A stretch of DNA of 64,000 nucleotides from Protaetiibacter larvae (GTDB lineage Bacteria; Actinomycetota; Actinomycetes; Actinomycetales; Microbacteriaceae), in assembly GCF_008365275.1 (NCBI RefSeq), contig NZ_CP043504.1:62001-126000 (forward strand), written 5' to 3'. Made by a program: the position numbers and the translations under genes. Below are positions 1-64,000 of the stretch, in pieces. Position 1 is the stretch's first letter. Each line of letters starts with the position of its first letter. The notes beneath the pieces are model-generated. The model had not been told where the DNA came from, made no database searches, and saw only the letters and a program-made list of their open reading frames with translations.

Positions 1-401
1 GCCAAGGGAAACTCGGCCTCCCGCGAGGTCTTCGAATCCAGCACCTGCACCAGGATCGATCTGCTCTTGTCGAAATCGAACTCCGCGATCTCCTCAAGCG
101 AATCGCCCAACGTCGCGCGATCCAGAACTCCGCCCGCCTCGATTCGCACGAATGGGCTCGCGACCCACACTTCTTGCCGTCGGTCTTGCCATTGATCGAC
201 CCACAACTCGTCGACCTGGACCGCGTCGCAGAATGCGATTCGAATGTCTTCGCCCTCGCGCTGCAGCGACAAATGACCTGCAGGCGGGCGTTCGGCGAGA
301 CAGCCCGACAGAGACAGGCACACTACAACCCCCACACCCACCGTCAGCAAGGGTCGTAGCTCGTGCCGCCGGGCGCTAGCCGCTCGATTGGGTTCCAACA
401 T
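1..401 (-). CDS. Lipoprotein of unknown function, C-terminus cut by window edge
   Basis: The reading frame is open from an ATG at 401-399 to the window edge, giving 133 complete codons with no stop. The N-terminus has a basic stretch (about residues 5-16), a hydrophobic stretch and the lipobox LSGC (Cys about residue 34), so a lipid-anchored surface protein is predicted. A strong GGAGGGGGTGG ribosome-binding site lies directly before the ATG and supports the start. The mature part seen so far is acidic, with no family I recognise. It lies downstream of the RHS toxin gene and of an RHS relic on the same strand, so it could be an orphan immunity or accessory lipoprotein. That role is inferred from position only. 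Confidence 0.6.
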   Translation of the reverse strand, partial: MLEPNRAASARRHELRPLLTVGVGVVVCLSLSGCLAERPPAGHLSLQREGEDIRIAFCDAVQVDELWVDQWQDRRQEVWVASPFVRIEAGGVLDRATLGDSLEEIAEFDFDKSRSILVQVLDSKTSREAEFPL

Positions 402-646
402 CCACCCCCTCCGACGGGCGCGTTTCCTGTGGCATACGAAACACCTGCCCCCAGAATCCATATTGAAGCAGAGGGGACTGCTGGAGGTTGAGGTGACTCC
501 TTGACCTGCCCGATGGTCGGGTCGATGGTTTGCCCGAACGGGCCAAAGGAGGCGGGGGCACCGGTTCTCGTGGGGTCGGTTGGGATGATGACATCCCCGT
601 GGAGGTTCGGGAACGCCCAGCCGACCACCGCTGCTCCGCTTCACCC
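402..646 (-). pseudogene. Decayed orphan tail of an RHS core
   Basis: Read on the minus strand, codons from about 628 give [14 protein letters not shown] followed by DP-rich sequence and FGPFGQTIDPTIGQ. This matches the end of the RHS core in the large toxin gene, where the same [14 protein letters not shown] stretch precedes [14 protein letters not shown]. Past about position 500 the matching frame is lost. A YGFWG motif near 445-460 appears in another frame, where an intact core would have YAWVGG. No start, no complete repeat and no tip domain remain. Upstream the similarity stops abruptly near 646, just below the stop of the 197-aa gene. I read it as the remnant of a displaced RHS tail cassette. 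Confidence 0.6.
503..646. repeat. RHS-core duplicate, copy 1 (orphan)
   Basis: This segment of about 140 bp aligns with 3476-3627 inside the full RHS gene. By eye most positions match, including the shared run CGGGTCGATGG and the run ACATCCCCGTG. The second copy is about 8 bases longer because of small indels. Both copies have the same orientation, so recombination between them would delete or exchange everything from the RHS tail down to this point. Confidence 0.65.
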
Positions 647-662
647 ACGTAGTCCCGCGATA

Positions 663-1256
663 TCACTCGCCTGTCACCGACACTCCGCACCGGCGCGCGA
701 TCTCTGCGCGAAGACGCTCGAGCTCGTGGGTGCGCCGCTCTGGCCAGAGTTCCCAACGGCTACGCCCAACGGGAAGCGAGAGCAGAGCGGGCAAGCCACT
801 CGCCGCGTCGACCTCGAGCACAATGGTCGGCACCTCCCGCGTCTCCGGCAACCCGGCATCGACACTGCGCACAGCGGAGCGCGAGAACGACACAAGCCGT
901 GCAGACGACGACCAGAACTCAACGTCGACATCAATCTTGAGCACCAGGTACGCAGGAAGGGGTCCCGCGAGCGGGTCGGCGCCCCGAACTCGCGGTAGCC
1001 CATGCACGAGATCACTCGTGCGCTGGCAGATCACCACGAGCGCTCCCGGCGCCTCACGCCGAAGTCGTGCGGCCCGCCGCCGCATCGGCTCGATGAACGC
1101 AGCAAGCACGACGGCCACGCCGGCAAGGGTCGGGCCCACCGCCCAAAGGGCTGCACTCCACCTCGGGCCCAGCATCGCCACGGTGTCGGCAAACCCAGCA
1201 ACCACCGCGAGAACGACGCCACCGACGCCGACCAGGGCCAGATACACCCACTTCAC
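663..1256 (-). CDS. Two-helix membrane protein of unknown function
   Basis: A 197-aa protein with a GTG start whose first base overlaps the stop of the preceding gene (GTGA, 1253-1256), so it is probably translationally coupled. Two hydrophobic helices (about residues 3-25 and 33-57) are followed by a basic stretch MRRRAARLRR and a soluble domain of about 130 residues. That C-terminal region has alternating beta-like segments, for example AYLVLKIDVDVEFW and PTIVLEVDAASGLPALL. I do not recognise the family. It is the third of three consecutive small membrane genes downstream of the RHS toxin and its likely immunity gene. Confidence 0.65.
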   Translation of the reverse strand: MKWVYLALVGVGGVVLAVVAGFADTVAMLGPRWSAALWAVGPTLAGVAVVLAAFIEPMRRRAARLRREAPGALVVICQRTSDLVHGLPRVRGADPLAGPLPAYLVLKIDVDVEFWSSSARLVSFSRSAVRSVDAGLPETREVPTIVLEVDAASGLPALLSLPVGRSRWELWPERRTHELERLRAEIARRCGVSVTGE

Positions 1257-1639
1257 GTTGCCCCGCCTCTGACAGCAGCCGCCCGCCGCTGCCGATACTG
1301 CTCATCGCTCAGCAACGGCTCCCCCGGCTCTCGAAGCACGAACCCCGTCTGGTGATCCACCGTCGCGAGATTGACGAACGCGTGCGGCGCCGTCGTGTAC
1401 CCCGCCCGCGCCTCGACATCCCGCCGGTGCAATCCCGCGGCACCAACCCCCACCGTGGCGATGCCGAGCACGATCGTGATCACGATCGCAGCCGACGTCA
1501 GCATCGGAAACGAACCGCCGACCACCATCACGAGAACACCCGTCCCGCATCCGAACACGACCAATGCCGCGGCAACGATCACCAAGGCGCGTTGATACCT
1601 CATGAGTGAGATACCCGGCACAACCACGATCCGCCTCAT
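1253..1639 (-). CDS. Small two-helix membrane protein of unknown function
   Basis: A 128-aa protein whose ATG at 1639 overlaps the stop of the upstream gene by four bases (ATGA). A GGGAGGG ribosome-binding sequence precedes the start. Hydrophobic helices are visible at about residues 17-42 and 46-70, followed by a polar tail of about 58 residues that could face the cytoplasm. No known domain is recognised. The four-base overlaps on both sides make the three membrane genes a single translational unit. Confidence 0.65.
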   Translation of the reverse strand: MRRIVVVPGISLMRYQRALVIVAAALVVFGCGTGVLVMVVGGSFPMLTSAAIVITIVLGIATVGVGAAGLHRRDVEARAGYTTAPHAFVNLATVDHQTGFVLREPGEPLLSDEQYRQRRAAAVRGGAT

Positions 1640-2001
1640 CCGTTCCCTCCCCGTGCAGTGTCAGCAACAAAGTAGCCACCACCCAAGAGCAACGCACGGG
1701 AATCGAACAGCATCCCGATAGTCTCGGTGTTTCGCGCCGAAGCGCCCATCGCCACCCCGATGCCGCGCGCCGCAAAGCCACCCAAGCCCATCGAGGTCGC
1801 GACCAACCCGACCCCGCATGACACTGTGAGCCCGAATGTCGCGCAGTCAAGGCCGGTCGCGACCGCTCCAGTCGAGACCGAGACGATGCCGAGCAGCGCC
1901 GCAACGGGCGCTCCCACCCCCTCCACAATTCCTTGGGCCGCAGGGAACCGGGCACGGTTCAACGTCAACTCGTGCGAAGCAGCCGTCTTCGGTCGAGCCA
2001 A
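1636..2001 (-). CDS. Gly/Ala-rich hydrophobic protein, unknown function
   Basis: A 121-aa protein from a TTG start with a GGTGGA sequence upstream, 14 bases after the stop of the putative immunity gene. The middle (about residues 28-85) is rich in Gly, Ala and Val and contains two cysteines (LDC and VSC) in hydrophobic surroundings. This texture resembles the hydrophobic linker that often follows the RHS core in actinobacterial toxins, so it may derive from a displaced tip. It could equally be a short membrane protein in its own right. Function unknown. Confidence 0.5.
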   Translation of the reverse strand: MARPKTAASHELTLNRARFPAAQGIVEGVGAPVAALLGIVSVSTGAVATGLDCATFGLTVSCGVGLVATSMGLGGFAARGIGVAMGASARNTETIGMLFDSRALLLGGGYFVADTARGGNG

Positions 2002-2015
2002 GTGAGATCCACCCG

Positions 2016-2792
2016 TTATCCAACAGTCCCTACCCCGCGTTGTCGATCAAAGGCGCGGATTGCGTACATGCCATCCGAGCGCGACCAGCCGGTTGTTTCG
2101 CTGATTCGCTGCTCGATATCCGGGCGCAGCTCGCCCAGGCCGAGTCGTGCCGCCGCGCGGGCGGCAGTCGACCACAAGCCGTCGTCCCGGAGAAGACGTC
2201 TGAGCACCTCGACCAGGTGGGCGGCATGCTCACGCTGGCCGCCGAGAGCCGCCACGAAACCGCGCCGGACAACCCCAAGTTCCTCACGCTCAACGATCTC
2301 GACCAGCCCCGAGAACAGCTGCGGATCCCGACTCGTTCGCATCGCATCACCGATCGAGTAGCGCAGATCACGAAGCACCGGCGCCACAAGATTGGGAGCG
2401 GGAAGCACCGCATCCACGTACGGGAACATCTCGTACAGCAACCAACGACGCCCTGCCGGTTGCGCCCGCGCATGGCCGAGAAGGTAGATCGCCTCCTCGG
2501 CCAGTTCAAAGTTCTCCACGAGCACGTCCATGTGATCCTGGATGACTTTGATGGCCGTCGCATCCGTCGGGTCGACTTCACTCACCCGCAGAACCGACGC
2601 ACCGGCGCGTCCGAGCGCTTCCAGCACCGGAGCCCCGACACGGGCGTACTCCACAGCACGCTCCGCTGCAGCCTCGACGGCACGAAGCATGGCTTCGCTC
2701 GCTGCACGCGAGTCGTGCGTGGCATCAAAGACCTCACGCGCGATTCGCGCCTGCCTCCGGCTAGTCACGCGCACGCCGACCCGATCAGACAC
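2016..2792 (-). CDS. Probable immunity protein for the RHS nuclease toxin
   Basis: A 258-aa, largely alpha-helical soluble protein without signal peptide or membrane helices. The GTG start at 2792 lies inside the last codons of the RHS gene (28-base overlap) and has a GGGGAGGA ribosome-binding sequence 8 bases upstream. A second possible start is the GTG at 2768, which gives an exact GTGA overlap. The series of Leu/Ala-rich helices is reminiscent of HEAT-like folds, but I cannot name a family. The immunity assignment rests on the rule that the gene directly after a polymorphic toxin tip, here overlapping it, usually encodes the cognate inhibitor. Confidence 0.6.
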
Positions 2793-5700
2793 AACCTGAT
2801 CCTCCCCGCCTCAATTTCCGCCCATAGGGGTGCCGAGAGGCGAGTCTGCTCACCGACCCATAGTTCGAGGATCTTGTTCTGATCCGTCGCGAGTTGCTGA
2901 TAGTCGCGTAATTGGAGCGTGAAGGCCTGATATTTAGTAAACTTCACTTCTTGGATTGCAGTCATCGAAACTCCATCGGGTATTCGCACCCGTCCGTTTA
3001 TCTCGAACCTGGCCGTGTTGACCGTGATCGTAGTGCCGCGAATGCCTTGCTGGCCGAGTCGCACCGGCGTTGCACCGGATGCTTGCGATGAGCCGAGGCC
3101 GCCTTTCGCCAGCCCGTCGGCAGCTCCATTCGCTTGCGTTTGTGCACCAAAAACCAACCGGACGCCGGCCACCCCGCCGCGACCGGGGTTGCACCGGCAG
3201 TGCACGTCTCCCAATCGCCATTCATCGTCGCGGGCGCCACTGAGGTCGTATCGGTTGATGGGGTCGGCGGGGTAGTCGTATGCGTTGGTGACGCCTCCTT
3301 CGATCGGGTCGATGGAGAGGAACCGGCCGAGCCCGGGCACGAACACTCGCGCGCCCATCTCGATCGCGGCGATCGAGCCTTGGTGTTCGTAGAGGCGTTT
3401 CGCACCGCCGACCCAGGCGTAGTCGGCATCCCCGGGGATGGTGTCGGGGGTGGTGTCGTCGGCGGTGGTGGTGCCGATCCTGCCGGTGGCCGGGTCGATG
3501 GGTTGCCCGAACGGGTCATAGGACGCGCGGGCACCGACCCGTGCACCGGTGGGGTCGGCTTGCAAGATCACATCCCCGTGCAGGTTCGGGAACGCCCACC
3601 CCACCACCGCGGAAGCGGCATTCACCCGAACGGTGACACCACCGGGCAGACCGATGGTCGCTTCGAACCCAGCACCCGTGGTGACCGCCCACGGGGCGTC
3701 TCCTGCCCCCGCATACAGGTACTTCGTCACCTCCGGGGACGGATCCGTGGGGCCCGTCTTCACGGTGCGTTGCACGACCCGATCCGTCGCATCCCGCAGA
3801 TACTCCACCGTCGTGCCACCCACCGTGGTGCTGGTGTGCCGGTTGGCGATGTCGTAGGTGAGGGTCTGATCCGCCAGGCGGGTCGTGTTGCCGTGGGTGT
3901 CGTAGACCAGCGACGCACCCGGCTCCGTCACGGTGAGACTCCCGCCCCCGACCGGGTTCGCACCCGCAGGCGCCCCCGTCACCGTCGTGCCGGTGAGCCG
4001 ATCCGCGGTGTCGTAGCAGTACCCCACCACCGTCGGGGCCCCACCATCCTGGATATCCGTGTAGGAGGTGCGGTTGCCGTTCCTCCCCGCACCCGCACTG
4101 CCACACGCTCCGGTGCCGAACCCGTACTCCAGCTCATGCCTCGGGATCGACGCATGCACCAAACGGCCCGCCCCGTCGAAGCGGTAGGTGGAGGACTCCA
4201 CCGTCGCCCCGTCGGTGAGGGTGTCCCGGATGATGCGACCCGACTGCGACCTCACCACCTCATCCGACACCGTGCTCGTGGCACCCGACTCCGTCCAGGC
4301 GTCCTGGGTGACGGTGACGTCATCCCACCCCATCAACACCCCCGACACGGTGCGGGTCGCGGTCAAGGTGAGCTCGTGCGAGGTGCCGGTTGCGGTGAAG
4401 GTGTAGGACAACTGCTTCCACACCCCCACCCCCGCCGCCGACACCGGGGTCGACGCACCCACACCGGTCACCCCCACCGAGCCGGTCGAAGCACCCAGAG
4501 CCGAGTTCACCGTCCACCACCCAGCGACCGTGTAGCTGCGACCCGGAGTGAGACCGGTCACCGTGCGAGAAGTCTGGATCGTGCCGGTGCCCGACCGGTT
4601 CGGATGCAGGAACCCCGTGGAGGCATGCGCCTGAGTCGCATCCGTCACCTGGGTCGACGTCGACGGCGACACCGGCACCCACCCCTCCGTGCTCCCCCCA
4701 GTCTCGAACCCATACGAGGCGATGGTGGATGCCGGATGGGTGACCGTGCCACCCGGGAACGCCCACGACACCCCCGACGTCGCACCCGTCTGATCGCGGG
4801 TGATACCGGACAAGGCCGCGCCGGAGGCTGATCCGCCCTCCCCGTACACCACCGACGACAACAGCTGGTCGCTCGCATAGACGGGGTCCGCCACCAGCAC
4901 CCCGCCAACGGTGACGGCCTGCACCTTCCCATCGGCGTCGTAGGTGTATGCCTGCACGATCGCGGCACCCGCTGCCGGGGTGGTGGAGGTCGACAACAAC
5001 CGACCCGTCTTCACCTCGAAAGCGGGAACGGTGACCGTGCCCCACACGTCCGTGTACCTCACCACCCGCCCCAACAGGTCGATCTCGGTCGTGATGGTGC
5101 CCGCCGGATCGTGCACGGTCGCCTTCAACGGATCCCCACCGGCCGCATAATCGAAGTCCACCGTGCGCGCCTGACCGGTGCCCGGGGCCAGCCGGGTCTG
5201 GGTGACCCGGCCGCGCAGGTCGTAGCTCACACACGACCATGCCGCATCGCCCGACGTGATCGACCCGACCGCACGCCCGAACAGGTCATACGCGTACTGC
5301 GTGGACACCGACGCCGGCGCCGGACCCGTGGTCTGCTTCAACGCCCCGAACTGCGGCGTCGTCGCCGGCAACCCGCAGCGGGCGGTGCCGAGCTGCTCGG
5401 TGTCGTTGTAGTACGAGGAGGTCGTCGAGGCGCCCCCTCCGGAGGGCATGGTGCGGGTGAGGCGCCGCAACCACGAGTTCGCGGCCGTCGTGGGGCCTTC
5501 GTAGCTGATGGTGGTGGTGAGGTTCAGCCCGGCCGGGTCGATCGAGCTGGTCTTCGGCTGCCCGAGCCAGGGGCGGGTGCCGTAGCCGGTGGTCGTGGTG
5601 AGCGGGGTCACCACGTTGCTCGGCAGACCGGAGCCGGTGGGGACGGCGTCGTCGACGGTGCTCGTGGTGGCGAGGCCGTAGTCGGGGGTGAGGGCACTGT

Positions 5701-8700
5701 CGGGCACATCCGTGAACGCAGCCCCGTTGATCGACCATTGCAGGTTCAGGTTCGCGCCGCCGGCGATCTCGATGAAGTCCACCCGAATGTGCCGCCGCTC
5801 CCCTGCGGTTATGCCGGTGATGACCGGCCCGACCTTCGTGGAGACGACGCCGTCATCGGCGGGGTCCGACAGCAGGAGTTCGTCGCCCAAGAACAGGCGT
5901 CCGCCGTCGTCGAGGGTGGTGCGGAACTGGTAGTCGCCGGCGGTGGGGAAGCTGATGGTGCCGTTCATGCGCAGCGAGAAGTTGTCCGCCGGGACACTGG
6001 TGGTGGGTGAGCCGCCGGCCCAGTGGCGGGAGCCGAGGGTGCCGGTTCCGCCGACCAGGCCAGCGCTGAAGTCCACCGGCCGGCCGGAGAAGTTGTTGGT
6101 GGCGAAGTACGCCACCTGGAGTCCCTGCATGCCCTGGTCGTAGTCGGTGTGGGTGTGCGCCACCAGGATCGGACAGGACGCCAACGGGGTGCGCTCTGGG
6201 CCGAAGCAGGCCGTCGGGGCGGGACCGTAACGGTCGGTGGGCAGGTCGGTGAACGGGTCGTAGATGGTGGTGGAGGTGCGACCCCACGCGTCGGTGGACG
6301 ACAGCAGCTGATCCTTCGTACTCCACACCTGCTTGGAGGTGAGCCCGAGCGGGCTCGTGGAGGAGGTGGCACGCCACCCGGAGTCGTAACTGACCGTGCC
6401 GGCGTGGGCGCCCGACGGGGCTCCCGACAGGTTCAGCCCGTCGATGTCGACCGTGGTGGTGCCGGAACCGTAGCCGAATGTCTTCTTCGGGCGCAGCCCG
6501 GCGGTGACGCCGTCCGGGGCCGGGGAGATGACAGCGCTGACCTTGCCGCTCGCGTACTCGATGACGGTGGCGTTGAGGTCGGTCGCGGGCCGGGCGGGGT
6601 CGACCGCCTTGCGCCAGTCGTTCACCAGCGGATCCCAGATGCGGGTCAGCACCCCGTCGGTGTACCCGAACACCACCTGCTCACCGCCCGGATCCACGAT
6701 CGACACCAGCTGCCCAGCAGCGTTGTAGAACAACCGCGTCGTGTCGTCCACACCCGCGACCCCGCCGACCACATGCCCGGGATACACGATCCGGCACAGG
6801 AACCCGGCAGGTGGGGTGCTGTAACCGGACTCGGCCGGGATCGGGCAGGCGCCCCCCGACATGTCGCCGTCGGCCACCCCCAGCCCGAGGGCGGTGGTGG
6901 CGACGTTGTCGCCGCCGTACACGAACTGCACCTTCCGGGTGGTGCCGCCGGCCACCGAGTCGGCGATCAGATCCGGCACCCCCGCCAGGCCGCGGTAGGC
7001 CACCTGCGGGGTAGCGGGCTTCTTCGCATCCTGCGGGGTGGTCACCGAAGACACCTTCCCTGCAGCGTCGAACTGGTACACGGTGCCGCCCTCGTCCAAC
7101 GTCACCTGCCCCGCACCGTCGAGAGCGAGCACCCCGTACTCGCCGGGCGGGGCGGTGTAACCGCCGCCGGACTTCGCCGCATAGCTGTGCACCGAGCCGG
7201 TCACATCCGTCAGCGTCACCGAGGTGCCCGTCTTGGTCGCGAGCGTATAGAAGCCACCCGCGCCGCTGATCGGGCCGGACCCCGACCACCCGCCCGGCAG
7301 ATACTGCACCTTCTTGGTCAGCCAGTCCGCCTGCACCGGGATGCCGGCCGCATCGATCCCCGGACCCTTCACCCACAGCTCGATCCGTGCGTCGCCGGTC
7401 GTGTCGAAGTACTCCACCCTGATCGGGGTCGCCGCCGCCGGCAGGGTCGCGGCGGCACCCCAGTCGGTGACGACGCTCGTGCCGGTGCTCGTCCACTTGT
7501 CCAGCACCGTGGTGCTGCCGTTCAGCACGACACGTGCGCCGTCGTTGCGCACCACCCCGAAGGTGTAGCTGCCGGCGGTCGGCACCGTCACGAATCCCTC
7601 CCAGCGGACCAGCCAGTAGTCCGCCGGCACCGCGGGCGCCACCGGGTCCGCCCCGATGAAGCTGACCATCGGGTTGGTCTGGGTGAGCACCGGCGTGCGG
7701 CCGGCGAAGTCGAACACCGTGGTGGAGGTCTGCCCCTGGTTCAACGCGTCGAAGTACGAACCCACCAGCCCCCGGTTGGCGTTCGGGTCGGCCTGCGAGT
7801 TGTAGGAGAACCCAAGCCCCATCGGCCCCCCGAGGGTCGACACCGTCGGCGAGGCGAAGCTGAGTGCCAGGTTGCCGTTGGTGAGGTTCACCGTCGCCGG
7901 CCCCGCGCTGTCGAGAGGCGACGGACCCGAGGTGCCCAGACGCCGGTCCACCCGGAAACGTCCCACCCACGCCTGCTCCGCCTCATCGGAGCCGTCGTCG
8001 GCCCACACCCGCCAGGTATACGAGCCACCATCCAGCAACGACCCCTCCACCGGGGTCCACGTCACCGCGGCACCCGGGGTCGTGGACGACGGCGTCAACC
8101 ACCCCGAGGTGACCACCGCACCCGCGCGACCGTCAGCGCCGGTCGCCACCACGAACTTGTACCGCACCGGATCCGCATCATCCGGATCCGCCACGTACGG
8201 CACCGAGAACTCTGGCGTCGTGGTGGTCACCACCTCCCCCTCCGCAGGGGCGGTCCCCGACTGGCCGATCACCGGGGTGTCGTTCGTCACGAAATACCAG
8301 GACGGGTTCGTCGCGGTGCGTTGCGTGTTGTTGCCCAAGTACCCGTCGTTGCCGTCGCGCACCGTCACCCGGTACCGGTACGCCGTGTTCGGCTTCAACA
8401 CGTTCGACGGCACCCGGAACTCGCCCGCGTTCGTCCAACCGGTGTCGTAGGCGAGGTTCGAGAACACGGGGGCACCGTTCGTGTTCACCGTTCCCGTGCC
8501 GCCGCCCACGATCTCCTCGAACTCGTACCTGTAGCTGAGCGCCGTGCCGGAATCGGTGCTGCCGGTGGCCTGCATCCTCGGCGCCCGCGGCCCCACCTGC
8601 CCGGCCACCGGCGTCGCCCCCGTCACCCCCGTCACCGACGGGTAACTCGCATACCAGATGCCCAACTCGGTGTACACACCCTTGTAGCTGTAGCCGGTGT

Positions 8701-10111
8701 TCGCCTCCGAAGCGCTGCGGAACCCCAACCAGTTCGAGTACTGACCGTTGCGCACCCAGCCCGCAACCGTCACATCCAGGTCGTCGACGAAGCCCTCGCT
8801 CGCCGCCGCACTCCCGTTGCAGAGACCGAACGACGAGATGTCACCGCCGTAGCTGGCCACGGAGCTCGGACTGCTCGACCCCGAACCCACATACCCCACC
8901 TGGCAGCTCGCCGTGCCCGTCGTGTACGCCATCCCCAGCACCGCACTCCACACATAGTTGCCCGCGATGCTCGACAACGGGTACTGCGCGAACCCGCGCC
9001 AATAGAGCGCGTGATTCGCCTGCCACGGGTTCCCGAACCAGGTGGCGCCGCTTTGCACCACCCCATCCGACTTGAACGACTTCTGCCCCGACGGGCCAGG
9101 GAACGTCGACGGATCCACCGTCACCGGGAACACCCGCGACCCATCCGCCAACCACGCCGGGTCGGGTCGCAACGTCAGCACCCAGTCGTCGCCCTGCGGC
9201 TCGACCGACGCCGCGACCGGCGCCGACTCCGGCTCACGCACCCCGAACTCGCCAGAGGAATCCCACATCACCGGCGTGGGGATCGAGAACCGCACCGCAC
9301 CGGCCGCATCGACCGCCTCGAAACCACCGGCACCATCCGACCGCACCACCAACCCCGGAGCCGACAGCAGCCACCGGAACACCGGCGCCTCCTTCGGCGG
9401 CCCCGCCAACACCAGCGACTCCTTCACACTCGAGGCATCCACCTCGTACTCCAGGTCGACCCCGTCGAACACGCCCCGGAACCGTACCGGCCCCTGCCCG
9501 CCATCCCGGTACCGCGCCAACGACCCCGCCACATCCGCAGCCCCCAACAACCGCCAACTCAGCGACGCATCCCCGTAACGCACCGTCGCCACCTCGCCAC
9601 CGGACCGACGCGCGAACACCGGCGCCAGAGGATGATCCTCGTCAGCCCACCCGCCCTCGACCGACCGCACCGTCGGATCCGACGGAACCCACACGCCACC
9701 CCGGAACACGTTCACCGGCGTCTGGCTCACCAACGCCAACCGCGGCGCCCCCGGCACCTTGTAGCTCGTCGAGAACTCATCGCGCCCCACCACCTCGAGC
9801 GCATCCAGATCGAGCTCCGACAGCTTTGGCAGCTCCGTCCGCTGCTGCACCGGGGCGAACAGCTGCGCGAAATCCGTGCGAACCCGCGACGACTCCGGCT
9901 CGAACTCGCCGAGCGGAATCGTCGACACCGGCACCGGCGCGGCCGTCGAGACCGGTGCCGACAACACCAACCCCGGATCCACCGGCAACGCCTTCGCCGC
10001 CACGGGCGACAGCGTCGCCGCCACCAACACGGCAGACAACCCGAACGACACCCCAGCGCGACGCGCGAACGGCAAAAGAGACAACGTCAGACCCCATCGA
10101 CGAACCAGCAA
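2765..10111 (-). CDS. Secreted RHS/YD-repeat polymorphic toxin with PD-(D/E)xK nuclease tip
   Basis: A 2448-aa protein. The N-terminus has basic residues followed by a hydrophobic segment ending VAAKA (about residue 41), a Sec-type signal. Two PA14-like lectin modules lie at about residues 780-920 and 1325-1470. YD repeats occupy roughly 1040-1290 and 1530-2250 and close with the core motif GRFLSIDP (about 2265) and NRYDLSG (about 2288). The last ~155 residues match the Tox-REase-7 pattern: RIPDG (Asp2379), EVK (Glu2388, Lys2390), then QLRDY (Gln2400) and the TRLSAPL segment, as expected for a PD-(D/E)xK DNase. The RHS shell should encapsulate the tip. The first codon is TTG with no good ribosome-binding site, so the exact start is uncertain. 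The tip region is about 54% G+C (2821-3060), far below the core. Confidence 0.9.
3476..3627. repeat. RHS-core duplicate, copy 2 (within toxin gene)
   Basis: This part of the RHS core lies upstream of the tip in coding direction and is the partner of the orphan copy at 503-646. The matched peptide is [14 protein letters not shown] plus the following DP...FGQ.IDP segment. Confidence 0.65.
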
Positions 10112-10227
10112 GGCTCGCGACGAGGAGCATCGCGATAGCCAGGAAACTAGCGAAACTCCGGTTCTCGCGTCTAGACCACTGAGGATGGATCAACAGCCCA
10201 GTCTGCCCCCAATTCCGGGGGTACAGC

Positions 10228-10310
10228 GGTGATCTCGAGACGCGTCCGCGACGCGGGCGCACCTCGATCACCTGGAGTGGTGCGCGCCGCGCGGGCGCTC
10301 CTCGATCACC
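10228..10310. repeat. Palindromic intergenic repeat, one full and one half copy
   Basis: Positions 10228-10272 form an imperfect palindrome of about 45 bp. Its outer arms are GGTGATC and GATCACC, with GC-rich inner arms around CGCGTCCGCGACGCG. A second right half (CGCGGGCGCTCCTCGATCACC) follows, ending at 10310. It lies 17 bases below the stop of the SpoIIM-like gene and could form a strong hairpin acting as terminator for that gene. The interval 10112-10326 holds no gene. It also marks the border between conserved chromosome and the RHS island. Elements of this GATCGAG...CTCGATC style are common between genes in Microbacteriaceae. Confidence 0.55.
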
Positions 10311-10326
10311 TCGGGCGGCCTTCCGG

Positions 10327-11322
10327 CTACACCGAGACGATGCGGCGCGCGCCGGTCTCGAACTCCTCGAGGTCGCCCGTCTCGCCCGCGAGCGCCGCGC
10401 GACGGCCGAGCACCCACTGGTAGACGAGGAAGGCGGCGAGGGCCGCCGTGCCGATGCCGATCTTGAGCGGCCACGGCCAGTCCTGCCGAGTCACGAAGCC
10501 CTCGATGATGCCCGACACCAGCAGCGCGACCGCGAGCCCCACGACGACTGTGAAGAAGGCGCGGCCATCCTGGGCGAGCGCTTGCGCGCGCGTGCGGGCT
10601 CCGGGGGCGATCCACGACCACGCGATCATGAGCCCCGCGGCCGCGGCCAGGAACACGGCATACAGCTCGAGCTGCCCGTGCGGCGAGATGTAGAGGAAGA
10701 ACTGGTCGAGCCGGTCGTAGTGGTTCATGACGGCCGCCGAGATGCCGAGGCTCTGCGCATTCGAGAACACCACCATCGGCACCCAGATGCCGAGGATGCC
10801 GAACACGATGCACTGGGCGGCGATCCAGGCGTTGTTGGTCCACACCTGGGCCGCGAACCCCGCCTCGGAGCTCGCCGAGTAGTAGCCCACGAAGTCGCGC
10901 TCGGCATACGCCCGCAAGTCGGACGGCATCCCAAGCGTGGCGAACGCGCGCGGGTCGCTCGTCAGCCAGACGAAGTAGGCGGAGGCGATCACCGCAGTCG
11001 CGAACGCGACGGCGAGCGTGAGCCAGCGCACCCGGTACAGTGCCGCGGGCAGCTGGACGCCGGCGAACACGGTGAGTGCGCGCAGCGGATTGCGGCGCAC
11101 GCCGGTGAACAGCAGTCGCGCCCGCCAGAGCGCGAGAGAAAGATGCTCGCCCTGTGCCGACCCGCCGACGGTCGACCGGATCGTCGCGAGCTGCGACGCC
11201 CCCGTCTGATATCGGTCGATGAGCTCATCGGCCTCGGGGCCCGACGGACGCCGATTCCGCGCGAGCAGGGCGAGTCGATCCCACTCCGCACCGTGGGCGG
11301 CGGCGTAGGCATCGAGGTCCAT
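10327..11322 (-). CDS. SpoIIM/DUF95 family integral membrane protein
   Basis: A 331-aa protein. The N-terminal ~95 residues are soluble and helical (motifs WDRLALLARNRR and LIDRYQTGASQL). Five to six membrane helices follow, including about 103-122, 166-190, 219-240 and 255-275. The IWVPMVVFSNAQSLGI and ISPHGQLELYAVF stretches are typical of the stage II sporulation protein M (DUF95) family. Non-sporulating actinobacteria carry this family next to an RDD protein, as here, where the RDD gene diverges 8 bases away. A TATCAT box lies 8 bases before the ATG, suggesting a leaderless transcript. The molecular role is not known; a function in envelope or membrane trafficking is only inferred. Confidence 0.85.
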   Translation of the reverse strand: MDLDAYAAAHGAEWDRLALLARNRRPSGPEADELIDRYQTGASQLATIRSTVGGSAQGEHLSLALWRARLLFTGVRRNPLRALTVFAGVQLPAALYRVRWLTLAVAFATAVIASAYFVWLTSDPRAFATLGMPSDLRAYAERDFVGYYSASSEAGFAAQVWTNNAWIAAQCIVFGILGIWVPMVVFSNAQSLGISAAVMNHYDRLDQFFLYISPHGQLELYAVFLAAAAGLMIAWSWIAPGARTRAQALAQDGRAFFTVVVGLAVALLVSGIIEGFVTRQDWPWPLKIGIGTAALAAFLVYQWVLGRRAALAGETGDLEEFETGARRIVSV

Positions 11323-11330
11323 CTGCTTGG

Positions 11331-12170
11331 ATGATACCCATGGCGGCGGAGCCCGACGCGGACTGGATCGACACCCTCGCGGAATCCGACGCGCTCCTCA
11401 CCGGCGAGGCGGTCGCGCTCGACCTGCGGCCCGCGAGCTTCGCCCTGCGCGCCGGCGGTGCCGCCATCGACGTGGCGGTCTCCGCGCTCGCCTTCATCGG
11501 GCTGCTGTTCGCCTTCTTCGTCCCCTCCGCCTGGGCGGGCCTCGAAGGCGCGTGGGGCTCCGTCTTCGTGATCGTGAGCCTCGTCGGAGCCTTCGTGGTG
11601 CTGCCGTGCCTCGTCGAGACCCTCAGCCGCGGCAAGTCCCTCGGTCGGCTCGCCGTCGGTGCACGCATCGTGCGCGACGACGGCGGCGCGGCCGGCTTCC
11701 GGCACGCCGCCATCCGCGCGCTCGCCGGGGTGATCGACTTCCTTTTCACGCTCGGCGGGCTGGCCGCCCTCGTGGGGCTGCTCTCCCCGCGCTCGAAGCG
11801 CCTCGGCGACCACCTCGCCGGCACCTACGCCCAGTACGAGCGGGCCCCGCACGTGGCGACCCCGATCTTCGGGATGCCGCTCGAACTGCTCGGCTGGGCG
11901 GGCGTCGCCGACGTCGCGCGGATGCCGGATCCGCTCGCCCGGCGCATCGCGAGCTTCCTGGCATCCGCCCGCGAACTCGACCCCGCGCGCCGCGGCTACC
12001 TCGCGCAGCAGCTCGCCTTCGAGGCCTCGCAGTTCGTCGCGCCGCTGCCGTCCGTCGAGCCGGAGCTGTTCCTCGCGGGCGTCACCGTCGCGCGACGCGA
12101 CCGTGAGGCGCGCGCCCTGCACCTCGAGGCCGAGCGCCTCGCCCAGCTGGAACCGCAGCTGCGCGGCTGA
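11331..12170 (+). CDS. RDD family membrane protein
   Basis: A 279-aa protein. The RDD domain occupies about residues 30-165: LRPASFALRAGGAAIDVAV at the start (the family usually has an R-x-x-A-x-x-I-D motif here), then three hydrophobic helices, and the conserved SRGKSLGRLAVGARIVRDDG segment before the last helix. A hydrophilic C-terminal tail of about 110 residues, rich in Arg and Glu, follows. The gene is divergent from the SpoIIM-like gene with 8 bases between start codons, so the two promoters must lie within each other's coding starts. ATG at 11340 is an equally good start. RDD proteins are of uncertain function and some are linked to ion transport or stress. Confidence 0.85.
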   Translation: MIPMAAEPDADWIDTLAESDALLTGEAVALDLRPASFALRAGGAAIDVAVSALAFIGLLFAFFVPSAWAGLEGAWGSVFVIVSLVGAFVVLPCLVETLSRGKSLGRLAVGARIVRDDGGAAGFRHAAIRALAGVIDFLFTLGGLAALVGLLSPRSKRLGDHLAGTYAQYERAPHVATPIFGMPLELLGWAGVADVARMPDPLARRIASFLASARELDPARRGYLAQQLAFEASQFVAPLPSVEPELFLAGVTVARRDREARALHLEAERLAQLEPQLRG

Positions 12171-12191
12171 ACCGGCGAACCGGCGAACCGC

Positions 12192-13670
<1,479 letters not shown>

Positions 13671-13703
13671 GCGTCCATTCTCGCAGGCTCGGCGCGTGCG
13701 TGA

Positions 13704-13726
13704 CCGACGCCCGAGACGGGCGTCGG
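13704..13726 (-). terminator. GC-rich hairpin between manB and sahH
   Basis: A perfect 9-bp stem CCGACGCCC / GGGCGTCGG around a GAGAC loop. It has no run of T on either side, so it is better read as a pause or Rho-assisted terminator after manB, or as a structure upstream of sahH. Confidence 0.5.
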
Positions 13727-13741
13727 CGCTGGCGTCGCCGC

Positions 13742-13761
13742 GAAGGCCAGAAATGGCCTTC
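13742..13761 (-). terminator. Hairpin directly after the manB stop
   Basis: An 8-bp perfect stem GAAGGCCA / TGGCCTTC with a four-base loop, starting three bases past the manB stop codon. No T-tract follows. Together with the second hairpin 16 bases further it makes a tandem 3'-end structure. Confidence 0.5.
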
Positions 13762-13763
13762 GC

Positions 13764-15185
13764 TCAGAGCTCCAGCGCGCGGATGAGGGCGAGCACCTCG
13801 TCGCGGACGGCGGCCATCCGCTCGGCGGTGTCGGCCTCCACGTTGAGCCGCAGCAGCGGCTCGGTGTTGGAGGGGCGCACGTTGAACCACCAGAAGCCCG
13901 CGTCGGGGGCGCCGGTCACCGTGAGCCCGTCGAGCTCGTCGAACTCGCCGCGCGCGGTGAAGGCGTCCACGATGCGCGTGTACGCGGCCGGGATGTCCTC
14001 GACCGTGGAGTTGATCTCACCCGAGAGCGCATACGGGTCGAACCGTGCGGCGAAACGCGACAGCGGCTGATCCTGCGCGCCGAACTCGGCCAGCAGGTGC
14101 AGTGCCGCGAGCATGCCGTTGTCGGCACCCCAGAAGTCGCGGAAGTAGTAGTGGGCGGAGTGCTCGCCGCCGAAGACCGCACCGGTCTCGTGCATGCGGT
14201 CCTTGATGAGCGAGTGACCCACGCGGGTGCGCACCGGCGTGGCCCCCGCGGCCTCGATCGCCTCGGGGACGAATCGCGAGGTGATGAGGTTGTGGATCAC
14301 GAACACCTCGCCGGTCTCGCCCGCGGCTCGCACGCGGGCCACCTCGCGCACCGCGACGATCGCGGCGACCGCACTGGGCGTCACCGGGGCGCCGGTCTCG
14401 TCGACCACGAAGCAGCGGTCCGCGTCGCCGTCGAAGGCGAGGCCGAGGTCGGCGCCGTGCGCGACCACCGCCTTCTGCAGGTCCACGAGGTTCGCCGGCT
14501 CGAGCGGGTTCGCCTCGTGGTTCGGGAAGGTGCCGTCGAGCTCGAAGTAGAGCGGCACGATCTCGAGCGGCAGCGCGGGCAGCCCGGCCGCCTCGCCGAG
14601 CACGGCGGGCACGGTGAGCCCGCCCATCCCGTTGCCGGCATCCACCACGATCTTGAGGGGCCGGACCCCGGAGAGGTCGACGAGCGAACGCAGCTTGGCC
14701 GCGTAGGCAGCGAGCACGTCGCGGGTGGCGACGGTGCCGACAGCCTCGACCGGGGTCACGCCGCCCGTGTCGAGATAGGCCTGGGCACGGTCACGGATGG
14801 CGGCGAGGCCGGTCGCGAGGGAGATGCCCTGCGCGCCGGCCCGCGAGAACTTGATGCCGTTGTAGCTCGCCGGGTTGTGGCTCGCGGTGAACATCGCGGC
14901 GGGGGCGTCGAAGAAGCCGGATGCGAAGTAGGTCTCGTCGGTCGAGCACAGGCCGATGCTCACGACGTGCGCGCCGCGCGCCGACGCGCCGCGCGCGAAA
15001 GCCTCCGCGAACTCGGGCGAGGAGTCGCGCATGTCGTGGCCCACGATCACCTCGGTGCCGGCGGCGCCGAGCTCGTCGACGAAGCCCGCCGCGAGCGCTT
15101 CCACCACGGCGGGGGTCAACTGGCTGCCCACGAGGCCGCGGACATCGTAGGCCTTGACGAAGGCGCTCAGGTCAACGTTGCTCAC
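13764..15185 (-). CDS. manB: Phosphomannomutase/phosphoglucomutase
   Basis: A 473-aa alpha-D-phosphohexomutase interconverting mannose-6-phosphate and mannose-1-phosphate, possibly glucose phosphates as well. All four family signatures are present: catalytic serine loop TASHNPASYNG (Ser102), metal site FDGDADR (251-257), sugar-binding loop GGEHSAHYY (Glu341) and phosphate loop RPSNTEP near 440. The GTG start follows the DUF3499 stop by three bases, and a TACAGT box lies 8 bases before it. With manA (23557-24675) it would feed GDP-mannose for the glycan cluster. Its place next to DUF3499 and whiB matches the Mycobacterium manB region. Confidence 0.93.
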   Translation of the reverse strand: MSNVDLSAFVKAYDVRGLVGSQLTPAVVEALAAGFVDELGAAGTEVIVGHDMRDSSPEFAEAFARGASARGAHVVSIGLCSTDETYFASGFFDAPAAMFTASHNPASYNGIKFSRAGAQGISLATGLAAIRDRAQAYLDTGGVTPVEAVGTVATRDVLAAYAAKLRSLVDLSGVRPLKIVVDAGNGMGGLTVPAVLGEAAGLPALPLEIVPLYFELDGTFPNHEANPLEPANLVDLQKAVVAHGADLGLAFDGDADRCFVVDETGAPVTPSAVAAIVAVREVARVRAAGETGEVFVIHNLITSRFVPEAIEAAGATPVRTRVGHSLIKDRMHETGAVFGGEHSAHYYFRDFWGADNGMLAALHLLAEFGAQDQPLSRFAARFDPYALSGEINSTVEDIPAAYTRIVDAFTARGEFDELDGLTVTGAPDAGFWWFNVRPSNTEPLLRLNVEADTAERMAAVRDEVLALIRALEL

Positions 15186-15188
15186 GGA

Positions 15189-15404
15189 CTACGACTGTAG
15201 TTCAGCCACCGTGACATGCCGCACGATCTGCCAGCCCTGCGGGGCCGAGAGGCGCTCGGCGTGCTGCGCGCAGAGGTCGTAGCTGTGGGGTTCCCGCCGC
15301 ACCGCGAGCGGCCCGAGCACGGCCATCGCATCCGTGTAGTCGTAGGTCAGGGTCGCCACGGCCTCGCGGCCGCAGGCCACCTTGCTGCACGGTCGCGCAC
15401 TCAT
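15189..15404 (-). CDS. DUF3499 family protein
   Basis: A 71-aa protein beginning SARPCSKVACGREAVATL, with three cysteines (RPCSKVAC and YDLCAQH) and histidines that suggest a small zinc-binding fold. The length and the CSKxxC motif match the actinobacterial DUF3499 family, which regularly lies between phosphomannomutase and whiB. A TAGGCT box stands 7 bases before the ATG, indicating a leaderless transcript. Function unknown. Confidence 0.9.
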   Translation of the reverse strand: MSARPCSKVACGREAVATLTYDYTDAMAVLGPLAVRREPHSYDLCAQHAERLSAPQGWQIVRHVTVAELQS

Positions 15405-15411
15405 CGGGCCG

Positions 15412-15441
15412 AGCCTACCGCCGCACCGCGCGGCCTAGACT
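15412..15441. promoter_or_regulatory. Divergent -10 boxes for DUF3499 and the metallopeptidase-family gene
   Basis: The minus-strand box TAGGCT (15417-15412) is 7 bases from the DUF3499 ATG. The plus-strand box TAGACT (15436-15441) is 6 bases from the ATG at 15448. Both spacings place the transcription start at or next to the start codon. No clear -35 is visible for either. Confidence 0.6.
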
Positions 15442-15447
15442 GGCGAC

Positions 15448-15882
15448 ATGCCCCGATCCGCGCGCCGCGCATCGCCGCGGGCCGGCTACCGCGACCGGCA
15501 CGGACGCGGCATCCGCTCGGCGGTGACCGGGCCGCACCTGCCGATGCTGCGCACGCGCGCCGACTTCTTCGACTCGTGCGTCGCCTCGGCCGTGGAGTAT
15601 CTGCGCACCCTGTGGCCGCAGGAGCTCGCGGCGGTGCACTTCGAGGTGGCGTCGTTCCCGCGCGGAACGGCCGGACCGGAGGGGGTCGACCGCTGGCAGG
15701 TGGATCCTCGCGCTCGTCGCGTGACGCTGTACCGGGTGCCGATCGAGCGTCTCGTGCACCTGCACCGCGACGACGACTGGCACCGCCGCTCGTACATCGA
15801 GAGCTGCGTCTTCCGGGCAGTCGCCGAACTGCTCGGCAAGGATCCCTGGGATATCGCGCCGGAGCGCTACCGCCACTTCTGA
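15448..15882 (+). CDS. Metallopeptidase-family (zincin-like) protein without HExxH
   Basis: A 144-aa protein. Its placement opposite DUF3499 and manB, the basic N-terminus (RDRHGRG), the segment FDSCVASAVEYLRTLWPQEL and the C-terminal WDIAPERYRHF match the actinobacterial 'metallopeptidase family protein' group (zincin-like, PF06262 type). Where true members have a HExGH zinc site, this sequence reads IESCVFRAVAELLG. Neither metal-binding histidine is present, so peptidase activity is unlikely. Loss of this site is usual in actinobacterial members as far as I recall. The role is unknown. Confidence 0.75.
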   Translation: MPRSARRASPRAGYRDRHGRGIRSAVTGPHLPMLRTRADFFDSCVASAVEYLRTLWPQELAAVHFEVASFPRGTAGPEGVDRWQVDPRARRVTLYRVPIERLVHLHRDDDWHRRSYIESCVFRAVAELLGKDPWDIAPERYRHF

Positions 15883-15889
15883 GGCCGGG

Positions 15890-17485
15890 CTACGGGCGCA
15901 CCACGAGCGGGGTGTCGGCTGCCCGCGGCGAGCGGAAGGTGTACCCGGCCACCTGCCCGGGCGCGGCGAAGCTGATCGCCGCGTGCACGCCCTCCGCGCC
16001 GAGCAGTCGGTACGCGGTGTCGGATGCGAGGGTCAACCCGGCGGAGCCCGCCGCAGGCAGTTCGAGCGTGATCGTGTCGCCGCCGTCGACCGGCTCGAGC
16101 CGTACGGTGCGGGTCGCGTTGTCGGGGTTGACCACGACGAGCACGGGCTCGGGCGCTGCGGCGACCGCGAGCAGCGCATCCCCGGTGAGCGGCGGGGCGG
16201 CCGCGAGCCAGGCGAGGTCGGCGGCCGCCGCGACGGGCTGACCGGTCTCGTCCACCCCCGGCAGCGGAATCGTCGAGACGCGCACCCCGGCCACGACCGG
16301 CGTGTCGGCGCGGACGGTCACCGTGTAGCTGCCGTCCGGCAGCGGTCCCTGACCGAGCTCGAGAGCCGACGAGAGCGCGATGTCGGTGACCGTCCCGGCG
16401 TGCACCTCGAGGTCGAAGCTCGTCGCGACGCCGCCGGCGAGCGTGGGGGTGAGGCTCACCTCGACCTCGGCATCCTCGGTGCCGGGGTTGCCGATGCGCG
16501 CGATGGCGTCGAGGTCGGCGTAGTCGGCGATGCCGAGGGAGCTGCTCACCCCCTCCTGATCGAAGATCCGCACGCCGGGGATGACGAGCTCGCGGGAGGG
16601 CGCCGCGGTGTCGCCGACGACGTCGACGCCGCCCGCGTCGAGCACCCGGGTCACCGAGGTCTGCAGGCTTGCCGCGACGAGCCCGCCGCGCGCCTCGACG
16701 TGCACGACGGGCGAGGCCAGATCCGGGGCGAAGCCGGAGAGCGGGATCACGCGCTGCGTGCCTGCCGGCACCGCGATGCCGTTGAGTCCGGGCGCGAGCA
16801 CGGGCCCCTCCTCGCCCCACAGCTGGAGGGTGACCTGGGCGGTCACGGCGGTGGGGTTCGCGAGCAGCAGCAGGGTGGTGCGGCCGACGGTCGTGGCGCC
16901 GCCCACGAGCCAACTGGAGCTGCGCGGCTCGACGCAGCCCGACGCCGCGAGCCCACGGAGTCGGTCGTCGTCGGTCGCGCGCTGTGCCTGCGCCGCGGCG
17001 AGGCGCGCATCCGCCGACGCCGGCAGCGTGAGCACGGCGGGCGCCCGCGCTGTGCCGCCGGTGCCCGCGTCGCTCTCGGCGAGCGTGCTCTCGGCGGCGC
17101 GCCCCGGCTCCGCGGCGACGGTCAGCTGCGGGATGCCCACGGAGCTGAGCTGGTTCGCGTCCGTCCCGGCGTCGTCGCCGAGCTGCAGCAGGGATCCCGC
17201 GCAGCCCACGAGCAGCTCGGCGGGCTCCGGCTGCACCGTGGTCGCGAGCGGCTCGATGCCGATCGTGGGGAGGGGCACGAAGCCGACCGCGCCGATCACC
17301 AGGATCGCGGCCGCGGCGCCGACGAGTCCGCGCACGACCCGCAGCGAGATCACGGTGACGGCGCGCCCGACGCTGCGCGGCCGGGGATGCGGCAGCGCGG
17401 TCTCGGCTGCCTGGGGTTCGGATGCCAGGGGCTCGGGTGCCTCCACCGCGGGCAGCTGCGGCTCGGGGAGCTCGTCGTCAGCCAT
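15890..17485 (-). CDS. DUF5719 family membrane-anchored exported protein
   Basis: About 531 aa. The start chosen is the ATG at 17485, which has GAGGAA five bases upstream and overlaps the end of the preceding GT2 gene by 8 bases. An acidic, proline-rich cytoplasmic N-terminus (about 45 residues) is followed by one membrane helix (about 60-82, VVRGLVGAAAAILVIG). A large extracytoplasmic region built of repeated beta-sandwich-like segments follows, such as TLLLLANPTAVTAQVTLQLWG and ALLAVAAAPEPVLVVVNPDN. This layout is that of DUF5719, which in actinobacteria is found directly after a large GT2 membrane glycosyltransferase, as here. Function unknown; a cell-envelope role is inferred. Confidence 0.8.
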   Translation of the reverse strand: MADDELPEPQLPAVEAPEPLASEPQAAETALPHPRPRSVGRAVTVISLRVVRGLVGAAAAILVIGAVGFVPLPTIGIEPLATTVQPEPAELLVGCAGSLLQLGDDAGTDANQLSSVGIPQLTVAAEPGRAAESTLAESDAGTGGTARAPAVLTLPASADARLAAAQAQRATDDDRLRGLAASGCVEPRSSSWLVGGATTVGRTTLLLLANPTAVTAQVTLQLWGEEGPVLAPGLNGIAVPAGTQRVIPLSGFAPDLASPVVHVEARGGLVAASLQTSVTRVLDAGGVDVVGDTAAPSRELVIPGVRIFDQEGVSSSLGIADYADLDAIARIGNPGTEDAEVEVSLTPTLAGGVATSFDLEVHAGTVTDIALSSALELGQGPLPDGSYTVTVRADTPVVAGVRVSTIPLPGVDETGQPVAAAADLAWLAAAPPLTGDALLAVAAAPEPVLVVVNPDNATRTVRLEPVDGGDTITLELPAAGSAGLTLASDTAYRLLGAEGVHAAISFAAPGQVAGYTFRSPRAADTPLVVRP

Positions 17486-20309
17486 CGGATTCCTCATCGA
17501 AGGTGGTCGCCGCGGGTTCGTCGGTCGACGACCTCGTCTGCACCACGCGACGCCGGCGACGGGTCGGCAGCGCCAGCAGCAGTGCGAACAGCACGACCGC
17601 GCCCTGCACCGCGAGCACGCCGATGCCGTAGGCACCGCGCCCGGATGCCTGCTCAGGCATCCGCTCGAGTGCGGGGAACGTCCACAGTGTGCCCTCGGCG
17701 CTGTCGCTCGCCGGTGTCAGCGCGGCGGTCGCGTCGAGCGACTCGACGGCGCGCTCGCGGGTCGCCGACTGCTCGCGGGCGACGTCCGCGGCCTCGGGAC
17801 TCACGAGCACGAAGCCGATCTGGAAGCGCTGCAGGCCGGGCACCGGGTCGAAGCCGCCGCGCGATGCCAGGTTGCCCGCGAGCTCGGCGAGGGCGGCATC
17901 CTCCTCGCTCGGCTGCGTGCGTCCGGCGAACAGGGCCGACTGATCGTCGAGGGTCGTGCCCTCGCCGCGCTCCAGCCGCACCTGGAGCGAGCCGTCGGGT
18001 TGCGGGGTGAGAACGAGCGTGCCGATGCCGGGGTCCGATGATCCCGCGGCGGCCGCGAGAGCCGGCAGCTGGCGACCGTCACCCGGGTGCACCGGGCTCG
18101 TGCCCAGGATGGGCGCCGCGAGGAGCGGGACCACCGCGGCCGCGGCCGCCACCGTCACGACGATGCCGGCGGCGACCGCCGCACGCCCGAGCGCCTCGAG
18201 CGCGACGACCGCCGCGCCCACGATGCCGAGCCAGTACAGGCTGAGACCCGCGCCGGGCCACGGGCCGGCGGTCGCCGCGCCGAGGCTCGTCACCTGGACA
18301 TGGCCGGCCGCCCACGCTGTTGCGAGCCCCACTGCCGCGAGGGCGAGTGCGGGGATCGACCGGCGCGCGCCCCGGAAGAAGAGCGCGAGAAGCGCGACGA
18401 GCGCGAGCGGCGCGAGCAGCGCGGCGGGGATGAGCGTCGCCCACGGGGTCGCTCCGACGCCGAAGACCGCGAGCAGACCGTCCCAGCCCGCCGTGCCGGC
18501 GTCGGGGCGCGCGATGAGCAGACCCCACCCGCTCGGCGGCGCGGACGGCTGCACGACGCCCGGGTCGGCGAGGATCGCGAGCGGTGTCCCCCGCCGGACG
18601 GCATCGATCACGAGCGGCGCGACGAGGGCGATCGCCGGGATCGGCACGCCGATGATCCGCACGAAACCGCGGGGCCGGGCCACCGCCCAGGCGAGGACCG
18701 CGAGCAGCAGGGCGGGCGCGAGGGAGGGCGCCGCCGCGACGATCGCCGCGAACAGCAGCGAGGCGGCCGCCGCCGCGCTCCACGAGCGCGCGCCCTCGAT
18801 GAGCGCCAGCACGAGCCACGGCAGCAGCAGGTGCACGAGGACCGCGCCGATGCGTCCCTCGCCGAGCGCCGTCAGGAAGACCGGCGCGACGGCCCAGAGG
18901 AGGGCGGCCGCGACGGGAGGCCAGACGCGCTCGCTCACCCGGGTGGCTGCCCACCAGGCGCCGAGGGCGGCGAACGGGAGCGCCGTGATCCACAGCAGCA
19001 CGACGGAGAACGAGGGATCCCACCACGTCGCGGAGCCGAGCAGCGCCCACAGGCTGTTGGCGGGGTCGGCGGCGCCCGTGAACCCGGCGCCGATCTCGCG
19101 CGGCCCCCAGCCGAGCTTGCCCCACAGCTGCGACGGCGAGCCCGCGAGCGGCAGGAGCCCGCCGCCTTCGAGGCTCGTCGCGCCGAGCAGTCGCCAGAAC
19201 AGCACGACACCGAGGGCGATGCTCGCCGCGACGACCCAGGTGCCGCCTCCGAGGAAGGCCGCCCGCACGAGGTCCGGCTCGCGGCCGAGCCGCTCGTCCG
19301 CCTGGTCGCGCTCGTGGGCGCGGTGCTCGCGCAGCGGGGCGCCGGTGAGGCGGAGCGGCGCGATCGCCCGCCATCCGACGTTCCGGGCCCGGCGGAGCCG
19401 GATGCGCGCCCCCGGGACCGTGCCGTCGAAGGCGGCCCGGAACGCTGAGGCGATCTCGCCCGGAACCGCCCCGGGGCGCTTGGCGAGCAGCTGCCCGAGC
19501 GAACGGACGACGGCGAGCGGCAGCAGGCTGAGCCAGTGCAGGGGAACGGCGAGGGCGGGGGCGTAGACGAAGCGCCGGTGCAGTTGCGCCGTGCGCGCGA
19601 GGCGGCTCAACCGGCGGGTGCTCGAGGGGCGTTTGCGGGCGACGTCCTCGGGGCGCCGCGCGCGGAGCACCCGGGCCGCCGGGACGCGCACGATGCGATG
19701 GCCCGCGAGTCGCACCCGGATGCCCAGGTCGAGTCCCGCGTCGGTGCTCGGCAGGCCGGCATCCAGGCCGTCGACGGCGTGCCAGACCGCGCGGCGCACG
19801 ATCGCCCCCTCGACGGCGACCGCGAGCACATCGCTCGCCTGGTCGTACTGAGCCTGGTCGAGCTCGTCGTCGACGAGGGCGACCGTGGTGCCGAGCCGCG
19901 ACACGGTCTCGCCGTAGGAGCGGATGCGCGCGGGGTCGTTCGCATCGACGAGCTTGGGGCCGGCGACGGCGACCGAGGGGGCGAGCTCGATGGCCGACAG
20001 CAGGGCGCGGAGGGCGTCGGGTGCGGGGGCCGTGTCGGCCCGCAGCAGCCACAGCCACTCCTCCTCGTCGGCGACGGGGGTGGTCGCGCGCAGGGCCCGC
20101 GCGATCCCCACCCCGAAGGTGCCGCCGGTCGCGGTCACCAGTTGGGTGACGCCCGCCGCTGCGGACGCGTCGGCGTCGAGGGTCGTCGTCGGCTCGGCGA
20201 CGACGACGAGCGCGTCGGGACGCCGGGTCTGCGCCGCGAGCGCCTCGAGGGTGGCGCCCAGCCATCGATCGCCGTCCTGGACGACGAGGACAGCAGTGAC
20301 TCGGGGCAT
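17478..20309 (-). CDS. Large membrane GT2 glycosyltransferase
   Basis: A 943-aa protein. The N-terminal ~250 residues are a GT-A fold glycosyltransferase family 2 domain: TAVLVVQDGDRWLGATLEAL, then WLWLLRADTAP in place of the usual D-x-D region, and the acceptor region DAGLDLGIRVRLAG. About 12 membrane helices follow from roughly residue 355 to 760, then an extracytoplasmic tail and a final helix near 905-925. The start is the ATG at 20309, because TAGCGT lies 7 bases before it (leaderless); GTG at 20318 is the alternative. It is probably an envelope polysaccharide enzyme using a lipid-linked sugar. It overlaps the DUF5719 gene, forming a conserved two-gene unit below whiB. Confidence 0.85.
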   Translation of the reverse strand: MPRVTAVLVVQDGDRWLGATLEALAAQTRRPDALVVVAEPTTTLDADASAAAGVTQLVTATGGTFGVGIARALRATTPVADEEEWLWLLRADTAPAPDALRALLSAIELAPSVAVAGPKLVDANDPARIRSYGETVSRLGTTVALVDDELDQAQYDQASDVLAVAVEGAIVRRAVWHAVDGLDAGLPSTDAGLDLGIRVRLAGHRIVRVPAARVLRARRPEDVARKRPSSTRRLSRLARTAQLHRRFVYAPALAVPLHWLSLLPLAVVRSLGQLLAKRPGAVPGEIASAFRAAFDGTVPGARIRLRRARNVGWRAIAPLRLTGAPLREHRAHERDQADERLGREPDLVRAAFLGGGTWVVAASIALGVVLFWRLLGATSLEGGGLLPLAGSPSQLWGKLGWGPREIGAGFTGAADPANSLWALLGSATWWDPSFSVVLLWITALPFAALGAWWAATRVSERVWPPVAAALLWAVAPVFLTALGEGRIGAVLVHLLLPWLVLALIEGARSWSAAAAASLLFAAIVAAAPSLAPALLLAVLAWAVARPRGFVRIIGVPIPAIALVAPLVIDAVRRGTPLAILADPGVVQPSAPPSGWGLLIARPDAGTAGWDGLLAVFGVGATPWATLIPAALLAPLALVALLALFFRGARRSIPALALAAVGLATAWAAGHVQVTSLGAATAGPWPGAGLSLYWLGIVGAAVVALEALGRAAVAAGIVVTVAAAAAVVPLLAAPILGTSPVHPGDGRQLPALAAAAGSSDPGIGTLVLTPQPDGSLQVRLERGEGTTLDDQSALFAGRTQPSEEDAALAELAGNLASRGGFDPVPGLQRFQIGFVLVSPEAADVAREQSATRERAVESLDATAALTPASDSAEGTLWTFPALERMPEQASGRGAYGIGVLAVQGAVVLFALLLALPTRRRRRVVQTRSSTDEPAATTFDEESDG

Positions 20310-20380
20310 CTCACCCACGCTATGCGCGGGTCAGCGCACGCCGGGAAGCGACACACCTGCTCCCGGAGCTCGAGCCTGAC

Positions 20381-20707
20381 TCAGGCGATGCGGCCGCGGC
20401 GCAGCTTGCGGCGCTCGCGCTCGCTCAGCCCGCCCCAGATGCCGAAGCGCTCGTCGTTCTCGAGCGCGTACTGCAGGCACTGGGCGCGCACCGAGCAGCC
20501 GCTGCAGATGCGCTTGGCGTCGCGGGTGGATCCGCCCTTCTCCGGGAAGAAGGCCTCGGGATCGGTCTGGGCGCACAGCGAGTCGGTCTGCCAGGCGAGC
20601 GGGTTGTCGTCGTCGACCGTCGCGGGCCGCAGCCCGGGCATCCCCAGGCGCACCGGATCGACGAACCAGTCCTCGGGGACGGAGGGACGGTAGTCGTTCC
20701 TCGTCAT
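20381..20707 (-). CDS. whiB2: WhiB family iron-sulfur regulator, WhiB2/WhmD type
   Basis: A 108-aa protein with the four cluster cysteines Cys45, Cys68, Cys71 and Cys77 (C...CxxCxxxxxC), the FFPEKGGS stretch, the GIWGG turn (89-93) and a basic C-terminus RERRKLRRGR. It binds a [4Fe-4S] cluster and works with the principal sigma factor. The sequence LCAQTDPEAFFPEKGGST and the location beside DUF3499, manB and manA are those of WhiB2/WhmD of mycobacteria, which acts in septation and division. Start ATG with GGGGAGG upstream. The promoter carries a palindrome (see separate entry). Confidence 0.93.
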   Translation of the reverse strand: MTRNDYRPSVPEDWFVDPVRLGMPGLRPATVDDDNPLAWQTDSLCAQTDPEAFFPEKGGSTRDAKRICSGCSVRAQCLQYALENDERFGIWGGLSERERRKLRRGRIA

Positions 20708-20751
20708 TCCGGCCTCCCCTCGCGACCGGAGCCGGTCGCTGCATGGAGCTA

Positions 20752-20780
20752 ATTACACTCGTGTGATTCCCCCGCGTCAA
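20752..20780 (-). promoter_or_regulatory. whiB promoter with palindrome over the -10
   Basis: On the minus strand TTGACG (20780-20775) is followed after exactly 17 bases by TGTAAT (20757-20752), a near-consensus housekeeping promoter. The -10 is part of an almost perfect palindrome, ATTACACTCGTGTGAT (20752-20767 on the plus strand; one mismatched pair). A protein bound there would block or modulate open-complex formation. The 5' leader is about 40 bases. Confidence 0.7.
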
Positions 20781-20809
20781 GTCGCGGAATCGTAGCCCTG
20801 CGGCTCTCG

Positions 20810-20827
20810 GGCGTGTCGCGACGCGCC
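20810..20827 (-). terminator. Possible hairpin downstream of galE
   Basis: GGCGTGTCGCGACGCGCC is an 18-bp palindrome with one mismatched pair, lying 25 bases past the galE stop and before the whiB promoter. No T-tract follows. Weak evidence. Confidence 0.35.
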
Positions 20828-20851
20828 GCGCACCCGGCTATCGATCAGATC

Positions 20852-21814
20852 TCAACCCGCGGCGACGCGCGCGGCCCAGGCGCTCGCGACCATGTCGTCC
20901 AGGCTGTGCCGCATGGCCCAGCCCAGATCGCGTGCGGCGCGGTCGCCCGACGCCACGATGCGCGCCGGGTCGCCCGCACGGCGCGGGCCGAGCTCGGGCT
21001 CGAAGGCGATGCCCGTGACGCGCGCGACGGCGTCCATGATCTGCCGCACCGACACCCCGTCGCCGCTGCCGAGATTGTAGGCGGGCTCGAGCGCGCGCCC
21101 CTCGGCGAGCGCCGCAGCCGCCGCGACATGCGCCCGCGCCAGATCGGCCACATGGATGTAGTCGCGCACATTGGTGCCGTCGGGCGTCGGGTAGTCCGTT
21201 CCGTTGATCCGCGGCGTACGACCCGCGACGAGCGCGTCGAACACGAGCGGGAACAGGTTGTGCGGGCTCGTGTCGTACACGTCGGGGAAACCGGACCCCA
21301 CGACGTTGAAGTAGCGCAGCGAGGTGTGCGCGAGTCCGGTCGCGACCGCCTGATCGCGCAGCAGCCACTCCCCGATGAGCTTGGACTCGCCGTAGGGCGA
21401 GGTGGGGTTCTTGGGGGTGTCCTCGACGACGAGGTCGACATCCGCGTTGCCGTACACGGCGGCGGACGAGGAGAACACGATGCGCCCCACGCCCCGGTCG
21501 GCCATCGCGGCGAGCAGCACGCGCGTGCCCTCGACGTTCTGCCGGTAGGTGTGCAGCGGCCGCTCCACCGAGACCCCGGCGTACTTGAACCCGGCCACAT
21601 GGATGACGCCCTCGACCTCGTGCTCGGAGAGCGTGTCGAGGAGGAGCTCTCCGTCGAGGATGGAGCCCTCGACGAACGGGGTGCCGGGCGCGACGAAGGC
21701 GCGATGGCCGCTCGAGAGGTCGTCGAGCACGACGGGATCGAGCCCCGCCTCCCGCAATGCGCGCGCGACGTGGGCGCCGATGTAGCCGGCGCCGCCGGTC
21801 ACGAGCCAGGTCAT
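20852..21814 (-). CDS. galE: UDP-glucose 4-epimerase
   Basis: A 320-aa extended short-chain dehydrogenase: NAD motif TGGAGYIGAH (6-15), catalytic serines at FSSSAAVYG (115-117) and the pair Tyr141/Lys145 in YGESK. The PHNLFPLV and NVRDYIHV segments are typical of GalE. It interconverts UDP-glucose and UDP-galactose, a probable galactose source for the glycan cluster. The start is the ATG at 21814, with TACCCT 7 bases upstream (leaderless); the longer reading frame beyond it has no family similarity. It is monocistronic. Confidence 0.93.
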   Translation of the reverse strand: MTWLVTGGAGYIGAHVARALREAGLDPVVLDDLSSGHRAFVAPGTPFVEGSILDGELLLDTLSEHEVEGVIHVAGFKYAGVSVERPLHTYRQNVEGTRVLLAAMADRGVGRIVFSSSAAVYGNADVDLVVEDTPKNPTSPYGESKLIGEWLLRDQAVATGLAHTSLRYFNVVGSGFPDVYDTSPHNLFPLVFDALVAGRTPRINGTDYPTPDGTNVRDYIHVADLARAHVAAAAALAEGRALEPAYNLGSGDGVSVRQIMDAVARVTGIAFEPELGPRRAGDPARIVASGDRAARDLGWAMRHSLDDMVASAWAARVAAG

Positions 21815-21871
21815 GACCGACAGGGTAGCGGTCGCGTCCCGCTCCCCGAGCGGTGGCAGGATTTCACCGAC

Positions 21872-21906
21872 TTGATGGTTTCCGCCAGCGCTGGCATGAT
21901 CATCAT
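21872..21906 (+). promoter_or_regulatory. Promoter with two palindromes upstream of the GlxA-type regulator
   Basis: TTGATG (21872-21877) and CATGAT (21895-21900) are 17 bases apart. The perfect palindrome GCCAGCGCTGGC (21884-21895) fills the spacer, and ATGATCATCAT (21896-21906) covers the -10 and start region. Such sites suggest autoregulation or control by another dimeric repressor. A later AAGGAG serves as ribosome-binding site. Confidence 0.55.
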
Positions 21907-21935
21907 GACCATCCAAGAACCGCCAAGGAGTCTCG

Positions 21936-22889
21936 ATGCTCAAGAAGGTCGTCTGCCTCGCCCTCCCCGGCACAGCGCCGTTCGAGTTCGGCGTCGTCTG
22001 CGAGGTGTTCGGGATCGACCGCAGCGAGATGGGCGGACCCCGATTCGACTTCACGATCGCGACCGCCGACCCCGGGCCCGTGCCGACGAGCCTCGGCTAC
22101 TCCATGACGATCGAGCACGATCTCTCGGTCGCCGCCGACGCCGACCTCGTGGCGGTTCCCGCCCACGCCATCGGCCCCGTCGACGAGCGCTACCTCGAGG
22201 TGATCCGTGCCGCGGAGGCGCGCGGCGCCTGGGTGATGAGCGTGTGCTCCGGCGCGTTCGTGCTCGCCCAGGCGGGCATCCTCGACGGACGCCGCGCCAC
22301 CACCCACTGGACGCACGCCGACCGCCTCGCGCGCGAGTACCCGCGCACCGAGGTCGACGCCGACGTGCTCTTCGTGCAGGACGGCAAGGTCGTCACCGGC
22401 GCCGGCACGGCAGCGGGGATCGACGCGGCGCTCCACATCGTGCGCGAGGAGTACGGCGCGACCGCCACCAACGTGATCGCCCGCCGGATGGTCGTGCCCC
22501 CTCAGCGCGACGGCGGCCAGTCGCAGTACATCCCCTCCCCTGTGCCCGAGTGCCGCAGCGACACCTTCGCGCTCGTCACCCAGTGGATGCTCGAGAACCT
22601 CGACCAGGACCTCACGATCGACCAGCTCGCCCGGCGCGCGCTCATGTCCAGCCGGACCTTCGCGAGACGGTTCCGCGCCGAGACCGGGACGACGCCCGCG
22701 GCCTGGCTCAACCGGCAGCGCATCCTGCGGGCGCAGCAGGAGCTCGAGCAGACGGTCGACGGTCTCGAGCAGATCGCCCAGCGGGCCGGATTCGGCACGG
22801 CCGCCGTCATGCGCCACCACTTCCTCAAGGTGCTGCAGACCACGCCCACGGCGTACCGCCGGGCGTTCGGCGCCCGCGAAGCCGGCTAG
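21936..22889 (+). CDS. GlxA-type AraC-family transcriptional regulator with DJ-1/PfpI domain
   Basis: A 317-aa protein. The N-terminal ~190 residues form a DJ-1/PfpI-like domain, with the nucleophile-elbow region VMSVCSGAFVLAQAG (Cys near 105) and the following TTHW. The C-terminal ~100 residues carry two helix-turn-helix motifs of the AraC type: LTIDQLARRALMSSRTFARRF and LEQIAQRAGFGTAAVMRHHF. The architecture equals the GlxA family, regulators of catabolic or stress genes. AAGGAG precedes the ATG. No catabolic gene is adjacent, so the target is unknown. A divergent arrangement with galE (121-base gap) may be incidental. Confidence 0.92.
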   Translation: MLKKVVCLALPGTAPFEFGVVCEVFGIDRSEMGGPRFDFTIATADPGPVPTSLGYSMTIEHDLSVAADADLVAVPAHAIGPVDERYLEVIRAAEARGAWVMSVCSGAFVLAQAGILDGRRATTHWTHADRLAREYPRTEVDADVLFVQDGKVVTGAGTAAGIDAALHIVREEYGATATNVIARRMVVPPQRDGGQSQYIPSPVPECRSDTFALVTQWMLENLDQDLTIDQLARRALMSSRTFARRFRAETGTTPAAWLNRQRILRAQQELEQTVDGLEQIAQRAGFGTAAVMRHHFLKVLQTTPTAYRRAFGAREAG

Positions 22890-22933
22890 CGGCCGCCATC
22901 GCCCTCTCGCATCGCCTGTGGGACGATGAGGGG

Positions 22934-23635
22934 GTGGCGGATCATCCGCAGGAGCGCACCCCCTCGACGCGAGGCGACGACTACGCGGCCCGCCTCGATC
23001 GCCTGCAGAACAAGTGGTGGAAGAAGGCGCTCGACGTCCAGCGCCCCTATCGATGGAATCTGCGCCGCTGGGAGCTCGGCGCCACGCTCGATGTCGGCTG
23101 CGGCAACGGACGCAATCTCGTCTCGCTTCCCCCGGGATCCGTCGGAGTCGACCACAACCCGGCCCTCGTCGCGGCTGCACGCAACCGCGGCTGCGAGGCC
23201 TACACCGATGGTGAGTTCTTCGCAGACCCTGTGCTCTCGCGGCCCGGGCGCTTCGACTCTCTTCTCGCGGCACATCTCATCGAGCACCTGGTCCCCGCCG
23301 ATGCTCGAGTGATTCTCGGGAGCTACCTCTCCTCGATCCGACCGGGCGGAAGGGTCCTGTTCATCACGCCCCAAGAGCGCGGGCACGCGTCAGACCCCAC
23401 CCACCTCGCCTTCACGGACCATGCCGCCCTGCGGACGCTCGCGCGCGACCTCGGGCTCGAGATCCTCACGACGTACTCGTTCCCATTCCCGCGCTTCATG
23501 GGCAGGCTGTTCATCTACAACGAGTTCGTCTTGGTCGCCCGTATCCCGCCCGCCGGTCAGGAAGCGACGGCTCCCGACGCGAGGAACAGGGTTCCGTCGC
23601 CGCGCAGACCGAGCCACGGTTCGCCGGCAACGTAG
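22934..23635 (+). CDS. Class I SAM-dependent methyltransferase
   Basis: About 233 aa. Motif I LDVGCGNGRNL, the acidic-loop VGVDHNPALV and the HLIEHL motif after strand 4 define a Methyltransf_11/25-type fold. SYLSSIRPGGRVLFITPQE is the post-motif-III strand. The GTG start at 22934 gives the only frame with the family N-terminus; GACGAT lies 6 bases upstream. The last 79 bases overlap manA on the opposite strand, so its tail IPPAGQEATAPDARN is unlikely to be conserved. The substrate is unknown; the neighbourhood suggests an envelope sugar or lipid. Confidence 0.8.
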   Translation: MADHPQERTPSTRGDDYAARLDRLQNKWWKKALDVQRPYRWNLRRWELGATLDVGCGNGRNLVSLPPGSVGVDHNPALVAAARNRGCEAYTDGEFFADPVLSRPGRFDSLLAAHLIEHLVPADARVILGSYLSSIRPGGRVLFITPQERGHASDPTHLAFTDHAALRTLARDLGLEILTTYSFPFPRFMGRLFIYNEFVLVARIPPAGQEATAPDARNRVPSPRRPSHGSPAT

Positions 23636-24675
23636 ACGGCCGAGCCGCGGTCGAGCCGGGGGCCGCCGTCGAGAGCGAAGGAACCGCTGGTGCACAGCGC
23701 GATCGCGGGGCCGTCCAGCCGCAGCTCGACTCCCCGACGGGCCGCCACCGCGTCCACCACGGTCAGCTGGAAGTCGTCGACGTCGGGGCGGAACACCTTG
23801 ACGCCGGGCTCCGCCTCCTCGGGTTCGAGGAACGGCGCCGGCAGCGGCCGGAAGTCGAGCACCCCGAGCAGCTCCGGGATGTCGATGTGTTTGGGGGTGA
23901 GCCCGCCGCGCAGCACATTGTCGGACGACGCCATGAGTTCGATCCCGAGCCCCTCGAGATACGCGTGGATGTTCCCGGCCGGCAGGTAGAGCACCTCGCC
24001 CGGCCGCAGCTCGACCGTGTGCAGCAGGAGCGAGATCACGATGCCGGGGTCGCCCGGATAGTGCTCGGCGAGCGTCCGCACCGTCTGCCAGCTGGGCCCG
24101 TCGACCGTGGACGCCGCCTCCACGACCGCGGCCACGAGATCCTCGACACCCTCCGCGCGGGAGATCAGCCACGCGAACACGGTCTCGAGGGCCGCGTCGT
24201 CGGCGAGGCGCGCGACGAGCGGTGCGATCCGCGGGTCGTCCGCGACCGGCGCGAGCACGGCGCGGGTCTCGGATACCGGACGGAAACCGGAGAGCGCCCG
24301 GAACGGATCCGAGAGCGCGTAGATGAGCTCGGGCTTGTGGAAGGCGTCCTTGTAGTTGCGATGCACGGCATCGAGCGGGATGCCGGCGGCGTTCTCGCGC
24401 GCGAAGCCCTCGGCGGCCTGGGCGGGCGTGGGATGCGCCTGCAGCGACAGCGGCTCGGCGGCCGCCAGCACCTTCAGCAGAAAGGGAAGCCTGCCGTCGA
24501 CGACATCGAGCAGGGTGCGATCCTCTCCCACGATCCGCGCGGGCGATCCCGGATGCGCGCCGAGCCAGAGCTCCGCCTCCGGCCTGCCGCTCGGGGTCGT
24601 CCCCAGCAGCTCGGCGATCGCCGACGACGAGCCCCACGCGTAGTCGCGCGGGGTATTGGTGATCTCGACGAACAA
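23557..24675 (-). CDS. manA: Mannose-6-phosphate isomerase, class I
   Basis: A 372-aa type I phosphomannose isomerase linking fructose-6-phosphate and mannose-6-phosphate. The family opening NTPRDYAWGS, the zinc site LQAHPTPAQA (Gln, His), the KPELIYAL glutamate and the late histidine in GNIHAYLEG are all present. The start is a TTG with GGGAGG five bases upstream. It works with manB to supply GDP-mannose precursors. The 3' end overlaps the convergent methyltransferase gene by 79 bases. Confidence 0.95.
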   Translation of the reverse strand: MFVEITNTPRDYAWGSSSAIAELLGTTPSGRPEAELWLGAHPGSPARIVGEDRTLLDVVDGRLPFLLKVLAAAEPLSLQAHPTPAQAAEGFARENAAGIPLDAVHRNYKDAFHKPELIYALSDPFRALSGFRPVSETRAVLAPVADDPRIAPLVARLADDAALETVFAWLISRAEGVEDLVAAVVEAASTVDGPSWQTVRTLAEHYPGDPGIVISLLLHTVELRPGEVLYLPAGNIHAYLEGLGIELMASSDNVLRGGLTPKHIDIPELLGVLDFRPLPAPFLEPEEAEPGVKVFRPDVDDFQLTVVDAVAARRGVELRLDGPAIALCTSGSFALDGGPRLDRGSAVYVAGEPWLGLRGDGTLFLASGAVAS

Positions 24676-24720
24676 TCGGCCTCCCTCGATGCCACGCTTT
24701 GGACCAAGCTACCAACCGCG

Positions 24721-24749
24721 TTGAGCCCGCCCGCCCGGATGCGTAGGCT
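24721..24749 (+). promoter_or_regulatory. Promoter of the acyl-CoA dehydrogenase gene
   Basis: TTGAGC (24721-24726) and TAGGCT (24744-24749) are separated by exactly 17 bases. The leader is about 30 bases and contains AAGGGAG before the ATG at 24786. Confidence 0.6.
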
Positions 24750-24785
24750 CCCGCTGCCCGGAACCGGAACAAGGGAGTCATCCGC

Positions 24786-25964
24786 ATGTCCTTCACGCCG
24801 CTCGCCAGCGACTTCTACGGCTTCGAGAGCCAGCTCACCGAGACGGAGCGGGAGGCCCTCGCCGGGCTCCGCCACTACCTCGAGACCGAGGTGAAGCCGC
24901 TCGTGAACGACCACTGGGACCGCGCCGAGTTCCCGCGCGAGATCCTGCCGGGCTTCCACCGGCAGCCCGTCTTCGGCATGCAGTGGGAGGAGACCCGGCC
25001 GTTCGAGAACTCGGCCGTCTACCGCGGCTGGGCGGCGCTCGAGCTCGCCCGCGTCGACGCGTCCATCTCGACCTACGTGGGCGTTCAGAACGGGCTCGCG
25101 ATGGGCGCGATCGCCGTCACCGGCTCGGCCGAGCAGCGCGCCGAGTGGCTGCCGAAGCTCGCCTCGGGCGAGCTCATCGGCGCCTTCGGGCTCACCGAGC
25201 CGCTGTCGGGCTCCGACTCCGCCCAGGGGCTGCGCACCGTCGCGACGCGCGACGGCGACGAGTGGGTCATCACGGGCCAGAAGCGCTGGATCGGCAACGC
25301 GACGTTCAGCGACGTCACCATCATCTGGGCGAAGGATGCCGCCGATGGTCAGGTGAAGGGCTTCATCGTGCCGACGTCCACGCCCGGGTACACGGCCACC
25401 AAGATCGAGCGCAAGCAGGCGCTGCGCATCGTGCAGAACGCCGACATCGTGCTCGACGGGGTGCGGGTGCCCGAGTCGCTCCGCCTTGCGAACGCGAACT
25501 CGTTCCGCGACACCGCGGCTGTTCTGCGGCTCACGCGCGCCGAGGTCGCCTGGGCGGCCGTCGGCGTCGCGGTGGGCGCCTACGAGGCGGCCCTCGCGTA
25601 CGCGACCGAGCGCATCCAGTTCGGCAAGCCGATCGCGGCGCACCAGCTCATCCAGCAGCACCTCGCCAACATGATGGGCAACATCACCGCCTCGATCGCG
25701 ATGTGCACGCGCGTCTCGCAGATGCTCGACGAGGGCACCCAGAAGGACGAGCACGCCGCGCTCGCGAAGGCCTTCGTCACGAGCCGGATGCGCGAGACGG
25801 TCGCCTGGGCGCGCGAGACGATGGGCGGCAACGGCATCGTGCTCGACTACGACGTGACGCGCTTCTTCAACGACGCGGAGGCTCTGTACTCCTACGAGGG
25901 CACGCGGGAGATGAACACCCTCATCGTGGGACGTGCTCTGACCGGCAAGGCGGCCTTCGTCTGA
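24786..25964 (+). CDS. Acyl-CoA dehydrogenase, glutaryl-CoA dehydrogenase-like
   Basis: A 392-aa flavoprotein that oxidises an acyl-CoA to the enoyl-CoA with FAD. The FAD/substrate signatures GLTEPLSGSDS and WIGNATFSD are in the middle domain, AYATERIQFGKPIAAHQ in the C-terminal domain, and the catalytic base lies in YSYEGTREMN near the end. The DYDVTRFFNDAEALYSYEGT form resembles glutaryl-CoA dehydrogenases. AAGGGAG precedes the ATG. It stands alone between manA and the glycan cluster, with its own promoter. The exact acyl substrate cannot be read from the sequence. Confidence 0.92.
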   Translation: MSFTPLASDFYGFESQLTETEREALAGLRHYLETEVKPLVNDHWDRAEFPREILPGFHRQPVFGMQWEETRPFENSAVYRGWAALELARVDASISTYVGVQNGLAMGAIAVTGSAEQRAEWLPKLASGELIGAFGLTEPLSGSDSAQGLRTVATRDGDEWVITGQKRWIGNATFSDVTIIWAKDAADGQVKGFIVPTSTPGYTATKIERKQALRIVQNADIVLDGVRVPESLRLANANSFRDTAAVLRLTRAEVAWAAVGVAVGAYEAALAYATERIQFGKPIAAHQLIQQHLANMMGNITASIAMCTRVSQMLDEGTQKDEHAALAKAFVTSRMRETVAWARETMGGNGIVLDYDVTRFFNDAEALYSYEGTREMNTLIVGRALTGKAAFV

Positions 25965-25993
25965 GCGGGGCCCGGCGCCGCTAGCCTGAAGCC

Positions 25994-27295
25994 ATGCGTG
26001 CCGCGACGAACTACCAGCGTGCGCTCGCGGTGCTGTCGTTCGGCGTGCTCGCAGCGGGCGACTTCTGGCGCTACCTGCTGAGCTGGTGGGGCTGGGGCGC
26101 CCTCGCGGTGCTCGTGGTGACCCTGGCCGTGGTCGAGCTCGTCCGGGCGCGCGTCGAGATCCGCCGGCTGCCGTTCACCCTTTTCGCGTTCCTGGCCTTC
26201 GCCGCCGTGTCGATCGCCTGGTCGGCCTACCCGGGCGCCTCGGCGCTCGGAGTCCTCGCGACCCTCGCGACCGCGACGCTCGCGGCGTTCCTCGCCACCT
26301 GCCTCAGCTGGGGCGAGGTGCTCGAGACCTTCAGCGACGCGGTGCGCTGGATCCTGGGGCTCTCGCTGCTGTTCGAGCTCCTCGTGGCCGTCGTGATCCG
26401 TCGCCCCGTGCTCCCCTTCTGGGTCGACTACAGCGAGCTCGAGAAGATCCCGGCGGCGTACTACTGGTCGCGCAACCTGCTGTTCGAGGGCGGACGCATC
26501 CAGGGCATCGTCGGCAACGCGAACCTGCTCGCGATGATCGCCCTGCTGGGGCTCGTCGTGTTCGTCGCGCGACTCGTCGCCCGCAAGGGCTCGCCGCTGT
26601 GGGCATGGTTCTGGATCGCGGTGGCCGTGGCGAGCATCGCCCTCACCCGCTCCTCGACGGTCCTGGTGGCCACGGTCGTCGTGGTGCTCGTCGCGGTCTT
26701 CGTGCTCGTCGTCCGGCGCACGAGCGGACGGGCGCGGATGGTGGTGTTCGCGAGCGGCGCCGTGCTGGCGGTCGCGAGCGTGATCGGTGCGGTGCTCGCG
26801 CGCGCACACCTGCTGGCGTTGCTCGGCAAGTCCTCCGACCTCACCAACCGCCTCGAGATCTGGCAGAAGGTCGGTGAGCTCGCGGTGCAGCGCCCCGTGG
26901 CGGGTTGGGGGTGGGTGAGCTACTGGGTGCCGTGGGTCGAGCCCTTCGACGGCCTCGTGGTCATCAAGGGCGTGCAGTACCTCCAGGCGCACAACGCCTG
27001 GCTCGACGTCTTCCTGCAGCTCGGCGGACTCGGGGTCGCGCTGTTCGCGCTGCTGGTGCTCGGCGCCCTGCTGCGCAGCTGGGGCATGGCGGTGGAGGCC
27101 GACCGCATCCGCTACTACGCGGCGGAGCTGCGCTGGCCCGAGACCGCCGCGCCCCTGCTGCTGCTCGTGGCGCTGCTCGTGCAGAGCCTCGCCGAGAGCC
27201 GCCTGCTCATCGAGCTCGGGTTCGCCCTGCTCGTGATCATCGCCGCCAAGACCGGCTGGCGCGACGACGAGTCGACCGCGAGACCGGTCGGATGA
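25994..27295 (+). CDS. O-antigen ligase/polymerase-like membrane protein, copy 1
   Basis: A 433-aa protein with about 11-12 membrane helices. The Wzy_C/O-antigen ligase hallmarks are visible: the GGRIQGIVGNANLLAM stretch, the RLEIWQKVGELAVQRPVAGWGW segment and the large periplasmic loop with HNAWLDVFLQLG. It should polymerise a glycan or transfer it from undecaprenyl diphosphate outside the membrane. TAGCCT lies 6 bases before the ATG, so a leaderless transcript probably begins here. Its stop overlaps the start of a related gene by four bases. Confidence 0.88.
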   Translation: MRAATNYQRALAVLSFGVLAAGDFWRYLLSWWGWGALAVLVVTLAVVELVRARVEIRRLPFTLFAFLAFAAVSIAWSAYPGASALGVLATLATATLAAFLATCLSWGEVLETFSDAVRWILGLSLLFELLVAVVIRRPVLPFWVDYSELEKIPAAYYWSRNLLFEGGRIQGIVGNANLLAMIALLGLVVFVARLVARKGSPLWAWFWIAVAVASIALTRSSTVLVATVVVVLVAVFVLVVRRTSGRARMVVFASGAVLAVASVIGAVLARAHLLALLGKSSDLTNRLEIWQKVGELAVQRPVAGWGWVSYWVPWVEPFDGLVVIKGVQYLQAHNAWLDVFLQLGGLGVALFALLVLGALLRSWGMAVEADRIRYYAAELRWPETAAPLLLLVALLVQSLAESRLLIELGFALLVIIAAKTGWRDDESTARPVG

Positions 27296-28599
27296 GCGCG
27301 TCGGGCGAGCGGGCGGGCGTCGCCGACGCCTTCCTCGGCCTGCTCCGCACGCCCCGCTTCTCGGCGGCGCTCGCCACGATCGGCGCGGGCACCGCCGCGC
27401 TGAACTACCTGCTCGTGAAGCTCACCGGTTGGCCCGGATACCTCGCGGTGCTCGCCGCGCTCGTCGTCCTCATGGTGACCGTGCTCATCGTGCGACGCGA
27501 CGAGCTCGACGGCGGCCTCCCCCCGATCTCGCTGCTGGTGTTCGCGGGATGGGCGACCATCTCGGTCGTCTGGAGCCAATACCAGTGGGTGACGGTCGGC
27601 GGCATCGCCTACCTCGTGGTCTACGCCTTCATCGGCGTGTTCATCTCCCTCACGCGCGACACCATCCAGGTGGTCCGCACCTGGGGGGATGTGCTGCGTG
27701 TCGTGCTCGGGGTCTCCCTCGCGCTCGAGGTGTTCTCGGGCATCCTCATCGACGCGCCGATCCCGTTCCTCGGCATCGGCGGCCGGATCGCCGAGTTCGG
27801 CCCGATCTCGGGGCTCGCGCAGACCCGCAACCAGCTCGGACTGCTCGCCCTCGTCGGCGCCGTCAGCTTCGCCACCGAACTGCGCACCCGATCGGTGCGC
27901 CCCCTCGTCGGGATCCTCTCGCTCGTCACGGCGGCCGTCTGCATCGTGCTCACGCAGTCGCCGATCATCCTCGGCACCGCGGCAGTGGTGGCCGCGGCGG
28001 CGGGCGTGCTGTACGGCATCCGCCGGGTGCGTCCCGACCGCCGGCAGATCTGGCAGTTCGTGATCCTCGGCGCCGCCCTCGTGCTGATCGGGCTCGCCTG
28101 GGTGTTCCGCTCCGCGCTCGTCACGCTCTTCAACGCCCAGGGGGCGCTCGACTACCGCCTCGCCCTGTGGAACAAGGTCTTCGCCCTCGTCCCCAGCAAT
28201 GCGATCGAAGGATGGGGATGGACGGGACGCTGGCATCCTGATGTGGCGCCCTACCTCGCGCTCACCGCATCAGGCGACCGTCCGGCGTCGTCCGCGCTCA
28301 ACGCGTACCTCGACGTCCTCTTCCAGCTCGGAATCGTCGGGCTCGTGGTGTTCGTGGGAATGCTCGGGCTCGCGTTCACTCGATCGTGGCTGCTCGCCGG
28401 ACGCCGACGCAGCGTCATGTACGCATGGCCCGCACTCGTGCTCGCGGCCTTGCTGCTCGTCTCACTCGCCGAGAGCTCGATCCTGGTCGAGTTCGGCTGG
28501 CTCAGCTTCGTCGTGTGTTGCGCGACCGCGTCGCGCGAGCTCAGCTGGCGCACGGCGCTGCGCGCGTCCCCGGGCGCGAATGCAATCGTCGACGGATAG
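27292..28599 (+). CDS. O-antigen ligase/polymerase-like membrane protein, copy 2
   Basis: A 435-aa protein with about 11 membrane helices. It repeats the layout of its upstream neighbour: ISGLAQTRNQLGLLAL corresponds to IQGIVGNANLLAMIAL, LDYRLALWNKVFALVPSNAIEGWGW to the RLEIWQKV...GWGW segment, and SALNAYLDVLFQLG to the HNAWLDVFLQLG loop. In this copy the conserved histidine of the loop is replaced by asparagine (SALN). ATGA overlap with copy 1 indicates coupling. The pair may act as polymerase and ligase, or on two different glycans. Confidence 0.87.
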   Translation: MSASGERAGVADAFLGLLRTPRFSAALATIGAGTAALNYLLVKLTGWPGYLAVLAALVVLMVTVLIVRRDELDGGLPPISLLVFAGWATISVVWSQYQWVTVGGIAYLVVYAFIGVFISLTRDTIQVVRTWGDVLRVVLGVSLALEVFSGILIDAPIPFLGIGGRIAEFGPISGLAQTRNQLGLLALVGAVSFATELRTRSVRPLVGILSLVTAAVCIVLTQSPIILGTAAVVAAAAGVLYGIRRVRPDRRQIWQFVILGAALVLIGLAWVFRSALVTLFNAQGALDYRLALWNKVFALVPSNAIEGWGWTGRWHPDVAPYLALTASGDRPASSALNAYLDVLFQLGIVGLVVFVGMLGLAFTRSWLLAGRRRSVMYAWPALVLAALLLVSLAESSILVEFGWLSFVVCCATASRELSWRTALRASPGANAIVDG

Positions 28600-28608
28600 C
28601 ATCAGGGG

Positions 28609-29472
28609 ATGGTCAAGCGGGTCGATTTCGTCTTCGATCCCGACTGGCCGCACATCGGATCGACCGTCATGCGCGGTGAGCAGCTCTCGGGCCTCGCGCG
28701 TGCCGGGCTGGGGCGCGACTGGCGGGTGCGATACCGTCCGCTCGGCGCTCGCATCCGCGGGTCGCGGGTATTCCTCACCAAGAATGCGGCGCGTCGGTTG
28801 GACGCCGACGACGCGAACGCGCTCGTCCGGGCTGGCAACCGGTTGTTCGTCGACATCGTCGACTCATCCCCGCCCGGGTGGACCGCCGACGTGACGTGCA
28901 TCCTCGTCGCGGCATCGCACACCTCGTTCACGACGGTGTCGCGCACGCACCCGCACCGTGAGGTGGTGTTGATCGATCACCACGTCGACCCCCGGCTGCC
29001 CGCGCCGCCTGCGCACTACCCGCGGTTTCGTGTCGGCTACTTCGGAGAGGTGTTCAACGCGGCACTGACACCGGAGGTGGAGCGCAAGGTCGAGGTCGTC
29101 CCGGTGAGCACGGCCCAGCGGGACGACTCCTGGCTGTCACGGCTCGTCGAGTTCCCCCTGCACTTCGCCGTGCGCAGACGCATCGCCCAGGACGACGTCA
29201 AGCCGTTCCTCAAGGGGTTCACCGCGGCAGCGATGGGCGCCAACATCCTCGCTCTGCGCACCGACCGGGAGGCGGTCGCCTGGCTCGGCGACGACTATCC
29301 GTTCCTCGTCGACGGAGACGACGAGGCGACCGTGCTCGATGCCATCGCGGCTGCCGAAGGCTCCTGGGGGAGCAGCCGCTGGGATGCGGGACTCCACGCC
29401 ATGCGCGGGATCCGCGAGCGCGTGTCACCGGAGCGGATCGTCCGGCAACTCGAGCGCGCACTCTCGGCGTGA
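28609..29472 (+). CDS. Probable glycosyltransferase-related protein, unassigned
   Basis: A 287-aa soluble protein with a Rossmann-like N-terminus (VDFVFDPDWPHIGSTVMRGEQL). Internal strands such as LFVDIVDSSPPG, CILVAASHTS and VVLIDHHVDP follow, and the C-terminal half has the KPFLKGFTAAAMGANILAL and VAWLGDDYPFLV segments. These recall the sugar-nucleotide region of GT-B enzymes acting on glycans, but no family can be stated with confidence. TAGCAT (overlapping the previous stop) lies 6 bases before the ATG. It is cotranscribed with, or closely follows, the two ligase genes and is convergent to wzt. Confidence 0.6.
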   Translation: MVKRVDFVFDPDWPHIGSTVMRGEQLSGLARAGLGRDWRVRYRPLGARIRGSRVFLTKNAARRLDADDANALVRAGNRLFVDIVDSSPPGWTADVTCILVAASHTSFTTVSRTHPHREVVLIDHHVDPRLPAPPAHYPRFRVGYFGEVFNAALTPEVERKVEVVPVSTAQRDDSWLSRLVEFPLHFAVRRRIAQDDVKPFLKGFTAAAMGANILALRTDREAVAWLGDDYPFLVDGDDEATVLDAIAAAEGSWGSSRWDAGLHAMRGIRERVSPERIVRQLERALSA

Positions 29473-29497
29473 TGCGAGGCCCGTGGGCGCCGAGGGC

Positions 29498-30676
29498 TCA
29501 GCTCGCGGCGACGCTCACCGAGGCGGCGACGCTCAAGACACCGCTGTACGCGCTCTTGTCCACGACCTCGATCTCTCGCGCTCGCGGCAGATCGACCACA
29601 GTGCCGAGCGACTTCGTCCCGAGCTTGACGTGGACGTAGTACTGGCCGCGACCGAGTCGCAACCCCGGGAAGCTGAAGGTGACCGAGCGGCGACCCTCGA
29701 TGCGTCCGGTCTCGACACCCAGCAGCTCCGTGTTCGTCCCGTACACCCTCATGCCGAGGGGAGTCTCGAAGGCTGCGGCGGCATACCACCCCTCGAGCGG
29801 GTGATCGGATTCGACCTCCATCACCACTCGGACATCGTCTCCCGGCACGATCTCGTCGACATCGGAGCCGTCGACCCCCAGGACGCGAGTCGAATGAACG
29901 CGCATCCCCCGGGCCGCCTCGATCTCGCTCTTGTCACGATCGGCTTCGAATCCGTCACGCAGCACACGCAAGGCCGTCGCGGTGTCACCGTCGAACGTCA
30001 TCCGACCGGACTGAAGCACGATTCCGCGGGTGCAGATGCTGCCGATCGACTCCGCGGAGTGGCTCACCAGCACGATCGTGCGCCCGTCCTCCTGGAACGA
30101 CCGCACCTTGTCGAGGCACTTCCGCTGGAACGGCTCGTCGCCGACCGCCAGCACCTCGTCGATGAGCAGGATCTCCGGGTCGACGTGCACGGCGACCGCG
30201 AAGGCGAGCCGGACGTACATCCCCGAGGAGTAGAACTTGACCTGGGTGTCGATGAACTTCTCGATCCCGGAGAACTCGACGATGTCGTCGAAGTAGAGAT
30301 CCGTCTGCTTCGTCGTGAGCCCCAGGATCGCCGCGTTCAGGTAAACGTTCTCACGGCCCGTGAGGTCGGGATGGAATCCGGCACCGAGCTCGAGGAGCGC
30401 GGCGAGTCGCCCCCGTGAACGCACGCTGCCGGTCGTCGGCTGGATGATGCCGCCGATGACCTTCAAGAGCGTGCTCTTGCCGGAGCCGTTCGCGCCGATC
30501 AGCCCCAGGGTCTCGCCGCTCGCGACATCGATGTCGATGTCGCGCAGTGCCCAGAAGTCCTCTCTTCCGAGGCTTCGGTTGCGGAAGTTGAGAAGGCGCT
30601 CCTTGAGCGACTTCTCCTTGTGCAGAATGAAACGCTTCGAGACGTCGTCAACCGAGATCACGGTGCTGGCAGACAT
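29498..30676 (-). CDS. wzt: Polysaccharide ABC exporter, ATP-binding subunit with Wzt-type C-terminal domain
   Basis: A 392-aa protein. The ABC domain (1-245) has Walker A GANGSGKST (61-69), signature YSSGM (149-153), Walker B ILLIDE (169-174) and the switch histidine in LVSHS (206). Residues about 255-385 form a beta-sandwich Wzt_C domain (VVMEVESDHPLEGWYAAAAFE, then the RRSVTFSFPGLRLGRGQYYVHV stretch), which in O-antigen exporters reads the chain-end modification. It pairs with the ABC-2 permease at 37001-37900, although the genes are 6 kb apart and on opposite strands. It exports a lipid-linked glycan across the membrane. Confidence 0.9.
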   Translation of the reverse strand: MSASTVISVDDVSKRFILHKEKSLKERLLNFRNRSLGREDFWALRDIDIDVASGETLGLIGANGSGKSTLLKVIGGIIQPTTGSVRSRGRLAALLELGAGFHPDLTGRENVYLNAAILGLTTKQTDLYFDDIVEFSGIEKFIDTQVKFYSSGMYVRLAFAVAVHVDPEILLIDEVLAVGDEPFQRKCLDKVRSFQEDGRTIVLVSHSAESIGSICTRGIVLQSGRMTFDGDTATALRVLRDGFEADRDKSEIEAARGMRVHSTRVLGVDGSDVDEIVPGDDVRVVMEVESDHPLEGWYAAAAFETPLGMRVYGTNTELLGVETGRIEGRRSVTFSFPGLRLGRGQYYVHVKLGTKSLGTVVDLPRAREIEVVDKSAYSGVLSVAASVSVAAS

Positions 30677-30781
30677 GGCCCGCTCAGTCTACGCGACCGA
30701 TGCCCGACCCCCGCCCGGCGCGGAGAGCGATCGCGATGACCGCTAGCATGTTCTGACCCGACCCCGACGATGGAGCGAGCC

Positions 30782-32359
30782 GTGCGCATCCTGGTGATCT
30801 CCGATCTCCTGCCGCCGCGCATGCTGGGGGGCTTCGAGCTCGCCTGCCGCAACCTGTCGCAGGGGCTCCGGGACCGGGGCCATGAGGTGCTCGTCCTCAC
30901 CACCGCCACCGATCGCGCCGCACCCGAACAGGACGGATGGGTCGACCGCTGTCTCGCCCTGCACGAGCTGTTCGTGAACGTGAACCTCGAAGACGACGGC
31001 ATCGGTCGTCTGAACCGGTTCGAGTCCCGCGTTTCGACCGTGGGCAACTCGCTCATCGTGCTCGACCGGATCCGTTCGTTCGCACCCGACCACATCCTGA
31101 TGTTCAACCTGTTCGGAATCGGCGGCATCGGGATCCTCGACACGGTTCGGCGCACCGGCATCCCCTGGACGCTCAATCTCGGCGACAACGTTCCGGGCGC
31201 CCTGCTCGACGGCACCTCGGGGGCGATCCGCGAACTGTACGACGTGCCGGGCGGACTCTTCGCGTCGGGGTCGTACGCCATCGTCAGCGAGACCTTGCGC
31301 GATGAGGTGATCGCCACGGGAGTGCCACTGGGGCCTGTCGAGGTGATCCCCCGCGGCGCGTTGTATCCCGACCTTGCCCGAACCCGCGACTACCGCGACG
31401 GCGGTGTGACGCGGTTCGTGGCCGCCGGCATACTCTCCCCGCACAAGGGCGTCGACTTGATGATCGACGCGGCGGCCGGGCTTGTCGAACAGGGCCTCGA
31501 CGGCTTCCGCCTCGAGATCTACGGAGACGGCCTCGTCGACCACTACCGTTCTCGCATCGCCGAGCGCGGGCTGACCGGGTTCGTCTCCATCCCCGGACGC
31601 GTGGATCAGCGTCGGCTGTTCGAGATCCACGCCGGTTCGGACGCATTCCTCTTCCCGACGTGGGAGCGCGAACCGGGCGCATCAGCACCTGTCGAGGCGG
31701 CATCGGTGGGCTGCGTGCCGATCATGACCGCGGACTGCGGACCGGCCGAGTACCTGGTCGACGGAGTCCACACGCTCAAGATCGCCCGCAATGCCCACGC
31801 CCTCGCCGACGCCATGGCGCGTGTCGTGAGAGGCGAAGTCGACCTCGCCGCCCTCGGCGCCGCCGGACGCCGCATCGCACGAGGCGATCTCTCCTTCTCG
31901 ACCTCGGTGGAACGCCTCGAGGCGTTTCTCGGGTCGGGCGATCACCGAGTTGCGCTTAAGCTGGACACGGACGCCATCGCCGCGGAGGTCATCCGCCTGG
32001 ATGATGCCGCACGCCGCGTCCTTCTCGACGAGCTCCGAGAGGGGAAGCAGATGGGAGAGTCCGAGGCGTCTCCGCCACGGGCATCGGCCGCGCGCCGCAT
32101 CGCCTCGCTTCCCGCCAGAGCCGTGCGTCGGCTCATTCGGCCGGCGATCTCAGCCGAACTCGCCGAGCAGCGCGACTTCCTCCGGGAGCAGCGCTCCCGG
32201 ATCGAGGCCGATCGAGAGGCACTCGCCGCCCGCGAGGCGCAACTCGCGGAGCGGGAGAAGGCGATGAACAGCCTCACCCGGGCGGTGCAGAAGGACATCC
32301 TCGCGACGAACCGACGCATCGATTGGCTCGAGAACGAACGGCAGCACCCAGGCGCATGA
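30782..32359 (+). CDS. GT4 glycosyltransferase with C-terminal coiled coil
   Basis: About 525 aa. The GT-B fold is recognised by VRILVISDLLPPRMLGGFE at the start, the FVAAGILSPHKGVDLMIDA strand, LEIYGDG, and the donor loop PTWEREPGASAPVEAASVG. From about residue 430 the sequence becomes basic, then heptad-rich (AEQRDFLREQRSRIEAD and AALAAREAQLAER), a coiled coil of about 60 residues for dimerisation or docking. GTG at 30782 is preferred because GGAG lies 6 bases upstream; ATG at 30770 is in frame but lacks a ribosome-binding site. A TAGCAT box is at 30743. It overlaps the acyltransferase gene by four bases. Confidence 0.85.
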   Translation: MRILVISDLLPPRMLGGFELACRNLSQGLRDRGHEVLVLTTATDRAAPEQDGWVDRCLALHELFVNVNLEDDGIGRLNRFESRVSTVGNSLIVLDRIRSFAPDHILMFNLFGIGGIGILDTVRRTGIPWTLNLGDNVPGALLDGTSGAIRELYDVPGGLFASGSYAIVSETLRDEVIATGVPLGPVEVIPRGALYPDLARTRDYRDGGVTRFVAAGILSPHKGVDLMIDAAAGLVEQGLDGFRLEIYGDGLVDHYRSRIAERGLTGFVSIPGRVDQRRLFEIHAGSDAFLFPTWEREPGASAPVEAASVGCVPIMTADCGPAEYLVDGVHTLKIARNAHALADAMARVVRGEVDLAALGAAGRRIARGDLSFSTSVERLEAFLGSGDHRVALKLDTDAIAAEVIRLDDAARRVLLDELREGKQMGESEASPPRASAARRIASLPARAVRRLIRPAISAELAEQRDFLREQRSRIEADREALAAREAQLAEREKAMNSLTRAVQKDILATNRRIDWLENERQHPGA

Positions 32360-34455
32360 GTGGCGCGCTGACCGCCGCCACCACCACTGTCGCGAGACCT
32401 CCAGGCACGCGACCGGCCGAATACCGACGTGACATCCAGTACCTCCGGGCGCTGGCGGTCGGTCTCGTGGTGCTCTACCACTTCTGGCCGGGCCGCATTC
32501 CCGGAGGGTTCGTCGGCGTCGACGTGTTCTTCGTCATCTCCGGCTACCTGATCACCGCGCACCTCATCGCCGGGCTGGCCCGCACCGGTCGCGTCGCGGT
32601 GTTCTCCTTCTGGGGGCGTCGGGTGCGTCGGCTCCTTCCGGCATCGTTCGCGACGCTTGCGGTCGCCGCGATCATGGTGGTCATCTGGATCCCCCCGTCG
32701 GTGCGCGCTCAGGGGCTTCGCGAGGTCATCGCATCCACCTTCTACGTCGAGAACTGGATACTCGCGGCCGACTCCGTCGACTACCTCAACGCCGCGAACC
32801 AGCCGTCCATCGTGCAGCACTTCTGGTCGCTCTCCGTGGAGGAGCAGTTCTACCTCGTCTGGCCGCTGCTGCTCGTCGCGGCCGTCGGGATCGCGGGTCT
32901 GCTGCTTCGACGCCGTGTCGCCGCACCCGAGAGCGTGGTCTCGGTCGCCCTCGTCATCGTCGCGGCCGCCTCGCTCGTCACCTCCGTGATCCTCACGGAG
33001 ACCGAGCCGAGCGTCGCCTACTTCGCGACCACGACGCGCGCCTGGGAATTCGCGGCGGGAGGCCTGATCGCCTCTCTCGCCGTGCTCCGAGGAGGGCCTC
33101 GTGGCATCCTCGCGCGAAGGGGCGCGCGATGGGGGGCGCGCATCGTCGGGATCGCCCTGGTGCTCGTCTCGGGCTTCGTCTACACCGGCGCGACACCCTT
33201 TCCCGGGTGGGCGGCGGCGCTGCCCGTGCTCGGGACGGCGATCGCGATCTGGGCGGGCATCGGAGCGGAATCCGCACACCGCAGCCGTCACGATCCGATC
33301 GAGATCATCGGAGATCGCTCGTACTCCATCTATCTGTGGCACTGGCCGCTGTTGATCGTCGCACCCTTCGCGCTCGGACACGCCCTCGGCGCGCTCGACA
33401 AGGTTCTGCTCCTGGTCGCGGTCGTGGTGCTCGCCGGCCTGAGCAAGCGGTGGATCGAGGATCCGGTGCGCCGCTGGCAGTGGCTCGGCGCGCGCCCCGC
33501 GCGAACATTCGTCGCGCTGGGGATCGCCACCGCGCTCCTCGTCGGCGCTGTCGGCACGACGAGCTGGGTGCTGCTGCGCTCATCGAGTCCCGCGGCCGAG
33601 ACGAGCACGGCCGAGATCGACGCCGGGATCTCCTGCTTCGCGTCCGACGCGCTGGTGTCGGCGGATCGCTGCGCCAACCCCTTCGCCGCCGATCGCGTCG
33701 ACACGGCATGGGCGAAGGACGACCGCGATGCGTACTGCATCGACGTCCCCGCCGCGGCCCAGCTGGGGTGCCCGCTCGGCGGCCCCGAGGACGCCGAGCA
33801 CACCCTCGCTCTCGTCGGCGACTCGCACGGCGCCTCCGTCGGGCAGCTGGTTCTCGCGTCGCTCCCGCCGGGGTGGCGCCTCATCTCCTACCTCGCGACC
33901 GGATGCCCAGGCATCACCCGGGTGGACATCGGCGCGCCGGGTCAAGGCGAGGCGGACCGTCGCGTGTGCGCCGAGTGGAGCACGCGCGTGCTCGATGATC
34001 TCGAGTCCCGCGAGGACGTCGACGCCGTGCTCTTCACCAACTTCACGACGCGCTACACCGACCCGGCCTCCGAGATGCCGCTGACCGAGAGCGCCATCGT
34101 CGAGAGCTGGAGCAGGCTCCAGGCGGCGGGCAAGACGGTGATCGCCCTCCGTGACATTCCCGGGACCACGGCGGGTGACATCCCCGCGTGCATCGACGCG
34201 TCGAACGGGATCGACGACCCGTGCACCACCCCGCGCGCCGATGCGCTCCCCGCCGATGTCCTCGCGGCCGCGGCGCGCGCCTCAGGGGCGGGGTACGTCG
34301 ACCTCAGCGATCGGTTCTGCGACGCGGAGCGATGCCACGCGGTGATCGGCGAGGTGATCGTCTACAGCGACGACAACCACGTGACGCGCACCTTCGCGCG
34401 CTCGCTCCGACCCGAGCTCCTCGCCGCGCTGGCGACAATGCTGCCGCCGAACTGA
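32356..34455 (+). CDS. OafA/OatA-like acyltransferase with SGNH domain
   Basis: A 699-aa protein. The N-terminal half is an Acyltransferase_3 membrane domain of about 10 helices: DIQYLRALAVGLVVLYHFWP with the key histidine, the VGVDVFFVISGYLI motif and SVEEQFYLVWPLLLVA. After a linker (about 400-440) the C-terminal half is an extracytoplasmic SGNH hydrolase-like domain with LVGDSHGASVG (block I serine) and YSDDNHVTRTFA (block V Asp/His). It should O-acylate sugars of the surface polymer or peptidoglycan. The ATG overlaps the preceding GT4 stop (ATGA); the longer in-frame extension lies inside that gene and is not used. Confidence 0.92.
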   Translation: MSGALTAATTTVARPPGTRPAEYRRDIQYLRALAVGLVVLYHFWPGRIPGGFVGVDVFFVISGYLITAHLIAGLARTGRVAVFSFWGRRVRRLLPASFATLAVAAIMVVIWIPPSVRAQGLREVIASTFYVENWILAADSVDYLNAANQPSIVQHFWSLSVEEQFYLVWPLLLVAAVGIAGLLLRRRVAAPESVVSVALVIVAAASLVTSVILTETEPSVAYFATTTRAWEFAAGGLIASLAVLRGGPRGILARRGARWGARIVGIALVLVSGFVYTGATPFPGWAAALPVLGTAIAIWAGIGAESAHRSRHDPIEIIGDRSYSIYLWHWPLLIVAPFALGHALGALDKVLLLVAVVVLAGLSKRWIEDPVRRWQWLGARPARTFVALGIATALLVGAVGTTSWVLLRSSSPAAETSTAEIDAGISCFASDALVSADRCANPFAADRVDTAWAKDDRDAYCIDVPAAAQLGCPLGGPEDAEHTLALVGDSHGASVGQLVLASLPPGWRLISYLATGCPGITRVDIGAPGQGEADRRVCAEWSTRVLDDLESREDVDAVLFTNFTTRYTDPASEMPLTESAIVESWSRLQAAGKTVIALRDIPGTTAGDIPACIDASNGIDDPCTTPRADALPADVLAAAARASGAGYVDLSDRFCDAERCHAVIGEVIVYSDDNHVTRTFARSLRPELLAALATMLPPN

Positions 34456-34456
34456 G

Positions 34457-35608
34457 TCAGCCGGCGAGGGCCTCGCGGTACAGCGCGAGAAGGTCCTCCG
34501 AGACACGCTCGTACGAGTAGCGCTCGGTGAATGCGATCGCAGCGGGGCTCGGCCACGTCGTCGGCGTGCGCTGCACGACGCGCGCGAGCTCGTAGTACGC
34601 GAAGGTGTCGGTGAGCTCGATGCAGTGCACGAGCGCGTTGAGCTCGCGGAATGTCTCGGTCGGGTACGCGACCGTCGGCATCGAGTTGGAGAGGGCGGTG
34701 GTGAGCGCCGCCGACGTGACCTGGGAGTAGTACTCGCCGTCGTACGGGTAGACCGCGATATCGCACTCGCGGACCATCGCGTCGAGTTCGAGATCGCCCT
34801 CGACGTACCCGGTGATGTACACGCGATCCTTCAGGCCGAGCTCGCGCACGAGGTCCGTCAGCTCGTCGTACACGGCGACGTCGTGGCTCGTCGGGTTGAT
34901 TCCGCCGATCACGGCGAGCTTGTAGTTGTCCGGCAGGAAGGTGAGCGCCTTGATCGCGGCGTCGACGCCCTTGTAGCGATGGAGGAACCCGATGGTGCAC
35001 AGGACCACGTCGTCCTTCTGCACGCGGAGGCCCTCTCGGATGCGCGTCGATTCCCGAACGTTCGTGGTGCGCTTGGCGGGCAGCACGAGCCGACGGATGC
35101 GTGCGGGGTCGACACCCGCGGCGACGAGCTCTCGGAACGCAGCCGAGTTGTGCACGATGAGCAGGTCGGCGGCGCGAAGCGGCGCGATCACCCGCTCGTC
35201 GAGCGCACGCCGCTCGGCGCGCGCTCGATAGTGGTTGAGGAACGCGCGAGGGCTGATCCCTGCGCGCGCCGGAACCGCAAGGTCGAGCACGCCGGGCGAG
35301 GTGTGCAATGTGACGATCAGGCGGGCCCCTGCGGCCCGAGCCGCCGCAACCGCGCGACCCATCTCGTCGCGGGAGTAGAAGCCCCACTCGTGCTGCACAT
35401 GCAGGATGTCGTACCCCCGGACCTCTTCCGCGAGCCGGTCCATCGCCGCGGCGTACTGGTCGTCCGGCAGCGTGCGAATCACGTTGGGCGAGAGGTCGAA
35501 GAACCGGTTCTCGACCTCGTCCGACGGTGCGAGCACCTCGAGGAAGGCCTCCTGATACTTGCCGATGCCGCACGCTTCGTCGTGGGTGCTGAAATGAAGG
35601 ACCTTCAT
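34457..35608 (-). CDS. GT4 family glycosyltransferase
   Basis: A 383-aa GT-B glycosyltransferase. Family features are VLHFSTHDEACGIGKYQEAF (acceptor-side start with the GIGKY loop), LHVQHEWGFYSRDE, IVTLHTSPG, LCTIGFLHRYKGVDAAIKAL and the donor region DIAVYPYDGEYYSQVTSAALTTAL. Cytoplasmic enzyme using a nucleotide sugar. The ATG overlaps the stop of the upstream TGIPRV glycosyltransferase by four bases, so the two are made together. The specific linkage cannot be inferred. Confidence 0.88.
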   Translation of the reverse strand: MKVLHFSTHDEACGIGKYQEAFLEVLAPSDEVENRFFDLSPNVIRTLPDDQYAAAMDRLAEEVRGYDILHVQHEWGFYSRDEMGRAVAAARAAGARLIVTLHTSPGVLDLAVPARAGISPRAFLNHYRARAERRALDERVIAPLRAADLLIVHNSAAFRELVAAGVDPARIRRLVLPAKRTTNVRESTRIREGLRVQKDDVVLCTIGFLHRYKGVDAAIKALTFLPDNYKLAVIGGINPTSHDVAVYDELTDLVRELGLKDRVYITGYVEGDLELDAMVRECDIAVYPYDGEYYSQVTSAALTTALSNSMPTVAYPTETFRELNALVHCIELTDTFAYYELARVVQRTPTTWPSPAAIAFTERYSYERVSEDLLALYREALAG

Positions 35609-36885
35609 GCCGCGGTGACGGCTCCAATCAGACGGTTGAGGACATCGACGACGTCGCTCCAGGGGGTGGGACGGTAACGCCGCACTCTACCGAGCGCTTC
35701 TTGGAGTTCGCTGGCTCCCGTCAGTCTCAGGATCGCCGCCATGCACTCCTCCTGGGAGAACGGATCGAAGTAGTCGATCAGCTCTCCGGCGATCTCGGGC
35801 ATGCTGCTCGAGCGGCTGGCGACCACGGGCTTGCCCCACGCGAGGCTTTCCGCGACGGGGAGACCCCACCCTTCGTACATGCTCGGGTAGATCGTGAAAC
35901 GACAGTTGGCGTAGAGCCACGCGAGCGCCTCATCGCTCGCGTCGCTCAGCACATGCACGCGGCCGCGCAGGGCGGGATCGTCCTGCAGCATCCGGAAGAC
36001 ATCGCCGGCATGCCACCCCTCGCGCCCGACGACCACCAGTGGGGGCAGGTCGATCTCACGCTCGACGGCCGCGCGGTACACGTAGTACAGCAGCACGTGG
36101 TTCTTCCGGGCCTCGACCGTGCCGACGCACAGCACGAACCCGTCCTCGCGGAGCTCGTCGGGAACCCCGGTCCGCTCGGGAGAATCGCGCACCGAGCCGA
36201 AGTCATCCCCGAGCCGGAACACCTCGACGGGGCCGTGGGCGACTCCCTCGGCCGCCGCCCACTCGACGAGGTCCCGCCGCGAGTTCTCCGAGATCGAGAG
36301 CACGAGATCGGTGACCGGGAGCACCTGGGTGAGATAGGAGGTCATCGGCACGGTCGAGTGGCCGGACAGGTGCGGCGCCACGATCGGGAGCATGTCGTAG
36401 GAGAACTGGACCACCGCCGCACCGCGCACGTCGGCGGCGAGGATCGCGTCGATGTAGCTCTGGTCATGCCACTGGCCCATGAAGGTGACGAACACGTCCT
36501 GCGCGCCGGGCAGCACCTCGCGATGCTCGAGCGCACGGAAGCGCGCCAGACGACGGGCGAGCGCGCTCACCCGTTCCGAGCCCCTCGCCGCGCCGAGTCG
36601 GCGCAGTTCACGGCTCGCCCGCCCGGCGCCGCCGAACCGGAGCGCGCGCGCGACACCGACACCCCGACCGCCGCGCAGCCGATATGCGATGCCGCGGCCG
36701 TGCTGTTCCGCGGTGCCGAGCGGATCGACCTCCACGAAGCGCCGCGTCTCGTTCTCCCAGACGACGAACACATCGTCGGGTCTGGCCCGACGGCAGTACT
36801 CGCTGATCACCCGCGGGATGCCCGTCACCCGCCCCGGCCAGTGCGCCAGGTAGGTGATGTCGACGATGCGGCGCAAGGGCGTCAC
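35605..36885 (-). CDS. GT4 glycosyltransferase with TGIPRV N-terminal signature
   Basis: A 426-aa protein starting at GTG 36885, with AGGAG eight bases upstream; the frame is open further upstream but that part runs into the divergent promoter. The N-terminus VDITYLAHWPGRVTGIPRV shares the DxT...TGIxRV signature with the genes at 39444-40841 and 40838-42286. The C-terminal GT-B half has LCVGTVEARKNHVLLYYVY and YEGWGLPVAESLAWGKPVV, including the conserved E-x7-E donor motif. It is likely to extend a surface glycan. Divergent from the wzm gene across a 115-base gap that holds both promoters. Confidence 0.87.
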   Translation of the reverse strand: MTPLRRIVDITYLAHWPGRVTGIPRVISEYCRRARPDDVFVVWENETRRFVEVDPLGTAEQHGRGIAYRLRGGRGVGVARALRFGGAGRASRELRRLGAARGSERVSALARRLARFRALEHREVLPGAQDVFVTFMGQWHDQSYIDAILAADVRGAAVVQFSYDMLPIVAPHLSGHSTVPMTSYLTQVLPVTDLVLSISENSRRDLVEWAAAEGVAHGPVEVFRLGDDFGSVRDSPERTGVPDELREDGFVLCVGTVEARKNHVLLYYVYRAAVEREIDLPPLVVVGREGWHAGDVFRMLQDDPALRGRVHVLSDASDEALAWLYANCRFTIYPSMYEGWGLPVAESLAWGKPVVASRSSSMPEIAGELIDYFDPFSQEECMAAILRLTGASELQEALGRVRRYRPTPWSDVVDVLNRLIGAVTAA

Positions 36886-36939
36886 TGGGGGGTCTCCTCG
36901 GGATCGCAGGCCCCGAGCGAATGCGCGTCGGGCCGAGAC

Positions 36940-36945
36940 TAAGAT
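36940..36945 (+). promoter_or_regulatory. -10 box for the wzm gene
   Basis: TAAGAT, near-consensus, with no convincing -35. It predicts a leader of about 50 bases before the GTG at 37001. Confidence 0.5.
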
Positions 36946-37000
36946 AGCCGGAGTCATCGGGCGCCCCCTGGGCGTCCCCGCTCTGAGGAAGTCCTTCCAC

Positions 37001-37900
37001 GTGACCAGTGCGATCCGCACCCCCGCCCATCCCGAGGGCGAACTCAACGTCGTCACCCCGCCGCGCGGGCTCATCGCCGGCACCGCATTCGCGATCCGCG
37101 GGGTGTGGAGCCGGCGTGAACTCCTCGGGCTGCTCGTCCGGCGTGAGCTGAAGTCGCGCTACAAGAACAGCTCGCTCGGTTTCGTGTGGAGCCTGCTCCG
37201 CCCCATCGCGATGCTCCTCATCTATTACGTCGCCGTCGGCAAGTTCCTCGGGGCCGAGCGCGCGATCCCCGAGTTCGCGATCTTCATCTTCTGCGGCTTG
37301 ACGGTGTGGGGGCTCTTCTCGGAGATCATCGGCACGACGACCACCTCGATCGTCGGCAACGCGGGCCTCGTCAAGAAGATCTATCTTCCGCGCGAGTTGT
37401 TCCCCCTCGCTGCCGTAGGGTCCTCGCTGTTCAACTTCGCGGTGCAGTTCGTCGTGCTGATCGCGGCCACCCTCATCCTCGGCAGCCCCCCGAACCTGGA
37501 CGCGCTGTGGGCGGTTCCCCTCGGACTCGCCACGATCACGGTGTACGCATTCGCGATCGGGCTGCTGCTCTCCGCACTCAACGTCTACCTCCGCGACATC
37601 CAGCACCTGGTGGAGATCATCCTGCTCGTGCTGTTCTGGGCGTCGCCGATCGTCTACTCGTATCAGCTCGTGCACGATGTGCTGGGCGGCAACTGGATCG
37701 AGCAGGTGTTCCTCGCGAACCCCGTGACCCCGGTCGTCCTCATCTTCCAGCAGTCGCTCTGGTCGGCCGGCGATGGCCAGCTGTTCCCCCCCGATCTCTA
37801 TCCCCGTCTCGGGATCACGCTCGCCATCAGCCTCCTGCTCACCTGGATCGCTCAACGCATCTTCGCGCGGCTCGAAGGCAACTTCGCCCAGGAGCTCTGA
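37001..37900 (+). CDS. wzm: Polysaccharide ABC exporter permease (ABC-2 type)
   Basis: A 299-aa protein. The start GTG at 37001 has GAGGAAG upstream. After a cytoplasmic N-terminus containing LLVRRELKSRYKNSSLGFVWSLL, the classic ABC-2/Wzm opening, six membrane helices follow, with the VKKIYLPRELFPLA coupling segment and the conserved YLRDIQHLVEIILLVLFWASPIVY stretch (split here: YLRDIQHLVE, then FWASPIVY). It forms the transmembrane half of the exporter with the Wzt-type ATPase at 29498-30676. The secreted DUF4214 protein follows 46 bases downstream. Confidence 0.93.
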   Translation: MTSAIRTPAHPEGELNVVTPPRGLIAGTAFAIRGVWSRRELLGLLVRRELKSRYKNSSLGFVWSLLRPIAMLLIYYVAVGKFLGAERAIPEFAIFIFCGLTVWGLFSEIIGTTTTSIVGNAGLVKKIYLPRELFPLAAVGSSLFNFAVQFVVLIAATLILGSPPNLDALWAVPLGLATITVYAFAIGLLLSALNVYLRDIQHLVEIILLVLFWASPIVYSYQLVHDVLGGNWIEQVFLANPVTPVVLIFQQSLWSAGDGQLFPPDLYPRLGITLAISLLLTWIAQRIFARLEGNFAQEL

Positions 37901-37946
37901 GCGGACGCCCCCTCCGCGCGCCACGGCTTACCATGGGAGGGAAGTC

Positions 37947-39443
37947 GTGACGATGGGGGCACTGATGCGACACCTGATCAGGCCGATGCTGGCCGCCATG
38001 GTGGCGGTCGTCGTCGCCCTCGGCCTCGTCGTCGCGCCGACGACGACGACGAGTCGGGCAGTCGCCGCACCCCCCGTTGCGGACTTCGATCCGGGGTTCA
38101 TCATCAGTGATCGGAACTTCTTCGACCCGAACGCGATGACGGAAGCGGAGATCCAGGGCTTCCTCAACGCCCAGGTGCCGCGATGCGCACCGGGTGGCGT
38201 GTGCCTGAAGGACTTCTCGCAGGTGACGGTGGAGCGTCCGGCCACTCCGATGTGCGCCGCGTACACGCCGGACGGCGTGGCCGAGTCCGCGGCTCGCATC
38301 ATCTGGAAGGTCGCGCAAGCGTGCGGCATCAGTCCCAAGGTCATCCTGGTCACCCTCCAGAAGGAACAGGGTCTCGTCACCTCGACAGACCCGTCGAGTG
38401 CCAAGTACCGCTACGCGATGGGCGCAGACTGCCCCGACACTCCGCTGGGCTGCGACGTGAACTTCTCCGGCTTCTTCGTGCAGGTGCACCGCGGCGCCTA
38501 CCTGATGAAGCGCTACACCCAACCCGCCGGCACCGGGCCGGGGACGATCTACACGGACCGCTTCGACCTGCGCTATCCGGTCGGCGCCGTGTCGAACATT
38601 CTGTACCACCCCGTCACGGCGACGCTCAACTGCGGCACCAAACCGGTTCTCGTGAAGAACATGGCGACGCATGTCCTCTACATCTACACGCCGTACACCC
38701 CGGACAACTCGGCGATGGAGAACCTGTACGGCACCGGCAACGACTGCGCTTCCTACGGCAACCGCAACTTCTGGCGCAACTACTACGACTGGTTCGGCGA
38801 CCCGCAGGGCGGCGACCCGTCGTTCATCGCGGCGATCTTCACCGACTTCCTCGGCCGCACCCCCGACGATGCGGCGCTCCGAGCATGGGACTGGCAGCTC
38901 GAGAGAGGGCGCACGCGCGCATCGCTCGCGGCGGACATCGTGTACAGCGACGAGTACCGCACCCAGCGGATCGCCGAGGCCTACCAGCATGTTCTCGGTC
39001 GGGGGCCGGACTCCAACGGCCTCGCGTACTGGCTTTCGGTGACGGTGCGCGGAGGGCTGCCGATCGACGAGGTCGAGCACTACTTCCTGCGTTCCGACGA
39101 GTACTACGCCTCGATCGGCGGATCGCCCGAACAGTTCGTCGAAGACGTCTACCAGCGGATGCTCGCCCGCTCGGCGACCGACACCGACCAGCTGTACTGG
39201 GCACCGATCGTGCTCCAATACGGGCGCGAGGCGGTGGTCTGGTCGATCTACAACTCTCCCGAGTCGTCGTATCGCCGCGTGGATGCCATGTATCAGAAGC
39301 TGCTCGCGCGAGACTCGGACGAGGGCGGCAGGCTCTACTGGGGCCCGCGGGTGATCGCCCTCGGTGACAACGAGATCCGGGCGGCCCTCGTCGACAGCGT
39401 CGAGTACGCCGAGCGCGCGAGGACCCGCTTCCCGTTCAGTTGA
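37947..39443 (+). CDS. Secreted protein with lysozyme/hemagglutinin-like domain and DUF4214 repeats
   Basis: A 498-aa protein. The GTG at 37947 has GGGAGG six bases upstream (ATG 37953 is an alternative). A signal peptide ends near residue 40 (VVVALGLVVAP...SRAVAAPP). Residues ~50-285 form an actinobacterial secreted domain often labelled hemagglutinin-like, with paired cysteines (80/86, 103/126, 162/169, 229/267) and the segment VTLQKEQGLVTS, where Glu140 sits as in lysozyme-like transglycosylases. Residues 298-495 contain four DUF4214-type repeats beginning FTDFLGRTPD, YQHVLGRGPD, YQRMLARSAT and YQKLLARDSD. Probably a surface or wall protein. Its setting among glycosyltransferases suggests that it is glycosylated or binds the glycan; this is inference. 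Confidence 0.85.
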   Translation: MTMGALMRHLIRPMLAAMVAVVVALGLVVAPTTTTSRAVAAPPVADFDPGFIISDRNFFDPNAMTEAEIQGFLNAQVPRCAPGGVCLKDFSQVTVERPATPMCAAYTPDGVAESAARIIWKVAQACGISPKVILVTLQKEQGLVTSTDPSSAKYRYAMGADCPDTPLGCDVNFSGFFVQVHRGAYLMKRYTQPAGTGPGTIYTDRFDLRYPVGAVSNILYHPVTATLNCGTKPVLVKNMATHVLYIYTPYTPDNSAMENLYGTGNDCASYGNRNFWRNYYDWFGDPQGGDPSFIAAIFTDFLGRTPDDAALRAWDWQLERGRTRASLAADIVYSDEYRTQRIAEAYQHVLGRGPDSNGLAYWLSVTVRGGLPIDEVEHYFLRSDEYYASIGGSPEQFVEDVYQRMLARSATDTDQLYWAPIVLQYGREAVVWSIYNSPESSYRRVDAMYQKLLARDSDEGGRLYWGPRVIALGDNEIRAALVDSVEYAERARTRFPFS

Positions 39444-40841
39444 TCACGCGCCGAGCCCGCTGCGGATCGCCGACGCATAGCGCTCCCAGGAGCCCGGTTC
39501 GAGCCCCCGCGTCTCGGCGACCAGACGCGCATGGAACGCATCGTCGGTGAGCAGCGCGACGACGGCGTCCTCGATCGCGGACATCGACCTGGGGTCCACG
39601 AGCACGGCGCCACGTCCTTCGCCGATGTCCCGCTGACTGCCGAAATCCGCGGTCACGACGGGGGTGCCAACCGCGAGCGACTCGGCGACCGGCAGCCCGA
39701 ATCCCTCGTTGAGCGAGCAGAACACACTCGCGCGCGCGAGCCGGTACAACGCGGCGACCCGCTCATCGGGGACGTTGCTCGCCAGCACGAGCGGGCGGCC
39801 CGCCTCGCGCAGTCGGGTCGCGAAGGCGGTGAACTCCTCGGCCTTCCATGAGTTGCCGCCGACGAGCACGGCCGCGAAGTCGTGACCGGACCGCCATGCG
39901 TTCTCGAAGGCCGCGAGCACCGTGAGGTGGTTCTTGCGCGGCTCGTGGCTGCCCACGACCAGCACCACGGGCCGCTCGCCGATCCCCAAGGCGGCGCGGA
40001 CGGCCCCCTCCGTCTCCGGCAGGGACTGCAGTGGCGTGATCGGCAACTCGACGTCGATCACCCGAGGCGCGCGGAGTCCCGCCGACGGCAGCATCCGCGC
40101 CCAGCCCGCGAACTCCGTCGCGGCGGCGCGAGAGATCGCGGCGACGACATCGAACCGAGCGAGTCCCGAGAGGTATCTCGCGAAGGCGCCGGGCATGCCC
40201 GGTCCCGTGGTCTCGGCCGTCGTGATCGGGATGCAGTCGAATCCGACCGCGAGACTCGCATCAGCACCGAAACGGGCGATCGATGCGAGCCGCTGCGCGC
40301 GATCCCGATCCACGGCGATCTCCGGAAGGATCAGGCGCGCCCCCACCGGGACCAGCTGAACGCGAGGCCCCCCCGCGGAACTCCCGCCGGCACGCTCCGC
40401 CTCGCCCTCGTCAGCGCGCAACAGCTCGCCGGTCAACCGCCGCCAGACCACGAGCTCGAGAGGTTCGACCTCGCTCCAGGCGCGCACGAGTTCCCGGGCG
40501 ACGCGCTGGATCCCGGTCGTGTAGGGGCTCGACGCGGTGTCCGTGACGTCGACGACCAACCCCGACGCCGCTCGGACCGGAAGAGCCCCGCGGGCACGGG
40601 AGAGGCGACGCCCGGCATGCACGGTCGCCTGCCACCAGCGCTCCGGATCGTCGAGGAGTTGCGCGTGGTCGTCGGCGACCTGGAGCTCGGTCGGGATCCG
40701 TCCGGTGAGGAACGAGCGCGCCAGGTAGACCCCGCGGGGGCCCACGGCCTGCACCCGCTCGAGCAGCGCGTCATCGCTGAGGGCCGCGGCATGAAGTGCT
40801 TCGGCGAGGCCATCGCGCCGACCGTCGAAGATGGCGCTCAC
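39444..40841 (-). CDS. GT4 glycosyltransferase with TGIQRV signature
   Basis: A 465-aa protein. The GTG at 40841 overlaps the stop of the next gene upstream (GTGA). An N-terminal ~85-residue helical extension precedes VVDVTDTASSPYTTGIQRVARELV. The GT-B C-terminal half shows VVGSHEPRKNHLTVLAAFE, VLVGGNSWKAEE and the donor motif NEGFGLPVAESLAVGTPVV. It ends with no gap against the convergent DUF4214 protein gene. Third gene in the 74-aa / GT / GT run reading away from the nucleotide-sugar dehydrogenase. Confidence 0.88.
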   Translation of the reverse strand: MSAIFDGRRDGLAEALHAAALSDDALLERVQAVGPRGVYLARSFLTGRIPTELQVADDHAQLLDDPERWWQATVHAGRRLSRARGALPVRAASGLVVDVTDTASSPYTTGIQRVARELVRAWSEVEPLELVVWRRLTGELLRADEGEAERAGGSSAGGPRVQLVPVGARLILPEIAVDRDRAQRLASIARFGADASLAVGFDCIPITTAETTGPGMPGAFARYLSGLARFDVVAAISRAAATEFAGWARMLPSAGLRAPRVIDVELPITPLQSLPETEGAVRAALGIGERPVVLVVGSHEPRKNHLTVLAAFENAWRSGHDFAAVLVGGNSWKAEEFTAFATRLREAGRPLVLASNVPDERVAALYRLARASVFCSLNEGFGLPVAESLAVGTPVVTADFGSQRDIGEGRGAVLVDPRSMSAIEDAVVALLTDDAFHARLVAETRGLEPGSWERYASAIRSGLGA

Positions 40842-42286
40842 GAGGCAGACCCCTCCCGCACGACGGCCCAGAGCTCTGCAGCGTAGTCCGACCACGCGCG
40901 CGGCGGGCGCGCGCCGGCCGCGGCCCGGAGCTCGTCGAGAAGCCGGTCGTCACTCAGCAGCCGACGCATGCCGCCGCGGATCGCGTCGATGCTTCTCGGG
41001 TCGACGGTCAGGCATCCGCCGCCGGCGGCGATCTCGGCCATCGAGCCATAGTCGCTCGTGAGCACCGGGACACCGGCGGCGAGCGACTCCACGATCGGCA
41101 GACCGAACCCTTCGTGAAGCGACACCAGCACGCTGAAGCGCGCGCCCGCGTAGAGCTCGTAGAGCTCCGCGTCGGAGACGTCGCGTCTCACCGCCACGTC
41201 GTGCCCGCGGGCCCGCGCTCGTCGCACCCGACGATCGAAGGGGGTCGTGTGGGATCGGGAGCCGCCGCCCACGAAGACAAGCCGGAATCGCATGCCCTCC
41301 GTCTGCAGGCCGAGCGCGGCCGCAAGCACCGCCTCCTGGTTCTTGCGCGGCTCGTGGCTCCCCACGCAGATCACGAGGGGCACTCCGTCGGCGTCGGGGA
41401 CGTGGCCGCGCGTCGAGCCCGACTCCTCGGCGAGTCGGATCGTGCGCACCGCAGGACCCGCCACCCCTTGCGCGGAGAGCGTCGAGGCGAAGCCGGCGAA
41501 CTCGCTCGCGGCCGACTCGCTGACCGCGCACACCGTCTGGGCGTGCTTCACGACCGAGAGGAACAGGGCGAACCTGTCGGATTCGATCGGATCGATGAGG
41601 TCGGCGCTGACGACCGGGATGGCATCGTGTCCGACGATCACGACACGCGACCCCGACGACTCCGCGAGCGAAGCCAGCACGGGGATCCGCTCGCGGGAGG
41701 GGACCTCGGGGAGCACGACGGTCGTGCGCCACGGCACCACGATCTCGGCGACGTCGACCTCGCGGATCTCGGCCGGCGTGTGGTCCCCCCAGGCGAGCAG
41801 GCGCACGCGTTCCGGGGCGGTGAGGCCGCGGAACGCCTGCGCCTCGCCGGTCCAGGCGACGGGGACGAACTCCCCGTGCGGCCAATGGGGCAGGGTGCTG
41901 CGCACGACCCTTTGGATACCCGTGTTGTGATCACTCGTCGCAGAGTGGCCCGCGTCGACGACCGGCAGCTCCTCGACGATGCGCAGACGACGCGCGGCAC
42001 CCGTCGACGCATCGTCGCGCGCACCTGCCGAACCGAGCGCGGCGGCGATCCGCGATCGGTCGTCCGCGAGCTGCAGCTCGCGTCGGAACGCGGCGAGCTC
42101 ATCGGCAGTCGGAAAGGAGCCCGCCACCCCGATGTACACGAGCCAGGCGGTCGACGGATCGCGGACGAGGGAGAGGGCCAGGTCGAGGCGCTCCGACACA
42201 TCCCCCGTGGGCGGCTCGACCCCGAGCGCCGCGAGCACACTCCGGATCCGGTCGTCGAGAGCGGCGCGGAAGTCGTCGGGGGTCAC
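40838..42286 (-). CDS. GT4 glycosyltransferase with TGIQRV signature
   Basis: A 482-aa protein. The GTG at 42286 overlaps the stop of the 74-aa gene (GTGA). An N-terminal helical extension (about 1-100, LALSLVRDPSTAWLVYIG) is followed by VVDAGHSATSDHNTGIQRVVRSTL and a GT-B fold with VCVGSHEPRKNQEAVLAAAL and LHEGFGLPIVESLAAGVPVL. It is paralogous to the next gene over its whole length, so the pair arose by duplication. It probably acts on the same glycan or glycoprotein. Confidence 0.88.
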   Translation of the reverse strand: MTPDDFRAALDDRIRSVLAALGVEPPTGDVSERLDLALSLVRDPSTAWLVYIGVAGSFPTADELAAFRRELQLADDRSRIAAALGSAGARDDASTGAARRLRIVEELPVVDAGHSATSDHNTGIQRVVRSTLPHWPHGEFVPVAWTGEAQAFRGLTAPERVRLLAWGDHTPAEIREVDVAEIVVPWRTTVVLPEVPSRERIPVLASLAESSGSRVVIVGHDAIPVVSADLIDPIESDRFALFLSVVKHAQTVCAVSESAASEFAGFASTLSAQGVAGPAVRTIRLAEESGSTRGHVPDADGVPLVICVGSHEPRKNQEAVLAAALGLQTEGMRFRLVFVGGGSRSHTTPFDRRVRRARARGHDVAVRRDVSDAELYELYAGARFSVLVSLHEGFGLPIVESLAAGVPVLTSDYGSMAEIAAGGGCLTVDPRSIDAIRGGMRRLLSDDRLLDELRAAAGARPPRAWSDYAAELWAVVREGSAS

Positions 42287-42507
42287 CGTCGCAGCACCTT
42301 CCGCAGCTCACCCGCGAGCACCTCGGCGGTCGTTCGCACGCCGAGCTCCCGCACGAGACGTCGCGCGGTGCGGGCGCGCCGCACGAGCACTCCTCCGCGA
42401 CTCGACCCGCGCCTGCGTCGCGACGCCTCGCGGGAGAGACGGAGGAACCAGTCGTCAAGCGCCCGACTCGCCTCCACGGCATCCACAGGCGGGTCTACAG
42501 ACGACAC
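42283..42507 (-). CDS. Small basic protein of unknown function
   Basis: A 74-aa protein with a GTG start and GAGGAG five bases upstream, and a GTGA overlap into the following glycosyltransferase, which together support translation. It is helical and strongly basic in the middle (SREASRRRRGSSRGG), with VRRARTARRLVRELG and a C-terminal LAGELRKVLRR. No family is recognised. Position at the head of the glycosyltransferase pair suggests a leader or partner protein. Confidence 0.55.
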   Translation of the reverse strand: MSSVDPPVDAVEASRALDDWFLRLSREASRRRRGSSRGGVLVRRARTARRLVRELGVRTTAEVLAGELRKVLRR

Positions 42508-42570
42508 GGCAACTCCTCGAAGACGGCCCCCCTGCCGGCCCCGGGCGGCGAGGGCGCACCCCGGACAGCA

Positions 42571-42576
42571 TATAGT
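42571..42576 (+). promoter_or_regulatory. -10 box for the nucleotide-sugar dehydrogenase operon
   Basis: TATAGT, close to consensus, 50 bases before the GTG at 42627; no clear -35. The 119-base gap is shared with the divergent gene starting at 42507. Confidence 0.5.
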
Positions 42577-42626
42577 TGCACGCGGCAGCCCGTCGCCGCG
42601 GGGCTCCAGCCGAGAGGAGAGTGCCC

Positions 42627-43832
42627 GTGACTGCTGGCTTCAGCGCGGATGTCGCCGTCGTGGGCGGTGCAGGCCACGTGGGATTGCCCCTGGCGATCGC
42701 GCTCGCCGATTCGGGCGCCAAGGTGGTGATCTACGACCTCAGCCAGGCCGCCGTCGATCGCGTGCTGTCGGGGACGATGCCGTTCACCGAACCGGGTGCC
42801 GAACCCGTGCTGCAGCGCGTCGTCGCCTCCGGTCTGCTGACGGCATCGACAGACCCCTCCGTGGTGGGGACCGCCGAGAACATCATCGTCGTGATCGGCA
42901 CCCCGGTCGACGAGCACCTCAACCCCGACCCCAGCGCGATCCCCCGCGCGCTCGACGCATGCAGCGCCCACTTCCGTGACGGGCAGCTGCTCGTGCTGCG
43001 CAGCACCGTCTACCCCGGCGTCACCGAGCTCGTCGAGCGGATGATCGACCGTCTCGGCCTCGACATCCCCGTCGCGTTCTGCCCGGAGCGAATCGCCGAG
43101 CACAAGGCGATGGAGGAGCTGTACTCGCTCCCGCAGATCGTATCGTCGCGTCGCATCGACGGCCGCGAGCGCGCCGAGGCGCTGTTCCGCCGTCTCACCC
43201 AGAAGATCGTTCACCTCGAACCCGAGGAGGCCGAGCTCGCGAAGCTCTTCACGAACACGTGGCGCTACCTCAAGTTCGCGGCGGCCAACCAGTTCTACAT
43301 GATGGCGAACGACCGCGGCCTCGACTTCGAACGCATCCGCAACGGCCTCGCCCAGGACTACCCCCGAGCGCAGGACATGCCGGGGGCCGGCTTCGCGGCG
43401 GGGCCGTGCCTGTTCAAGGACACCATGCAACTCGCCGCGTTCAGCGACAACACCTTCAGCCTCGGCCACTCGGCGATGCTCGTGAACGAGGGGCTGCCGC
43501 TCTACATCGTGAGCAGGCTCGAAAAGCGCTTCGATCTCGCCGACAAGACGGTCGGCATCCTCGGGATGTCGTTCAAGGCGGGATCCGACGACATCCGCTC
43601 GAGCCTCAGCTACAAACTGCGCCGAGTGCTGAAGTTCAAGGCGAAGGCCGTGATCGGCACGGACCCCTACGTCTCCGAAGACGTCGACGACACCCTCCTG
43701 CCGCTCGAGGCCGTGCTCGAGAAGGCCGACATCCTCGTCATCGCGACCCCGCACGCGGAATACCGCGGCCTGCAGACCGACAAGCCCGTCGCCGACGTCT
43801 GGAACCTCCGAGGCGCCGGGGTGGTGGTGTGA
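42627..43832 (+). CDS. Nucleotide-sugar dehydrogenase (UDP-Glc/GDP-Man/UDP-ManNAc DH family)
   Basis: A 401-aa NAD-dependent enzyme making a uronic acid nucleotide by double oxidation. The Rossmann start ADVAVVGGAGHVGLPLAIAL, FCPERIAEHK, the central-domain LAKLFTNTWRYLKFAAANQF, the catalytic cysteine Cys261 in GPCLFKDT and the C-terminal GMSFKAGSDDIRSSLS are intact. GTG 42627 is preferred because AGGAG lies seven bases upstream. It heads an operon of four genes with GTGA/ATGA overlaps. The substrate (UDP-glucose, GDP-mannose or UDP-ManNAc) cannot be fixed by eye; the GxGHVGLP form fits UDP-ManNAc-like members. Confidence 0.9.
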   Translation: MTAGFSADVAVVGGAGHVGLPLAIALADSGAKVVIYDLSQAAVDRVLSGTMPFTEPGAEPVLQRVVASGLLTASTDPSVVGTAENIIVVIGTPVDEHLNPDPSAIPRALDACSAHFRDGQLLVLRSTVYPGVTELVERMIDRLGLDIPVAFCPERIAEHKAMEELYSLPQIVSSRRIDGRERAEALFRRLTQKIVHLEPEEAELAKLFTNTWRYLKFAAANQFYMMANDRGLDFERIRNGLAQDYPRAQDMPGAGFAAGPCLFKDTMQLAAFSDNTFSLGHSAMLVNEGLPLYIVSRLEKRFDLADKTVGILGMSFKAGSDDIRSSLSYKLRRVLKFKAKAVIGTDPYVSEDVDDTLLPLEAVLEKADILVIATPHAEYRGLQTDKPVADVWNLRGAGVVV

Positions 43833-44578
43833 GCACGACACCTCGCGTCTCCATCGTCATCCCCGCGTACAACGAGGGCGAGGCGATCATCGCCGGCCTG
43901 GACCGGATAGCCGAGGCGGTGCAATCGGACGCCGAGGTCCTGATCGTCGTCGACACCCCGGACGACACGACCGTCGCCCCGGTGAACGCCTACAGCGCCG
44001 AACACCCCGCGTTCCGAATCGTCGTCAACGACTACGGCCGCGGCCCGGCGCACGCGATCCGCTACGGAATCGACGCGGCGGCGGCGCGAACCGTCGTGGT
44101 GACGATGGCCGACGGGTGCGACGACCCCCGTCAGATCGACGACCTCGTTCTCCTCGTGGAGCGCGGCGTCGTCATCGCAGCCGCATCCCGCTACATGCCG
44201 GGAGGCCAGCAGGTGGGCGGACCTCGCTTCAAGTCGTTCCTGTCTCGGACCGCGGGCAAGAGCCTCCAGTTCTTCACCAACGCGGGTACACGCGACGCGA
44301 CGAACTCCTTCAAGGCGTACGACACCGAGTTCGTGCGACGCGTGGGCATCGACAGTCGAGACGGCTTCGAGATCGGCCTCGAGCTCACCGCGAAGGCCCG
44401 CCGACTGCGTCTCCCGGTCGCCGAGATCCCGACGATCTGGCTCGACCGCACCTACGGGCAGTCCCATTTCCAGCTGAGCAAGTGGATCCCGAAGTACCTG
44501 CGGTGGTACCGGTTCGCGTTCGGCCCCCAGCTCACCCCCGACCAGCTCGTCACCAAGGCACAGAGGAATACACCATGA
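43829..44578 (+). CDS. GT2 glycosyltransferase, dolichol-phosphate mannose synthase-like
   Basis: A 249-aa protein starting at GTG 43829, overlapping the dehydrogenase stop. VSIVIPAYNEGEAIIAGLD is the GT2 opening, VVTMADGCDDPRQIDDLV the D-x-D-containing segment, and DGFEIGLELTAKARRLRLPVAEIPTIW the acceptor region. It has no membrane helices, so it is probably a DPM1-type enzyme transferring a sugar to polyprenyl phosphate or directly to the glycan. Next in the operon is an epimerase, linked by ATGA. Confidence 0.88.
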   Translation: MSTTPRVSIVIPAYNEGEAIIAGLDRIAEAVQSDAEVLIVVDTPDDTTVAPVNAYSAEHPAFRIVVNDYGRGPAHAIRYGIDAAAARTVVVTMADGCDDPRQIDDLVLLVERGVVIAAASRYMPGGQQVGGPRFKSFLSRTAGKSLQFFTNAGTRDATNSFKAYDTEFVRRVGIDSRDGFEIGLELTAKARRLRLPVAEIPTIWLDRTYGQSHFQLSKWIPKYLRWYRFAFGPQLTPDQLVTKAQRNTP

Positions 44579-45606
44579 AGAAGAAGGTCGTCGTCACCGG
44601 ATCCGCCGGGTTCATCGGCGGATACATCGTCGAGGAGCTCCTCGCGAAGGGATACCGGGTCGTCGGGGTGGACAACTACTCGAAGTACGGCCCCGTCAGG
44701 AAGTCCTACGACGACCACCCGGACTACGAACTCGTCGTGGGCGACGTCCAGGACGTCGAGCTCATGACGCGCGTGCTCTCGGACGCGCACCACTTCATCG
44801 CGGGCGCCGCCCTCATCGGCGGCATCTCCTACTTCCACACTTACGCATATGACCTGTTGGCCAAGAACGAGCGCATCATCGCCTCGAGCGTCGACGCTGC
44901 GATCGCCGCCAAGGCGGCCGGCGGTCCGCTCGAGAAGGTCACCTACATGTCGAGTTCGATGGTGTTCGAGTCGGCCGACCGCTGGCCGAGCAAGGAGGGC
45001 GACGAGCGAATCGTCCCGCCGCCGCTGTCGAGCTACGGCTTTCAGAAGCTCGCCGTCGAGTACTTCGCGCGCGCCGCATGGGACCAGTACAAGCTCCCCT
45101 ACACGATCGTGCGGCCCTTCAACTGCGTGGGGATCGGCGAGAGCCGCGCGCTCGGCGACGTCGAGATCGACTCCGGCAACGTCAAGCTCGCGATGAGCCA
45201 CGTGGTGCCGGACCTCGTGCAGAAGGTGCTCAAGGGCCAGGACCCGCTGCACATTCTCGGAAGCGGCGAGCAAGTGCGTCACTACACCTACGGTGGCGAC
45301 CTCGCCCGCGGCATCGTGCTGACTCTCGACCATCCGGCCGCCCTCAACAACGACTTCAACATCTCGACGGCGGTCGGCCACTCGGTCGCCGAGCTCGCCG
45401 AGGTCATCTGGCGCAAGATCAAGGGCGCCGACATCCCGCTGCGCCTCGCCCACGACGAGGCCTTCGAGTACGACGTGCAGAAGCGCGTGCCGGATGTCAG
45501 CAAGGCCCAGGAGGTGCTCGGCTTCTCCGCCGACACCACGCTCGAGGAGATGCTCGACGAGGTCATCCCGTGGATCCAGAACGCGGTCGCCGAAGGGACC
45601 ATCTGA
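44575..45606 (+). CDS. NAD-dependent epimerase/dehydratase
   Basis: A 343-aa extended SDR enzyme: TGSAGFIGGYIVEELL NAD motif, MSSSMVFESADRW with catalytic serines, and Tyr/Lys in SSYGFQKLAVEYF. RPFNCVGIGESRALGDVEID and VRHYTYGGDLARGIVL are the substrate-binding segments. It probably acts on a nucleotide sugar, perhaps the uronic acid product of the dehydrogenase two genes upstream, by C4 or C5 epimerisation or decarboxylation. AGAGGAA precedes the ATG; ATGA overlap with the GT2 gene. Confidence 0.88.
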   Translation: MKKKVVVTGSAGFIGGYIVEELLAKGYRVVGVDNYSKYGPVRKSYDDHPDYELVVGDVQDVELMTRVLSDAHHFIAGAALIGGISYFHTYAYDLLAKNERIIASSVDAAIAAKAAGGPLEKVTYMSSSMVFESADRWPSKEGDERIVPPPLSSYGFQKLAVEYFARAAWDQYKLPYTIVRPFNCVGIGESRALGDVEIDSGNVKLAMSHVVPDLVQKVLKGQDPLHILGSGEQVRHYTYGGDLARGIVLTLDHPAALNNDFNISTAVGHSVAELAEVIWRKIKGADIPLRLAHDEAFEYDVQKRVPDVSKAQEVLGFSADTTLEEMLDEVIPWIQNAVAEGTI

Positions 45607-45607
45607 G

Positions 45608-47116
45608 GTGTCGACCGGGCTCGCGGCCCGATCCTGGGCGTTCCTGACCTCACCGCGTGCCACCTGGTGGCTCGTCGGGGCGCTCGTCGCGGTGGGCAGC
45701 CTCATCCGCATCCCGCAGCTCGGTCACACGCTCGCGGAGGCCTACGCCTTCCGCCAGACGCAGACCGCGTTCGTCGCCCGCGAGTACTCGGAGCACGGCA
45801 TCGACCTGTTCCGCACACCACTGCCGGTTTTCGGACCCGACGCGGACGTGCCGATGGAGTTCCCGCTGTGGCAGGGGATCGCAGCCCTGTTCATGATGGC
45901 GGGCCAGCCGGCCGACGTCGCGGTGCGGACCCTCGCGCTCCTGTCGTTCCAGCTGTGCGCCGTGCTGCTCGCGGTTCTCGTGCGCCGGTGGCACGGCGCC
46001 GCCGCCGCGGTCGTATCGGTCGGGCTGCTGCAGTTCCTGCCTTTCGGGCTGCTGTGGGGCGCCGCGTCGCTCATCGACTTCTTCTCGGTCGCGCTCTCAC
46101 TGCTCATGGTCATCGGGATCGACGCGTGGTTCGAGCGAAGGCACCTCCCCTGGCTCGCCGTCGGCTCGGCCGCCGCGGTGCTCGCATTCCTCGTGAAGGT
46201 GACGACCGTTCCGAGCTGGGGGCTGCTCCTCGTCGTGTCGCTCGTGCTCATGCTGCGTGCCCGGGGATGGGTCGGAAGCTGGCGCCGACTGCTGGCCGGC
46301 CTCATCGGACCGGTTGCGGGGTTCGCCGCCGCGCTCGCCTGGACCGCCTATGCCGACGCGGTCAAGCGCGCCGAGCCGCTCACGCAGTTCCTCACGAGCT
46401 CCCAGCTGCGCGACTGGAACTTCGGCACGCTCAGCCAGCGCGTCGAGGCGGACGGCTACTGGACGATCCTGGGACGGCTGGCGGGCGAGATCGCCGGGCC
46501 GATGCTCTTCGGCCTCGCCATCGCCGTCGCCGCCGCGATCTTCCAGTCGCGCTTCGAGGATCGGCTCCGCAGCCTCGGCTGGCTGCTCGTCGCGGTCTCC
46601 GCACCGCTGGTCTTCTTCAATCTCTACGTCGTGCACAGCTACTACCTGATCGCGATCTACCCCGCGATCGTCGCGGCGATGGCGGTCGGCGGCGTCTGGC
46701 TCCTCCGCACGCTCCGGGTGCAGCGCTGGCAGCGGGTCGCGCTCGCGGCTCTCGCGACGGGAGTGCTTTTCGCGGGAACCGTGCTCAGCCCGCAGGGGCA
46801 CGCCAACGTCGCCCAATGGGCCAGAGGCAACGCCGAGCCGGCGCTCTCCCGGCTGCTCGCCGAGCGCACGCCCGAGGGATCCCCCGTGATCATCGTCGGG
46901 TGCGACTGGGATCCGTCGTTCCTGTACTACGCGCAGCGTGCGGGCATGATGTTCCGCGGATCCGATGCGGGCGACACCTGGTCGCGTCACGACATCGGGG
47001 CCTATGCGGCGCTCTACAACTGCCGCCCCGACCTCGACCCGGCCGACTATCTTCCGGCCGGAGTCGTCGCCGTCGGGACCGACGACCCGGGGCTCTACCG
47101 TCTCGAACAGCGGTGA
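45608..47116 (+). CDS. GT39/ArnT-like membrane glycosyltransferase
   Basis: A 502-aa protein with about 11 helices, GTG start one base after the epimerase stop. Helix 1 is followed by an external loop with HTLAEAYAFRQTQTAFVAREY, the position at which GT-C enzymes of the ArnT/PMT type carry the catalytic acidic residues (here Glu and possibly downstream Asp). PMEFPLWQGIAALFM and the C-terminal soluble part (LLAERTPEGSPVIIVGCDWDPSFLYYAQR) agree with the family. It would transfer a sugar from polyprenyl phosphate outside the membrane, which fits the DPM1-like gene two positions upstream. Confidence 0.8.
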   Translation: MSTGLAARSWAFLTSPRATWWLVGALVAVGSLIRIPQLGHTLAEAYAFRQTQTAFVAREYSEHGIDLFRTPLPVFGPDADVPMEFPLWQGIAALFMMAGQPADVAVRTLALLSFQLCAVLLAVLVRRWHGAAAAVVSVGLLQFLPFGLLWGAASLIDFFSVALSLLMVIGIDAWFERRHLPWLAVGSAAAVLAFLVKVTTVPSWGLLLVVSLVLMLRARGWVGSWRRLLAGLIGPVAGFAAALAWTAYADAVKRAEPLTQFLTSSQLRDWNFGTLSQRVEADGYWTILGRLAGEIAGPMLFGLAIAVAAAIFQSRFEDRLRSLGWLLVAVSAPLVFFNLYVVHSYYLIAIYPAIVAAMAVGGVWLLRTLRVQRWQRVALAALATGVLFAGTVLSPQGHANVAQWARGNAEPALSRLLAERTPEGSPVIIVGCDWDPSFLYYAQRAGMMFRGSDAGDTWSRHDIGAYAALYNCRPDLDPADYLPAGVVAVGTDDPGLYRLEQR

Positions 47117-47142
47117 CCCGGGGGCCGGGCAGCGGCGCTGTG

Positions 47143-47148
47143 TAGACT
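47143..47148 (+). promoter_or_regulatory. -10 box for the gmd operon
   Basis: TAGACT in the 72-base gap after the GT39 gene; predicts a leader of about 34 bases with AAGGA before the ATG at 47189. Confidence 0.45.
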
Positions 47149-47188
47149 GGCGGCTGCTATTGCCCGACGACATCGCAAGGAACACGAC

Positions 47189-48172
<984 letters not shown>

Positions 48173-48182
48173 CAACCCGCCG

Positions 48183-49157
48183 ATGACACGCGTCTTCATC
48201 ACCGGGATCAGCGGTCAGGACGGCAGCTACCTCGCGGACCGACTGGTCGCCGAGGGCGCCGAGGTGCATGGACTCATCCGGGGCTGGGATGACGACGCGC
48301 GCGCCCTGCACGAGCGCCATCCCGGCATCGATCTGCACGAGGGCGACCTCTCCGACGCGACCGGGCTCGCCGACCTCGTGCGCGGGCTCGCGCCGTCCGA
48401 GATCTACAACCTCGCCGGCATCAGCTCAGTCGCACAGTCCTGGCGTGAACCCGTGCTGACCGGTCAGATCACGGGCGTCGCCGTCACCGCGCTGCTGGAT
48501 GCAGCCTCCCGGCTCCCCGGGGAGGTGCGGGTGTTCCAGGCGTCCAGCTCGGAGATCTTCGGCGACCCCGAGCACGCGCCGCAGGACGAGTCGACGCCGA
48601 TCGCACCGAACTCGCCGTACGGAGTCGCGAAGGCCTACGCGCACCGGATGGCCGCGCTGTTCCGTGCCCGTGGGCTGTTCGTCGCGACGGGGATCCTGTA
48701 CAACCACGAGTCCCCGCGTCGCCCCGAGGCGTTCGTCACCCGCAAGATCACGGCGGCCGCCGCGCGCATCTCGCTCGGCCTGCAGGAGACCCTCGAGCTC
48801 GGCGACCTCACGGTCGAGCGCGACTGGGGCTGGGCGCCCGACTACGTGGACGCGATGCTCCGCGCTACCCGGCACGACGTCCCGGGCGACTTCGTGATCG
48901 CCACGGGGAAGAGCCACACGGTCGCCGACTTCGTCGCGGCGGCATTCCGCGCGGCGGGCGTGGCGGACGGCGCCGACCGCGTCCGGGTGAACCCGGAGTT
49001 CATCCGACCCGCCGAGATCTCGCGGATGCGGGGCGACGCGGGACGGGCGCGCGCAGAACTCGGCTGGGCGCCGAGCGTCGACTTCGACGGGCTCGTGAGC
49101 CGGATGGTCGAGCACGATCTCTCCCTGATCCGGGAGGGCGCGGGGTCGGCAGGGTGA
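48183..49157 (+). CDS. GDP-mannose 4,6-dehydratase-like enzyme, copy 2
   Basis: A 324-aa paralogue of the preceding gene: TGISGQDGSYLADRL, the SSSEIFG motif, YGVAKAYAHRM and ILYNHESPRRPEAFVTRKI. Catalytic residues are retained, so it is not an obvious reductase. It may have a different substrate or act as a 4-reductase/epimerase partner. Strand-2 loop LIRGWDDDARAL differs from copy 1. GTGA overlap joins it to the next glycosyltransferase. Confidence 0.82.
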   Translation: MTRVFITGISGQDGSYLADRLVAEGAEVHGLIRGWDDDARALHERHPGIDLHEGDLSDATGLADLVRGLAPSEIYNLAGISSVAQSWREPVLTGQITGVAVTALLDAASRLPGEVRVFQASSSEIFGDPEHAPQDESTPIAPNSPYGVAKAYAHRMAALFRARGLFVATGILYNHESPRRPEAFVTRKITAAAARISLGLQETLELGDLTVERDWGWAPDYVDAMLRATRHDVPGDFVIATGKSHTVADFVAAAFRAAGVADGADRVRVNPEFIRPAEISRMRGDAGRARAELGWAPSVDFDGLVSRMVEHDLSLIREGAGSAG

Positions 49158-50263
49158 GCGCCGCCCGGGTGCTCGTCGATGCGACCGCGATCCCCGCCGA
49201 CCGCGGCGGGGTCGGCCGCTATCTCGACGGGCTGCTCGGCGCGCTCGCGGGACCCGACGCTCCGACCGTCGTCGCCCGGGCGGACGACGCCGAGCACTTC
49301 CGAGGCCTCGGCCTGCCCGTGCTCGTCGCCCCCGACCGTGTTCGCAACGCGGGTTTCCGCATCCTCTGGGAGCAGCTCGGCCTGCCGCGCGTCATGCGGC
49401 GCGAGGGCTTCGACGTGCTCCACTCGCCGCACTACACCTTCCCCCTGTTCGGACGCTTCGGCCGGGTCGTGACGATCCACGACCTGACCTTCTTCACTCT
49501 TCCGGCGCTCCACTCGCGCCTCAAACGGAACTTCTTCCGCTTCTGGTTGCGACGCGCGGCGCGCCGCAGGCTGCCGGTGATCGCCGTGAGCGCCGCGACC
49601 GCGGATGAGTTCGCCCGCATCCTGGATGCGGATCGCACCCGGATCGTGGTCGCGCCCCATGGATTCGACCGCGCGATCTTCCACCCGCCAACGCCCGAGC
49701 AGGTCCGCGGCTTCCGCGACTCCCAGCGACCACCGCTCACGCGATGGATCGCGTTCCTCGGCACGATCGAACCGCGCAAGAACCTGCCGGCCCTCGTCGC
49801 GGCGCACGCGACGCTCGGCCCCTCGGCGCCCGCGCTGCTGATCGCGGGCGGCCCGGGGTGGGACCCGGACGCGGCCCCCGCGATCTCGGCCTCCCGCGCG
49901 AGCGGCCACGACGTCCGCACCCTCGGCTACCTGCCGCTCGAACAGCTCTCCGCGTTCCTCGGGGGTGCCGAGGTGGTCGCCTACCCGAGTCTCGGCGAAG
50001 GGTTCGGGCTCCCCGTGCTCGAGGCCATGGCCTCCGGCGCCGCCGTGCTCACGACCGATCGCCTCGCGCTGCCCGAGGTGGGTGGCGACGCCGTGCGGTA
50101 CACGGACGTCGGCGCCGAGGCGATCGGCGACGCACTGCGGACGATGCTCGACTCCCCCGACGAGCGTCGTGCGCTCGCGGCCGCCGCGGTCTCGCGCGCG
50201 GCCCGGTTCAGCTGGGAGGCCGCGGCGGCCGCACACCGCGACGCCTATGAGGCGGCGTCATGA
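49154..50263 (+). CDS. GT4 family glycosyltransferase
   Basis: A 369-aa GT-B enzyme. VLVDATAIPADRGGVGRYL is the acceptor loop, FDVLHSPHYTFPLFGR and VVTIHDLTFFTLP the central strands, and FLGTIEPRKNLPALVAAH and GEGFGLPVLEAMASGAAVLT the donor site with the E-x7-E motif. The layout is of the mannosyl/rhamnosyltransferase type found after gmd-like genes. GTG start overlaps the copy-2 dehydratase stop; its own stop overlaps the next GT2 gene (ATGA). Confidence 0.9.
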   Translation: MSAARVLVDATAIPADRGGVGRYLDGLLGALAGPDAPTVVARADDAEHFRGLGLPVLVAPDRVRNAGFRILWEQLGLPRVMRREGFDVLHSPHYTFPLFGRFGRVVTIHDLTFFTLPALHSRLKRNFFRFWLRRAARRRLPVIAVSAATADEFARILDADRTRIVVAPHGFDRAIFHPPTPEQVRGFRDSQRPPLTRWIAFLGTIEPRKNLPALVAAHATLGPSAPALLIAGGPGWDPDAAPAISASRASGHDVRTLGYLPLEQLSAFLGGAEVVAYPSLGEGFGLPVLEAMASGAAVLTTDRLALPEVGGDAVRYTDVGAEAIGDALRTMLDSPDERRALAAAAVSRAARFSWEAAAAAHRDAYEAAS

Positions 50264-51099
50264 GCGCGGCAGTCGGAGTCGTGGTCGTGACCTATCGCTC
50301 CGCTCCGGTGCTCCCGGCGTTGCTCGCCTCGCTCGCGGATGCAGGCTCGAACCCGATCGAGCTCGTCGTCGTCGACAACTCCCCCGAGGACGATGGCGTC
50401 GAGGCGCTCGTCGCCGCGTTCCCCGGCGCGAGACTCGTGCCGTCCCGCGACAACCCCGGATACGGGACCGCGGCGAACCGCGGCATCCGGGCGCTCTCGC
50501 CCGAGGTGCGCTGGGCCGTCATCGCGAATCCCGACGTGGTCGTCGCACCGCACGCCCTCGACGCCCTGCTGGCGGGCGCCGAGCGCCACCCCGACGCGGG
50601 CTCGCTCGGCCCGCTCATCCGGGATCCCGACGGAACCGTCTACCCCTCAGGACGCAACCTGCCGTCCTTGCGTACGGGCGTGGGACACGCCGCCTTCGTG
50701 CGGGTGTGGCCGCGCAACCCCTGGACCCGCCGGTACCGCAACGATCGCGAGCTGCGCGAACGCGGAGTCGGCTGGCTCTCGGGCGCCTTCCTCCTCGTGA
50801 ACCGCGCGGCGTTCGAGCGGATCGGCGGATTCGACGAGGACTACTTCATGTACTTCGAGGACGTCGATCTCGGTCGACGGCTCACCAAGGCCGGTCACGG
50901 CAACTACTACATCCCCGCGGCCGAGGTGACGCACACCGGGGCCGAGTCCACCCGGCACGCCCCGCGCGCGATGATCGTCGCCCATCATCGCTCCGCCTAC
51001 CGCTACCTCGCCTCGAAGTATCACGGCTGGTACCTCTGGCCGCTCCGCGTCGTGCTGCGCATCGGCCTGGCTTTTCGCGCCAGAGTCGCCCGTGGATGA
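50260..51099 (+). CDS. GT2 glycosyltransferase, rhamnosyltransferase-like (WbbL type)
   Basis: A 279-aa protein. VGVVVVTYRSAPVLPALLASL opens a GT2 domain, NPGYGTAANRGI and IANPDVVV are the WbbL-type nucleotide-sugar segments, and GWLSGAFLLVNRAAF with DEDYFMYFEDVDLGRRL forms the conserved acceptor/catalytic region. Members often transfer rhamnose, and dTDP-rhamnose is made by genes 6 kb downstream. No membrane helix is certain apart from a weak C-terminal segment (YLWPLRVVLRIGLAF), which may tether it. Confidence 0.88.
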   Translation: MSAAVGVVVVTYRSAPVLPALLASLADAGSNPIELVVVDNSPEDDGVEALVAAFPGARLVPSRDNPGYGTAANRGIRALSPEVRWAVIANPDVVVAPHALDALLAGAERHPDAGSLGPLIRDPDGTVYPSGRNLPSLRTGVGHAAFVRVWPRNPWTRRYRNDRELRERGVGWLSGAFLLVNRAAFERIGGFDEDYFMYFEDVDLGRRLTKAGHGNYYIPAAEVTHTGAESTRHAPRAMIVAHHRSAYRYLASKYHGWYLWPLRVVLRIGLAFRARVARG

Positions 51100-51106
51100 C
51101 GTCGAC

Positions 51107-51112
51107 TACAGT
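51107..51112 (+). promoter_or_regulatory. -10 box for the gtrA-like gene
   Basis: TACAGT, 6 bases before the GTG at 51119, matching the leaderless spacing seen at other genes here. Confidence 0.45.
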
Positions 51113-51118
51113 GTCAGG

Positions 51119-51670
51119 GTGAGTCCCGAGCCTCCCGCCCCCGAGGCCGATCCCCACCCCGCGCACTCCCACGAGCTGCTGCCCGACGACATCCTCCCGG
51201 AGGCATCCGCCGAGCCGCCCGCCGGGATGACGGGCCCCCCGGGACCTCTCCTGCGGCTCATCCACGATCAGCGGATCGCGTTCCTCGCGGTGGGCGGCAT
51301 CAACACTCTGGTCGGCTTCGGCTGGTTCGTGCTGTTCGAGCTCACCATCGGGCGCGCGCTCGGCGACTTCGGCTACCTGGCGACCCTCGCATGCGCGCAC
51401 ATCGCGAGCGTGCTGTGCGCGTTCGTGCTCTACCGACGTTTCGTGTTCAGGGTGCGAGGGCACGTCGTGCGAGATCTGCTGCGCTTCGAGCTGGTGTACC
51501 TCGTGTCGCTCGGGATCAACTTCGCGCTGCTTCCCCTCCTCGTCGAGTTCGCGAATCTCCCGCCCATCGCCGCGCAGGCGCTCATCGTGACGGTCACCAC
51601 CCTGGTGAGCTGGTTCGGACACCGGGGCTTCAGCTTTCGTCGCTCCGCCCACGAGAAGGACGCCGGATGA
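51119..51670 (+). CDS. GtrA-like membrane protein
   Basis: About 183 aa. A 45-residue proline/histidine-rich cytoplasmic tail is followed by four membrane helices, with the GtrA hallmarks IAFLAVGGINTLVGFGWFV and VLCAFVLYRRFVF, and the final VSWFGHRGFSFR. GtrA proteins are thought to flip polyprenyl-phosphate-linked glucose or another sugar. GTG at 51119 is preferred over 51092 because TACAGT stands 6 bases ahead. ATGA overlap to the next GT2 gene. A GtrB-like enzyme is at 54816-55826. Confidence 0.88.
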   Translation: MSPEPPAPEADPHPAHSHELLPDDILPEASAEPPAGMTGPPGPLLRLIHDQRIAFLAVGGINTLVGFGWFVLFELTIGRALGDFGYLATLACAHIASVLCAFVLYRRFVFRVRGHVVRDLLRFELVYLVSLGINFALLPLLVEFANLPPIAAQALIVTVTTLVSWFGHRGFSFRRSAHEKDAG

Positions 51671-52506
51671 CCCCGCGCGTCTCGATCGTGGTCCCCGCGT
51701 ACAACAACGGGGCGTACATCGCCCGCACCATGGACTCGATCCTCGCGCAGACCTTCACCGATCTGGAGATCATCGTGGCGGACCACACCTCGACCGACGA
51801 CACGGCCGAGGTGCTCGCCCGTTACGCCGACGAGCCGCGTCTCACCCTGCTCACCACACCCGCCGGCGGTGGAGCAGTGCGCAACTGGAACACGGTGAGC
51901 CAGGCGGCCACGGGCGAGTTCGTGAAGCTCGTGTGCGGTGACGACCTCATCCACCCCGAGCTCGTCGCCGCCCAGGTCGAGGCGCTCGACGCCGCGCCGA
52001 CCGCGGTGCTCTCGGCCTCGCGTCGCGACATCGTCGACGCGGCCGACCGACCGATGGTGCGCGGGCGCGGCCTGGGCGGGCTGTCGGGACTCGTCCCCGG
52101 GAGGAAGGCCATCCAGCGCACGGTGCGCCAGGGGACCAACATCTTCGGCGAACCCGGATGCGTGCTCATGCGGCGCAGCGTGCTCGAGCGAGTCGGCTGG
52201 TGGGATGACCGCTTCCCCTACCTCATCGACCAGGCCACCTACACCCGGGTGCTGCTGGAAGGGGACTTCGCCGCCGTCGATCGCTCGCTCGCATCGTTCC
52301 GGGTGAGCGACAGCCAGTGGAGCGTGCGTCTCGCGCGCTCGCAGGCGCAGCAGGCGATCGCGTATCACCGCTGGCTCCGCGAGGAGCATCCGCACGTCGT
52401 CTCGGCGTCGGATGCGCGCCGAGGCGACCTCGCCGCGCGGGCGATGGCCACGGCCCGCCGAGCCGTGTATCTCGTGATGGCCCGACGCATGCGGGAGGCG
52501 GGGTGA
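51667..52506 (+). CDS. GT2 family glycosyltransferase
   Basis: A 279-aa protein. VSIVVPAYNNGAYIARTMDSI, VADHTSTDDTAEVL and EFVKLVCGDDLIHPELV give the GT-A fold with its D-D metal site. The C-terminal half has CVLMRRSVLERVGWWDDRFPYLIDQATYTRVL. Cytoplasmic, soluble. ATGA with gtrA and GTGA with the following membrane protein put it in the same transcript. The donor is unknown. Confidence 0.88.
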   Translation: MTPRVSIVVPAYNNGAYIARTMDSILAQTFTDLEIIVADHTSTDDTAEVLARYADEPRLTLLTTPAGGGAVRNWNTVSQAATGEFVKLVCGDDLIHPELVAAQVEALDAAPTAVLSASRRDIVDAADRPMVRGRGLGGLSGLVPGRKAIQRTVRQGTNIFGEPGCVLMRRSVLERVGWWDDRFPYLIDQATYTRVLLEGDFAAVDRSLASFRVSDSQWSVRLARSQAQQAIAYHRWLREEHPHVVSASDARRGDLAARAMATARRAVYLVMARRMREAG

Positions 52507-54782
52507 AGGGGGCGCTCGCGCGGGTGCGGGGCGCATGGACCCGCAACGACCTGCTCTTGTACGTCGTGGTGGCGGTCGCAGCCTCCGTCCTCGCATACGG
52601 CGCGCTCGCCCTGTGGCGCGCCGACCTCGGGGTGCCCCTGACCTACTGGGGAGATGCGCTCGCCGTCGGATCGCACTTCAAGACCGTCATCGAGAACGGC
52701 TGGTACGAGTTCAACCCCCTGCTCGGCGCGCCGGCGGGGCAGACCTACAACGACTTCCCGACAGCCGACAACCTCAACTTCATCGCCGCGGCGATCCTCG
52801 GCCGGTTCTTCACGGACTGGCCCGTGGCGATGAACCTGTACTTCCTCATCGGCTTCCCCCTCGCGGCCGTCTCCATGACCTGGTTCCTGCGCGTGTGCGG
52901 CTCCTCCAAGGCCGTCGTGCTGGCGCTCGCCCCGCTGTTCGCGATCGCCCCCTACCACTTCTCCCGCGGCGAGGGGCATCTGTTCCTCGCGTCGTACTTC
53001 GTCCTCCCCCTGTCGCTCGTGCTTGTCGTGCGGGCGATCCGCGGGGAGCCGCTGTGGGGGTGGCGCGACGACCGCCGCGCCGCGATGCGACTGTTCGGGC
53101 GAGGGGCGTCCACGCTCACGATCGTCGCGCTGACCGCGACCTCGTCCAGCTACTACTCGGTGTTCTTCCTCATCCTGCTCGCATTCGCGGGCATCGCAGC
53201 GCTCATCACCCGTCGGGCCTGGCGACGCTTCTGGGGGGCTGCGGTCGCCGGCGGCCTCACGGTCGTCGCGATGCTCGTCAACATGCTGCCCGACATGGTA
53301 TTCGCGTGGATCAACGGGGCCAACCCCGCGGGGCTCGAGCGCGGCCATGCCGAGGCCGAGATCTACGCGTTGAAGCTCTCGCAGCTGATCCTCCCCTGGC
53401 CCGGCCATCGGATCCCCGTGCTGCGCGAACTGCGCGCCCTCTACGACGCGAACTACCCTCTCGTGTCCGAGTCGCCTGCGCTCGGCGCGGTGGCGGCGGC
53501 CGGATTCGTGGCCATGCTGCTGTTCGTGGCGTACGCGGCCACCCGTGCGGGGGGCTGGCGCGCGCGCGGTCGAGGCGACCGCGCGGTCTTCTCGCTGTTC
53601 GGCTCTCTCGCCGCGCTGACGCTGGTGGCGTTCCTGTTCTCGAGCGTCGGCGGCCTGTCGACGATCATCTCCTTCGTCACGACGAGCCTGCGCGGCTGGA
53701 ACCGGATGTCGATCTACATCGCGGCGCTCTCGCTCGCCGCGACCGCGATCCTCCTCGACTGGCTCATCCGCGCGATCGTGCGCCGCGCCAAACTGCGCGG
53801 CGCGGGGCGCGCGCTGGTCGCCGGCGCGCTCGCCGCGATCGTCCTCGTGGTCGGCTTCGTCGACCAGACCCCGTGGGACGCGGGCGACGACTACGCGGCG
53901 ACGGCCGCGAGGTTCACGGCGGATCGATCGTGGTTCGCGACCGTTCAGGAAGCGGCAGGCGCGGGCGCGACCATCATGCAATTGCCCTACCAGTCGTTCC
54001 CGGAGGACGTCGGGCCGACGGGCGTGCTCGGCTCCGAGGTGCTCATCCCCTACCTGCAGACGAGCGACATCGCCTGGACGGGCGGCGGCATCAAGGGACG
54101 ACCACGCGCCGAATGGACGCAGGTCCTCGAGTCGCAGTACCCCCCGGCCCAGATCGCGCGCATCGCCGCCGCGACCGGGATGACCGGCATCCTCGTCGAC
54201 CGGCTGTCGATGTTCCCCGGGCCTCGGGCGACGCTCGAGGCTGGTCTGGCCAAGGCGGCAGGAGCGCCGCTCGAGAGTCCGGATGGGCGCTACTCCTACT
54301 ACAGCCTCGACCGACTCGAGAAGGAGCTCTCCGCGAGCGCCGGCGCGGGCGAGCTCGCCGCGGTGCGCGCCCGCGCGATCGATCCCGTGACGATCGACGA
54401 CCGCTCCGGCTTCGCGCGCGGGTTCGACGACGCCGGCGGTCTCGAGTCGCGGCAGCGCGAGGCCGATCCTCGGCTCCGGCTCATCAACGACAGCGGCACC
54501 GCAGCACGCGGCACGCTCGAGCTCGAGTTCCGATTCGACACCGACACGGGAGGCGTCGTGCCCGGCACCCTCGCGGTTCGTCTGCCGGATGGGAGCATCC
54601 GCGACGTGCCGATCCGCGACGGCTCCGGCACGCTCTCGACGCCGATCACCCTGACGCCCGGAACCGCCGAGGTGACGATCATCGCACCCGCTCCCGGAAC
54701 GGACGGAGCCGCCGCGGTGGTGCTCGGACACCGGGGAGTGCGCGACGCCGTGGTGTCCGCCTTCGCCGAGTCCGGGAACTGA
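52503..54782 (+). CDS. Large polytopic membrane protein, YfhO/GT-C-like
   Basis: A 759-aa protein beginning at GTG 52503, overlapping the GT2 stop. About 12-13 helices occupy residues 20-500. The first external loop has TYWGDALAVGSHFKTVIENGW and YNDFPTADNLNF, in the place where GT-C transferases carry catalytic Asp/Glu (WGDA, FNP...NDFP). A C-terminal extracytoplasmic region of about 240 residues with beta segments follows (TLELEFRFDTDTGG, TPITLTPGTAEVTIIAP). It is probably a glycan-processing enzyme or sugar transferase acting outside the membrane. No precise family can be assigned. Confidence 0.75.
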   Translation: MKGALARVRGAWTRNDLLLYVVVAVAASVLAYGALALWRADLGVPLTYWGDALAVGSHFKTVIENGWYEFNPLLGAPAGQTYNDFPTADNLNFIAAAILGRFFTDWPVAMNLYFLIGFPLAAVSMTWFLRVCGSSKAVVLALAPLFAIAPYHFSRGEGHLFLASYFVLPLSLVLVVRAIRGEPLWGWRDDRRAAMRLFGRGASTLTIVALTATSSSYYSVFFLILLAFAGIAALITRRAWRRFWGAAVAGGLTVVAMLVNMLPDMVFAWINGANPAGLERGHAEAEIYALKLSQLILPWPGHRIPVLRELRALYDANYPLVSESPALGAVAAAGFVAMLLFVAYAATRAGGWRARGRGDRAVFSLFGSLAALTLVAFLFSSVGGLSTIISFVTTSLRGWNRMSIYIAALSLAATAILLDWLIRAIVRRAKLRGAGRALVAGALAAIVLVVGFVDQTPWDAGDDYAATAARFTADRSWFATVQEAAGAGATIMQLPYQSFPEDVGPTGVLGSEVLIPYLQTSDIAWTGGGIKGRPRAEWTQVLESQYPPAQIARIAAATGMTGILVDRLSMFPGPRATLEAGLAKAAGAPLESPDGRYSYYSLDRLEKELSASAGAGELAAVRARAIDPVTIDDRSGFARGFDDAGGLESRQREADPRLRLINDSGTAARGTLELEFRFDTDTGGVVPGTLAVRLPDGSIRDVPIRDGSGTLSTPITLTPGTAEVTIIAPAPGTDGAAAVVLGHRGVRDAVVSAFAESGN

Positions 54783-54815
54783 GCGCGAGCACCCGGAATG
54801 CTAAGGTCGGATCCC

Positions 54816-55826
54816 GTGACGGACGCAGCGGAGCCCTGGGAGGTTCCGCACCTCATCTCGGTCGTGATCCCCGTCTACGGCGGGGAGCTCACCCTGGCGG
54901 GTGTGGTCGACGAGGTGCTCGCGCTGAGCACGGAGCGACGCACTCCCGACGGATACCCGTTCCGGGTGACCGAGGTCGTCCTCGTCTACGACAACGGACG
55001 CGACGATTCGGCGCGTGTCATCCGTGAGTTGGCCCGACAGCATGAACTCGTTCATCCGGTCTGGTTGAGCCGCAACTACGGGCAGCATGCCGCGACCCTC
55101 GCCGGCATGGCTTCGAGCGGGGGCGAGTGGATCGTGACACTCGACGAGGACGGTCAGCACGATCCCGCCGACATCCCCGTCTTGCTCGACACGGCGCTTC
55201 GCGAGCAGGCGCCCCTCGTCTACGCGAAGCCGGTTAACAACCCCTCTCATGGCTTCCTCCGGAACTCCGCCTCCCGCGGCGCCAAGTGGCTCCTCACCAC
55301 GTTCTTCGCGGGAGCCGGTGCCCAGAACTACCAGAGCTACCGCCTCGTGCTCGGATCCGTGGGCCGCGGAGTGGCGGCCTACGCGGGCTCAGGCGTCTAT
55401 CTCGACGTCGCGCTCGGCTGGGTCGCCCCCCCGGCCGCGACCGCGCCGATCCGGCTGCGCGACGAGGGCGAGCGGCGCTCCGGCTATTCGGCGCGGCGCC
55501 TGTTCTCGCACTTCTGGCGGATGATCATCACGAGCGGCACGCGCGGGCTCCGCTTCGTCTCGGCCCTCGGGGCGATTCTCGCCGCCGTCGGCGTCGCGGT
55601 GACGATCTACCTCCTCGTCGTTCGGCTGACGACGGTCGAGATCCCCGAAGGCTGGGCCTCGACGATCGTCGTGGTCCTCCTGTCGTCGGGCGCGATCCTG
55701 GTGTCGATCGGCATCATCGCGGAATACATCGGGGTCAACGTGAGTGCCGCGCTCGGTCGCCCCGCGTATCTCGTGACGGGTGACCCGGCCGACGGTCCGC
55801 TCGGCCGGCGGCGCCCCGGTTCATGA
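54816..55826 (+). CDS. GtrB-like polyprenyl-phosphate GT2 glycosyltransferase
   Basis: About 336 aa. The N-terminal GT2 domain has LISVVIPVYGGELTLAGVVDEV, VVLVYDNGRDDS, LSRNYGQHAATLAGM and IVTLDEDGQHDPADIP (the D-x-D motif). Two C-terminal membrane helices follow (about 247-269 and 284-310). This is the architecture of GtrB/ArnC enzymes, which add a sugar to undecaprenyl phosphate. It would feed the GtrA-like protein and the GT-C enzymes of the locus. GTG 54816 is chosen because TAAGGT lies 8 bases upstream; ATG 54798 is in frame but overlaps that box. Confidence 0.88.
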   Translation: MTDAAEPWEVPHLISVVIPVYGGELTLAGVVDEVLALSTERRTPDGYPFRVTEVVLVYDNGRDDSARVIRELARQHELVHPVWLSRNYGQHAATLAGMASSGGEWIVTLDEDGQHDPADIPVLLDTALREQAPLVYAKPVNNPSHGFLRNSASRGAKWLLTTFFAGAGAQNYQSYRLVLGSVGRGVAAYAGSGVYLDVALGWVAPPAATAPIRLRDEGERRSGYSARRLFSHFWRMIITSGTRGLRFVSALGAILAAVGVAVTIYLLVVRLTTVEIPEGWASTIVVVLLSSGAILVSIGIIAEYIGVNVSAALGRPAYLVTGDPADGPLGRRRPGS

Positions 55827-56791
55827 CCGCCGCGTGGGTCGTGGGCCGTAGCGGAATGCTCGGCAGCGCGATCGCACGCGCGCTGCATGACCGCCCCGAC
55901 TGGTCGGAGTCGGTCGGCGTCGGACTGCCCTGGTCAGAAGGTCCCGATGCCGTGCGCCCCGCGGCGCGCGACGCCGCGCGACGCCTCCTGGCGGACGCGG
56001 ACGGCGGCCCGTGGGCGCTCATCTGGGCGGGCGGCGCCGCCGTGACGGCAAGCAGTGAGGCCGACACCGATCGCGAGTTCGAACTGTTCGCCGCCGCATT
56101 CGACGGCGCCGCCGAAGCGCTCCGACCCGATGCAGCGAATGGCCGCTTCTTCGTGGCGTCATCGGCCGGCGGCGTGTACGCGGGGAGCACGAATCCACCG
56201 TTCACGGAACGGAGCGAGCCGGTGCCGCTCGCGCCGTACGGCCGACTCAAGCTGCGTTCGGAGGTCTACGCCCGATCGGTCGCCGAGCGGATCGGCGTCC
56301 CGAGCATCGTCGGCCGCATCGCGAACCTCTACGGACCGGGCCAGCGACTCGACAAGCTTCAAGGCATCATCTCGCACCTCGCCTTGGCGCGCCTCACGGC
56401 GACTCCCGCATCGGTGTTCGTTCCGCTCGACACGCTGAGGGACTACCTCTTCGTCGACGATGCCGCCGAGCTCGTGCTCGCCGCCCTCGATCGTCTGGAG
56501 GTCGAGCGGGGGCACGTGACCAAGATCCTGGCGACGGGCGAGGGCACGAGCATCGCCTCGCTGCTCGGGCAGCTCCGTGCGATCTCGAAGGCCCGGCCAC
56601 GGGTCGTGCTCGGTGCCTCGCCGGTGGCGCGCCACCAAGCCAGGGACCTGCGGCTGCGCTCGGTCGTCTGGCCCGAGATCGATCGGGCGCGGACCCGCAC
56701 CCTCCCGGAGGGCATCGGCCGCACCATCCAGGACATCGAGCGGCGCCTGCGCGACGGCGATCAGCGGGCGACGAGCAGCTCCGTCAGGTAG
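55823..56791 (+). CDS. NAD-dependent epimerase/dehydratase family protein
   Basis: A 322-aa SDR-like protein. [19 protein letters not shown] replaces the normal GxxGxxG (reads GRSGMLG), and the active-site region is [14 protein letters not shown] with [11 protein letters not shown] in the place of YxxxK (Tyr...Lys retained in YGRLK). [18 protein letters not shown] and [15 protein letters not shown] are typical of the family. It probably edits a nucleotide sugar, perhaps the reductase missing for the gmd-like products. ATGA overlap with the GtrB-like gene; the 3' end overlaps rfbA on the other strand by 31 bases. Confidence 0.8.
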
Positions 56792-57626
56792 CTCCCGTAG
56801 CCGCTCTTCACGAGCGGTGCGGCGAGCTCGGCCAGGCGCGCGTCGTCGATCCAGCCGTTTCGCCAGACGATCTCCTCGATGCAGCCGATCTTCTGCCCCT
56901 GGCGCGCCTCGATGACCCGCACGTACTCCGAAGCCTGCATCATCGACTCGAAGGTGCCGGTGTCGAGCCAGGCGGTGCCGCGGTCGAGCACCTGCACGCG
57001 CAGCCGGCCCTGGTCGAGATAGTGGGCGTTCACGGCCGTGATCTCGAGCTCGCCGCGAGCACTCGGACGGATGTCGCGCGCGACCTTCACCACCTCGTTG
57101 TCATAGAAGTAGAGCCCGGGTACGGCGAAGCTGCTCTTCGGGTGCTCGGGCTTCTCTTCGATGGAGATTGCGCGGTTATCGGCATCGAACTCCACCACGC
57201 CGTAGGCGCGCGGATTCGCGACGTGGTAGGCGAAGATGAGAGCGCCGTCGAGCTCCGCGTTGCCCTGCAGTGAGGTGCCGAGCGTGGCGCCATGGAAGAT
57301 GTTGTCGCCCAGCACGAGTGCGACGCTCTCCTCGCCGATGAACTCCTCGCCGATGATGAAGGCCTGCGCGAGCCCGTCCGGCGAAGGCTGCACGGCGTAG
57401 CTGAGCGTGATGCCGAGCGCCGAGCCGTCGCCCAGCAGACGCTGGAACTGTGCCTGATCCTCCGGAGTCGAGATCACCAGGATCTCCCGGATGCCGGCCA
57501 GGAGGAGCGTCGACAAGGGGTAGTAGATCATGGGCTTGTCGTAGATCGGCATGAGCTGCTTGGAAATGCCCTTGGTGATCGGATACAGCCGGGTGCCGGA
57601 TCCGCCCGCCAGAATGATGCCGCGCA

Positions 57627-57627
<1 letters not shown>
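56761..57627 (-). CDS. rfbA: Glucose-1-phosphate thymidylyltransferase
   Basis: A 288-aa first enzyme of dTDP-L-rhamnose synthesis (dTTP + glucose-1-phosphate). [20 protein letters not shown] with [28 protein letters not shown] and the [21 protein letters not shown] stretch (split: [16 protein letters not shown]) are diagnostic; [14 protein letters not shown] is near the end. ATG at 57627 shares one base with the rfbC stop, so the two are coupled. Upstream in-frame codons belong to rfbC. Confidence 0.97.
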
Positions 57628-60156
<2,529 letters not shown>

Positions 60157-60160
<4 letters not shown>

Positions 60161-61290
60161 CACAGCTTCGTGTCATCCTCGAGCAGCTCGTCTCCCCCGT
60201 GCCGGGCGGCATCGGCCGCTACACGGCAGAACTGACTCGGGCGCTCATCGCCACCGCACCCCCCGGCGCCGACGTGATCGGCTTCGTCCCGTCGAGCCAC
60301 CCCGACCTCTACGCCGACGTGGAACGGCGGCTTCCCGGGCTCGCGAGGCTCGACAAGTCCGTCCTCGACCGCCGGATGCTGGCCGAGGCGTGGCGTCATG
60401 GATTCGTCGAGCGCTCGGCGCGCGGGATGGTCCACGCGATGAGTCTCATGGCTCCGCTGGTCCGCCATGATCGGGTCCACGATCCCGGGACGCAGATCGT
60501 GGTCACGATCCACGACGCCATCCCCTGGACCCACCCTGAGACGCTCACCCGACGCGGCGTCGCCTGGCATCGCGCGATGGCGCGCCGCGCCGAGCGCCAC
60601 GCCGATGCCGTCATCGTGCCGACGCACGCGGTCGCGGAGGATCTGCGACGGTACCTCGATCTCGGCGATCGGATCCGCGTGGTCGGTGGTGCGCTCGGAA
60701 CGGAGCTGAAGCTCCCAGACGACCCTGTCGCGCGCGCCGACGAGCTGAAGCTTCCCCAGCGCTTCGTCCTGAGCGTCGGAACCCTCGAGCCGCGGAAGGG
60801 ACTCGGGCCGCTGATCCAGGCGATGCGCGAGCTGCCGGCGGAGATTGAGCTCGTGATCGTCGGCCCCGAGGGCTGGGGCGGGATCCGTATCGAGGACCTC
60901 GCACGCGAAGCGGGGGTGTCCGGTCGGGTTCACGCACTCGGTCGGCTCGACGACTCCGACCTTGCAGTCGCCCTGGGGGCCGCTGAAGTGGTCGCGGTTC
61001 CGAGTCTTGCCGAAGGCTTCGGCCTGCCCCTGCTCGAAGCGTTCGCGTTCGGCGCCCCCGTCGTCCATTCGGATGCCGCGGCACTCGTCGAAGTCGCGGG
61101 CGGCGCCGGGTACATCGTCGCGCGCGAGGATGCCGCGGGCTATCCCCGTCGTCTCGGCGAGGCGATCGGAGAGGTGCTCGCCGATGCCTCTCTTGCGGAG
61201 CGCCTGCGGGTTCTGGGCGCCGATCGCGCTCACGCGTTCAGCTGGCGCGACTCGGCGGAGAAGGTCTGGCAGCTGCACGCCGATCTGTGA
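60157..61290 (+). CDS. GT4 family glycosyltransferase
   Basis: A 377-aa GT-B enzyme. LEQLVSPVPGGIGRYTAEL is the acceptor loop, VVTIHDAIPWTHPE and VIVPTHAVAEDL the middle strands, LSVGTLEPRKGLGPLIQAM and LAEGFGLPLLEAFAFGAPVV the donor site. It resembles mannosyl- or rhamnosyltransferases. Transcription with rfbB and rfbD suggests rhamnose as donor. Its end is convergent with the methyltransferase gene across 33 bases. Confidence 0.9.
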
Positions 61291-61323
61291 CGGCGAGGCT
61301 CCTGCCGCGCTCGGGCCGGCCTC

Positions 61324-62166
61324 CTACGATCGCCCGCGGAGGCGGAGAGCCCCGAGCGCCCGCAGGGGCGAGGTGACCTTCCAGCTCGTGCTCGCTCGAA
61401 GGTCCGCGATCTCGGCTTCGAGGGCTCCTGCCCGTGCCGCCTGTTCGCGCACCACGTATTCTTCCGTGACACGCGCGCCGAGCTGGGCGTAGAAGTCCCT
61501 CACCTCGTGCTCGTGGGAGTTGGCGTATTCGATGAAGGCCAGCACGGAGTCGGGCACATCTGTACCGACCGCGAGAACTCCGAGGCCATGTCCGTGGTGG
61601 AACCGGAACGACGGCCAGCGGTCCGCGATCTCATCCCAGAATCGATGGACTCCGAATCCCTCACGGAACTCATAGCAGTCGTGGAACAGCACCACCCCGT
61701 TGTCCGCGACCTTCGGCAGGTACTCCTCGAAGTCCTCCCGGACGTCCTCATAGCCGTGGCGGCCGTCGATGTGAAGCAGCTCCACGCTGTTGTCGTCGAT
61801 CCGCGGCGCCGACTCGGAGAAGTACCCCCGAATGAGCTCGGTTCGATGGGGGAAATCCGCCTCGGCGATCGCCTTCACCGACTCGTACACCGACTCGTCG
61901 TAGAACCCCGCGTGGTCGTCGCCCTCCCAGCTGTCGAGCGCGAACAGTCGGGTGTCGAGCCCGAGCCGATCCGCCAACTCGGCGAAGGCGAAGAACGAGA
62001 AGCCGGTGTGCGTCCCCAGCTCGACCAGAGTGCGAGGACGCAACGCATCCATCAGCCACCCCGCGAAGGCCGCGTGCTCGAACCATGCCGAGCGGATGAG
62101 CCGCGACGGCACCAAGTACGAGGCAGGAGAGGCGTATGGCGAAGGAACTGCAGCAGCGCGCGTCAC
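61324..62166 (-). CDS. Class I methyltransferase with C-terminal coiled coil
   Basis: About 280 aa. The SAM domain is of the Methyltransf_24 type: LVELGTHTGFSFFAFAEL (motif I), LFALDSWEGDDH (acidic loop), VELLHIDGRHGYEDV and NGVVLFHDCYEF. The last ~45 residues form a helix ending TSWKVTSPLRALGAL, a tail often appended to envelope glycosyltransferases and methyltransferases. It likely methylates the surface glycan or its precursor. Start: GTG at 62166, with TAGGCT (62178-62173) 6 bases upstream; GTG 62172 is the alternative. That box overlaps the LCP stop codon. Confidence 0.85.
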   Translation of the reverse strand: MTRAAAVPSPYASPASYLVPSRLIRSAWFEHAAFAGWLMDALRPRTLVELGTHTGFSFFAFAELADRLGLDTRLFALDSWEGDDHAGFYDESVYESVKAIAEADFPHRTELIRGYFSESAPRIDDNSVELLHIDGRHGYEDVREDFEEYLPKVADNGVVLFHDCYEFREGFGVHRFWDEIADRWPSFRFHHGHGLGVLAVGTDVPDSVLAFIEYANSHEHEVRDFYAQLGARVTEEYVVREQAARAGALEAEIADLRASTSWKVTSPLRALGALRLRGRS

Positions 62167-62175
62167 ACGCACAGC

Positions 62176-63522
62176 CTAGGGAGTGTCGGTGGCCGGAGTC
62201 GGATGCAACGCCTCACGCACCCGCGACTGGATCGCCCCGAAGTCGGGATGCAGATTGTCGAACTCAGGGGGCACGAAGTCGATGGAGACCGCGGGGTGCT
62301 CTCTCGACTTGTCCGCGAGGGCGACGAAATGACTCAGCATCGGCTTCGGAAGGTCGGTCTTCACGACCTGTGCACCCGCTTCCGCGATCGCCGTGAAGTT
62401 CGCCACGACGTTCACCGGATTCGCCTGCGCAAGAATGGCCTCCTGCACCTGACGCTGGCGCGACATCCGATCGTAGTCGTTGGAGCCATAGCGCGAACGC
62501 GCGTACCAGAGAGCCGTAGCGCCGTCCATGTGCTGCGCACCGGCCTCGATGTACCCCTCCGGCGGCTGGATGCTCCCGTCGTTGTCGTTCCGCTCGCTCC
62601 CGAACGGCACGCGAGCGGCCACCGTGACGTCGATCCCGCCCAGCGCGTCGACGAGCTGCGCGAAGCCGTGCATGTCGATCAGCACGTAGAACTGCAGCGT
62701 GAGGCCCGTCACGCCCTCGACCGCGTCGCGCATCGCCTCGATACCGGGCTGGCTCCCCGCCGCCTCGGCCTCCGGATAGAGCTCCGGGTGCTCCTCGCCG
62801 TAGGTGTACACGTAGTCGATCAGGCAGTCGTCGCCGCAGTCCCAGCCGGTCGGATAGGGCCCGAGCATCGGGGATCCCTCGGAGAAGGGAGCGTTGTAGA
62901 GATTGCGCGGGATCCCGAAGAGGACGATCGCGCCGGTCTCGGCGTCCACACTCGCGACGGAGATGGAGTCGGGACGAAGACCCAGCCGATCCGGGCCCGC
63001 ATCGCCGCCGAGCAGCAGGATGTTGTACCGTCCATCGATCGGCGGCACGATGTCGCCATCCGCGAAGACGGCGTTGAGGACTCCGATCGCCGAACCCGTC
63101 GACACTGCCGCGTAGCTCGCGGTGCCGGCCGTCGCCACCAGCGCGACCGCCGCGAGCCCGCCCACGAATCCTCGCGCGATCGGCGCGATGCTCACGAATC
63201 GAATGAGCCTCAGGGTGTCGAGGGTGAGCACGGTCCACAACGCGGCGTAGAACAGCAGCAGCACGATCAATGCGACGAGCACCCAGGTCTGGGTGAAGGC
63301 GCCGATGACGGCGTCCCGAGCGACGACCAGCCCGAGTCCGAGGATCACGAGCAGTGTCCAGAGCACAAGCGTCGCACCCAGCCCGAAGCGGCCGAGTCGT
63401 CGATCTCCGGCGAGCACCTGTGCGGCTCCGGGAATCAGCAGGTTGAACCCCACCAGCCACCAGGCACGATGGGTCATGAACGACTCCATCGTGCGATCGG
63501 GATCGCGAAGGACGGATGCCAT
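62176..63522 (-). CDS. LytR-CpsA-Psr (LCP) family protein
   Basis: A 448-aa protein. An N-terminal cytoplasmic part is followed by four membrane helices (about 22-40, 47-67, 78-105 and 118-140), more than the usual one. The extracytoplasmic LCP domain (about 165-390) has ILLLGGDAGPDRLGLRPDSI, VDAETGAIVLFGIPRNL and ALWYARSRYGSNDYDRMSRQ, including the Arg and Asp residues that bind polyprenyl pyrophosphate. LCP enzymes attach wall teichoic acid or capsule to peptidoglycan, so this is the likely anchoring step for the nearby glycan. The ATG lies three bases after the purE stop. Confidence 0.94.
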   Translation of the reverse strand: MASVLRDPDRTMESFMTHRAWWLVGFNLLIPGAAQVLAGDRRLGRFGLGATLVLWTLLVILGLGLVVARDAVIGAFTQTWVLVALIVLLLFYAALWTVLTLDTLRLIRFVSIAPIARGFVGGLAAVALVATAGTASYAAVSTGSAIGVLNAVFADGDIVPPIDGRYNILLLGGDAGPDRLGLRPDSISVASVDAETGAIVLFGIPRNLYNAPFSEGSPMLGPYPTGWDCGDDCLIDYVYTYGEEHPELYPEAEAAGSQPGIEAMRDAVEGVTGLTLQFYVLIDMHGFAQLVDALGGIDVTVAARVPFGSERNDNDGSIQPPEGYIEAGAQHMDGATALWYARSRYGSNDYDRMSRQRQVQEAILAQANPVNVVANFTAIAEAGAQVVKTDLPKPMLSHFVALADKSREHPAVSIDFVPPEFDNLHPDFGAIQSRVREALHPTPATDTP

Positions 63523-63525
63523 CGC

Positions 63526-64000
63526 TCAGAGCTTCTGCTGGAGGGCGGCGTTCTTCTCGGCGACGAGTGCTTCGAGACCCGCCGCGTGGGCAGCGAGCCG
63601 TGAGGTCAACTCGGGGTCACCGGAGGCGAGAATGCGAACCGCGAGCAATCCGGCGTTCCGTGCGCCGCCGATCGACACGGTGGCGACAGGGATGCCGGCC
63701 GGCATCTGGACGATGGACAGCAGCGAGTCCAGCCCGTCGAGCTTCGCGAGCGGCACAGGCACGCCGATCACGGGAAGCGTGGTCACCGAGGCGAGCATCC
63801 CGGGCAGGTGCGCCGCTCCGCCGGCACCCGCGATGATGGTGCGCAGCCCCCGCCCCGCCGCCTCGGCACCGTAATCGAGCATTCTCCGCGGGGTGCGGTG
63901 CGCCGAGACCACCTCCACCTCGAAGTGGATCTCGAACTCGTCGAGCACGGCGGCCGCGTCCTGCATGACACCCCAGTCGGAGTCGGAACCCATGACGACT
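63526..64000 (-). CDS. purE: N5-carboxyaminoimidazole ribonucleotide mutase, start beyond window
   Basis: 158 complete codons are visible and the frame stays open to the window edge. [11 protein letters not shown] is preceded in frame by Val-Val, as in the [11 protein letters not shown] of full PurE, so the true start lies outside. [24 protein letters not shown] and [12 protein letters not shown] are the diagnostic motifs. It isomerises N5-CAIR to CAIR in purine synthesis. The adjacent LCP gene 3 bases downstream is a common actinobacterial arrangement. Confidence 0.96.

Follow-up and report, generated by a model that had tools for sequence, protein, structure and literature searches.

The surface-polysaccharide cluster described here encodes a tandem pair of glycosyltransferases (GT pair) with which DUF4214, a repeat module of secreted wall proteins, co-occurs across genomes. 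We propose, with moderate confidence, that a wall glycan exported by Wzm/Wzt and probably containing a 6-deoxyhexose is the docking polymer for DUF4214-tagged wall enzymes, the binding and the hydrolase activity being predicted from co-occurrence, module swapping, and fold.

Gene Content of the Cluster

The window analyzed, a 64-kb stretch (positions 62001-126000 of contig C1 in the 2.56-Mb genome G000), contains at ~25-62 kb a surface-polysaccharide cluster recognizable from its gene content, including two O-antigen-ligase-like proteins, a Wzt with a Wzt_C domain, several GT4 and GT2 glycosyltransferases, an AT3-SGNH acyltransferase, Wzm, a UDP-sugar dehydrogenase, a GMD and a GMD-like SDR, and RmlA/B/D-type genes (table 1). 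The ABC-2 permease, together with an ATPase carrying the glycan-recognition domain Wzt_C (E 1.5e-13), marks this as a Wzm/Wzt-dependent polysaccharide locus. The gene scan at 24.8-62 kb revealed no initiating sugar-phosphate transferase acting on undecaprenyl phosphate. Wzm more likely starts at an in-frame GTG (37001) than at 36854, and the gene for the secreted 498-aa protein begins on the same strand 46 bp past the stop codon of Wzm, the two probably forming one transcript.

Table 1. Features of the cluster, in window coordinates
Feature	Position	Strand	Basis
Wzt ATPase with Wzt_C domain	29498..30676	-	ABC_tran 5.6e-20, Wzt_C 1.5e-13
AT3-SGNH acyltransferase, probable glycan decoration	32323..34455	+	domain search
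GT4 glycosyltransferase, 4 bp overlap with GT_A	34457..35608	-	domain match
GT_A, the more distant third GT4 (TGIPRV); motif VDITYLAHWPGRVTGIPRV	35605..36885	-	Glycos_transf_1 E 3.6e-17
Wzm-type ABC-2 permease	36854..37900	+	ABC2_membrane E 3.1e-19
Secreted 498-aa protein: signal-like N-terminus, NFFD domain, DUF4214 x4	37947..39443	+	Pfam, model
NFFD domain, residues ~42-288	38070..38810	+	conservation, fold comparison
DUF4214 x4 module, proposed glycan-binding wall anchor	38811..39440	+	Pfam, model
GT_B, tandem-pair GT4 (TGIQRV); motif VDVTDTASSPYTTGIQRV	39444..40841	-	Glycos_transf_1 E 2.2e-22
GT_C, tandem-pair GT4 (TGIQRV); motif VDAGHSATSDHNTGIQRV	40838..42286	-	Glycos_transf_1 E 1.4e-21
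GMD-type gene	47189..48172	+	TIGR01472 404.8 bits; best PDB match 1rpn
Second GMD-like SDR, candidate GDP-4-keto-6-deoxymannose reductase	48183..49157	+	1rpn, 2pk3 scores

The two O-antigen-ligase-like (Wzy_C) proteins are neighbors at 25994-28599 and adjoin an acyl-CoA dehydrogenase; the same pair is also found in loci L083, L085, and L086. An 821-aa protein at 52317-54782 lacks any Pfam family and is related to proteins of further polysaccharide loci (e.g., L048). Elsewhere in the window, the minus strand carries an unannotated 2448-aa open frame at 2765-10111 with a coding-like GC3 of 0.87.

TGIxRV Glycosyltransferases and Their Locus in Other Genomes

A preliminary description of this DNA named three GT4 enzymes with a TGIxRV motif, lying on both sides of an exported four-repeat DUF4214 protein and an ABC permease. 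A six-frame scan of the 64 kb finds exactly three occurrences of the motif, all on the minus strand and all in GT4 proteins according to Pfam, and the coordinates, Pfam matches, signal-like N-terminus, and a 14-helix model bear out the arrangement. GT_B and GT_C are a close paralogous tandem pair with a 4-bp overlap; GT_A is far more distantly related (match E 1e-21). Common to GT_B and GT_C is an N-terminal domain of ~100 aa without a Pfam family (mutual homology E 2.9e-18); the idea that these domains are cryptic DUF4214 was rejected, as profile comparison gave a probability of <1%. The pair constitutes a discrete family present in 12 of 149 relatives and 35 of 300 family members, and a search for plasmid relatives of the GT found none.

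Among 67 related loci, the 53 with flanks of useful length were used for counts. Nearly all have the GT pair (52), Wzm (48), and Wzt (47), and 43 have both GMD-type genes. This recurrent company of nucleotide-sugar genes and Wzm/Wzt points to export of a lipid-linked polysaccharide. DUF4214 and NFFD, the N-terminal domain of the 498-aa protein, are each encoded in 20 of the 53, and 32 have one or both, so that the linkage recurs in the neighborhood check that had been set beforehand, and an absence of recurrent linkage was not found. The hosts of these loci are Microbacteriaceae, Cellulomonadaceae, Geodermatophilaceae, and Nakamurella; the Rathayibacter loci have neither a DUF4214 nor an NFFD gene nearby.

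Co-occurrence of DUF4214 with the GT Pair

All 7 DUF4214-positive genomes among the 149 relatives (12 of them GT positive) have the GT pair (Fisher 2.8e-9), as do all 14 among the 300 family members (35 GT positive; Fisher 5.8e-15), both values being uncorrected for relatedness. Counted by genus, 8/8 DUF4214-positive genera are GT positive (Fisher 2.7e-7). On an rpoB tree of 100 genomes, the minimum number of changes is 11 for the GT trait and 6 for DUF4214, and in independent contrasts on this tree 5-6 of 6 agree with the association and none is opposed (p 0.03-0.06). The same contrasts for CWB2, a control wall module, gave 2 with and ~2 against and hence no trend; CWB2 occurs in 30 of the 149 genomes, including 2/12 of the GT-positive and 0/7 of the DUF4214-positive ones.

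Physical linkage alone does not account for this pattern. Most DUF4214 ORFs (38/47) are either on a different contig from the GTs or separated from them by >20 kb, and simple hitchhiking is therefore ruled out as the sole cause. The converse dependence is looser, with 21 of the 35 GT-positive family genomes lacking DUF4214; in these, other modules may substitute for it. A class-level sample held too few positives and included two exceptions, the clearest being a four-repeat DUF4214 protein (L170:859-2712) in the mycobacterium-like genome G509, which is without the GT pair, and the other a weak single DUF4214 match in G444, where the pair is also absent. The rule is thus not universal.

Fold and Hosts of the DUF4214 Module

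DUF4214 (PF13946) matches the 498-aa protein with 81 bits against a curated cut-off of 23.2 (E 6.5e-23), three stretches pass alone, and the 14-helix model together with the alignment resolves four repeats of ~50 aa. In relatives, the four-repeat module is C-terminal to Pfam-identified Amidase_2, SpoIID, and CarboxypepD_reg domains and, by inspection, occurs on GH25-, NlpC/P60-, deacetylase-, and protease-like secreted wall proteins. In loci of Cellulomonas, Actinotalea, and Geodermatophilaceae, the Amidase_2 and SpoIID versions adjoin the same GT pair; in L107, L136, L150, and L157 (Geodermatophilaceae, Cellulomonadaceae-type), one or both of these versions adjoin it. G000 also encodes, ~100 kb away from its GT pair, a second DUF4214 protein with a secreted repeat-type N-terminus (C1:386-2920, locus L063). 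Since the majority of DUF4214 genes are distant from the GTs and encode other enzymes, gene distribution suggests that the module serves as an interchangeable wall anchor rather than as a substrate for glycosylation.

The module was modeled with a pLDDT of 96.8. In Foldseek, phycobilisome linkers were matched, and the second-ranked entry was the N-terminal domain (NTD) of RsaA bound to LPS (6t72, E 0.017, prob 0.97); VIA gave Z 7-10 for the linkers, 6.2-6.3 for RsaA over 118 residues, and 3.8 for the next unrelated chain. The linkers are the nearest relatives of DUF4214 in both fold and sequence. The likeness to RsaA is one of structure only, an all-helical match of middling strength with low TM-scores (0.26-0.28); RsaA is absent at E<=1 from the DUF4214 sequence-profile matches, and PF13946 is silent in a Caulobacter vibrioides control genome. 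A common helical fold of DUF4214 and RsaA proves no function.

A Conserved Domain in the Secreted Protein

The preliminary description overlooked that residues ~42-288 of the 498-aa protein form a separate conserved domain, NFFD. Neither Pfam nor NCBIfam contains a family for it, and comparison with PDB sequence profiles and PHROGs gave nothing meaningful and no sequence tie to any known hydrolase. NFFD is found in 96 of the 149 relatives, mostly Microbacteriaceae, and is near-universal in that family. The domain has an invariant Cys; Lys139-Glu140 is invariant across 43 sequences, and helix 130-141 of the predicted model terminates at E140. The model, whose pLDDT is partly <60, resembles the phage lysins 8ej5 (Z 7.1) and 6o43 (Z 6.2) and, weakly, MltD (Z 3.6). 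Based on this fold and the invariant Glu, NFFD is likely a lysozyme-like wall hydrolase or remodeling enzyme.

The modules C-terminal to NFFD interchange, comprising CWB2, LGFP with FG-GAP, CBM_4_9, DUF4214, or unknown repeats, and a version with CBM_4_9 and no DUF4214 also adjoins the same GT pair. Most sampled GT-negative relatives likewise have an NFFD gene in a Wzm/Wzt locus, suggesting that NFFD is a general component of the wall-glycopolymer loci of the family.

Probable Identity of the Exported Sugar

The product of 47189-48172 scores slightly below the curated equivalog cut-off of 415 for TIGR01472, and its closest PDB match is 1rpn, a GMD (388 bits). The second SDR scores 269 bits against the same GMD and 93 bits against the RMD 2pk3, and an outright assignment as RMD was dropped for this reason. 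GMD and RMD have been described as close relatives (King et al. 2009, cited in PMC9415975). The sugar of the exported polymer is probably a 6-deoxyhexose derived from GDP-mannose; naming it D-rhamnose would be a guess, given the GMD-like scores of the second SDR. In Curtobacterium, another member of the Microbacteriaceae, a rhamnan has been reported from the cell wall (Zaychikov et al. 2021, cited in PMC9862828), and a literature search for Rathayibacter with a rhamnomannan locus found, among the papers listed, none combining both.

Proposed Role and Alternative Explanations

We predict that a polysaccharide of the wall or surface is assembled by the cluster's enzymes in the cytoplasm, where a GDP-linked 6-deoxyhexose such as D-rhamnose, supplied by the GMD and its neighbor, would feed GT_B and GT_C, which with GT_A and others would polymerize or cap the chain. 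Wzm/Wzt, whose presence and recurrence are evident from gene content, would then export the polysaccharide. The 498-aa protein, encoded beside Wzm, would be secreted and hydrolyze or remodel the wall through its putative lysozyme-like N-terminal domain, with the four DUF4214 repeats docking it on the exported polymer as a glycan-binding anchor. This role for DUF4214 is suggested by its genome-wide dependence on the GT pair, the swapping of modules, and the RsaA-like fold, and other DUF4214-tagged wall enzymes of the same genomes would share the same hook. A wider reading, offered tentatively as one that may well not hold, is that DUF4214, the phycobilisome linkers, and the RsaA NTD are one fold family in which DUF4214 and RsaA are surface-glycan lectins, and that actinobacterial DUF4214 is the dedicated anchor for the TGIxRV-pair polymer, which would organize a set of wall enzymes.

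The preliminary description had proposed a dedicated system that either glycosylates the secreted protein or uses it as a receptor for the exported glycan. The recurrent grouping in the flanked loci agrees with a dedicated system, and the close, recurrent linkage, together with a weak PMT_2-like protein at 45494-47116 that scores under the Pfam cut-off, could be taken to mean that the GTs and the ABC transporter glycosylate the DUF4214 protein. This is very improbable given that the GT pair accompanies nucleotide-sugar genes and Wzm/Wzt, that it also occurs beside CBM_4_9 versions of the neighbor, that most DUF4214 ORFs lack linkage to the GTs and encode unrelated enzymes, and that no Ser/Thr-rich linker was seen in the 498-aa protein. 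The glycosylation claim is therefore unsupported by both the export context and the unlinked, swappable nature of DUF4214, and the receptor claim survives only in the sense of binding a glycan, as the best explanation.

DUF4214 might instead be a protein-protein assembly module for a surface layer or scaffold, with its tie to the GTs reflecting a co-inherited surface-layer island or lifestyle. Phycobilisome linkers, the closest relatives, bind proteins and not sugars, and a surface-anchoring role of DUF4214 has been proposed for segmented filamentous bacteria (PMC12780176). We regard this alternative as unlikely in view of six independent lineages in which DUF4214 depends on one GT pair, with most DUF4214 genes unlinked to it, and of the replacement of DUF4214 by carbohydrate- or wall-binding modules. 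It is less probable still that these genes are ordinary neighbors, NFFD belonging to wall-glycopolymer loci generally, as its occurrence in GT-negative relatives would allow, and DUF4214 having come by chance with a horizontally moved cluster and no functional dependence. The restriction of unlinked DUF4214 genes to GT-positive genomes in the 149- and 300-genome samples and the independent contrasts argue against such chance association, leaving a docking polymer for DUF4214-tagged enzymes as our preferred explanation.

Comparison with Known Systems and Significance

The A-band pathway of Pseudomonas aeruginosa uses GT4 transferases and Wzm/Wzt. Our cluster resembles this D-rhamnan (CPA) system (WbpX/Y/Z, GMD, RMD; PMC9415975) in combining a GMD and a related SDR with GT4-type transferases, a likeness of gene content, and differs in that its second SDR is GMD-like, not RMD-like. 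CWB2 (PF04122) and LGFP, like DUF4214, can be exchanged on the NFFD domain and also occur on other wall enzymes, although CWB2 lacks any association with the GT pair. The phycobilisome linker domain (PF00427), despite its similarity, binds phycobiliproteins and is intracellular. The O-antigen bound by Caulobacter RsaA contains a 6-deoxyhexose made from GDP-mannose (perosamine pathway). The RsaA NTD (6T72) binds this O-antigen of N-acetylperosamine (PerNAc) and mannose directly, along its length, with Ca2+ (PMC6978808), so that, as proposed for DUF4214, a secreted protein is anchored on a polysaccharide of the cell surface by an all-helical fold; RsaA belongs, however, to a Gram-negative S-layer and has no detectable sequence relation to DUF4214.

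A parallel in logic is EpaU of Enterococcus faecalis, whose EPA locus encodes this EPA-binding autolysin (PMC13343894). Like EpaU, the 498-aa protein would be a peptidoglycan-active enzyme from a wall-polysaccharide locus with a C-terminal module docking on that polysaccharide. The binding is predicted here from co-occurrence and demonstrated for EpaU; module, catalytic domain, and polymer differ, EPA being a rhamnan with teichoic-acid-like decoration. The earlier view that no such actinobacterial pathway had been described is fair for the combination, and a literature search for DUF4214 together with glycosyltransferases found no paper; the parts, however, resemble ABC-exported O-polysaccharide or wall-glycopolymer loci and EpaU.

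This analysis defines a recurrent actinobacterial wall-glycan locus, comprising the GT pair, the GMD pair, Wzm/Wzt, and tagged wall enzymes, as well as an unnamed wall protein domain, NFFD, that nearly all Microbacteriaceae possess. The widespread DUF4214, whose role as a surface anchor had so far been only a guess (PMC12780176), gains a testable ligand and role, linking wall enzymes of Gram-positive bacteria to the O-antigen-anchoring fold of a Gram-negative S-layer. If the one-fold-family reading is true, the presence of DUF4214 in a genome would predict the TGIxRV-pair polymer.
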